Assembly: GCA_017859745.1 (NCBI GenBank)
Contig: JAFMML010000023.1
Coordinates: forward strand, 6,491-46,672
Source of the DNA: Planctomycetota bacterium
GTDB lineage: Bacteria; Planctomycetota; Phycisphaerae; Phycisphaerales; SM1A02
Direction of reading: 5' to 3'
Length of the DNA stretch: 40,182 nt
A model generated the notes under the pieces. It saw only the letters and a program-made list of their open reading frames with translations. It was not told where the DNA came from and searched no databases. The position numbers and the translations under genes are program-made. Of the stretch, positions 1 to 40,182 are shown piece after piece; positions within the stretch are counted from its first letter, which is position 1, and each line of letters begins with the position of its first letter.

Positions 1-62
1 TCCCCACGATCGAGCACGTGGCCGAGGCGGTGTCGTATCGGGTTCTGGATCGGACGATGTAG
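1..62 (+). CDS. 3' end of a gene, possibly a UbiX-type flavin prenyltransferase
   Basis: Only the last 19 codons lie in the window, ending at TAG 60-62. They read PTIEHVAEAVSYRVLDRTM. The pattern P-T-I-(D/E)-x-V-x-x-x-V-x-x-R-V-L-D resembles the C-terminal helix of UbiX/Pad1-type flavin prenyltransferases, which make the prenylated FMN cofactor for UbiD decarboxylases. With so few residues this is a resemblance, not an identification. The gene converges on putA, whose stop lies 31 bases downstream. Confidence 0.45.
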   Translation, partial: PTIEHVAEAVSYRVLDRTM

Positions 63-93
63 CCCCCACGATGCCGCTCGGAGGGCGTCGCCG

Positions 94-3000
94 CTACTCG
101 AGGCCGGGCGCGAAGCCGCGTCGCATGGTGTTCTCGCAGACCGCGCGAGGCTCGACGAACTGGTGCAGGTAGTCGCGACCGCCGGCCTTGCTGCCGACGC
201 CGGAGAGGCCGAAGCCGCCGAACGGCTGTCTTGCGACGAGGGCGCCGGTGATTCCCCGGTTGAGGTAGAGGTTGCCGACGCGGAAGTCGCGTCGCGCCCG
301 TTCGAGGTGGGCGGGCTTGCGGCTGAAGACGCCGCCGGTCAGCTTGTAGTCGGTGGCATTGGCGACCTCGAGGGCCTCGTCGAAGTCCTTCACCTTGATG
401 ACCGCGAGCACCGGCCCGAAGACCTCCTCGTTGGCGAGGCGGTGCTCGCGGCGGATCCCCGAGACCACGGTCGGCCCGACGAACGGCTTGCCGACCTTCT
501 CGGCGAGGCCCTCTGGCACCGGCAGTTCGATCTCGACCACGCCCTCGCGGCGGCCGATCTCGACGTACTCGCGGATCTTGCGGGCGGCGTCCTCGTCGAT
601 CACCGGCCCCACGTCGGTGCCCGGGGCGAGCGGATCGCCCACGACGAGCGTCCGGGTGCTCTCGACGAGGCGATGCAGGAACTCGTCGTGGCAGCTCTCG
701 AGGACGATCGCTCGACTGCAGGCCGAGCACTTCTGGCCCGCGAAGCCGAACGCGCTGTGCCGCACGCCCAGCACCGCCTCGTCGAGGTCCGCCGACGCGT
801 CGATGATCAGGGCGTTCTTGCCCCCCATCTCGCAGACGACCTTCTTGACGAACGGCTGGCCCTCGGGAGTGACGCCGGCGGCCTGCAGGATGTCGAGACC
901 CACCGCCTTGGAGCCGGTGAAGGCGATGATCGCGGTTCGCCGGTCGCGCACGAGCCTCGCACCGACGGTCTCGCCGGGACCGGGAACGAAGTGCAGCACC
1001 TCTCGGGGACAGCCCGCGGCCCACAGGATCTCGCAGAGGATCCTCGCGATCGCCGGCGTCTGCTCGGCCGGCTTGACGATCGCGGTGTTGCCGGTGACCA
1101 GTGCCGCCGCGGTCATGCCGCAGCAGATCGCCAGCGGAAAGTTCCACGGGCTGATCACCGCCGCGACGCCGCGGGGCTGGTGCCACTGCTCGTCGAGTTC
1201 GCCCACGAAACGCCCGATTCGCTGCGGGGCGAAGAGTTCCGCCGCGGTGCGGGCGTAGAACTCGCAGAAGTCGATCGCCTCGCAGACGTCCGCGTCGGCC
1301 TCCCGCCAGGTCTTGCCGCTTTCGCGGACGACGATGCCGGAAAGTTCGTCCCGTCGCCTCCGCATGGCGTCCGCGGCCTTGACCAGGACGTCGGCTCGGG
1401 TGGCGAAGGGCGTGTCGCGCCACGATGGGAACGCCCGGTGCGCCGCGTCGAGGGCCCGATCGGCATCCTGCTCGGTGGCGTCGATCGCGACCTCGGGCAG
1501 GGTGCAGGTCTCGACCGCGGCGCCGAACGCCGTCCGTTGCGCGGGGTCCGCGAAGTCCCGCATCGACTCGTTGAAGAAGGGCTGCCCATCGCCCACTCCG
1601 GGGACTGCGGGACTCAGGTGATGGCGACGTGGCGCCTCGTCGAGCGCGGCGAGGCCCGGGTCGCGTGCCGCGTCGCCGTGCGGCGAGGCGAGCAGCATGT
1701 CGGGGGTCGCGCCGTCGGCGAATCCCGCTCGAAGCCACGACTCGTTCGAGGTGTTCTCGAGCAGGCGGCGGACGAGATAGGCCATGCCGGGAATCATCTC
1801 GCCGACGGGCACGTACTCGCGGAGGCGCAGCCCCATTTCGGCGGTTGCGGCCTTCAGTTCGTCGCCCATGCCGTAGAGCATCTGCAACTCGATGGCGTTG
1901 CGGGGCAGACCCAGCCGATCGAGGTGCGCGAGCGCCGCGGCGATCGAGCGGGCGTTGTGCGAGCCGAGCGCCAGCTTGATGCCGCCCCGACCGGTGGAGC
2001 GTGGCGTGGCATCCAGCAGAATTCGACTCATCCGCTCGAAGCAGGCGTCGCTGTCGCGCTTGCGACTCCATACCGGGACCGGCCAGCCCATCTGCTCGGC
2101 GTGGATCGTCTCGTAGTCCCAGTAGGCGCCCTTCACCAGTCGCACCGTCACCGGGCGATCGCGACGGACCGACCACTCCGCAAGGTTCCGGGCATCCTCG
2201 TCGCCCGAGCGCAGGTAGGCCTGCATGGCGATGCCGCCCTCGAACTCGACCTCGTCGCAGCATCGTTTGAACAGCTCGATCGTCAGATCCTTGAGCGAGC
2301 GCTGCTCCATGTCGAAGTTGACGAAGACGCCGCGATCGGCGGCGGCCTCGAGCACCGGCCGCACCGCGGCGACGAGGCCACGCAGCGATCCCTCGAAGTC
2401 GATGGGATCGGTGGCGGCGTAGAGCGAGGAGATCTTGATCGAGACGTTGGTGCGGGCGATCGGGCCGAGGTGGTCCGAGTCGAGGCGAGGATTCGGCGCC
2501 CACGCCGAGACCGTCTCGTGGAGGTTCTCGACGAGATCGAGGTACTTGTGCCGGTAGGCATCCGCCTCGGCATGGCTCACGCACGCCTCGCCGAGAAGAT
2601 CGACCGAGAATGCGTAGCCGCGCTTCCAGAGCCGCTCGAGCTTGGGCAGGGCGTCGGAGGCGTTTCGTCCGGCGATGAAGTTGCTCGCCATCCCCTCGAT
2701 GCGCCCGGACATGGTCTTGGCGACAAGACCCTTCGCGAGCCCGCCGGCCTTGAGTCCGACACCGAGCCCCGGCGGAAGCGTCACGCCGGGCTGCGAGAGG
2801 TAGTCCTCGAGGTGATCGTGGACCTGCTCGGAAGTCTTCAGCGTCGGGAAGGCGTCCACGAACCGGAACAGCTGGACCTTGAAGGCCTCGTCCTTCATCG
2901 ACCAGTTCATGAGCGCGTCGGACCAGTACGCCCCGCTGAGGACGCCGGCCTTGTTTCGGCCGGATCGCTCGAGCAGTTCGCGGCCGGCCTCGAGAATCGC

Positions 3001-3099
3001 GGCTTCGTCGCCGGCGCTCCCGTCGGCCCGCGCAGGTGCCGACGGGGAGGCGATCGTGACGGGTTCGGGGCGGCGCAGGAACCGCTCGAAGATGCCCAT
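94..3099 (-). CDS. putA: Bifunctional proline dehydrogenase / L-glutamate gamma-semialdehyde dehydrogenase
   Basis: A 1001-residue cytoplasmic enzyme that oxidises proline to glutamate in two steps. The FAD-dependent proline dehydrogenase barrel covers about residues 120-460, with signatures IKISSLYAA (221-229), VRLVKGAYWDYE (319-330) and YVPVGEM...YLVRRLLENTSN (429-452). The aldehyde dehydrogenase half covers about 530-985, with PWNFPLAICCG (651-661), FTGSKAVG (727-734), the EMGGKN glutamate E757 and catalytic Cys791 in FGFAGQKCSACSR. The DNA-binding ribbon-helix-helix domain of trifunctional PutA is absent, so it should not repress its own gene. The ATG at 3099 is preferred because 32 further upstream codons look non-coding. 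No strong Shine-Dalgarno is visible; an AGGA lies about 14 bases upstream. It is divergent from fabI. Confidence 0.93.
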   Translation of the reverse strand: MGIFERFLRRPEPVTIASPSAPARADGSAGDEAAILEAGRELLERSGRNKAGVLSGAYWSDALMNWSMKDEAFKVQLFRFVDAFPTLKTSEQVHDHLEDYLSQPGVTLPPGLGVGLKAGGLAKGLVAKTMSGRIEGMASNFIAGRNASDALPKLERLWKRGYAFSVDLLGEACVSHAEADAYRHKYLDLVENLHETVSAWAPNPRLDSDHLGPIARTNVSIKISSLYAATDPIDFEGSLRGLVAAVRPVLEAAADRGVFVNFDMEQRSLKDLTIELFKRCCDEVEFEGGIAMQAYLRSGDEDARNLAEWSVRRDRPVTVRLVKGAYWDYETIHAEQMGWPVPVWSRKRDSDACFERMSRILLDATPRSTGRGGIKLALGSHNARSIAAALAHLDRLGLPRNAIELQMLYGMGDELKAATAEMGLRLREYVPVGEMIPGMAYLVRRLLENTSNESWLRAGFADGATPDMLLASPHGDAARDPGLAALDEAPRRHHLSPAVPGVGDGQPFFNESMRDFADPAQRTAFGAAVETCTLPEVAIDATEQDADRALDAAHRAFPSWRDTPFATRADVLVKAADAMRRRRDELSGIVVRESGKTWREADADVCEAIDFCEFYARTAAELFAPQRIGRFVGELDEQWHQPRGVAAVISPWNFPLAICCGMTAAALVTGNTAIVKPAEQTPAIARILCEILWAAGCPREVLHFVPGPGETVGARLVRDRRTAIIAFTGSKAVGLDILQAAGVTPEGQPFVKKVVCEMGGKNALIIDASADLDEAVLGVRHSAFGFAGQKCSACSRAIVLESCHDEFLHRLVESTRTLVVGDPLAPGTDVGPVIDEDAARKIREYVEIGRREGVVEIELPVPEGLAEKVGKPFVGPTVVSGIRREHRLANEEVFGPVLAVIKVKDFDEALEVANATDYKLTGGVFSRKPAHLERARRDFRVGNLYLNRGITGALVARQPFGGFGLSGVGSKAGGRDYLHQFVEPRAVCENTMRRGFAPGLE

Positions 3100-3285
3100 G
3101 TGAGAGATTCGGTCCTGGAGGTTGTGGACGGACGCGAGAGGCGGCGAGTATAGGCGTCGGCACCGACCGATCCGGGGCGTTGCGGTACTCTCCACGGCTT
3201 GCGCGGCGGGCCGACGTGGACCGCCGCGTCCGGCGAGGGCTCCGGGCGAGCCCGATCCGGACCCGAACCGCCGAGGAGATCATTC

Positions 3286-4065
3286 ATGGCCCTGATGGAC
3301 GGCAAGCGAGGACTGGTGGTGGGGATCGCCAACGAGCACTCCATGGCGTACTCGATCGCCGAGAGCCTGCTCGCCCACGGCGCCACCTGCATGTTCACCC
3401 ATCTCCCGAGCGACAAGATGGAGCGCCGCCTCCGCAAGGCCATGGACTCTCTCGGCGTGCCCGACGCCTGGGCGACGTCGCTCGACGCGGCCAGCGACGA
3501 GGACCTCGACCGCGTCTTCGCCAAGATCGCCGAGGACGTCGGAAGCATCGACTTTCTGGTCCACTCGATCGCGTTCGCCGACAAGGACTGGTTGAAGGAG
3601 GGCGCGTTCACCGGCACGCCGCGCGAGGTCTTCACCCAGGCGATGGACATCTCCGCCTACACCTACGCGGCCATGGCGAATCGGGCGGCGCCGCTCATGA
3701 ACGATGGCGGTTCGATGATCGCGCTCTCCTACTACGGTGCCGAGAAGGCCGTCCCGGGCTACAACGTCATGGGGGTCGCCAAGGCGGCGCTGGAGGCGAC
3801 CTCGAGATACCTCGCGATGGAACTCGGCCAGCAGTCGATTCGGGTCAACTGCATCAGCGCGGGGCCGATGCGGACGCTGTCGGCGATGGCGGTCGGCGGG
3901 TTCAGCGAGATTCTCGACTGGGTCGAGAGGAAGGCGCCGTTGCGTCGCAACATCGTGGGCCGGGACGTGGGCGATGCGGCGGTCTACCTGCTGAGCGACC
4001 TCTCCACCGCCGTCACGGGGCAGACCCTCTACGTCGACAGCGGGTACAGCGCGATCGGCGGGTGA
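3286..4065 (+). CDS. fabI: Enoyl-[acyl-carrier-protein] reductase (NADH), FabI
   Basis: A 259-residue short-chain dehydrogenase that reduces trans-2-enoyl-ACP in the last step of type II fatty acid elongation. FabI hallmarks are the cofactor loop GIANEHSMAYSIA (13-25), VHSIAFADK (92-100), the catalytic pair Tyr159 and Lys166 spaced Y-x6-K in GYNVMGVAKAALEA, the second conserved Tyr149, and SAGPMRTLSA (191-200). This separates it from FabG. The length is normal. GAGGAG at 3273-3278 lies seven bases before the ATG and fixes the start. It stands alone, divergent from putA. FabI is the target family of triclosan and isoniazid-type inhibitors, but nothing here indicates resistance. Confidence 0.96.
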   Translation: MALMDGKRGLVVGIANEHSMAYSIAESLLAHGATCMFTHLPSDKMERRLRKAMDSLGVPDAWATSLDAASDEDLDRVFAKIAEDVGSIDFLVHSIAFADKDWLKEGAFTGTPREVFTQAMDISAYTYAAMANRAAPLMNDGGSMIALSYYGAEKAVPGYNVMGVAKAALEATSRYLAMELGQQSIRVNCISAGPMRTLSAMAVGGFSEILDWVERKAPLRRNIVGRDVGDAAVYLLSDLSTAVTGQTLYVDSGYSAIGG

Positions 4066-4117
4066 GATCGCCCGGAACGTCGAGTCGCCGCCACACTCGA
4101 TGGATCTCGACATGCCG

Positions 4118-4133
4118 CGGGGAGTGAACCCCG
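4118..4133 (+). terminator. Weak hairpin downstream of fabI
   Basis: CGGGG-AGTGAA-CCCCG forms a 5-bp G/C stem about 50 bases after the fabI stop. No T-run follows, so a Rho-independent terminator is only possible. Confidence 0.22.
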
Positions 4134-4210
4134 GGTTGCCGATGTTCGCAGCGAGTCGTTGCGTCCCCGGTCGCCCATCGACCTCTCCAGACATCCGGAG
4201 CGACCATCGC

Positions 4211-4738
4211 ATGAATCCGCTTCGAACCCCGTTCGCCGTGCTTCTGTTCGCCGCGTAGGCGCTGGGGTGCGCCTCGACCGCTCGGCGGAGTCTGCCCGCC
4301 ACCCCCTCGGTCACGGTCCACGGCCACGAGGGCGGGGTGACGCGGACCGATCTCGGCGAACGGGGGACGAGCTCCGGGGACCTCACCATCTGGTGGGCCA
4401 ACGTGCATGCCGTTCTGCCCGCGTCGCGGAATCCCGCCGACTCGCCGATCGTCGGCATCGCCGGTGGCTTCAACGTCACCACCAGCCCGTATCGCGAGAT
4501 GGGAGACGGACTCGAGCACGAGTACCGAGTCTCGACCTTCCACCTCGAGTGGTTCGGCACCGAGGACGAGGTCTGCCGGAGTGGCCTTCACGACTACGCC
4601 AACACGGACGGACCACTGATCAACGCCTGTCGGCGACCGATCATCGGCGGCACCGGGCGGTTCCTCGGCAGAGCGGGCGTGGCTCGCGTCGCGCCGCTCG
4701 GTGACGACTGGTTCCGCGTCGACCTCTACCTCGTGGAC
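4211..4738 (+). pseudogene. Dirigent/allene-oxide-cyclase-like lipoprotein interrupted by an in-frame TAG
   Basis: From ATG 4211 the frame begins MNPLRTPFAVLLFAA, meets TAG at 4256-4258, then continues in the same frame as ALGCASTARRS and a full-length domain. Without the stop this would be a lipoprotein signal peptide with a lipobox-like ALGC. The body shares its order and motifs with the intact minus-strand protein at 39512-40054: GxSxGD near the start, then GGTGRF, then PLGD-W and a closing LVD. The GGTGRF motif is typical of dirigent/AOC-barrel proteins. The frame does not stop after LVD but runs to 4984, antisense to the MnmE-like gene, so a terminal stop may also be lost. A GTG at 4337 could start a truncated, signal-less product. 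A sequencing error or stop readthrough remains possible. Confidence 0.6.
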
Positions 4739-5811
4739 CGGTGGCGATCGGGGGAGGATGGAAGCGTCCAACGCCACGGACCCCGGTGCCGCCGGTCGCC
4801 CGGCGGCACGAGCGTGTCGCGCACGCACGCGACCAGATCGGACACGCCCTCGCCGGTCACGGCGCTCACCAGCCGGTCGGCATCCTGTCGTCGCGGTGAT
4901 TGCGCGGCGGCGGGCAGATCCACCTTCGACATCGCCCGGATCGTCTCGCCCGCGAAGCCCTCCGGCAGCGCCGCCCACGCCTGATCCGGCGCCGCAAGCA
5001 TCACCAGCAGATCGGCGGTGGCGGCGGTGCGTGCGGCGTGCTCGAACGCGGCGCGATCGCTCGCCTCGAGACCCGCCGGAGCGGCGTCGGCGCACTCTGG
5101 AAACCCCGGCAGGTCGATCCACTCGACGACGAGACCCGCAAGGTCGATCCGCGCGGACACGAAGTCGCGCGTGGTGCCTGCGATCGGCGAGGCGATGGAG
5201 ACGTCGCGGCCCGCGAGGGCGTTGGCGAGGGTGCTCTTGCCGGCGTTGGGCGCACCGACCACGCAGACCCGGGGCGGATCGATCAGGCGGTCGAGGCGTC
5301 GCCAGCGGCCCCGATCCTCGTCGGTGAAGTTCGGGGCGTCCTTGCCCGATGCCGCCCGCGCTCGCCATCGCCGCGGCTGGTCGAGAAGCAGCGGAATCGC
5401 CAGGGGACTCGCGGCGGCGGAGATGGCGACCAGCGCCTCGGCCTCGAAGCGATCCGCGGCTTCCGGGTGGCGGTCGACGGGGGCGTCTCCCTCGGCTCGG
5501 GTCCACGTCGCTCCAGCGGCGACGAGAAGGTCGCGAAGCCGCTCGACGATTCTCCTGCCGCCGTGCGGGGTGAGCCACGCCCGCCGGGCGTCGATCCGCG
5601 CGACGACGCCGTCGTCGACATCGGCGAATCGCCGCCATGCCAGAGCCCCGGGCCGAGGCGGCGGCGCGCCCGCGAGGTTCTCGAGCAGCGCGTCGAGTCG
5701 CGAGGTCTCGCCTTCGATCGCGATGATCGCGATGGCGCCGACGCCCGGGGGCGTGACCAGTCTCGCATGCAGGGTCGAAGCGTTCGCCTCAGGCGGTGCT
5801 GCCGCCGTCAT
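4726..5811 (-). CDS. MnmE/TrmE-like GTPase lacking the C-terminal MnmE motif
   Basis: A 361-residue TrmE-family GTPase. The N-terminus LVTPPGVGAIAIIAIEG (18-34) matches the MnmE tetrahydrofolate-binding domain. The G domain has G1 GAPNAGKS (186-193), G2 TTRD (213-216), G3 DLPG (233-236, usually DTAG), G4 SKVD (295-298, usually NKxD) and G5 SA (316-317). Bona fide MnmE is about 450 residues and ends in a C-x-G-K motif needed for tRNA wobble-uridine modification. This protein stops soon after G5 with no such Cys, so it is probably a lineage-specific paralogue whose tRNA role is doubtful. ATG 5811 is chosen because GGAGG lies six bases upstream; ATG 5817 would abut it. It overlaps the end of coaX by 23 bases, as last gene of the operon. 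Confidence 0.85.
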   Translation of the reverse strand: MTAAAPPEANASTLHARLVTPPGVGAIAIIAIEGETSRLDALLENLAGAPPPRPGALAWRRFADVDDGVVARIDARRAWLTPHGGRRIVERLRDLLVAAGATWTRAEGDAPVDRHPEAADRFEAEALVAISAAASPLAIPLLLDQPRRWRARAASGKDAPNFTDEDRGRWRRLDRLIDPPRVCVVGAPNAGKSTLANALAGRDVSIASPIAGTTRDFVSARIDLAGLVVEWIDLPGFPECADAAPAGLEASDRAAFEHAARTAATADLLVMLAAPDQAWAALPEGFAGETIRAMSKVDLPAAAQSPRRQDADRLVSAVTGEGVSDLVACVRDTLVPPGDRRHRGPWRWTLPSSPDRHRSTR

Positions 5812-6598
5812 CGCCATCCTCCGAGACGTCCGCCAGTGCGGTGCGGGCGGCGACCGCGATGCCCTGAAGGGTGAGTTCCGGCACGATCCGATTCACCAGT
5901 TCGTCGTCGCCGAACAGCGTCTGCGCGTCCCCGCCGGTGGCGACCACGAGCGGGAACGCGCCGTAGCGTTCGGAGTACTGTTCGACGAGTCGCCACACGA
6001 GTCCTCGAATGCCGTCGAAGACTCCGTGCAGCATCGCCTCCGCGGTGTTGCGTCCGAAGGCTTCCGCCGGGTCGGGCCGCCGGAAGTCGATCTGCGGCAG
6101 CGACGCGGTGCGTTCGTGCAGGGCGTCGAGCTGCATGCGGGCGCCCGGCGCGATCGCGCCTCCGTGGAAGACCCCTTGGCCGTCCACGAAGTCGACGGTG
6201 ACGGCGGTGCCTGCATCGACGACGATGCAGGCCTGCTTCAGGACGTCCCACGCGGCCGCCGCGGCGAGCAACCGGTCCTGGCCGACGATCGTCTCCGGAT
6301 CGAGCGATTCGCCGATGGGCACCGCGAGATCGCGTCCGACTCGATGGATCTCGGCGCCGGTCTGCGCCGACAGGTCGGCGGCGAGACGATCGGCCACGGC
6401 ATCGTTCACCGAGGCGATCACCAGCGCACGGTCTCGTTCCCGATCGTCGAGACCCGTCCACCATCCGAAGGCCGTCTCCACGATCGTGGCGAGGGCGTCG
6501 TTGGCGAAGGTGGAGGTCTCCTCGATCCGGTCGTCGGAGAACCGACCAAGGCGGGTTCGCGTGTTGCCGACTTCGATGGCGATCAGGTCGAACTTCAC
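5789..6598 (-). CDS. coaX: Type III pantothenate kinase
   Basis: A 269-residue CoaX kinase, phosphorylating pantothenate in the first step of coenzyme A synthesis. It belongs to the acetate and sugar kinase/Hsp70 fold and characteristically needs a monovalent cation. Visible motifs are EVGNTRTRLG (9-18), ASVND (62-66), GQDRLLAAAAAW (106-117), VVDAGTAVTVDFVDG (126-140), GGAIAPG (146-152) and TGGDA (221-225). The first motif usually begins with Asp; here it is Glu, a conservative change. The start is GTG 6598, with AGGAG eight bases upstream, and it overlaps the TGA of the upstream aminotransferase gene as GTGA, indicating translational coupling. Confidence 0.93.
   Translation of the reverse strand: MKFDLIAIEVGNTRTRLGRFSDDRIEETSTFANDALATIVETAFGWWTGLDDRERDRALVIASVNDAVADRLAADLSAQTGAEIHRVGRDLAVPIGESLDPETIVGQDRLLAAAAAWDVLKQACIVVDAGTAVTVDFVDGQGVFHGGAIAPGARMQLDALHERTASLPQIDFRRPDPAEAFGRNTAEAMLHGVFDGIRGLVWRLVEQYSERYGAFPLVVATGGDAQTLFGDDELVNRIVPELTLQGIAVAARTALADVSEDGDDGGSTA
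5818..5822 (-). promoter_or_regulatory. Ribosome binding site that decides the MnmE-like start
   Basis: GGAGG on the minus strand, inside the end of coaX. It is six bases before ATG 5811 but directly adjacent to ATG 5817, which favours the shorter protein and suggests coupled translation with coaX. Confidence 0.6.
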
Positions 6599-7506
6599 GG
6601 GGTGGACTCCTGACGGGGAGTGGGGATCGTGGACTCGGAGGGGCGCGTCGGCGACGTGCCGGGCCCGAGATACGCCTCTCGCAGGAGCTCGAGGCACCGT
6701 CGGGCGACGGGGCCCGGCGTTCCGGTTCCGACCGGCGCGCCGTCCAGCGCGGTGACGGCCGAGACGAGGCGGCGGCTCGAGGTGATCAGGATCTCCGACG
6801 CGTCGTCGAGGCAAGACGCGGGCAACGCCTGTTCGCGAATCGGCACTCCGTTCGCGGCGAGGCGCTCGATCAGGACCTCGCGGGTGACGCCGGGAAGGAT
6901 CGGTGGGTCGGCGTCGGTCGGCGTGGTGTGCAGCACGTCGTTGCGCACGACGAACACGCTGGTGTAGGCCCCTTCGGCCACCCGCCCGTCGGCGATCAGA
7001 ACGGCTTCTTCGGCGCCCGCCCGATCGGCCTGGGTCAGGGCCAGCACGTTCGCGAGCAGGTTGGTCGTCTTCACCCCGCAGCCGCGCCAGCGACGGTCCT
7101 CCGTCCGAACCGCCCGCACGGCCATCGGGGTCTCGGGGACCGGCTCGCCGGGGGTGATGAAGGCGAAGATCCGACCTGGTCCGTCGTCGCCTTGGCCGCG
7201 GGCGTGACGGCGAATCCCCGGGACGCCTCCGCCGGTCACCTGCAGGTAGAGGAGCCCCTCCGCGTCCGGCTCGGCGTGCAGCAGATCGGTCACCGCGCCG
7301 TCGAGTCGATCCGCGAGCGCCGCGTCGAGTCCGATCGCGGCGAGGCCCGCGGCGAGGCGTCTGCGATGACGCTCGAGCATGGGGGCCCGTCCACCGCAGA
7401 TGCGGACGCCCTCGTAGATCGACTCGCCGAACAGCACGGCGCGGTCGAAGATGCCGATCTTCGCCTCTTCGGCCGCTCGAATCTCGCCGTCGATCCAGAC
7501 CTTCAT
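6595..7506 (-). CDS. PLP fold-type IV aminotransferase, D-amino-acid transaminase-like
   Basis: A 303-residue class IV aminotransferase. The Schiff-base lysine is probably Lys146 in GVKTTNLLANVLA (144-156), and Glu178 in RVAEGAYTSVFVV is the partner of the PLP ring nitrogen. LYLQVTGGGVPGIRRHA (86-102) and the C-terminal SSRRLVSAVTALDG...GPVAR resemble D-alanine transaminases more than branched-chain enzymes. It could supply D-amino acids for peptidoglycan, but branched-chain or aminodeoxychorismate lyase-type activity cannot be excluded from sequence alone. It starts 33 bases after the BtpA-family gene, and its stop overlaps the coaX start. Confidence 0.85.
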   Translation of the reverse strand: MKVWIDGEIRAAEEAKIGIFDRAVLFGESIYEGVRICGGRAPMLERHRRRLAAGLAAIGLDAALADRLDGAVTDLLHAEPDAEGLLYLQVTGGGVPGIRRHARGQGDDGPGRIFAFITPGEPVPETPMAVRAVRTEDRRWRGCGVKTTNLLANVLALTQADRAGAEEAVLIADGRVAEGAYTSVFVVRNDVLHTTPTDADPPILPGVTREVLIERLAANGVPIREQALPASCLDDASEILITSSRRLVSAVTALDGAPVGTGTPGPVARRCLELLREAYLGPGTSPTRPSESTIPTPRQESTP

Positions 7507-7539
7507 GGGCGGAGTCTACCGGCGGATCGGGGCTCGCCC

Positions 7540-8349
7540 TCAGGTGCGGGCGGCCGCGACGAATCGGGTGGCCCGGTCGAGATCGATCGTCCGTCGCCAG
7601 TCGCCGTCGATCTTGATGGCGCTGCCGACGACGATCGCATCGGCATGGAGGAGAAGCTCGCGGGCCGTCGCCGCATCGGCACCGGATCCGACCACGACCG
7701 GCAGGGGACCGCCCCGGCGGGCCGCCGCGAGATCGTCGATCGAGGTCGGGGCACCCGTGGCGACTCCGGTGACGACCACCGCATCTGCACCGCAGAACGC
7801 CGCCCCGGCGGCGTGTTCGCCGACATCGAGATCCGCCGAGATCGCATGGCTCGAGTGCTTCTTGCGGATGTCCGCGAGGATCGCCACGTCGCTGCCGAGT
7901 TCTCGGCGTCTCCTGAGCAGCCGCCCGGCATCGGCCTCGTCGAAGAGGCCCTCGTCGGCGACCGATGCGTAGGCGAATCCCTCTGCGCGAAGGAACGAGG
8001 CCCCGGTCGCGACGCAGATCGCCAGCGCCTCGAGGTTCGCGCCGGCGAGGACCTGCACTCCGACGGGAAGATCGACGGCGTCGCACACCGACGCCACGGC
8101 GCGGGTCATGGCGGCGACGGTCTCCGGTCCGACGTGCCGCCTCAGGTACGGCCGGTCGTGCATGTTCTCGACGAGCACCGCATCGAAGCCGGCCTCGGCG
8201 AGGCGTCGCGCCTCGCCGGCGGCGCGATCGGCGATCTCGCCGACGGGACGACGGGCCTCGGGACTGCCCGGCAACGCATCGAGGTGGACCATGCCGATCA
8301 GGGCGCGTCTCGGGAGGCCGGGCAGTGGGCGGTCGTGGTCGTCGTTCAA
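7540..8349 (-). CDS. BtpA/SgcQ-family TIM-barrel protein
   Basis: A 269-residue protein with the family opening IGMVHLDALPGSP (about 18-30), then a barrel with VLVENMHDRPYL, LPVGVQVLAGAN, SFLRAEGFAYASVADEG, DVAILADIRKKHSSH, ADAVVVTGVATG and VVVGSGADA. BtpA proteins were named for a role in photosystem I stability in cyanobacteria, and bacterial relatives lie in sugar-related clusters; the substrate here is unknown. The start is taken as TTG 8349, with GGAG seven bases upstream, because the family needs residues before IGMVHL and the first ATG would begin inside that motif. The TTG overlaps the TGA of the channel gene as TTGA. Confidence 0.85.
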   Translation of the reverse strand: MNDDHDRPLPGLPRRALIGMVHLDALPGSPEARRPVGEIADRAAGEARRLAEAGFDAVLVENMHDRPYLRRHVGPETVAAMTRAVASVCDAVDLPVGVQVLAGANLEALAICVATGASFLRAEGFAYASVADEGLFDEADAGRLLRRRRELGSDVAILADIRKKHSSHAISADLDVGEHAAGAAFCGADAVVVTGVATGAPTSIDDLAAARRGGPLPVVVGSGADAATARELLLHADAIVVGSAIKIDGDWRRTIDLDRATRFVAAART

Positions 8350-9800
8350 GGCGAATCTCCGGGATCGGATCCGACGGACATGGTGCGATCGCCGAGTTCG
8401 CCGAGAAGTTCGCCGAGATACCGCTGACGCACCCATCGCCAGTCGGACTCGTCGAGTTCCTCGAGAACGGCGATGTCGATCGCCTCGAGCAGGTCTTGTG
8501 GCAGATCCTCGTCGAACGCGAAGGCCAGATAGTCCCTCGCCAGCGGTCGCGGCAGCAGCCGCAGCCCGCGGTCGGGGCGGGTCCCGATGAGGTTGTGCAG
8601 GATGGCGCGCTCGGAGACGAACGCGTCGAGGTTCCCCGCGGCGAGCAGCTCGATGCCCTCGCGGTCGTCCGCCGCATGCACCGACGGAACGCCGATCGAC
8701 CGCAAGACGTCCTCCGCGAGACTGCCGCCGACGACGCCGACCCGTGCTTCCACGAGATCCGGGATGTCCGAGACTGCAGTTGCGCCGGCGGTCAGGGTGA
8801 TGCGGCTTGCCACGACGCCCGTGAAGAGCGAGACCGCCACGACCGACACCAGCATCCACGCGGCCCCGATGAGACGGCCCGCCGGCGTGCGTGGCACGGT
8901 GTCGCCGTACCCGACCGTCGAGAAGGTGACCACCGCCCACCACATGCCTCTGGAAAGACCGTGGCCGAGCCGTCGGTCGAAGTGGCTGTCGGGGGCCCGG
9001 CGTTCGGCGATCCACAGCAGCGTGGCCGCAGTGAGGAAGAAGAGAAGCAGAAACAGCATCAGCTGCAGAAACTCAAGGCCGTTGAAGGAGGCCGTGAGGC
9101 TCGGGAGCCAGCCGATCCGCTCGATGGTGGCGACGGCGATCGCGGACGTCTCGAATGCGGGGGACAAGTGGTTCGCGCGGACCCTCCCGGGGGTGATCGC
9201 AGTGCCGAGCGCCGACGCCTCGACCCGACCCTCGTCGATCGCGAGCAGCAGATCCTCGAGTGGCCATTCCTGGAACTCGTACTCGAGATCGAGGCGATTC
9301 GCGACGCGATCCCAAAGTTCGATCGTGTAGCCCTGCCACTCGCCGAGGGGGTTCTTGAAGGCGAACGGCACCCGGTCCGCGACCGCGACCCGGAGAGGCC
9401 GCGACGCGCTGCCGGGTGAGCCTTCGGCCGGCGTCCATGTCCGCTCGGCAGCTGCGTCGCCCTGCGCGAAGGAGGCCGGAGGCGCCGCTCCGATGGCCAG
9501 TCCGCAGGCGAGAATGGCCGGCGCGACGAGGGCGCGAGCCTGCCGACGACGCGACGATCGAATCGCCGGCCGCCGGATCCCGGGGACCACCTCGCGGCAT
9601 CCGCTCCGAACGCGCCACGCGTCCGATGCGAAATCGTTCGGCCCGCGTCGCCGGGCGTCCTCCTCGGCGAGAGACCGCTTCGAACGGCCGGCACCGATCG
9701 CCGAGGGCGTGGCATCGATCGACCCTGGTTGCATCTCGTGGCGCATCTCGCTGTCTGTCTGGCCGGGCATGTCGCGGTGCAGGTTGGGTCGACCGATCAT
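8346..9800 (-). CDS. GluR0-like ligand-gated potassium channel
   Basis: A 484-residue protein in which a periplasmic solute-binding fold is split by an ion-channel pore, the layout of prokaryotic ionotropic glutamate receptors. Residues about 135-235 form the first lobe (LRVAVADRVPFAFK...GYTIELWDRVA). A membrane helix follows at about 243-265, a pore helix with the K+ filter TVGYGD at 295-300, a second helix at about 308-332, and the second lobe at about 343-465. A hydrophobic segment ending ASFAQ near residue 112 looks like a signal peptide with an overlong N-region. A start at GTG 9590 would give a more normal signal peptide, but GGAG five bases before ATG 9800 favours the longer form. The ligand is unknown. 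It heads the operon running to 4726. Confidence 0.85.
   Translation of the reverse strand: MIGRPNLHRDMPGQTDSEMRHEMQPGSIDATPSAIGAGRSKRSLAEEDARRRGPNDFASDAWRVRSGCREVVPGIRRPAIRSSRRRQARALVAPAILACGLAIGAAPPASFAQGDAAAERTWTPAEGSPGSASRPLRVAVADRVPFAFKNPLGEWQGYTIELWDRVANRLDLEYEFQEWPLEDLLLAIDEGRVEASALGTAITPGRVRANHLSPAFETSAIAVATIERIGWLPSLTASFNGLEFLQLMLFLLLFFLTAATLLWIAERRAPDSHFDRRLGHGLSRGMWWAVVTFSTVGYGDTVPRTPAGRLIGAAWMLVSVVAVSLFTGVVASRITLTAGATAVSDIPDLVEARVGVVGGSLAEDVLRSIGVPSVHAADDREGIELLAAGNLDAFVSERAILHNLIGTRPDRGLRLLPRPLARDYLAFAFDEDLPQDLLEAIDIAVLEELDESDWRWVRQRYLGELLGELGDRTMSVGSDPGDSP
8357..8360 (-). promoter_or_regulatory. Ribosome binding site supporting a TTG start
   Basis: GGAG on the minus strand seven bases before TTG 8349. 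It supports the unusual start codon of the BtpA-family gene and lies inside the end of the upstream channel gene. Confidence 0.5.
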
Positions 9801-9879
9801 GCGTGCTCCGGCCCCGCCGCCGGGGCCATGTCGAACGGACTCGACCGGGAACGCTCGACCGTGATCTAGACTGTAGAGC

Positions 9880-10857
9880 ATGCGAGGCAGTTCCCGGGAA
9901 TCCCATCGGGTCGAGTCTCGTCGTCGCGACGGCGTCGCGCTGATCGCTCTCGTCGCGCCCGAACAGGGAGTCTCCCTCGAGGTCGCCCCGGCGGCGGGCG
10001 GCGCGGCGGTCGGCCTGGCCTCGCCGGCGGGCGAGCATCTGTTCCTGCCCGAGCCGCTCGGGGCGTTCGTGGGGCGTCGACGCACCGGCGGGATCCCGCT
10101 GCTTCACCCCTATGCGAACCGGCTCCGCGGGTCCCGATGGACCTTCGGCGATCGAATCGTCGATCCCGACGCTTCGCCCTGTCGGCATGCCGACGCCAAC
10201 GGCCTGCCGATGCACGGTGAACTGCTGCGGTGGTCTCGATGGCGCGTGGCGACCGGGGCGGACGCCGATGGCGCGACCCTCACCTTGTCGCTCGACTGGG
10301 CGGAGCACCCCGAACTGATGGCGGGGTTCCCCTTTCCGCATCGGCTCGAACTCGGATACCGCCTGTCCGGATCGACCGTCGAGGTGCGGGCGACGGTGAC
10401 GCCCACCGGGGCCGCCATGCCGGTGAGCTTCGGATGGCATCCCTATCTGCGAGTGCCCGACGTGTCGCGCGATGCGTTGACGCTGACGCTCCCGAGCCTC
10501 GAGCGCATCGAGATGGACAAGCGTGGGCTGCCGCGTCGGATCGACGGGCGCCTCGTCGCTTCTCCGCAGGGGAACCGGCGGGTGAAGCTCGCCGACACCG
10601 CCTTCGACGACCTGTATCGCCTCGTGGGTCGAGGGTCGATCACGTTGGCGGGCGGAGGTCGCGGCGTTCGGCTCGAGCCCGGCGAGCACTGCCGGTTCCT
10701 CCAGCTCTACAGCCCGGCCGGGACGGACTTCGCCGCGATCGAACCGATGACCGCACCCACCGCCGCGCTCGACGACGGCGGTCCGGATCTGCCCGTCGTC
10801 GAGGTCGGCGAGTCCTTCACGGCGTCGTTCACGGTGCGGATCGTCGACGGGGCGTGA
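9880..10857 (+). CDS. Aldose 1-epimerase family protein
   Basis: A 325-residue galactose-mutarotase-like protein of the beta-sandwich family that interconverts sugar anomers. The conserved motifs are GGIPLLHPYANRLRG (near 70-84), NGLPMHG with a catalytic-type His, FGWHPYLRVP with the second His, and AIEPMTAP with the catalytic-type Glu. There is no signal peptide, so it is cytoplasmic. The exact sugar cannot be read from sequence. It is divergent from the channel gene across 79 bases. The sequence before the ATG has no clear ribosome site but contains TAGACT at 9867-9872, a possible -10 box that would give a very short or absent leader. It converges with the prenyltransferase gene, the stops four bases apart. 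Confidence 0.88.
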   Translation: MRGSSRESHRVESRRRDGVALIALVAPEQGVSLEVAPAAGGAAVGLASPAGEHLFLPEPLGAFVGRRRTGGIPLLHPYANRLRGSRWTFGDRIVDPDASPCRHADANGLPMHGELLRWSRWRVATGADADGATLTLSLDWAEHPELMAGFPFPHRLELGYRLSGSTVEVRATVTPTGAAMPVSFGWHPYLRVPDVSRDALTLTLPSLERIEMDKRGLPRRIDGRLVASPQGNRRVKLADTAFDDLYRLVGRGSITLAGGGRGVRLEPGEHCRFLQLYSPAGTDFAAIEPMTAPTAALDDGGPDLPVVEVGESFTASFTVRIVDGA

Positions 10858-10861
10858 AGCG

Positions 10862-11785
10862 TCACACGCGGTGCACGAAGGCAAGCAGCAGGGCGAGCCC
10901 CGACGTCTCGACCACCAGTCGCAGTTCGATCGGATCGCGAACCCGAGTGGGACGGCGGAACGCCAGCCACGCGCCGCCGATCATCGCCGCCGCCGCCCAC
11001 AGCAGGCCGCGCCCGTCGGATGTGGCGATCGCCGCCAATCCACCTCCGAGGGCGGTCGTTGCAAGACAGATCGTCCGGGCCTTCGACGGTCCCAGCCGTG
11101 CCGGCACCGAGGCGGTGCCGAATCGCCGATCGACATCCGCGTCGTCGAGGTCGCACCAGATCGCATCGGCGGCGACGCGAAGGGCGAGGGACGCGGTCAC
11201 CAGCGCGACGGCCGGGTCGGTCATGGCGAGCAGGGCGGCCCATGGCGTCGCGGCCCGTTCGGCGGCGGCGAGTGCCAGTGCCGCGGCGAGGCTCGCGACC
11301 GCGATCCCGACCGCGGCGTTCTTCAGGATCAAGCGATCCTTCGGTCGCGGGCGGTTGCGGCGGGGGCGTCCCGCGTAGAGCCAGGCACCGAAGACGCTGC
11401 CTGCGGGAATCGTCGCAGGCCACCAGCCGAGGATTCCGGCCTCGGGATCGCCGAGCGTGGCCGCCGAGAGGGTCGCGACGACCAGCGCCGCCGCGCATCC
11501 CAGACGGATCGATCGGCGGCGAGGCCACAGCAGGGCGTGGCGGTCGGGGTGGGCCTCGGGATCCGCCGGATCGAGCCAGGCGTCGCGCCACTTCACACGA
11601 TCGAGCAGATAGCTCGCCAGCGCCGTCGGCACGGCGCACGCCAGCGCCGTGCCGATTCTCGCGGGTGCCGGATCGAGTTCGGCGAGCATCGCGAACAGGC
11701 AGACCGCGGCGCCGACGTAGGCCGATGGAAGCAGCGCGGAATCGCCGAGCCGTGCCAGCAGGCCCTGGGAGACGGATGCGGTCAT
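10862..11785 (-). CDS. UbiA-family membrane prenyltransferase-like protein
   Basis: A 307-residue polytopic membrane protein with about eight or nine hydrophobic segments. The second aspartate-rich signature is clear, DAIWCDLDDADVDRR (207-221). The first, YLLDRVKWRDAWLD (59-72), is a modified form. UbiA enzymes transfer isoprenoid chains to aromatic acceptors for quinones, haem or chlorophyll-like compounds; the acceptor here cannot be named. A possible flavin prenyltransferase tail at the window start is compatible with quinone synthesis but lies 10 kb away. It lies 108 bases downstream of cysNC on the same strand with no good ribosome site, so co-transcription is uncertain. Confidence 0.75.
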   Translation of the reverse strand: MTASVSQGLLARLGDSALLPSAYVGAAVCLFAMLAELDPAPARIGTALACAVPTALASYLLDRVKWRDAWLDPADPEAHPDRHALLWPRRRSIRLGCAAALVVATLSAATLGDPEAGILGWWPATIPAGSVFGAWLYAGRPRRNRPRPKDRLILKNAAVGIAVASLAAALALAAAERAATPWAALLAMTDPAVALVTASLALRVAADAIWCDLDDADVDRRFGTASVPARLGPSKARTICLATTALGGGLAAIATSDGRGLLWAAAAMIGGAWLAFRRPTRVRDPIELRLVVETSGLALLLAFVHRV

Positions 11786-11849
11786 GGCGACATCATCCGC
11801 GACCGGCCCACCGTGTCGACCCGCCGCCGGCGTGCGAGGCGTCGCCGGT

Positions 11850-11862
11850 CGGCCGGGGGCCG
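11850..11862 (-). terminator. G/C hairpin after cysNC
   Basis: CGGCC-GGG-GGCCG forms a compact 5-bp stem between cysNC and the prenyltransferase gene. No T-run follows on either strand, so it is a weak candidate for stopping cys transcription. Confidence 0.22.
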
Positions 11863-11893
11863 GCGCCGTGAACGCCTGAACGGATCCAAGTGC

Positions 11894-13819
11894 TCAGGTG
11901 TCGATGACTCCGCGCTCGACGAGCATGGCCTCGATCCGGTCCACACATGCCTCGGTGCCGAGTTCGTGCGAAGGCAGGACCAGGTCCGCGTCGGTCGGCG
12001 CTTCGTAGGGGAAGTCGACGCCCGGCACCGCGACGCTCTTCGCGTCCCCGCCGTAGAGGTCGGGGAGCTGCGCCCGGCAGTGCTCGATCGGGGCGTCGAG
12101 ATGCACCACGAGGAACCGGTCTCCGCCGACGAGTTCGCGGGCCCGGTCGCGGGTGGCCTCCTCCGGCGCCACGAAGGATCCGATGGCGATGAGGCCGGCG
12201 TCGTTGAGAAGTCGCGCGACCTCCATCGATCGACGCAGATTCTCCGAGCGTTCCGCCGCCGAGAAGCCGAGGTCGCGGTTGAGGCCCTTTCGCATGCTCT
12301 GTCCATCGAGCACCACCGAGGCGTTGCCACGCTCGAAGAGGCGCTTCTCGAGGGCGTGGGCGACGTCGCTCTTCCCGCTTCCCGAGAGGCCGGTGACGAG
12401 GATCGTGGCCGGCGACTGCCGCAGCCGCTCGCGACGGGCCGCCGCATCGACGAGGCTCTTCTGGGCCGCCAGGGTCGCGCTGCCCGGCGAGGTGTCCCAG
12501 TGTTCGCCGCCGCCGGTGCTGGGTCCGTCGATCATGCCCGCGGCCACGGTGATGTTGGTGACGCGATCGATCACGATGAACGCGCCGGTGGTGCGGTTGC
12601 GGGCGTACGGATCGAAGCAGAGCGGCTCGTTGACGACGAGCTGGACCTTGCCGATCTCGTTGAGGCCCAGCGCCACCGCGGGCGAGGACTCCAGCGTGTT
12701 CACGTCGATCTGGTTGCGGATCGCCGCGAAGACGCCGGGAGTCTTGCGGCTGGTGTGCTTGATGAGGTACTCGCGTCCGGCGACCAGCGGATCCTGATGC
12801 ATCCAGACGAGCGTGGCCTCGATGCGGGTGCCGACCTGGATCTGCGAATCCGGCCGCACGAACATGTCGCCGCGGGAGACGTCGATCTCGTCCTCGAGGG
12901 TCAGGGTGATCGCCTGCGGGGCCTGGGCGCGATCGAGATCGCCGTCGAAGGTCACGATCCGCGAGACCTTCGAGCGCTTGCGCGAGGGCAGCACCATGAC
13001 CTCGTCGCCGGGGCGGACCACGCCCGCCGCGAGGCTGCCGCTGAAGCCGCGGAAGTCGAGGTTGGGCCGATTCACCCACTGCACCGGGAGTCGAAGGTCC
13101 CGCAGGTTGCGGTCCGCCGCGACCGGCACCTTCTCGAGATGCTCGATCAGCGTGGGACCGTCGTACCAGTCCATCCGCTCGCCGCGATTGACGACGTTGG
13201 CGCCCTTGAGTGCGGACATGGGAATGAAGGTCGTGTCCCGCTCGGGCAGGCGCGAGGCGAACTTCAGGTAGTCGTCGCGGATGCGGCTGAACACCGCCTC
13301 GTCCCAGTCCACCAGGTCCATCTTGTTGATGGCCACGACCGCGTGGCGGATGCCCAGCAGCGAAGTGATGAAGCTGTGGCGACGGGTCTGCGTCATGATC
13401 CCATGGCGGGCGTCGATCAGCAGCACCGCGACGTCCGCGGTGGAGGCGCCGGTCGCCATGTTGCGGGTGTACTGCTCGTGGCCCGGGGTGTCGGCGATGA
13501 TGAACTTGCGGATGGGGGTCGTGAAGTAGCGGTAGGCGACGTCGATCGTGATGCCCTGCTCGCGCTCGGCGCGGAGGCCGTCGGTCAGGAGAGCGGGATC
13601 GAAGTCGTCGCCGGTGGTGCCGAACCGCGCCGAGTCCTTCTTCACCGCGGCGAGCTGGTCCTCGAAGATCATCTTCGAGTCGTACAGCAGGCGCCCGATC
13701 AGCGTGCTCTTGCCGTCGTCCACGGAACCGCAGGTGATGAACCGAAGCAGCTCCTTGTGCTCGTGCTGCTTGAGGTAGCCGACGATGTCGACGGCGGGAT
13801 CGATGGGAGTCGTGGTCAT
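11894..13819 (-). CDS. cysN: Bifunctional sulfate adenylyltransferase subunit 1 / APS kinase (CysNC)
   Basis: A 641-residue fusion. The EF-Tu-like CysN part (about 20-450) has GSVDDGKS (31-38), DTPGH (110-114) and NKMD (165-168); GTP hydrolysis drives APS synthesis by its partner CysD. The C-terminal APS kinase domain (about 470-641) has the P-loop GLSGSGKS (477-484) and [16 protein letters not shown] (505-520), then FVAPEE in place of the usual FISPF. The usual DGDN is DGQS, a variant I associate with a CysNC subgroup, so this domain may differ in activity from the separate CysC at 15027. The start is ATG 13819, 82 bases after the cysD stop. It probably forms an operon with cysD. Confidence 0.94.
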
Positions 13820-13901
13820 GGTCGGGTTCGCTCGGTCTCGGGCGGCGGGGCGGAGTCGTGGGAATCGGGCGGGGTCGGGGCGGCCGCGTGGGCCGGCGGG
13901 A

Positions 13902-14813
13902 TCAGTAGTACCCCTGGACCTTCTTCTCCTCCATCGAGGCGCCGGGATCGGCGTCGATGACGCGGCCCTCTCGTTCGCTGCGGGTCGCGAGGAGCATCTC
14001 CTGGATGATGTGGGGCAGCTCGGTCGCACGACTCTCGGTGGCGCCGGTCAGCGGATAGCAGCCGAGCGTGCGGAACCGCACCCACTTCATCTCGGCGGTG
14101 TCGGCGAGCTCCTTCGGCATGCGGTCGTCGTCGACGAGGATCAGCTGGCCCTCGTGACGCACCACCGGACGTTCGGCGGCGCGATAGACGTCGACGAGCG
14201 GGATCTTCTCGAGATGGATGTACTGCCAGATGTCCAGCTCGGTCCAGTTGGAGATCGGGAAGACCCGGATCTGCTCGCCCTTGTCGACCTCGGTGTTGTA
14301 GAGGTTCCAGAGTTCGGGCCGCTGGTTCTTGGGATCCCAGCGATGGTTCTGGTCGCGGAAGGAGAACACCCGCTCCTTGGCTCGGGACTTCTCCTCGTCG
14401 CGTCGCCCGCCGCCGAAGGCCGCGTCGAAGCGGTACTTGTCGAGGGCCTGCTTGAGGGCCCCGAGGTTCATGATGTCGGTGTACTTCTTGGATCCGTGGG
14501 TGAACGGGCCGATGCCCTCCCGGATGCCCTGCTCGTTGATGTGCACGATGACGTCGAGGCCCAGCTCCTTGACGATGTACTCGTCTCGGAACTCGTACAT
14601 CGACTTGAAGTTCCAGGTCGTGTCGACGTGCAGCAGCGGGAAGGGCGGCTTGCCCGGGGCGAACGCCTTGCGGGCAAGATGCAGCATCACGCAGGAGTCC
14701 TTCCCCACCGAGAAGAGCATCACGGGGTTGGAGAAGGTCGCGGCCACCTCGCGAATGATGTGGATGCTCTCGGCCTCGAGGGCCTGAAGATGGGTCAGGT
14801 CGATGTCGCTCAT
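13902..14813 (-). CDS. cysD: Sulfate adenylyltransferase subunit 2
   Basis: A 303-residue ATP pyrophosphatase that joins sulfate and ATP to give APS, together with CysN. Family features are the PP-loop SVGKDS (35-40), [46 protein letters not shown] and [15 protein letters not shown], and the end has the typical KKVQGYY. The length is standard. AGGGA five bases before ATG 14813 supports the start. It is divergent from cysC across a 213-base region with nested inverted repeats. Confidence 0.96.
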
Positions 14814-14883
14814 GGTGTTCCCTGTCGGGCGGTGGACGCGGGCGGCGGATCTGCCCGGCTGCATCCGGAACTTCATCGGCGGA

Positions 14884-14938
14884 GATCGAGGTGGGCTGCA
14901 CGCTTTCGCGCGTCCGTCGCGCGAAGACGGCCTCGATC
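14884..14938. promoter_or_regulatory. Nested inverted repeats in the cysD/cysC divergent region
   Basis: The outer arms GATCGAGG (14884-14891) and CCTCGATC (14931-14938) are perfect 8-bp complements. Inside them, TTCGCGCG (14905-14912) and CGCGCGAA (14918-14925) form a second perfect 8-bp stem with loop TCCGT. Because the repeat is symmetric it could be an operator serving both genes or a leader RNA hairpin of either transcript. I do not recognise a known sulfur-responsive riboswitch. Confidence 0.45.
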
Positions 14939-15026
14939 CCTCGGATTGCCGACGCCGCCGACCGCGGATCGCCGAAGAACCGCCGGGCGGACCGTGTCGA
15001 TCCGCCCTCAGGAGACGATAGCGCCG

Positions 15027-15662
15027 ATGTCCGAGACCGACCGCCCTCGAGAGGCCGCCTCCCCCGACGTGGTCTGGGATGCGGGGACATGTCCGAGAAC
15101 CGAGCGGGAGCGTCTGCTCGGACAACGGGCCGCGACCCTGTGGATGACCGGCATCTCCGGCAGCGGCAAGAGCACCGTCGCCGCAGCGCTCGAGCGGCGC
15201 CTCGTCGAAGGCGGCCGCCTGGTCTACCGACTCGATGGCGACAACCTCCGGCACGGCCTGAATGCGGATCTCGGGTTCTCCGCCGAGGATCGCGCCGAGA
15301 ACGTCCGCCGGGCCGGCGAGGTCTGCCGGCTGCTTGCGGACACCGGCGCCATCGTGGTCGCGACCTTCATCAGTCCGTTCACGAAGGATCGCCTCGCCTG
15401 CCGGCGCGTCCACGAGGCCGCGGGCATCCCGTTCCTCGAGGCCCACGTCCACTGTCCGTTGGAGGTCGCGGAGTCTCGGGATCCGAAGGGCCTCTACAAG
15501 AAGGCCCGCGGCGGCGGAATCGCGCACTTCACCGGCATCGGTCAGGAGTACGAGCCGCCGACCGACGCGGAGATCGATCTCGACACCTCGCGATCGTCCA
15601 TCGACGAGTCGGTCGATCGTCTGATCGCCGCACTTCGGACTCGGGAACTGATCGACGGCTGA
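15027..15662 (+). CDS. cysC: Adenylyl-sulfate (APS) kinase, stand-alone
   Basis: A 211-residue kinase making PAPS from APS and ATP. It has the canonical set: P-loop GISGSGKST (42-50), [16 protein letters not shown] (70-85), FISPFTKDR (114-122), [12 protein letters not shown] (152-163) and [11 protein letters not shown] (168-178). It is therefore a full-strength CysC beside a CysNC that carries its own, variant kinase domain. AGGAG at 15010-15014 is 12 bases before ATG 15027, a slightly long spacing. It is transcribed away from cysD. Confidence 0.95.
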
Positions 15663-15680
15663 GCGCCGATCGGACGGCGC
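15663..15680. terminator. Possible shared terminator between cysC and the EF-G-like gene
   Basis: GCGCCG-ATCGGA-CGGCGC is a perfect 6-bp stem in the 28 bases between two convergent stop codons. It lacks a T-run, so the function is inferred from location. Confidence 0.32.
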
Positions 15681-15690
15681 CGCGCCTCGC

Positions 15691-17763
15691 TCAATCCTCG
15701 TCGTCCTTGTGACTGAACGAGGCGACGAGCTGCTGCTGGACATTCGGCGGCGCGGCGGCATCGTGGCTGTAGTCCATCACGAAGGACGCCTGTCCCGCGG
15801 TCATGCTCTTCAGCTGACTCGAGTAGGTCCCCATCTCGGCCAGTGGCACCTCGGCTCGGATCGTGCAGAGGTCGCCGGGCAGCATCTCGGTGTCCAGCAC
15901 GTGTCCGCGACGGCCGGAGAAGTCCGAGGTCAGGTCGCCCATGCAGCTCGCCGGGGCCGTCACCTCGACCTCGACGATCGGTTCGAGCAGGACCGGCTTG
16001 GCCTTCAACACCGCGTCGATGAAGGCCCGCTTGCCCGCGGTCACGAAGGCGACCTCCTTGCTGTCCACCGGGTGGTGCTTGCCGTCGAAGACCTCGACCC
16101 GCACGCCGCCGAGAGGGAAGCCCGCGATGGCTCCGCCGTGCAGCACCTGCCGCACACCCTTCTCGATCGCGGGCAGGAACTGGCGTGGCACCGAGCCGCC
16201 GACGGTGGCGTCCACGAACTCGAAGGCGGTGTCGTCTTCGCCCTCGAGCGGCACCACCCTCAGGTGGACCTCGCCGAACTGCCCGGCGCCGCCGGTCTGC
16301 TTCTTGTGGCGGTGATGGCCCTCGGCGGTGCCGGAGATCGACTCCTTGTAGGCGACCTTCGGGGGACTGGTGTCGAGTTCGAGCTTGAAGCGGTTCCTGA
16401 GTCGCTCGAGCACCACCCGCATGTGGAGCTCGCCCATGGCCCGGGCCACGGTCTCGTGGGTCGCGGCGACCCGATCGACCTTGAAGGTGGGGTCCTCCTC
16501 GCACAGCTTCGAGAGGCTCGTGCTGACCTTGGCCTCGTCGCTGCGGCTCTTGGCCTCGATGGCGAGGCCGTACATGGGCCGTGGCATCTCGATCGACTTG
16601 AACCGGATCGACTCGGTCTCGCCGCCGGCGTGGATCACGTCGTTGAAGTGCAGTTCGTCGACCTTGGCGATCGCGACGATGTCGCCGGGAACCGCCTCGG
16701 CGACCTCGTGATGGTCCTTCCCGTGGACCTCGTGCAGGTGGGCGATGCGGACCGGCTTGGCGCCGTCGTTGATCCGCACGCCCTCGCCGGCCTTCAACGT
16801 CCCCTGATGCACCCGAACGAGGCACATCTTGCCGACGAAGGGATCGGTGGTGACCTTGAAGACGTGCCCGACGAGCGGCTTGGAGGCGTCGGGCACGGGT
16901 TCGTAGGCCTGTGCCGCGTCGCCTTCGCCGGTGACGAACGGACGAGGGTTGCCGCCTAGTGGGCTGGGGCACAGATCCTCGAAGATCGAGAGCAGTTCGG
17001 GGATTCCGACGCCGGTCTTCGCCGAGACGAAGCACACCGGGACGAGGTGGGCCTCTCGCAACGCGGTCTGGAAGGCGGTCCGCAGCGCTTCGGGCGCCAC
17101 GCTGCCCTCCTCGAGATAGGTCGCCATCAGCTCCTCGTCGACCTCGACGACCTGGTCGACGAGCTGCTGGTGGGCGTCGGCGACCGAACTGAAGGCGACG
17201 TCCCCGGTCTCGGAGGTCCAGAGGTCGACCACGCCGCTGCCATCCGGGGTCGGAAGGTTGATGGGAAGCAGTTCGCTTCCGAAGGTCTCCCGCATCCGCT
17301 CGAGCAGCGCCTCGCACGCGCCCACGTGCTCGTCGATGCGGTTGACGACGATCATGCGGGGCAGGCGGCGCTGGCTCGCCACGGCGAGGATGCGCCGGGT
17401 CGTGGTCTGCACGCCCTTGTCCGCATCGACGACGACCGCGACGGTCTCGGTGGCGGGCAGGATCGACAGCGTCTGGCCGAGGAAATCGGGAAATCCCGGC
17501 GTATCGATCAGATGCACGAAGGTGCCGCCGTGTCGAACGGTGGCCACGGCGGGATAGAGGCTGTGACGGTGGGTCTTCTCCTCCGCCTCGAAGTCGCACA
17601 CCGTGGTGCCGTGCTCGACGTCGCCGGCCTTGGACAGTCCGCCCGCCGCGACCAGCAGCGCTTCGACCAGCGTGGTCTTCCCGGCGCCGCTGTGGCCGGT
17701 CAGGGCGATGTTCCGAATCGAGTCGGTGCCGTGATCGCGGGCCTGGGCCTTGGTGTTCGCCAT
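15691..17763 (-). CDS. Elongation factor G-like translational GTPase
   Basis: A 690-residue EF-G-family protein with G1 GHSGAGKT (23-30), G3 DTPGF (87-91) and G4 NRID (141-144). Domain II follows ([15 protein letters not shown]), then domains III-V including [16 protein letters not shown] and the domain IV start [14 protein letters not shown]. The switch I region is shortened and the G4 motif has Arg where canonical EF-G has Lys, placing it with EF-G-like (FusA2-type) proteins rather than the main translocase, which normally lies near rpsL, rpsG and tuf. Its role could be in ribosome recycling, stress or another GTPase function; this is unproven. AAGGAGG ten bases before ATG 17763 supports the start. 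It converges with cysC. Confidence 0.9.
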
Positions 17764-18068
17764 GGACGTGGAACCTCCTTCGGGTCGATGCGAGTCGAGG
17801 GTTCCGGGACGGGGCCGCAGTCCACTTCGTCGGCGTCGTCCCGGATCGGGATGACGACGGGCCCGCGGGGCTCCAACCCCAACGGAGGCGTCCTTGCCAT
17901 TCGGGTTCCCCGTCACCGATGCGCATGCATCCGGTGTTGAAAGTGTAAAGCGAGCACCGGCGTCGCCCAGCGGATCCTGGGGATTCCGCTGCCGATCGCG
18001 TTCGGTACGAGTCTCGGCCTTGCCGGTTCCGCCCACGATTCCCGCTGGAAACGCCGATAGGACCCCCC
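17764..18068. other. Divergent intergenic region between the EF-G-like gene and cysQ
   Basis: These 305 bases hold both upstream regions. I see no credible ORF. They contain the ribosome site of the EF-G-like gene, a hairpin at 17834-17859, and a short AT-richer stretch at 17936-17950 (TTGAAAGTGTAAAGC) that may contain promoter elements for either direction. Confidence 0.5.
17834..17859. other. Bulged hairpin upstream of the EF-G-like gene
   Basis: CGTCGTC (17834-17840) pairs with GACGACG (17853-17859), and CCG (17841-17843) with CGG (17847-17849), leaving a GAT loop and a GAT bulge. It lies in the likely leader of the EF-G-like gene. It could be regulatory or a chance product of the GC-rich sequence. 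Confidence 0.3.
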
Positions 18069-19076
18069 ATGCAGAATGCCGCCACGGAATCGGATCTCGC
18101 CCTTCGCCGCCGCCATGCCGAAGACGCCGTCGCCGCCGCGATGCTCGCGACCCGCTCGGTGCACGACCTGCCGGGAGAGATCCGGGGCCTGCTGAAGGAC
18201 GATCGGAGCCCGGTGACGGTCGCCGACTTCGCCGCGCAGGCGGTCGTGGTCATGAGTCTTCGGGAATCCGCCGGTGGTTCGATTCGCCTTGTCGGCGAGG
18301 AGCACCCCGACGCCCTGCGAGGCGAGGAGGGCCGGCCGCTTCTCGAGGCGGTGGTCGCCGCGGTGCGGACGGCGCGCCCGGAGGCCGACGCCGACATCGT
18401 GCTCGACGCGGTCGCCGCCGGCACCGCCGAGCCGGGCCCCGAGGGGTTCTGGACGCTCGATCCGGTCGATGGCACCAAGGGCTTCCTGCGCCGGCAGCAG
18501 TACGCGATCGCACTCGGCTGGATCGAGGACGGCGTGCCGCAGGCGGGAGCGGTGGGGTGTCCGCACCTTCCGGAAGGCCACTCCGGCGACGTCTCGGTCG
18601 CGGACCCGGTCGGTTGCCTCGCTTCGGCCCACGCCGGCGGCGGGGCGACGATGCGGACCCCCGATGGCGAGGCCGCTTCGATTCACGCCGAGGCGTGGCG
18701 CGAAGGCGATCCGATCCGATGTTGCGAGAGCGTCGAGAGCGGTCACAGCAAGCAGGATCGCACCGCGGCGGTGCTCGAGGCCTGCGGCGGCCGGGGCGAG
18801 CCGGTGCGCCTGGACAGCCAGTGCAAGTACGTCGTCGTCGCCCGCGGGCAGGCCCACGCCTATCTGCGGATGCCGACCCGTGCCGACTACGTCGAGAGGA
18901 TCTGGGACCACGCGGCGGGTTCGCTGGTCGCGACCGAGGCCGGCGCCGTCGTCACCGACATCGACGGGCGTCCGCTCGACTTTCGTCACGGCCGCGGTCT
19001 CGAGCGCAATCGCGGCATCGTCTGTGCGAGCGCTGCGCTGCATCCCAGGCTGATCGCGGCGATCGCCAACGTGTGA
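18069..19076 (+). CDS. cysQ: 3'(2'),5'-bisphosphate nucleotidase (HAL2/CysQ-like)
   Basis: A 335-residue Mg-dependent, Li-sensitive-type phosphatase of the inositol monophosphatase superfamily that hydrolyses PAP to AMP. Metal-site motifs are DRSPVTVAD (45-53), GEEHPD (76-81), DPVDGTKGFLR (131-141) and IWDHAAG near residue 280. DPVDGTKGFLRRQQYAIALG is the HAL2-type form of the motif, favouring PAP/PAPS over inositol phosphates. Standing beside two APS kinases, it would remove the PAP left after PAPS use. A weak AGG site precedes ATG 18069. Confidence 0.88.
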   Translation: MQNAATESDLALRRRHAEDAVAAAMLATRSVHDLPGEIRGLLKDDRSPVTVADFAAQAVVVMSLRESAGGSIRLVGEEHPDALRGEEGRPLLEAVVAAVRTARPEADADIVLDAVAAGTAEPGPEGFWTLDPVDGTKGFLRRQQYAIALGWIEDGVPQAGAVGCPHLPEGHSGDVSVADPVGCLASAHAGGGATMRTPDGEAASIHAEAWREGDPIRCCESVESGHSKQDRTAAVLEACGGRGEPVRLDSQCKYVVVARGQAHAYLRMPTRADYVERIWDHAAGSLVATEAGAVVTDIDGRPLDFRHGRGLERNRGIVCASAALHPRLIAAIANV

Positions 19077-19250
19077 TTCGAGGTGAGGGCCCGCTCGCTC
19101 GAAGATCGCCCGATCCGACGAGCCGGCGTCTCCGTGGTCGGTGCGGTGGTTCCCTCCGGGGACGGCGATCGACGATCCGAATGGTCGGCGCGGATCGTCC
19201 TAGGTGGATCCGGCTCGAAGCCCGCCATCCGACGGCAATCTCGTACCCTT

Positions 19251-19268
19251 AGGGCCTCGCGGCCCTTT
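19251..19268 (+). terminator. Hairpin terminator or leader hairpin before the rha operon
   Basis: AGGGCC-TCGC-GGCCCT is a perfect 6-bp stem with a four-base loop, followed by TT and then C. It lies 175 bases after the cysQ stop and 83 bases before the rhaI start. It may end cysQ transcription or act in the rha leader. The remainder of 19077-19351 shows no gene. Confidence 0.42.
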
Positions 19269-19338
19269 CAGGAAAGTGGCCGCAGGCCGACCCGTCGCCG
19301 ACGTCGATGCGATCGGCCGGTCCATCGCGTCCCCTGCT

Positions 19339-19343
19339 CGAGG
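19339..19343 (+). promoter_or_regulatory. Ribosome binding site that decides the rhaI start
   Basis: CGAGG eight bases before GTG 19352 favours that codon over the in-frame ATG 19307, which has no ribosome site and would add 15 residues absent from the fold. Confidence 0.5.
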
Positions 19344-19351
19344 CCATCGCC

Positions 19352-20533
19352 GTGACCGACCTGCCTGCCGCTCTGCTCGCCCGTCTCGAGCGTCTCGAGA
19401 TCGAGTTGCCCTCGTGGGGGTTCGCAGACACCGGCACCCGCTTCGGCAAGTTCCTGCAGGACGCCGCGGCGCTCTCGCTCGAGGACAAGCTCGACGACGC
19501 CGCCGAGGTGCATCGGGTGACCGGGGCCTGCCCGAAGCTCGCGGTCCATGTGCTGTGGGACGTCCCCGAGGGCGGTGCTCGAGCACTCTCGGAGGCGGCG
19601 GCCGCACGAGGCCTGCGGATCGGATCGATCAACCCGAACGTGTTCGAGGATCAGCAGTACCGCTTCGGTTCGGTCGTCAACGAGGATCCCGCGATCCGCC
19701 GTCGCGCGATCGATCATCTGCTCGACTCCGTCCGTCTCGGCGCGGCCGTCGAATCGGACGTGCTGACGCTCTGGTTCGCGGACGGGACGAACTATCCCGG
19801 ACAAGGCGACGTGATCGAACGCAAGCATCGCATGCAGTCGGCGCTGCGAGAGGTGCACGACGCGATGCCGGCGTCGATGCGGATGCTCGTCGAGTACAAG
19901 CCGTTCGAGCCGGCGTTCTATCACACCGACATCGCCGACTGGGGCATGGCGGCCGCGTTCGCGCGGCACGCCGGTTCCAACGCCCGGGTGCTCGTGGACA
20001 CGGGTCACCATCTTCCGGGGCAGAACATCGAACACGTGGTCGCCTTCCTCGCCGACGAGGGACTGCTCGGGGGATTCCACTTCAACGACTTCCACTACGC
20101 CGACGACGATCTGACCTCCGGATCGATCGATCCCTACCGGCTGTTCCGGATCCTGCTCGCGATCGTCGAGGCGGAGGCGCGTCGCGGCGGCGATCTCGGT
20201 CTCGAGTTCATGGTGGACCAGTCCCACAATCTGAAGCCGAAGATCGAGGCGATGATCCAGACCGTGACCACGGTGCAGGAGCTCTTCGCCAAGGCGCTGC
20301 TGGTCGATCTCGATGCGCTTGCCGACGCCCGACGACGCTGCAACGTCGTCGATGCGGAGAACCGCCTTCGCGACGCGTTCGCGACGGACGTACGGGACGG
20401 TCTCGCGGCATGGCGGCAGGCTCGGGGCCTGCCCGGCGATCCGCTGACGGCCCATCGGGACGGCGGCTACGCCGCGAGGGCCTCCGAGGATCGCCGTGGT
20501 CGGAAGCCCGCGTCGGGAGGTTCCTACGCGTGA
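19352..20533 (+). CDS. rhaI: L-rhamnose isomerase, Pseudomonas stutzeri (RhaI) type
   Basis: A 393-residue TIM-barrel isomerase converting L-rhamnose to L-rhamnulose. The match to the RhaI family (not E. coli RhaA) is seen in PSWGFADTGTRF (20-31), DGTNYPGQ (144-151), EYKPFEPAFYHTDIADWG (181-198), VDTGHH (215-220), GFHFNDFHYADDD (241-253), IDPYRLF (259-265) and MVDQSHN (287-293). The metal ligands are expected to be Glu181, Asp216, His243 and Asp289. The family can act on several rare aldoses, but the rha neighbours make rhamnose the likely substrate. It is the first gene of the operon; its TGA overlaps the rhaB GTG. Confidence 0.93.
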   Translation: MTDLPAALLARLERLEIELPSWGFADTGTRFGKFLQDAAALSLEDKLDDAAEVHRVTGACPKLAVHVLWDVPEGGARALSEAAAARGLRIGSINPNVFEDQQYRFGSVVNEDPAIRRRAIDHLLDSVRLGAAVESDVLTLWFADGTNYPGQGDVIERKHRMQSALREVHDAMPASMRMLVEYKPFEPAFYHTDIADWGMAAAFARHAGSNARVLVDTGHHLPGQNIEHVVAFLADEGLLGGFHFNDFHYADDDLTSGSIDPYRLFRILLAIVEAEARRGGDLGLEFMVDQSHNLKPKIEAMIQTVTTVQELFAKALLVDLDALADARRRCNVVDAENRLRDAFATDVRDGLAAWRQARGLPGDPLTAHRDGGYAARASEDRRGRKPASGGSYA

Positions 20534-22044
20534 CCGCCCGGCGGCATCTGGCCATCGATCTCGGCGCGTCGAGCGGGCGGGTGATCGAGGTTCGCGTCGA
20601 TCCCTCCGCGACCGATGCGGTCGTCGCGGTCGAACGGCATCGCTTCGCCAATGGTCCGGTCCAGCGCGTCGGCGAGGACGGATCCCGCTTCGAATGGCCG
20701 TGGTCGCGCATCGTGTCCGAGGTCGGCGAGGGACTCGCGGCGGCCGCGACCGCGGCGGACGGCCTCGTCGACTCGATCGCCATCGACTCCTGGGCGGTGG
20801 ACTACGGCCTGCTCGACGAGCATGGCGAACTCGTCGCGCCGGTGGCCGCCTACCGCGACCCCCGCACCCGCGAGGCGTTCGAGCGGGTGCGTTCGGAACT
20901 CGGCGACGAGACGCTCTTCGAAGCGACCGGCATCCAGTTCCAGCCCTTCAACACGATCTACCAACTCGCCGCCGATGCGGCGGATCCGGCGCGCGGTCTC
21001 GATCGGGCCCGACGACTGCTGATGGTCCCGGATCTGCTGGCGCACGACCTCTGCGGCAGCACCGTCGGCGAACGCACCAATGCGAGCTCGACCCAGATGC
21101 TCGACGGCGAAGGCCGGTGGATCGACCGATTCGTTCGGGCGATCGGCATCGATCCGTCGATCCTGCCGACGCTCGTCGAGCCTGGATGCCCCGAGCCTCT
21201 GGGCCGGCTCCGATCCGAGGTCGCCCAAGCCACGGGACTGTCGTCCGGCACACCATTGCTCGCCACGGCGACGCACGACACCGCCAGCGCCGTCGCGGCC
21301 GCTCCGATCGATGACGCCACGGACGTCTACATCTCGAGCGGGACCTGGTCGCTGATCGGCATCGAAGGCGACGTCGCGGTGTCCGGCGAAGATGCCCGAA
21401 CGGCCAATCTCACCAACGAGCACGGCGCCTTTGGAAGCGTTCGAACGCTGTTCAACATGGCCGGACTCTGGCTGCTGGAGGAGAGCCGCCGGGCGATCGC
21501 CGAGTCTGGCCGTCCGAGCGATCTTGCGACGCTGCTCGCCGCCGCCGAGGACGCGCCGCCGTGGAGTTGCGTCTTCGATCCCGACGACGCCCGCTTCGCG
21601 ACGCCGGGCGACATGCCCGCCCGTGTTCGCGAGATCTGCCTCGAGCACGGCGAGACGCCGCCGTCGGACGACGCCGGACTGGTTCGCTCGATTCTGGAGA
21701 GCCTCGCGCTGGCGACGGCTCGGGCGATCGATCGCCTCGCGAGGCTGTCGGGGCGCCGGCTGCAGCGCGTGGTGGTCGTCGGCGGCGGCAGCCGGAACGA
21801 ACGTCTGAACCGCTGGATCGCCGATGCGTCGGGTCTGCCGGTCGAGACCGGCCCGGTCGAGGCGACGGCGATCGGCAACGGATTGCTGCAGTTCGCGTCA
21901 CTGGAGGGGATCTCCGACCTTGCGACGCTGCGGGAACTCGTGCGACGATCGTGCCGACCTCGTCGCTTCGAACCCTCGACGTCGTCCGCGGCGATCGACG
22001 ATGCCCGCGCCCGCTTCGCCGCGCTCGCCGACCGGTCGTTCTGA
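20530..22044 (+). CDS. rhaB: L-rhamnulokinase
   Basis: A 504-residue FGGY-family sugar kinase that phosphorylates L-rhamnulose at C1 with ATP. It has the N-terminal phosphate-1 loop AIDLGASSGRVIE (8-20), DSWAVDYGLLD (86-96), ISSGTWSLIGIE in the ATPase core and the C-terminal VVVVGGGSRNERLNRW with ETGPVEATAIGNGLLQ. These match rhamnulokinases rather than glycerol or xylulose kinases. The start is GTG 20530, with GGGAGG nine bases upstream, and it overlaps the rhaI stop as GTGA, so translation is probably coupled. It lies between rhaI and rhaEW, matching the order of the pathway. Confidence 0.94.
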   Translation: MTARRHLAIDLGASSGRVIEVRVDPSATDAVVAVERHRFANGPVQRVGEDGSRFEWPWSRIVSEVGEGLAAAATAADGLVDSIAIDSWAVDYGLLDEHGELVAPVAAYRDPRTREAFERVRSELGDETLFEATGIQFQPFNTIYQLAADAADPARGLDRARRLLMVPDLLAHDLCGSTVGERTNASSTQMLDGEGRWIDRFVRAIGIDPSILPTLVEPGCPEPLGRLRSEVAQATGLSSGTPLLATATHDTASAVAAAPIDDATDVYISSGTWSLIGIEGDVAVSGEDARTANLTNEHGAFGSVRTLFNMAGLWLLEESRRAIAESGRPSDLATLLAAAEDAPPWSCVFDPDDARFATPGDMPARVREICLEHGETPPSDDAGLVRSILESLALATARAIDRLARLSGRRLQRVVVVGGGSRNERLNRWIADASGLPVETGPVEATAIGNGLLQFASLEGISDLATLRELVRRSCRPRRFEPSTSSAAIDDARARFAALADRSF

Positions 22045-22086
22045 CGCCCACCGCTCCGTGTTCCATCGAGAGGACTCCCGCCCCCC

Positions 22087-24270
<2,184 letters not shown>

Positions 24271-24316
24271 ACGAACTCGCCCGACGCCTTCTCGCCCCTT
24301 CCGAGAGACTCCCGCC

Positions 24317-24670
24317 ATGCCCGAGCCGACTCCACATCCCGCGTCCGCCCGCCGACGCGTCTGCTTTCTGCTGAAGGTGAAGGCGGATCGACTCGAGGAG
24401 TACCGTCGGCGCCATCGCGAGGTGTGGCCGGAGATGCTCGAGGCCCTCTCCCGGCACGGGTGGCACAACTACTCGCTGTTCCTTCGCGAGGACGGACTGC
24501 TGGTGGGCTACTGCGAGACGCCGGACTTCGAGCGGGCCGTCGCGGGCATGCAGGACGAGGAGGTCAACGGCCGTTGGCAGCGGGAGATGTCGGCGTTCTT
24601 CGAGGATCTGCCTGGCGGCGCCGCGGACACCTCGATGGCGCCGCTCGAAGAGGTGTTTCATCTGGATTGA
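24317..24670 (+). CDS. rhaM: L-rhamnose mutarotase
   Basis: A 117-residue dimeric-type alpha/beta-barrel protein that interconverts alpha- and beta-L-rhamnose. It shows the family pattern CFLLKVKADRLEEYRRRH, EVWPEMLEALSRHGWHNYSLFL, a central VGYCETPDFERAV and the C-terminal LEEVFHLD. The length is close to E. coli RhaM (104 residues). The start at 24317 is preferred over upstream codons because the family begins just before RRRVCFLLK. It is the last gene of the rha operon and converges with the giant BatD-like gene. Confidence 0.94.
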   Translation: MPEPTPHPASARRRVCFLLKVKADRLEEYRRRHREVWPEMLEALSRHGWHNYSLFLREDGLLVGYCETPDFERAVAGMQDEEVNGRWQREMSAFFEDLPGGAADTSMAPLEEVFHLD

Positions 24671-24673
24671 CCG

Positions 24674-24693
24674 ATCGGTCTCGATCGACCGGT
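24674..24693. terminator. Possible bidirectional terminator between rhaM and the BatD-like gene
   Basis: CGGTC-TCGATC-GACCG forms a 5-bp stem, extendable with wobble and A-T pairs, filling most of the 27 bases between two convergent stop codons. It has no T-run. Confidence 0.33.
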
Positions 24694-24697
24694 TCGG

Positions 24698-27600
24698 TCA
24701 GGCCGCGGACCAGCGATCGACGACGGCACGCAGATCCCGTTCCTCGGGAACGCGATCCCCCGACTCCGGACCGAACCACGTTCGTTCGAGGCGATCGATC
24801 TCGGCTCGCAGGGATCGGCTTCGCTCGTCCCCGAGGCTGGCGCCCCGTTCGGACTCGAGACGCCGCAGGCTGGTGACCACGCCGAGCGGGGTCAGCCGCG
24901 CCGGTGCCCAGGTCCGGCCGGCGTCGTCGGTCGCCGCGGGCCGCCGACGCAGGATCGCCATCGCCACGCCGGCGACGAATCCCGCGAGCACGATCGCCAG
25001 CACCAGGCGCACCGGCGACCAGAAGCCGACGGTCAACGGAACCCGATCGCCCTCGACCGGCATGATGTCGAGGTCGTCGTAGAACCGACTGACGACGGCG
25101 CCGTCGAACTCTCCCGACAGCGTGGGCATGGTGAACGCGTCTCCGACGGGGGCGCCCGTCGGGCGATAGACGATTCGCACGGTCTGTTCGATGGGAAGAC
25201 GGTAGACGCCGTTCTCGTCGGGTTCGGGATAGCCGCCCGCAGGAGCCACCGGACCGCCCATCCGCATCGTCATCGGCGTCGTCGCCCCGCTGCCGTCGCT
25301 GACGACGATCGGCGGGTCGATCTCGATGCCGTCCTCCGCGATCTCGAAGCCCGCCAGCGATGTGTCGAGGCCGCGCAGCGCCTCGCGCACGTCCGGCAGG
25401 ACGCCTTCGCCGCGGAGGCGCAACTCGAGGGTCACCGGTTCGCCGTCGCCCTCGACGAGGCCGCGGACGTCGACGACCTGATCGATCTCCAGGTTGCGGC
25501 AGGGACGGGTGGTGCGATCCTCGCCGCCGGCGATCAACGGCGTGTTGCTGGCGATGCCGAGGGTGACCGGGCCGGTCTGATCGGTGAACTGCATGTCCAT
25601 CGCGACCTCGGGAACGGTGTCGATCGCGGCGTCGCGACGCCGCAGCACCAGATAGGCCAGCGGCTTCTCCATCCAGCCCTCCTGGTTCTCCTCGACCACG
25701 CCGCGAGCGGGCATGAAGGCGTCGAAGAAGCCGATCGCGTCGATCTCGAACCGGTCTCCGAAGGCGTCGCGGATGGTCTTCTCCAGATCGTCGCGGTAGT
25801 TGACCACCCGGAACTGGTTGCCGACCCGCGCGTAGACCCCGTTCTGCAGGTACTTCCCGAAGCCGCCGGTCTCGCGGTCGACCGCGTGGGTGAACCGCAG
25901 CGAGAGCATCGCTCCGAAGGGTTCGTCCACGCCGACGCGATCGTCGCCGTCGATGGCGAGTCGAAGCTTGATCTCGTCCCTGACGAGATCCCGGTAGAGC
26001 TCCTGCATCGCCCGAAGACTCGCTCCGGCGGGGTGGTCGCCGATGATTCGAAGCGCGTGACGGACGAGGCGAGGCTTCACTTCGGGCGTGGCCCGGCCGA
26101 CGGCCTGCTGCACGTCGTTGGCGAAGGCCGTCTTGTGGCGATCGCGAGCCTCGGGCTCGAACGCGTCGAAGGCGTTGCGGATGAGATCGATCTGGTCGTC
26201 CTGAAGGGTGCCCTCGCGGGGCAGGTCGTCGGGCCGCAGGAAGTTGAGCTCGGCGGTGCCCATGGCGGCGCCGAACCAGCGCCGCAGCACCGACGGGTCG
26301 TCGCGGGTCTCGCCGCGTTCGAGCGACTCGCGATACCGGCGGGCCGCATCGGCGAACGCCGAGAAGGCGTCGCGTCGGTAGGCGTCGAAGGTCTCCGGAT
26401 CGGGGCCGCCGGAGATCGATTCCTGGAACTGGAGGCGGTCGTAGGTCAGCGCCGCGGCGAGCACGGCGAGATTCCAGGCGTCGGGACGCTGGGCCAGGGC
26501 CGCGTCCATGAGTTCGATGGCGACGCCGTACCCCCGGTCGACGAGTTGCGCGATCTCGTCGTCGCTGCGGCGATTGCCACCGGCCCGCTGGGCCTCTCGA
26601 TTGCGCCAGTCGCCGTTGAGACTGGCCGCCATCGACGCCGCAAGGCGCGCCGCCGTCGGCGCCGGGATCTCCGCGATCGGGCCGAACACCCGCTCGAGAT
26701 CGGCGCGGTCGTAGACCTCGGTGCGGGCGTGGCAGCCCTGGAACGCCGGCACGATCGCGGGCAGTCCGCGGGGATCGACGCCGCTCGCGGCGAGGGTCTC
26801 CATGACCATGTCGAGGCGATCGAGGTTGCGTCGCTGCCGGCCTCGGGTGAGCGGCGCCGTCGGCATGGCGTCGCGGTAGAACGCGTAGAAGCTCGCGGTC
26901 TGGGCGTCGAGGTTCGAGTTGGGCGCGAGGCGGCGGATCCACGACGAGAGGAAGTGGTCCCCGTATCCCGCGGCGCCGAAGCGATCCGCCGCGATCGAGT
27001 CCTCGAGCAGTTCGATCGCGCGATCGGTCTCGTCGCAGGTCATGGCGATCGAGATCGCGGCCTTGCGGGCCCGGGTCGCGAGGCTCGGTTCGAGCGAGGA
27101 GAGCCAGCGTTCGCTGGGGATGGCGTTGAACAGCGAGGTGGCGCCGGCGCCGACGAACTGTCGGCTGCCCTGCTTCTCGGCGGCCTGCTCCATCTCCGCG
27201 ACGAGCGCCGTCGTCACCATGCGCAGGGGCACCCTCAGAGCGCCGGCGGCGAGTTCGGCGGCGACCTCGTCGCGACTCAGCAGCAGATCGATGGCCTCCT
27301 TGAGGTTGAGCACGGCGCGAGCCCGCTCCGCCTCGTCGGTCTTGCGGTCGCCGATCGAGGCCGCGGCGAGCGCCAACTGCTCGAGGGCCGCAGGGCCGAG
27401 GCCGGAGTCGGCGAAGACCAGTTCGAGCCAAGGTTCGGTACGGGCCCGCGGGGTGGAGTCGACCAGTTCGATCGCCCGGGCGAGCGCCTGCCGACGCTCG
27501 TCGGTGTCTCCACCTTCGAGCAGGGCGGCTTCGGCGAGGATGTCGAACGCCTCGAGGCGCAACCCGTCGGCGCGGGGGCCCTCGCCCGCCTGCTCGGCGA

Positions 27601-28711
27601 GATCGAGACGATTGCGGGCGTGCACGATCATGAGCGCCACGTCCTGCTCGAGGCGAGCCTGTTCGAGCGGCGGCAGGAAGAGCGCCGCTTCGGCGACGAG
27701 GCCCGCCCCGGCGAGGAAGTCGATCGTTCGGCGTCGGCGCTCGGGATCGCTCGTGCCGAAGTAGCGGGTCTCGCCGCGCAGCGCGGCAAGAAGCAGGCTG
27801 GTGCCGTTGCGAGCCGCCGAGGTCTCGAGCATGCCCACGAGCGCCTTCATCTGCCAGTCCTTGAAGTCCGACGGAGCGCTCTCGGCGAGGGCCAGGATCT
27901 CCTCCGGGAGCAGGCCCGCATCGCCGCGGTTGATCGACTGCAGCACCGCGGCGTAGACCGGCTCGGCCTCGGCCTCGGGACGGCTTGCGAGAAATCGGCC
28001 GAGCAGTTCCCACTCGCCGGCCATGGTGTGCAGATGCACCCACTCGGCGATCTCGTCCTCCTCGGCGGCGTCGGCGTCCGGGAAGGGCCGCCCTCCGAAG
28101 CCCAGCGTCGACCGAGCCGACAGCACCGCCTCGGGGGTGCGGGTGAACTTCAGGTTGCGCATCGCCCGAACGATCTGCTGGCCGCGCCGGGTGCTTGCAG
28201 AGCGTTCCGCGGCGAGACCGAGGGCGTCCTCGAGCTCGACCTCGAAGTCCTTGTAGTACGCCCGCATCGAGGCCTGCCCATCGGGATCGAGGACGAGATA
28301 GATCGCCTTCAGCTCGACGATCTCCTCGGGCGAGAAGGGCGGCGCCTTCGAGCCGGCCTGCGACGCGTCCGCCGGTGCATCCGGCGCCGAGTCGGGGCGA
28401 CCGTCGTCGCCGGCTCCGGTGTTCGGCGGCGCAACGTTCGAAGGCGCGGCGACCTTCGTCTCGGCGGCCGGTGCCGTTCTCGCGGGGGTTGCCGGGCGAA
28501 TCGGCACGACCGGCTGCGCCGGGACGAGACGTTGTGCGGGCACGGCGGCGCCGCCCGAGGCCTGGGGATCGGCCGATGCCGTCGCGGCAAGGGTCGTCGC
28601 CACGACCATCGGAACGAGTCCCGCCGCCGATCTTGATCGTCGGCGGTCGGGACGCTTGGAAGAAGTCTCGGTCGTGGCGTGGATCAGACGTCGGATCGCG
28701 GGGACGTTCAT
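24698..28711 (-). CDS. Giant BatD-like membrane-anchored periplasmic protein
   Basis: A 1337-residue protein of unassigned function. It begins with a charged N-region and the hydrophobic segment AAGLVPMVVATTLAATASA (29-47), followed by a Pro/Ala-rich linker to about residue 125. Residues about 125-1080 are mainly helical, leucine/alanine-rich and repeat-like. About 1090-1230 is beta-rich with VTLELRLRGEG and IEQTVRIVYRPTG, reminiscent of BatD repeats. A membrane helix VRLVLAIVLAGFVAGVAMAI follows near 1235-1255, with an 80-residue cytoplasmic tail. It is last in the MoxR/Bat operon, the usual BatD position. ATG 28711 has GGAG six bases upstream and is preferred over GTG 28723. BatD homology is inferred from topology and short motifs. 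Confidence 0.82.
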   Translation of the reverse strand: MNVPAIRRLIHATTETSSKRPDRRRSRSAAGLVPMVVATTLAATASADPQASGGAAVPAQRLVPAQPVVPIRPATPARTAPAAETKVAAPSNVAPPNTGAGDDGRPDSAPDAPADASQAGSKAPPFSPEEIVELKAIYLVLDPDGQASMRAYYKDFEVELEDALGLAAERSASTRRGQQIVRAMRNLKFTRTPEAVLSARSTLGFGGRPFPDADAAEEDEIAEWVHLHTMAGEWELLGRFLASRPEAEAEPVYAAVLQSINRGDAGLLPEEILALAESAPSDFKDWQMKALVGMLETSAARNGTSLLLAALRGETRYFGTSDPERRRRTIDFLAGAGLVAEAALFLPPLEQARLEQDVALMIVHARNRLDLAEQAGEGPRADGLRLEAFDILAEAALLEGGDTDERRQALARAIELVDSTPRARTEPWLELVFADSGLGPAALEQLALAAASIGDRKTDEAERARAVLNLKEAIDLLLSRDEVAAELAAGALRVPLRMVTTALVAEMEQAAEKQGSRQFVGAGATSLFNAIPSERWLSSLEPSLATRARKAAISIAMTCDETDRAIELLEDSIAADRFGAAGYGDHFLSSWIRRLAPNSNLDAQTASFYAFYRDAMPTAPLTRGRQRRNLDRLDMVMETLAASGVDPRGLPAIVPAFQGCHARTEVYDRADLERVFGPIAEIPAPTAARLAASMAASLNGDWRNREAQRAGGNRRSDDEIAQLVDRGYGVAIELMDAALAQRPDAWNLAVLAAALTYDRLQFQESISGGPDPETFDAYRRDAFSAFADAARRYRESLERGETRDDPSVLRRWFGAAMGTAELNFLRPDDLPREGTLQDDQIDLIRNAFDAFEPEARDRHKTAFANDVQQAVGRATPEVKPRLVRHALRIIGDHPAGASLRAMQELYRDLVRDEIKLRLAIDGDDRVGVDEPFGAMLSLRFTHAVDRETGGFGKYLQNGVYARVGNQFRVVNYRDDLEKTIRDAFGDRFEIDAIGFFDAFMPARGVVEENQEGWMEKPLAYLVLRRRDAAIDTVPEVAMDMQFTDQTGPVTLGIASNTPLIAGGEDRTTRPCRNLEIDQVVDVRGLVEGDGEPVTLELRLRGEGVLPDVREALRGLDTSLAGFEIAEDGIEIDPPIVVSDGSGATTPMTMRMGGPVAPAGGYPEPDENGVYRLPIEQTVRIVYRPTGAPVGDAFTMPTLSGEFDGAVVSRFYDDLDIMPVEGDRVPLTVGFWSPVRLVLAIVLAGFVAGVAMAILRRRPAATDDAGRTWAPARLTPLGVVTSLRRLESERGASLGDERSRSLRAEIDRLERTWFGPESGDRVPEERDLRAVVDRWSAA

Positions 28712-28717
28712 GCGAGG

Positions 28718-28721
28718 CTCC
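28718..28721 (-). promoter_or_regulatory. Ribosome binding site for the giant BatD-like gene
   Basis: GGAG on the minus strand six bases before ATG 28711. It decides this start over GTG 28723. The 85-base gap after the preceding gene is the widest in the operon, so a separate promoter is possible, though none is evident. Confidence 0.45.
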
Positions 28722-28796
28722 ACGGGGAAGTCGAGTCGATGCGGCCGGATCGAGTGGGGACTCGACCGGCGGGGGCGACGGATCGTGCGGGTCGGC

Positions 28797-29702
28797 TCAC
28801 CAGCCCGCTCCGATCTCGCCGTTCATGCCGGCGCCGCGGGCGGGTTGCTCGCCCTGGTTGCGGCCGCGGCGTCCGGGACGGAGTTCCTGTCCGAGACCCT
28901 GCCCGGTGCCGGTGGGCGACTGTCGGGGTCTGGGAAGGAAGGCGAGTTCCTCGCGGGAACTCTGCTCGAGGTTCAGGACCAGTTCGGTGTTGCGCTGGTG
29001 GTCTGCCAGACGCTGCGCATCGCCGTCGGCGGAGGCGGCGTGTTCGGCGAGGTAGCGGAAGTTCTGCCGCGCCAGCGAGGCGATCGGACGCCATTCGGGC
29101 CCGGCCTTGCCGCCAAGGCGCATGAGTCTTGCGCCGTAGTAGTACGCGGTGGCGAGCTCCTCGCGGGCCGCGATCGCCAGGGGCGAGGTCGCTTCGCCGG
29201 CGTCGCCGAGATCGAGCAGCAGGTCCTCGAGTTCGTTCGCGCCTCGGCCGATCTCGCCCGAGCGGACCAGCGCTCGCGAGCGGGCGAGGCGTACTCGTTG
29301 GGCGATCTCTCGAGTGGTGGTGCCGGGCATCGTTCCACCCGCGGGAGGCTCGAGCACGGACACGGCCTCCTCCAGCAGCGCCGCGGTGCGCGACCACGCG
29401 GCCTCGGCCACCGTCGCGGCGGCGTCTTCACGCTCGCCGGCGGTCGACGCGGCGGCGCGACGCACGGGGTCTTCGACGGCGAACGCCGCGGCCCGGGCCT
29501 CGATCGCCTCCAGATGCGCCTCGTAGGCCAGGTCCTGCAGTTCGATCGCCTCGCGCTCGGCGTTGACGGCGAGGGCGACGATCGCGGCGGCCCGATCCCG
29601 CCTCAGGGCCGCCTGACCGGGGCCGAAGTGGAACGCGAGCACCGCGATGGGCACCAGCGCCCACGCCGTCCACGCGGCGCGTCGAAGGAGCGGCGGACTC
29701 AC
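28797..29702 (-). CDS. BatC-type membrane-anchored helical protein
   Basis: A 301-residue protein with an N-terminal membrane anchor (AAWTAWALVPIAVLAFHF), a long alanine- and glutamate-rich helical region containing probable TPR-like pairs (ATAYYYGARLMRLGGKAG), and a Gly/Gln/Arg-rich low-complexity tail. This layout and its place between the two VWA proteins and the BatD-like gene match BatC. Bat proteins are linked to aerotolerance and envelope integrity in Bacteroides and spirochaetes; the function here is unknown. The start is GTG 29702, overlapping the upstream stop as GTGA, with GGGAGG six bases before it. Confidence 0.78.
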   Translation of the reverse strand: MSPPLLRRAAWTAWALVPIAVLAFHFGPGQAALRRDRAAAIVALAVNAEREAIELQDLAYEAHLEAIEARAAAFAVEDPVRRAAASTAGEREDAAATVAEAAWSRTAALLEEAVSVLEPPAGGTMPGTTTREIAQRVRLARSRALVRSGEIGRGANELEDLLLDLGDAGEATSPLAIAAREELATAYYYGARLMRLGGKAGPEWRPIASLARQNFRYLAEHAASADGDAQRLADHQRNTELVLNLEQSSREELAFLPRPRQSPTGTGQGLGQELRPGRRGRNQGEQPARGAGMNGEIGAGW

Positions 29703-30766
29703 GAGGAGCCTCCCGAGGCGATCGCCACGCTCGGTACGCTCGGTACGCTCGGTACGGCGGCGGCGGCGTTGGCAGCGGCGTTCTGGGCGGATCGACGCAA
29801 CGCCCTCGGCGTGCCGAACCGGACGAGCAGCGGACCGACGAGGCCGAGCATCGACGCGCCGATCGCGAAGGCGAACAGGCCGAGCTCGCGCATGCCGATG
29901 GCGTCGGCGACCCGCGGCGCGATCATGGTCAGTCCGTCGAGGATCTCGCGGGGCAGGTGCCGGGTGTTGCCCTGGTGGTAGATGCCGCCGAGCCTCGCAG
30001 CGAGCGACTTCAGGGTCCACTGATCCTGTCGCGAGGCGTGGCCGGAGATGGTGGTGGCGCGGTTCGGATCGCCCACGCCGATCACGATGGCATCCGCGAT
30101 CGAGGCCGGACGCGGCCCGGGCGACACCGGCGTCGACAGGTCGCCGTCGGTGATCACCACCAGCGTCGTCGAGCGCCGCGGCCAGGGCATCGCCATCTCG
30201 TACGCGGCGTCGAGACCCGCCTGCAGATCGGTCTCGCCCGGGGTGAAGGCGGTGTAGAGCGGCAGGCCGTCCATGAGGTTCGCGATCAGTTCCTTGTCGG
30301 TGGAGTCGCGCAGCATCGGCACCGCCTTCGTGTAGCAGGCGATCATCCCGACGCGGGTGTCCTGCATGTCGAGACGGTCGAGGATGCCGCGCAGGACCCT
30401 GCCCGCCCAGACGCCGCGCATCGTCTTCTCCTCGCCGGGACCGGCGTCGGCGAGGTTCATGCTCGGGCTGACGTCGAGCACGACGAGGAGTTGCCGCGAA
30501 GCGCGGGGATTCGGCTCGGTGTCGACCTCGATCGGATCGAAGCGAAGCAGGACCACGGCGCCGAAGGTCGCCAGCCCCATGCCGGCCACGCGGGCCGCCG
30601 GCGCCAGCCTCGCCCATGCCGCAGGACGACCTCCCGGGCCGAAGGCGAGCCTCGCCACTCGCGAGACGCGTCGGGCATGCCGCCACTCCGCCGCCGCCAC
30701 GACCAGCGCGGCGAGGGCGCCGGCGAGGATCGCGACGAGGAGATCGGGCGTCGCCTCGGTCACCAT
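29699..30766 (-). CDS. VWA-domain membrane protein, BatB type
   Basis: A 355-residue protein with two N-terminal membrane helices (about 9-27 and 57-75), a von Willebrand A domain with MIDAS motif DVSPS (98-102), and a C-terminal helix (LGLFAFAIGASMLGLVGPLLV). The VWA domain would face the periplasm and bind a divalent metal and a partner protein. The C-terminal tail VPSVPSVPSV is encoded by a 9-base tandem repeat. ATG 30766 overlaps the BatA-type stop by seven bases, with GAGG eight bases upstream. Confidence 0.88.
   Translation of the reverse strand: MVTEATPDLLVAILAGALAALVVAAAEWRHARRVSRVARLAFGPGGRPAAWARLAPAARVAGMGLATFGAVVLLRFDPIEVDTEPNPRASRQLLVVLDVSPSMNLADAGPGEEKTMRGVWAGRVLRGILDRLDMQDTRVGMIACYTKAVPMLRDSTDKELIANLMDGLPLYTAFTPGETDLQAGLDAAYEMAMPWPRRSTTLVVITDGDLSTPVSPGPRPASIADAIVIGVGDPNRATTISGHASRQDQWTLKSLAARLGGIYHQGNTRHLPREILDGLTMIAPRVADAIGMRELGLFAFAIGASMLGLVGPLLVRFGTPRALRRSAQNAAANAAAAVPSVPSVPSVAIASGGSS
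29727..29753. repeat. Three tandem copies of a 9-base unit
   Basis: ACGCTCGGT is repeated exactly three times and followed by ACG. It lies in frame at the 3' end of the BatB-type gene and encodes the V-P-S repeats of its tail. Being in frame, unit gain or loss would only change the tail length. Confidence 0.9.
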
Positions 30767-31662
30767 GGCGTGTACCTCGCGAAGCAGAGACCGATCCCGT
30801 GCAGGCCGAGCAGGACGAGCCCCGCGATCGCGAACGGACCGAACTCGTCGAGCGGCACGGTGCCTGCGGGTTCGAAGCGGGCGGGCTTCATGCGATCGAT
30901 GTGGCGAAAGATCGCGTCGAGGCGCGAGGAGTCGCTCGCGGCGAACGCCTCGCCGCCGGTGGTTTCGACGAGATCCTCGACGTCGGCGGGCACGCCGGTT
31001 TCGGCGATGTGGACGTGGTAGACGACGATGCCGTCGTCGGCGAGCTCCTCGCCGATCGCGAACGCCTCGCCGCCACCGAGATCGGCGCTGAATCCGTCGG
31101 AGACGAGCACGATCATGCGATCGCCCGAGTCGGTCTCGGCGAGCATGTTGCGGCGGCAGAAGCGCAACGCCGAGCCGATCATCGTGCCGCCCATGTGCGA
31201 GGGCTGGTTGCGCGGATCGGCGAACGGCAAGGCGTCGCGGATCGCCTGAAGGTCCTTGGTCAGCGGCATCCAGCGGATCTGCTCGACGCCGAAGAGGGTC
31301 AGTCCGAACGCGTCGCCCTCGCGGGCGCGGGTGAAGTCCTCGATGGCCTGCGCGGCCAGTTCGTAGTTGCGGCCGGTCATGCTGCCGGAGACGTCGAGGC
31401 AGATCTGGATGTTGGTGAGCGACCGTTCGCGACGCGGCTGCTGCAGCGTCTGCGGGCCCGCAAGCACCACGATCGCCGTGGCGAGCAGCATCAGCGGAAC
31501 CATGTCGAAGACCCCCAGCGTCGCCTGCAGCGCCCGGCGAGGCGGCGGGTCGGGGCCATGGTCGAAGGGCACCACGACGCCGGGGCGTCGAGAGATCGCG
31601 GTCCACGCAAGCAGCACCGGAATCGCGAGCAGCAGCAGGACCCAGGGATGCAGGAACGTCAC
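30760..31662 (-). CDS. VWA-domain membrane protein, BatA type
   Basis: A 300-residue protein with two N-terminal hydrophobic helices (LHPWVLLLLAIPVLLAW at 4-20 and MVPLMLLATAIVVLAG at 54-69), a VWA domain with a perfect MIDAS start DVSGS (90-94), and a C-terminal helix FAIAGLVLLGLHGIGLCF. Downstream VWA features include GGTMIGSAL and IVLVSDGFS. This is the BatA architecture. The start is GTG 31662, overlapping the upstream TGA as GTGA, with GGAGA seven bases before it. Confidence 0.9.
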   Translation of the reverse strand: MTFLHPWVLLLLAIPVLLAWTAISRRPGVVVPFDHGPDPPPRRALQATLGVFDMVPLMLLATAIVVLAGPQTLQQPRRERSLTNIQICLDVSGSMTGRNYELAAQAIEDFTRAREGDAFGLTLFGVEQIRWMPLTKDLQAIRDALPFADPRNQPSHMGGTMIGSALRFCRRNMLAETDSGDRMIVLVSDGFSADLGGGEAFAIGEELADDGIVVYHVHIAETGVPADVEDLVETTGGEAFAASDSSRLDAIFRHIDRMKPARFEPAGTVPLDEFGPFAIAGLVLLGLHGIGLCFARYTPW

Positions 31663-32483
31663 GGCCGGGTCTCCGTGCGCACGGCGCCGGTGACGCGATC
31701 GAGCGCCTCGTCGCGACGGCGCTCGCCGTCGGCGACGTGAAGCCACCGCTCGACCGCCCGAACGACCGAGGCGGAGGCGGGCTCCCTTCTGAGCCGGGCG
31801 GTCGCTTCGGCGAGATCGCCCGCGCCGGGAGCCGCGTCGCGCAGGGCCTGAAGGAGCAGCAGTTCGAACCGACCCCGCTCCGCGACGTCGAGCGGTCGTG
31901 CCTTCGCCTCCTCGAGCAGGGTTCGCACCCGCTCGAGCGGCGAGGGCGGCGGCGGCTCCGGCGCGGGGGCCGGGGGCGGTCGGCGAAGCAGTCTTCGCGA
32001 GATCGCGACGACCGGCACCGCGAGCCAGACGAGGCCCAAGACCCACAGTGCGGCTCGGTAGCGACCCTCGAATCCAAGCGTCGGTTCGGGCAGGCCGTAG
32101 AGATCGGTCGTGGGGTTCGGCGGCAGCTGCGTGTAGATCTCGACCGGCATCGGCGGCAGGCCTTCCGGCGGTCGCCCGTCGGCCTGCTCGAGCAGTGGAA
32201 GCAGATCGAACTCGCCCTCGACGACCCCGAGATACTCCACGCGATGCCGGTGGCGAGGCCCGCCGAGCGGCGCGACGCGAACGAGGATCGGCGCGTTGCC
32301 GTCGCGGAGCGCCTTGGCACGAAGCGGCCCTGCAGGATGCTCGACCTCGATGGTGGCGATCGTGCCGCGGGGGACTCTCGTCGCCTGCGTGGCCGATGGC
32401 GTGGTCTGCGCACCGGTCGCCGGCGGCGAAGGCGCGCAGGCGATCGCAAGCAGCAGCGTCGCAGCGAGGACTCGCGGCGTCAT
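31659..32483 (-). CDS. Exported single-pass membrane protein of the Bat-type operon (DUF4381-like)
   Basis: A 274-residue protein with an N-terminal signal (VLAATLLLAIACAPSPPATG, possibly a lipobox at C16), a roughly 120-residue beta-rich periplasmic part, a membrane helix (ALWVLGLVWLAVPVVAI) and then a proline-rich stretch and helical cytoplasmic tail. Small proteins of this topology commonly lie between DUF58 and the VWA genes in MoxR operons; a DUF4381-like assignment is by position and layout only. Its ATG overlaps the DUF58 stop (ATGA) and its stop overlaps the BatA-type GTG. Confidence 0.75.
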   Translation of the reverse strand: MTPRVLAATLLLAIACAPSPPATGAQTTPSATQATRVPRGTIATIEVEHPAGPLRAKALRDGNAPILVRVAPLGGPRHRHRVEYLGVVEGEFDLLPLLEQADGRPPEGLPPMPVEIYTQLPPNPTTDLYGLPEPTLGFEGRYRAALWVLGLVWLAVPVVAISRRLLRRPPPAPAPEPPPPSPLERVRTLLEEAKARPLDVAERGRFELLLLQALRDAAPGAGDLAEATARLRREPASASVVRAVERWLHVADGERRRDEALDRVTGAVRTETRP

Positions 32484-33397
32484 CCGCGCCCCCTTCGACT
32501 GGCGCCGCGGGCGGCGAGGAACCGGCGCAATGGGGGAATGAACGGGCGATCGACGACGAGGCGCAGCACGTCGGCGCCGGAACGCAGCAGGTCGCCGCGG
32601 GTGCGTTCGAGGTCGACGAGGGCACGGCGTCCCGAGGCGATGAACGTCCGACCGGTCTCGGCCTCGCGGGCCCGCAGCACGCCCGCTCGCAGCGGGGCGT
32701 GTTCGGCGGGATCGACCAGATGCACCACCGCGCAGTCGTGGCCGCGACTGGTTCGGCGAATCGCCGCGAGCGCCGCGGGATCGTGCAGGTCGCTGATCAC
32801 CATGAAGACGCCCGACCGTTCGGCACGGGTCGTCGCGAGGTCGAGCTGCTCCGCGAGCGAGGTCCGCTCGTCGAAGGCCTTCGCCCGCAGCGGTTCGAGC
32901 GCGGCGTGCAGGTCGCTGCGGGAGAGGCTCGGCAGGGAGGGCACTCGTCGTTCGCCGGCTCCCACCACCGCCACCGGGCTGAGGCGTCGAAGGGCGACCA
33001 GACCGACCGCGGCGGCGATCCAGACCGCCAGATCGTGCTTGGTGCGGGCGGTCGATCCGACCGCCATCGAGGCGCTGGTGTCGACGACCAGATGCACCGC
33101 GGTCCGCTTGAGGGCCTCGTACTCGCGAACGTGGGCCACGCCGGTGCGGGCGGTGCGCCGCCAGTCGAGTTGCCGCACCGGATCGCCGGGTTCGTAGACG
33201 CGGCTTCCCGCGTACTCGAGACCGCTGCCGAGAAGCCGCGACGCGTCGCTGCCGAAGGCGAGATCGTCGGCGAGGCGCCGGATCACCATCTCGAAGTCGC
33301 CTCTGGCCAGTTGCTCGGGCGGCGGCAGACCGAGATCCGTGGCGCCGGTCGTGGCGGCGGCAGCGGTCGTCGAGCGTTCGGTGAACGAGAGGGGCAC
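32480..33397 (-). CDS. DUF58 domain protein
   Basis: A 305-residue cytoplasmic protein with the DUF58 signature YEPGDPVRQLDWRRTART (68-85), followed by a VWA-like domain with a MIDAS-like DTSAS (106-110). DUF58 proteins are nearly always encoded next to MoxR ATPases and are thought to be remodelled or loaded by them, but the biochemical function is not settled. No transmembrane segment is seen, unlike many DUF58 proteins. The start is GTG 33397, five bases after the MoxR stop. The ribosome site is poor, so coupling to MoxR translation is likely. Confidence 0.9.
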   Translation of the reverse strand: MPLSFTERSTTAAAATTGATDLGLPPPEQLARGDFEMVIRRLADDLAFGSDASRLLGSGLEYAGSRVYEPGDPVRQLDWRRTARTGVAHVREYEALKRTAVHLVVDTSASMAVGSTARTKHDLAVWIAAAVGLVALRRLSPVAVVGAGERRVPSLPSLSRSDLHAALEPLRAKAFDERTSLAEQLDLATTRAERSGVFMVISDLHDPAALAAIRRTSRGHDCAVVHLVDPAEHAPLRAGVLRAREAETGRTFIASGRRALVDLERTRGDLLRSGADVLRLVVDRPFIPPLRRFLAARGASRRGRG

Positions 33398-33402
33398 GGC
33401 GT

Positions 33403-34428
33403 TCAGGCGAGGGTCGACAGCAGATCCGAAAGCACGGCCTCCGAGGTCCTGCCTTCGGCGAGGGCCTCGTAGGAGAGGCGCATGCGGTGGAGCATCACGT
33501 CCTCGGCGAGTGCGAAGAGGTCCTCGGGAATGGCGTAGTCGCGGCCGTGGATGAACGCCCGCGCCCTCGAGGCGTGCACGAGGGCGATCGCGGCGCGAGG
33601 ACTGCAGCCGAGCTCGATCTCGCCGTGGGTTCGGGTCAGGTTCACCAGTTCCACGCAGTCCCGGACGAAGACGTCGCTGACGTGCACCGCCTGCACCGCG
33701 GACATCGCCTCGGTGAGATCGCCGAGGTGCAGGCGCTGCGAATCGTCGATCGCGTCGAAGGCCGACATCGGCACGGCGCCCTCGCCTTGTCGCTTCAGCT
33801 TGAGGGCGAGGCTGCGACGGACCACTTCGGTCTCGTCCTCGGGCGTGGGATAGGTCAAGCGGTGCCGAAGCAGGAAGCGGTCGAGCTGGGCTTCGGGAAG
33901 TTCGAAGGTGCCCGCCTGCTCGACGGGGTTCTGGGTGGCGATCACCAGGAACGGCGCCGGCAGATCGTGGGTGGTGTCGCCGATCGAGACGCGGCGTTCC
34001 TGCATCGCCTCGAGGAGGGCCGACTGCACCTTCGGCGAGGCGCGGTTGATCTCGTCGGCAAGCAGCAGGTTGGTGAAGATCGGTCCCTTGTGGATGCGGA
34101 AGGTGCCGGTCGACTGCTCGAGGATCTCGCTGCCCACGATGTCGCTGGGGAGCAGGTCGATGGTGAACTGCACTCGGGCGAACGCGAGGTCGATCGACTT
34201 CGCGACCGACTGCACGAGCAGGGTCTTCGCGATGCCGGGCACACCCTCGAGAAGCAGGTGTCCGCCGGTGAGCAGCGCGATCAGGACCCGCTCGACGACC
34301 GTCTCCTGACCGACCACGGTGCGGGCGACTTCGCGGCGAATGTGGCGGACGAACGGCGCCTCCGGCGTGTCGGCCTCGACGGCCCGTCCAGTCCCTTCGG
34401 TGGTGGCGTTGGAGTCGGCTGGAGTCAC
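33403..34428 (-). CDS. MoxR-family AAA+ ATPase
   Basis: A 341-residue AAA+ ATPase with Walker A GVPGIAKT (62-69), Walker B LLLADEINRA (121-130) and the MoxR signatures VQFTIDLLPSDIVG (86-99), ALLEAMQERRVSIGD and ATQNPVEQAGTFELPEAQLDRF. It probably acts as a chaperone-like partner of the VWA and DUF58 proteins encoded downstream. The start is GTG 34428, overlapping the TGA of the thioredoxin-like gene as GTGA. About 20 residues of non-conserved N-terminus precede the domain, so a later start is possible. Confidence 0.94.
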   Translation of the reverse strand: MTPADSNATTEGTGRAVEADTPEAPFVRHIRREVARTVVGQETVVERVLIALLTGGHLLLEGVPGIAKTLLVQSVAKSIDLAFARVQFTIDLLPSDIVGSEILEQSTGTFRIHKGPIFTNLLLADEINRASPKVQSALLEAMQERRVSIGDTTHDLPAPFLVIATQNPVEQAGTFELPEAQLDRFLLRHRLTYPTPEDETEVVRRSLALKLKRQGEGAVPMSAFDAIDDSQRLHLGDLTEAMSAVQAVHVSDVFVRDCVELVNLTRTHGEIELGCSPRAAIALVHASRARAFIHGRDYAIPEDLFALAEDVMLHRMRLSYEALAEGRTSEAVLSDLLSTLA

Positions 34429-35591
34429 TGGGCGGCCTCCGCGAGCAGGGTCTCGACGAGTTCCGACAACTTGCCGCTGCGAACGCCGGCGCCGCGAACT
34501 CGGCCGTTGCGATCGACGATCACGGTCACGGGCAGGTACTCGACGCCGAAGGCCTGCATGGTGCGGCCGCGGCGGGGGCGGTCGTCGGCTTCGCCGTCGC
34601 TCTCGGGAAGAGCGTCGTGGGCAAGCGGAAGCGGCGTGGCCGCCGTCGCCCCGGGATCCTGCTCGGCGCGGGCCTTCGTGAGGGCGCCTGCCGCCGACCG
34701 GGCCGCCGCCTGCATCGCCGCGAAGTCGGCGTTGGCGTCGCAGACGCCGAGGACGACGACACCCTCCGGGCCGAACCGTTCACGCAGCTCCGTGATCGCC
34801 GCCAACTCCTCGGTCACGAGACGCCCGCCGGGGCGGGTGAAGTGCAGCACCACCGGCATCCCCCCGAACGCCTCGGCGTCCATCGGATCTCCGGACCATG
34901 CCTGCGCCGCGAGGGCCGGCATCGCCTTGCCTTCGGCACGCTTGAGCGAGGCGGGACGATCGCCGCCCCCGAGGAAGAACGCCTCGGCCAGCCCTCCGCC
35001 GGCCGCGCCCGCGGGCGCGGCTTCGGCAAGCAGCATCTCGACCACGCCCTTGACGTGTTGCGGCATCAGACCCGCGGCCCGGACCATGCCTTCGCGATCG
35101 ATCACCACGTAGGTCGGCCAGAACTGCAGCTTGTAGTTCTTGGCGCTGGTGCCGCCGGTCTTGTCGCGGGTGACGGGGTAGTTGATCTTCTTGTCGCGCA
35201 CGACGTCGGCGGCGCGGTCCCAACCGTTGTTGGCGTCGTGCACCCCGATGAAGACGAGGTCGCCGCCCGCCTCCGGTCCGTGCTTCTCGACGAGCTCGAC
35301 GTTCTCCGGAATCGCCCGCATGCAGGGGCCGCACCAGGTCGCCCAGAAGTCGACCACGACCACCTTGCCCTTGGCCGCGGCGAGATCGACCTCCTCGCCG
35401 ATCCAGGAATCGGTCGCCAGGGCGGGTGCGGGCTTGCCTTCGAGGCCCTTGAGGGCGGCGGGGCGATCCTTGCCCGAGTAGAACCACTCGTCGGGGATCG
35501 GCGGGGCGGCCCCAGCGGTCGAGATCAGCGCGGTCGAGGCCAGTGAGGCCGAGACCAGTGAGGCCGAGACCATGAGAGAGAGGATGTTCAT
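34425..35591 (-). CDS. Exported TlpA-like protein with one active and one degenerate thioredoxin domain
   Basis: A 388-residue protein with a signal peptide (1-28, ending STAGA). The first thioredoxin domain (about 38-190) has VVDFWATWCGPC with Cys87 and Cys90, and cis-Pro159 in WPTYVVIDREG. The second (about 207-386) is a duplicate: DRPAALKGLEGKPAPALA (42-59) recurs as DRPASLKRAEGKAMPALA (211-228), and the cis-Pro loop recurs as LPVTVIVDRNG. Its CxxC position reads FTRPGG, so no disulfide chemistry is expected there. It should act in the periplasm as a disulfide reductase or carrier. ATG 35591 lacks a clear ribosome site. It heads the MoxR/Bat operon with a GTGA overlap. Confidence 0.88.
   Translation of the reverse strand: MNILSLMVSASLVSASLASTALISTAGAAPPIPDEWFYSGKDRPAALKGLEGKPAPALATDSWIGEEVDLAAAKGKVVVVDFWATWCGPCMRAIPENVELVEKHGPEAGGDLVFIGVHDANNGWDRAADVVRDKKINYPVTRDKTGGTSAKNYKLQFWPTYVVIDREGMVRAAGLMPQHVKGVVEMLLAEAAPAGAAGGGLAEAFFLGGGDRPASLKRAEGKAMPALAAQAWSGDPMDAEAFGGMPVVLHFTRPGGRLVTEELAAITELRERFGPEGVVVLGVCDANADFAAMQAAARSAAGALTKARAEQDPGATAATPLPLAHDALPESDGEADDRPRRGRTMQAFGVEYLPVTVIVDRNGRVRGAGVRSGKLSELVETLLAEAAQ
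35540..35569. repeat. Two tandem copies of a 15-base unit
   Basis: CCAGTGAGGCCGAGA occurs twice in a row inside the signal-peptide region of the TlpA-like gene and produces the repeated S-A-S-L segment of its hydrophobic core. Confidence 0.9.
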
Positions 35592-35654
35592 GTCGTCATT
35601 GAACCACAGCCGGGCCGGGACGGTTGCCGGAATCGGCCGACCGTTGCAGAGTTG

Positions 35655-35676
35655 TCCGGATCCAGGCCGATCCGGA
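35655..35676. promoter_or_regulatory. Perfect inverted repeat between divergent genes
   Basis: TCCGGATC and GATCCGGA form a perfect 8-bp dyad with a six-base spacer, 63 bases upstream of the TlpA-like start and 51 bases upstream of the zinc-ribbon membrane protein start. It is a plausible operator, but no regulator is known. Confidence 0.4.
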
Positions 35677-35727
35677 TCGGCGTCGGTGTGAGAACGCCTT
35701 CGTCGCGAACATGCGAGGAGTCGGTTC

Positions 35728-36627
35728 ATGTCCGTTTCACGCATTCACCACCCGGCACGCGACCCGGCCCCCGACGCGGACGGCCGGCTCTGGCGTCGCG
35801 GGGTGGTGTTGGCGGGGTTCTTCGCGGCGAGTTGGACGGTGGGCACGCTGGCGTTGGGCGTGGCGATCGTCCTCGTGTCCCTTCTCGACAAGTCCGCGCA
35901 GCCGTGGCACGGGGAGTCCACCGCGATGCCCGTGGGCGCCGTGGCGGGACTCGAGTGGATCGTGGACTCTTCGCTGCTGGTGGTCGAGACGCCGGTCCTG
36001 TTCTTCGTCGTGACCACCATGGCGGTCCTGCAGACGATGCTGCTGGTCCCGCTGGTCGGTCCGCTGCGGATTCGTCCCAACGGGTGGCCCCTGCGGGTCA
36101 GCGTGGTCGGGGCCGCCGGCATCGCGGGGCTTTCGACGGCGATGATCGTCTACGGCGTCATCGAGTTCACGGACGAGTTCTTCAAGACCTCCGTCGCCAG
36201 ACAGGATGCGTGGGAGTGGTTCGCCGTGCTGCTCGCGGTCTGGACGATCGCGGGGGGGATCTGGTGCTGGCTGCTGCGCCGAGCCGGTCGGTCCCGGGAT
36301 CCGCGGGGCCTCGACCGGCTGGTGCGCCTGGTGTTCGCGGCCACCGTCGTCGAGTCGATCCTGATGGTTCCGCTCTACGTGATGCTTCGCAAGCGGTTGG
36401 ACTGCTTCTGTGGAGCCGCCACGTTCATGGGTCTTTGCGGCGGAGTCGCGATGCTCCTCTGGATGTGCGGACCGTGGGCGCTGCTGCTGCTGACCCGGCG
36501 CCGTCGCGAGGCCTGGTCGGTCGGCGCCTGCGCCGGCTGCGGCTACTCCCGTCTGGGCGGTGGCGATCGGTGTCCGGAGTGCGGTGCGGCGTACCCGAGC
36601 GCCGTCGCCGACGCTACGCCCGATTGA
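35728..36627 (+). CDS. Polytopic membrane protein with C-terminal zinc ribbon
   Basis: A 299-residue protein with about six hydrophobic segments and a short C-terminal cytoplasmic zinc ribbon, CAGCGYSRLGGGDRCPECGA (near 270-290), giving two Cys pairs. A CxxCGY...CPECG tail on otherwise unrelated membrane proteins is a pattern I associate with planctomycetes; the role is unknown. No enzymatic motif is visible in the membrane part. AGGAG seven bases before ATG 35728 fixes the start. Its end overlaps the tspO end by 14 bases, tail to tail. Confidence 0.85.
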   Translation: MSVSRIHHPARDPAPDADGRLWRRGVVLAGFFAASWTVGTLALGVAIVLVSLLDKSAQPWHGESTAMPVGAVAGLEWIVDSSLLVVETPVLFFVVTTMAVLQTMLLVPLVGPLRIRPNGWPLRVSVVGAAGIAGLSTAMIVYGVIEFTDEFFKTSVARQDAWEWFAVLLAVWTIAGGIWCWLLRRAGRSRDPRGLDRLVRLVFAATVVESILMVPLYVMLRKRLDCFCGAATFMGLCGGVAMLLWMCGPWALLLLTRRRREAWSVGACAGCGYSRLGGGDRCPECGAAYPSAVADATPD

Positions 36628-37108
36628 GCCACCAGAAGGCCGCGTTCAGCACCGTCGCGAAGCAGACCCACGCGAGGTAGGGCGTCAGCAGCCATGCGGC
36701 GAGGCGGTCGTGGTGGTGGAAGCGGACGATCGTCGCGAGGATCAGGGCCGCCAGCAGCACGATCTCGACGAGGGCGATGCCCGGCGCGTGCAGGCCGAAG
36801 AAGAGCCCCGTCCAGGCGAGGTTCAGGGTCCATTGGGCCAGGAAGAGTCCGAGCGCCGTGCGATCGCGCCGAAGGCCGCCGGTTCGCCACACTCGCCAGA
36901 GCGACACCCCGATCAGGACGTAGAGCGTGGTCCACACCGGTCCGAACAGCCAACCGGGTGGCGTCCACGACGGTCTCTCGATCTGGAAGTACCACGCGTC
37001 CGGGGGCCAGAACGCGCCGGACGTCGCCGCCGCCATCGAGAACACGATGCACGCCGGGAGCACCAGCGCCTGCGTCAACGCATTTGGGCGTGTGCGGACG
37101 TCGTTCAT
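36614..37108 (-). CDS. tspO: TspO/MBR family protein
   Basis: A 164-residue five-helix membrane protein of the tryptophan-rich sensory protein/peripheral benzodiazepine receptor family. The signatures are WTPPGWLFGPVWTTLYVLIG in the first loop and second helix, LNLAWTGLFFG, and a closing LTPYLAWVCFATVLNAAFWW. Family members bind porphyrins and cholesterol-like ligands and are tied to stress or tetrapyrrole responses. The ATG overlaps the stop of the HIT gene as ATGA, so the two are co-translated. Confidence 0.94.
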   Translation of the reverse strand: MNDVRTRPNALTQALVLPACIVFSMAAATSGAFWPPDAWYFQIERPSWTPPGWLFGPVWTTLYVLIGVSLWRVWRTGGLRRDRTALGLFLAQWTLNLAWTGLFFGLHAPGIALVEIVLLAALILATIVRFHHHDRLAAWLLTPYLAWVCFATVLNAAFWWLNRA

Positions 37109-37587
37109 GCGATCGTCGCTCCGAGACCACGACGCACCGCGAGGACGAGATCGCGCGGCAGCGTGTGCACGTCTCCGAGCGGTGCCGCCGCGAAGTCGTA
37201 GGCCTCGAAGGGGCCGAGGCGGCGTTGGGATGGATCCTCGTCCGCGAACCGGGGGATCGCGTGACCGTGGAGTTCGGGTGCCTGGTTGCAGAGGACGAGG
37301 TAGTTGATCCGCTCGGCGCCGGTCGCGGCCAGAAGGGCGTCGCCGATCCGAAGCAGGTCGCTCGAGAACGCGGCGCGTCCGACTTCGTCGAGGTCGTTGA
37401 TCGAGGCGACCACCGGGTCCGGCACGAGCATCGCGCAGACTCGGAGGGGAGAGGGCTGCCGTTCGTTCAGCACCGCCCAGCCCGACGCCATGCGGGCCAG
37501 GAGCCGTGGGTGGTCGCCGACTCGCAGCGCCGCGGCAAGGTCGGCGACGACGCCGGAGGGGCGGGGTGGATCGGCATTCGTCGGCAT
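37105..37587 (-). CDS. HIT-family protein with modified histidine triad
   Basis: A 160-residue HIT-like nucleotide hydrolase or transferase candidate. The core runs INYLVLCNQAPELHGHAIPR (94-113). Aligned to the usual HxHxHxxPR, the first His is Glu105, while the catalytic-type His107 and His109 remain. The upstream VLNERQP...CAMLVPDPVVASINDL matches the HIT substrate-site region. The substrate is unknown. The start at ATG 37587 is chosen because upstream codons (as far as 37998) look non-coding and low-complexity; ATG 37701 is another option. The ribosome site is weak. It is coupled to tspO by an ATGA overlap. Confidence 0.75.
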   Translation of the reverse strand: MPTNADPPRPSGVVADLAAALRVGDHPRLLARMASGWAVLNERQPSPLRVCAMLVPDPVVASINDLDEVGRAAFSSDLLRIGDALLAATGAERINYLVLCNQAPELHGHAIPRFADEDPSQRRLGPFEAYDFAAAPLGDVHTLPRDLVLAVRRGLGATIA

Positions 37588-38005
37588 CGGTTCAGGCGTG
37601 GGGATGGGTCGAAGTCCGCCAAACGGTACCGCCCCGGCCGATCCCGGAGGCCCTCCGGCGGCCGGGCGGCCGGGAGTCGAAACATGCCGCGCCGCCGCCA
37701 TTCGCCTTTTGATGCCGACCTCGCTACTGTTCCGCACCCCGCCGGTGACCTCAGCTCGGGCAAGACGTGCCCGACGAACCTCTGGGACCACGCCGGCAAC
37801 GCGGGCTTCGCATCGGAAGCGGCCGCCCGCGTGCCATCTGGCGATCCCCGACCCGCTCGGCAGGCCCACGGCCTTCCCCATGCGGCCCCGGCGACCCCGC
37901 CCTCGATCCTCCACGGCCGCGACGCCCAGGCGTTCGCCGTCGTCGGATCGATTCAAGCGACTGCGGCACCCGATCCCTGCCGCCGTCGGAAGGCCCATCG
38001 ACCAC
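37588..38005. other. Divergent intergenic region between the HIT gene and the helicase gene
   Basis: These 418 bases hold no protein I can support. They contain a short palindrome, CCGGAGG-C-CCTCCGG at 37643-37657, and GC-rich hairpins beside it. A less GC-rich stretch at 37701-37730 (TTCGCC, 18 bases, TACTGT) is a weak promoter candidate for the helicase gene. If the helicase begins at ATG 37880 instead of GTG 38006, the region is shorter. Confidence 0.45.
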
Positions 38006-39487
<1,482 letters not shown>

Positions 39488-39511
39488 GCGGAGGCCTCGT
39501 CGGTCGTTCGA

Positions 39512-40054
39512 TCAGTCGACCAGCACGATGCGGTGCTCGTACCAGCCGTCGCCGAGAGGCGTCGAGGTCATCTCGCCGCGGGCCCCGATGAAGCGGCCGG
39601 TGCCGCCGACGATCGCCCGCAGGATGGCGACGTCCGACTCCACGGCGCCGGCGGCGTAGGGATGTCCGCCGAGAATCACCATCGAGTCCGGCGACTCGTG
39701 CCAGCCGAACTCGACGGACGTCGCGCGGTGATCGCGAGCGCCGTCTTCACCGGGCAGGGCCGGCTGGCCGACCCGCACCCTCGTCATGGTGCCGATGGCG
39801 AGTCCCACTTCGGTCGAGAGATCGCCCCGGGATGTGGTCAGCGGGGCGTGCCAGACCACGGTGTCTCCGGCACTCGCGCCGGGAAAGCCCACGTCGAGCA
39901 CGTCGATCATCGGCGGTGCGTTGAAGAGGACCATGGTGGTCCGGGCGTTCGTGTTCTGCGGGGAGACGTCGTAGTGCCTGGGCGCGTTGCAGGCGGTGGC
40001 CAGCGAGACGAACGCCACGACGGCGACGGAGACGATGGTGCGGGTCGGAGACAT
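39512..40054 (-). CDS. Dirigent/allene-oxide-cyclase-like lipoprotein, intact
   Basis: A 180-residue predicted lipoprotein. The signal peptide runs to a lipobox-like LATAC with Cys22. The mature part is a predicted beta-barrel with a C-terminal VGGTGRFIGARGE, the motif shared by dirigent and AOC-barrel proteins, and it closes with GDGWYEHRIVLVD. In plants such barrels bind or guide hydrophobic phenolic or oxylipin intermediates; in bacteria the role is not known. It is a paralogue of the broken gene at 4211. AAGGA six bases before ATG 40054 supports the start. It converges with the helicase gene, with a gap of 24 bases. Confidence 0.8.
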   Translation of the reverse strand: MSPTRTIVSVAVVAFVSLATACNAPRHYDVSPQNTNARTTMVLFNAPPMIDVLDVGFPGASAGDTVVWHAPLTTSRGDLSTEVGLAIGTMTRVRVGQPALPGEDGARDHRATSVEFGWHESPDSMVILGGHPYAAGAVESDVAILRAIVGGTGRFIGARGEMTSTPLGDGWYEHRIVLVD

Positions 40055-40161
40055 CGAGCGTCCTTGAAGTGTGCAGCGGAAGGCTGCCGGGGAGGTGGCG
40101 TCGAAGCACGCCGGGCGGTGCGCCCTCGATCGGTTGGCGGTCTCGACGTCGGAGAACGAGG

Positions 40162-40182
40162 TCAGAGATCCACCCGTCGACC
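40162..40182 (-). CDS. Possible 3' end of a gene entering from the right edge
   Basis: A minus-strand TGA at 40162-40164 closes a frame open to the window edge (seven codons, ending G-R-R-V-D-L). This is too short to test. The 107 bases between it and the lipoprotein start show no other feature. Confidence 0.15.
   Translation of the reverse strand, partial: GRRVDL

Follow-up and report, generated by a model that had tools for sequence, protein, structure and literature searches.

Among the described systems closest to the locus reported here are the Bacteroides/Leptospira-type Bat operons, which are MoxR-DUF58 operons with BatD (PF13584) encoded behind the VWA and TPR genes. The function of Bat operons is not clearly established, according to the available parts of two sources (PMC3557215, PMC5700661), and the available part of the latter places the VWA domain of a BatA-like Borrelia protein in the periplasm. 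The genome studied here has a canonical operon of this type, MoxR-DUF58-(weakly DUF4381-like)-BatA-VWA-TPR-BatD, on a contig other than that of the window (the whole stretch of DNA analysed, 40,182 nucleotides). Its BatD, encoded on L122, matches PF13584 with E 2.4e-18, and the BatD tail gives a weak Pfam DUF4129 match under the cut-off.

We detected in the window a second, tightly packed module of seven genes, MoxR-DUF58-P274-VWA1-VWA2-P301-giant (P274 and P301 being our names), which repeats the canonical operon's order of kinds and places a giant protein last, in the BatD slot, in agreement with the original prediction of both the operon type and the BatD position. The genes and the neighbouring redoxin gene are:

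34425..35744, minus strand: redoxin/TlpA-like protein, beside the module in close relatives (PF08534, two stretches)
33403..34428, minus strand: MoxR AAA+ ATPase of a distinct subclass (PF07726, E 5e-63)
32480..33397, minus strand: DUF58 protein (PF01882, E 4.6e-34)
31659..32483, minus strand: P274, small, central hydrophobic stretch seen by eye, position of the DUF4381-like gene from gene order
30760..31662, minus strand: VWA1, in the BatA position, a VWA protein that has hydrophobic stretches (PF13519, E 5.2e-14)
29699..30766, minus strand: VWA2, in the BatB position, a VWA protein that has hydrophobic stretches (PF13519, narrowly under the cut-off with E 2.2e-05)
28797..29702, minus strand: P301, N-terminal hydrophobic stretch seen by eye, BatC/TPR position from gene order, no match in the Pfam search
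24698..28711, minus strand: the giant protein, the subject of this report (ORF, 23 relatives, no Pfam/NCBIfam match)

The giant ORF runs from the ATG at 28711 to the stop at 24698 and encodes 1337 aa, as predicted originally. Judged from sequence conservation it is protein-coding beyond reasonable doubt, because a single-sequence scan of public contigs detected 23 relatives, of which 19 were aligned with the window protein at 40-74% identity (the remaining four are fragments and were left out of the alignment). The claim that the product is far larger than usual BatD proteins also held: with start codons chosen by rule in both sets, giants are 1201-1596 aa long (median 1316, n=40, those of L002 and L017 being truncated at the contig start), and 23 real BatD proteins are 567-639 aa long (median 613). 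The longest giant is that of L100, whose start is probably placed too early.

Of 23 close loci, 12 show the full module order and 11 are truncated where the contig stops. Of 20 distant loci, 13 show it in full, two more lack a detected P274, and in five (L082, L083, L084, L098, L099) the cluster is split or reordered. By pattern match, the MoxR Walker A motif is found in 35/37 loci (both misses are partial genes) and Walker B in 34/37 (the three misses are not partial genes). The DxSxS part of the MIDAS, the only part counted, is found in VWA1 at 38/40 loci, in VWA2 at 41/42 and in DUF58 at 36/38. The redoxin/TlpA-like protein is probably accessory to the module: its gene adjoins MoxR in 12/12 close relatives with contigs long enough and in L100, whereas neither the 19 remaining distant stretches nor L134-L136 gave a detection. 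With the module and TlpA-like genes masked, no cluster of additional genes beside the module recurred in more than 5 of the 35 stretches. A search of the seven module proteins with PADLOC gave no match at E up to 0.001 (0/7), and therefore nothing that points to a known defence system.

The giant travels with its own MoxR subclass. In the order, a MoxR of at least 64% identity is present in 35 of 36 giant-positive genomes and in none of 165 giant-negative ones; in the phylum sample, where 27 of 246 Planctomycetota genomes have the giant, all 27 have a MoxR of at least 63% identity, and in the two further genomes that have this MoxR the contig ends at or near the giant. Because 2-3 candidates per genome were scored in the giant searches, the absences of the giant rest also on the MoxR survey. 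The profile searches covered Planctomycetota, and the wider reach comes from the single-sequence scan of public contigs. Since genomes with the giant also belong to 11 planctomycete families outside this order, the description of the protein as lineage-specific is wrong at the genus or order level. The accompanying suggestion that it acts as a scaffold alongside the VWA proteins would be compatible with the joint inheritance.

The giant is not the genome's BatD, because the true BatD is encoded on another contig, and the possibility that it replaces BatD was rejected, 11 of 13 giant-positive genomes having BatD as well (BatD was scanned in 61 genomes, 13 of them giant-positive; G441-G445, among the 61, were left out of the giant search).

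The anatomy proposed originally was right in outline, and its boundaries were shifted by the AlphaFold2 model (1200 residues, mean pLDDT 79 over all of the model), which, together with the alignments, suggests the following parts:

28568..28711, minus strand: residues 1-48, export-signal-like (basic stretch, hydrophobic run, ...ASA/DP), read by eye
28301..28567, minus strand: residues 49-137, Pro/Ala-rich linker of low conservation (P+A content, alignment)
25982..28300, minus strand: residues ~138-910, predicted irregular alpha-solenoid (AlphaFold2 model, helix statistics, generic solenoid matches only)
25517..25975, minus strand: residues 913-1065, predicted first Ig-like beta domain (models, fold matches, conservation)
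25070..25504, minus strand: residues 1070-1214, predicted second Ig-like beta domain with a low-confidence loop (models, fold matches)
24950..25015, minus strand: residues ~1233-1254, single predicted membrane helix followed by basic residues (model, hydrophobic stretch)
24704..24889, minus strand: residues 1275-1336, predicted three-helix tail, weakly BatD-like (model, hhalign)

The giant would be exported, as its N-terminus reads and as hydrophobic N-termini, common among its relatives, are consistent with; the linker has a P+A content of 45% over residues 49-130. A huge helical region had been foreseen over residues 125-1080 (~950 residues), and a long solenoid is indeed predicted, but over ~138-910 (~770 residues), where the model has 36 helices of at least 7 residues, 72% helix and zero strand. 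The beta region, placed originally from residue 1050, starts at ~913 in the model and consists of two domains, the first of which contains the giant's most conserved motif, RETGGF..YL.N (946-957). The membrane helix and tail had been described correctly: a hydrophobic stretch lies 77-106 residues from the C-terminus in 36/40 giants, and the basic residues that follow the helix suggest a cytoplasmic tail.

No Pfam or NCBIfam family matched the window protein at E up to 1, and neither TPR nor HEAT families were among the matches of 20 giant members at the same limit; the repeat-like nature suspected originally would fit the predicted solenoid. The giant profile had zero matches to PDB sequences at E up to 1, and a single PHROGs match (E 0.071) was taken as chance. 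Fold comparison of the giant gave solenoids only for the helical part, with a best Z of 10.6 (the tool's own level for helical repeats is ~13), and Ig-like matches for the beta domains at Z 5-6; the lists were filled by solenoid and antibody Ig rows, and nothing BatD-like or otherwise specific stood out.

The many generic solenoids listed by Foldseek include 9hmf_K, a flagellar scaffold of the periplasm (E 6.9e-3), and 7rqf_A, the lipoprotein-binding-partner LbcA (E 7.5e-3). These two and the ~770-residue length of the predicted solenoid would suit a mainly structural tether, which would reach through the periplasm as far as the outer membrane or wall and whose own assembly, rather than a client's, would be regulated by MoxR and the VWA proteins. 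We regard such a role as improbable: the two matches do not surpass those to importins and further unrelated solenoids, and the Pfam/NCBIfam searches found no peptidoglycan- or outer-membrane-binding family.

The conservation of single residues across 40 sequences (for instance PLTR 620-623, H661, WR 702-703 and RE.GGF 946-951) could instead mark an enzyme or cofactor-binding domain hidden in the helical part, too diverged for profile libraries. That is a very remote prospect, given zero family or solved-structure matches by sequence and fold matches that are solenoid and Ig-like only; nor did the Pfam/NCBIfam, PDB and fold searches assign the helical part to a known unrelated enzyme family, one of the two outcomes that the original prediction had named as its refutation.

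The relationship to BatD was examined by profile comparison. The profile check that had been proposed for the C-terminal region came out negative: PF13584 had no match in any of 20 giant members, and a DUF4129 assignment of the giant tail was rejected, there being no such match. For the membrane helix and tail, hhalign probability against BatD is 12-29%, varying with the cut; the tail without the helix gives 29% with a score of 24.0, and the best of 400 column shuffles reached 16.9 (an earlier shuffled control of 131.8 looks like an alignment failure of the kind described below). Windows of the solenoid starting at residues 580-620 (3 of 38) score 19.5-21.1 against BatD's tail, near the real tail, and therefore the tail match could reflect a helical pattern that is common in general. 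The Ig region with its first domain reaches 3.4-9%, slightly above its own shuffles, residues 1040-1230 reach 0.3%, below the best shuffles, and the full giant reaches 7.7%. The end of P274 matches the giant's membrane helix and tail with up to 75%, and with 3.7% once the helix is removed. Values of ~99% for the giant against P274, P301 (26 columns only) and BatD were discarded as an artefact of a 40-row alignment with 12 columns past the window protein's end; cut at the protein's ends, the alignment gives 10%, 0.4% and 17%, with scores of 36, 22 and 41 vs 162, 141 and 163 uncut. Against the DUF4381-like and TPR proteins of the canonical operon, each a single sequence, P274 and P301 stay below 1%. 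The genome's own BatD had zero matches to PDB sequences at E up to 0.01, so this search supplied no solved BatD on which to superpose the giant.

A giant of non-BatD descent, an unrelated anchored solenoid that was recruited as the last member of a Bat-like operon and whose layout converged on common features, would account for the missing PF13584 matches, the near-null similarity of the Ig region, the nearly equal scores of solenoid stretch and tail, and the dependence of the P274 match largely on the membrane helix. We consider it unlikely, though the strongest of the alternatives raised here, as the slot is identical in the two operons that this genome has in parallel, the BatD tail match is correctly placed and above 400 shuffles, and the giant, P274 and BatD are weakly similar over membrane helix and tail.

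We suggest instead, with a probability of roughly 55%, that the giant fills the BatD slot of a second MoxR-Bat-like membrane machine in planctomycetes and is its envelope-facing subunit, because of the gene order shared with the canonical operon, the joint inheritance with a MoxR subclass, the predicted C-terminal layout and the tail similarity. In such a machine hexamers of MoxR would work in the cytoplasm, as would the DUF58 VWA protein, both docking on the giant's tail and on that of P274, and the MIDAS domains of VWA1 and VWA2 would lie beyond the inner membrane, on its outer face. The two Ig domains and the 770-residue solenoid may be exposed there for a client, or the VWA domains, to bind, and ATP-driven remodelling would pass via the membrane helix to the assembly or maturation of an envelope complex. 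More broadly, and with somewhat less than even confidence, we propose that Planctomycetota possess a second MoxR-VWA membrane machine, whose seven genes are acquired and lost together and in which a defining ~140-kDa solenoid-Ig-membrane-tail subunit passes AAA+ work out of the cytoplasm to a client on the outer side of the inner membrane.

Among the matches listed in open-access PMC, no title or abstract start dealt with the giant or a second planctomycete Bat operon. The envelope of Planctomycetota is unusual, and the module bears on it. A parallel module with a large, conserved, predicted outward-facing subunit and a clean presence/absence pattern in one order offers a tractable route to the client, and a way to study how an AAA+ protein in the cytoplasm exerts its effect across a membrane.

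Taken together, the giant can be compared with three known systems. With generic alpha-solenoids (importins, TPR superhelices, LbcA) it has the predicted arrangement of stacked helices in common, but no sequence match, and its Z of at most 10.6 is within the range of that common arrangement. NorQD, in the available part of PMC13036017, pairs a MoxR ATPase with a VWA partner, NorD, that engages NorQ directly, suggesting force-driven remodelling of a target; the kinds of protein are in common with the module, and nothing giant-like is described in that part. To BatD the original prediction likened the C-terminal part, and there the layout stands (beta domains, one C-terminal membrane helix and a helical tail, as modelled for the giant, with probable export as a further likeness), while a match to the family profile is absent in the 20 members searched and the weak profile similarity is mainly in the tail. 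The giant differs from BatD in its approximately twofold length, the extra predicted solenoid, the zero PF13584 matches, its own MoxR subclass and its occurrence together with true BatD, and shares with it the slot at the end of a MoxR-DUF58 operon.

The giant, a protein of 1337 residues, is encoded on the minus strand from the ATG at 28711 to the stop at 24698, and it closes an eight-gene operon (redoxin/TlpA-like, MoxR, DUF58, P274, VWA1, VWA2, P301, giant), in agreement with the span, size and last place originally predicted. Five of the seven junctions are overlaps of 4 or 7 bases; MoxR and DUF58 are separated by 5 bases, and P301 and the giant by 85. The seven genes from MoxR to the giant are referred to as the module. 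The following features were detected in the window:

94-3195, minus strand: PutA-like proline utilisation protein with N-terminal, proline dehydrogenase and aldehyde dehydrogenase domains
19204-22044: ORF with an FGGY carbohydrate kinase match, upstream of the next gene
22087-24270, plus strand: two-domain protein (class II aldolase and short-chain dehydrogenase), facing the operon end
24698-28711, minus strand: giant, 1337-codon ORF
28797-29702, minus strand: P301 (our name, from protein length)
31659-32483, minus strand: P274 (named likewise)
34425-35744, minus strand: redoxin/TlpA-like protein with two redoxin stretches, overlapping the MoxR start

The FGGY match upstream of the aldolase/dehydrogenase gene suggests that these two probably form a sugar catabolism cluster. 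Pfam and NCBIfam contain no family that matches the giant at E up to 1. Five families detected in a scan of 20 giant members, each in a single member (E 0.09 to 0.26), were taken as chance. P274 and P301 fall below every Pfam and NCBIfam cut-off, despite which the two recur across the phylum together with the module. Neither the giant nor the module is described in the titles and abstract beginnings of the open-access literature searched.

The same genome carries a second operon on contig 48, consisting of MoxR (43-46% identical), DUF58, a weakly DUF4381-like gene, a BatA-type VWA, another VWA, a TPR gene and a true BatD of 629 residues. Since this sister operon ends in BatD (PF13584), the giant sits in the slot held by BatD, as had been proposed from its position, without standing in for BatD in the cell. 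BatD is present in 11 of the 13 giant-positive genomes among the 61 scanned for it, five of the 61 lying outside the giant search.

A single scan across public bacterial contigs detected 23 giant relatives, labelled Planctomycetota (metagenome-assembled) or bacteria, some of the labels looking wrong; 19 align with the window giant at 40-74% identity. A profile from the alignment of the window protein and these 19 was the query for the order and phylum searches, which detected the giant in 36 of 201 order genomes and in 27 of 246 phylum genomes. The giant-bearing families number 2 in the order and 11 outside it, the latter all of other classes, so that the giant is patchy and not specific to its source lineage, contrary to the original prediction.

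The complete module order, preceded by the redoxin gene, was detected in 12 of 23 close loci, the remaining 11 being interrupted by contig ends. Among 20 distant loci, the seven-gene order is complete in 13 and the same in 2 more with P274 undetected. The giant stands in front of MoxR in 2 (in one, P274 and P301 are undetected and the contig ends after VWA2), one locus is rearranged, and in 2 genomes (G303 and G364) P301 and the giant are alone together, the matching MoxR being on another contig, followed there in G303 by DUF58, P274, VWA1 and VWA2. In stretches L082, L098, L099, L083/L132 and L084, from a few distant genomes, the module genes are reordered or lie at two separate places, with MoxR and the giant both kept in the genome; such cases are useful to separate functional from merely positional linkage.

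The redoxin/TlpA-like gene adjoins the module in all 12 close relatives whose contigs extend far enough, and in one further stretch (L100). It was undetected in the other 19 distant stretches and in L134-L136, so that most distant loci, among them some from the same order, lack a detected copy. Its place in close relatives at most hints at redox-sensitive envelope proteins.

The window MoxR as query against the 201 order genomes gave a clean split: 35 genomes matched at 64-100% identity (E below 1e-130), and the remaining matches, among those listed, were at most 54% identical (E about 1e-87 or weaker). In these genomes, which are non-independent through shared ancestry, such a MoxR was present in 35 giant-positive and none of the 165 giant-negative genomes, and the contig of the sole giant-positive genome without it (G081) starts in front of DUF58. 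In the phylum sample, similarly non-independent, such a MoxR (63% or more) was detected in 29 of 246 genomes, 27 of which also carry the giant. The remaining two are G400, where the first part of a giant runs off the contig, and G239, whose contig ends 721 bases past P301. The simplest reading is that the module is gained and lost as a unit.

The model of residues 138-1337 from a 24-row alignment (mean pLDDT 79.3, pTM 0.48) predicts only helix in residues 138-910, with 36 helices at least 7 residues long whose starts are spaced 21.5 on average, about 43 residues per pair. Fold comparison of this part detected generic alpha-solenoids (importins, TPR proteins, separase) with a best Z of 10.6, a value that, per the tool, may reflect merely a common arrangement. 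The proposed helical repeat-like region is likewise predicted in the model, as solenoid-like, with an extent of 138-910 versus the about 950 residues claimed. Residues 880-1337, modelled separately (pLDDT 76.7, pTM 0.61), are predicted to form two Ig-like sandwiches, at 34-186 and 191-335 in the numbering of the model, each resembling antibody domains and similar folds over about 85-110 residues with Z 5 to 6; with every row below Z 8, the Ig-like assignment is likewise a shape match only. The modelled placing of solenoid relative to Ig domains is not reliable because of the low pTM. The best-conserved stretch, around RETGGF..YL.N (residues 946-957), is in the first Ig domain. Of 40 giants, 36 carry a hydrophobic stretch at a distance of 77-106 residues from the C-terminus, the other four being under the threshold used.

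Kinship with BatD was compared using profiles of 40 giants and 23 BatD proteins. The full-length giant matched BatD at 7.7% probability, the alignment running in the correct order through beta region, membrane helix and tail, versus 0.3% for a reversed BatD control. Swapping the two profiles brought a probability of 17%, in a match that covered membrane helix and tail; it was 12-18% for other cuts containing the tail and 23-29% for the tail without membrane helix. This tail alone scored 24.0, against 16.9 for the best of 400 column shuffles and up to 21.1 for a stretch of the giant's own solenoid. For the end of P274, the probability was up to 75% against membrane helix plus tail of the giant, 3.7% once the helix was left out, and 42% against the same parts of BatD. 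The Ig regions, first domain included, gave 3.4-9%, slightly above shuffles, and residues 1040-1230 gave 0.3%, under the best shuffles. Of the BatD likeness suggested originally, slot and layout stand; the giant falls outside PF13584, and its descent from BatD is probable but unproven.

Walker motifs are present in most MoxR genes of module loci, and nearly all DUF58, VWA1 and VWA2 proteins retain the MIDAS DxSxS. Near their N-termini, VWA1 and VWA2 carry two hydrophobic stretches (sequence read by eye) joined by an Arg-rich loop, suggesting by the positive-inside rule that their VWA domains are outside. Based on these motifs and this topology, and on the known systems below, MoxR and DUF58 would be on the inner side, the VWA domains, Ig domains and solenoid on the outer side, and the tails would act as couplers. 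A BatA-like Borrelia protein is reported to face the periplasm (PMC5700661), a membrane-associated complex of Bat proteins has been proposed (PMC3557215), and in the MoxR-VWA pair NorQD, metal insertion is reported to be made possible by AAA+ force acting on a linker (PMC13036017).
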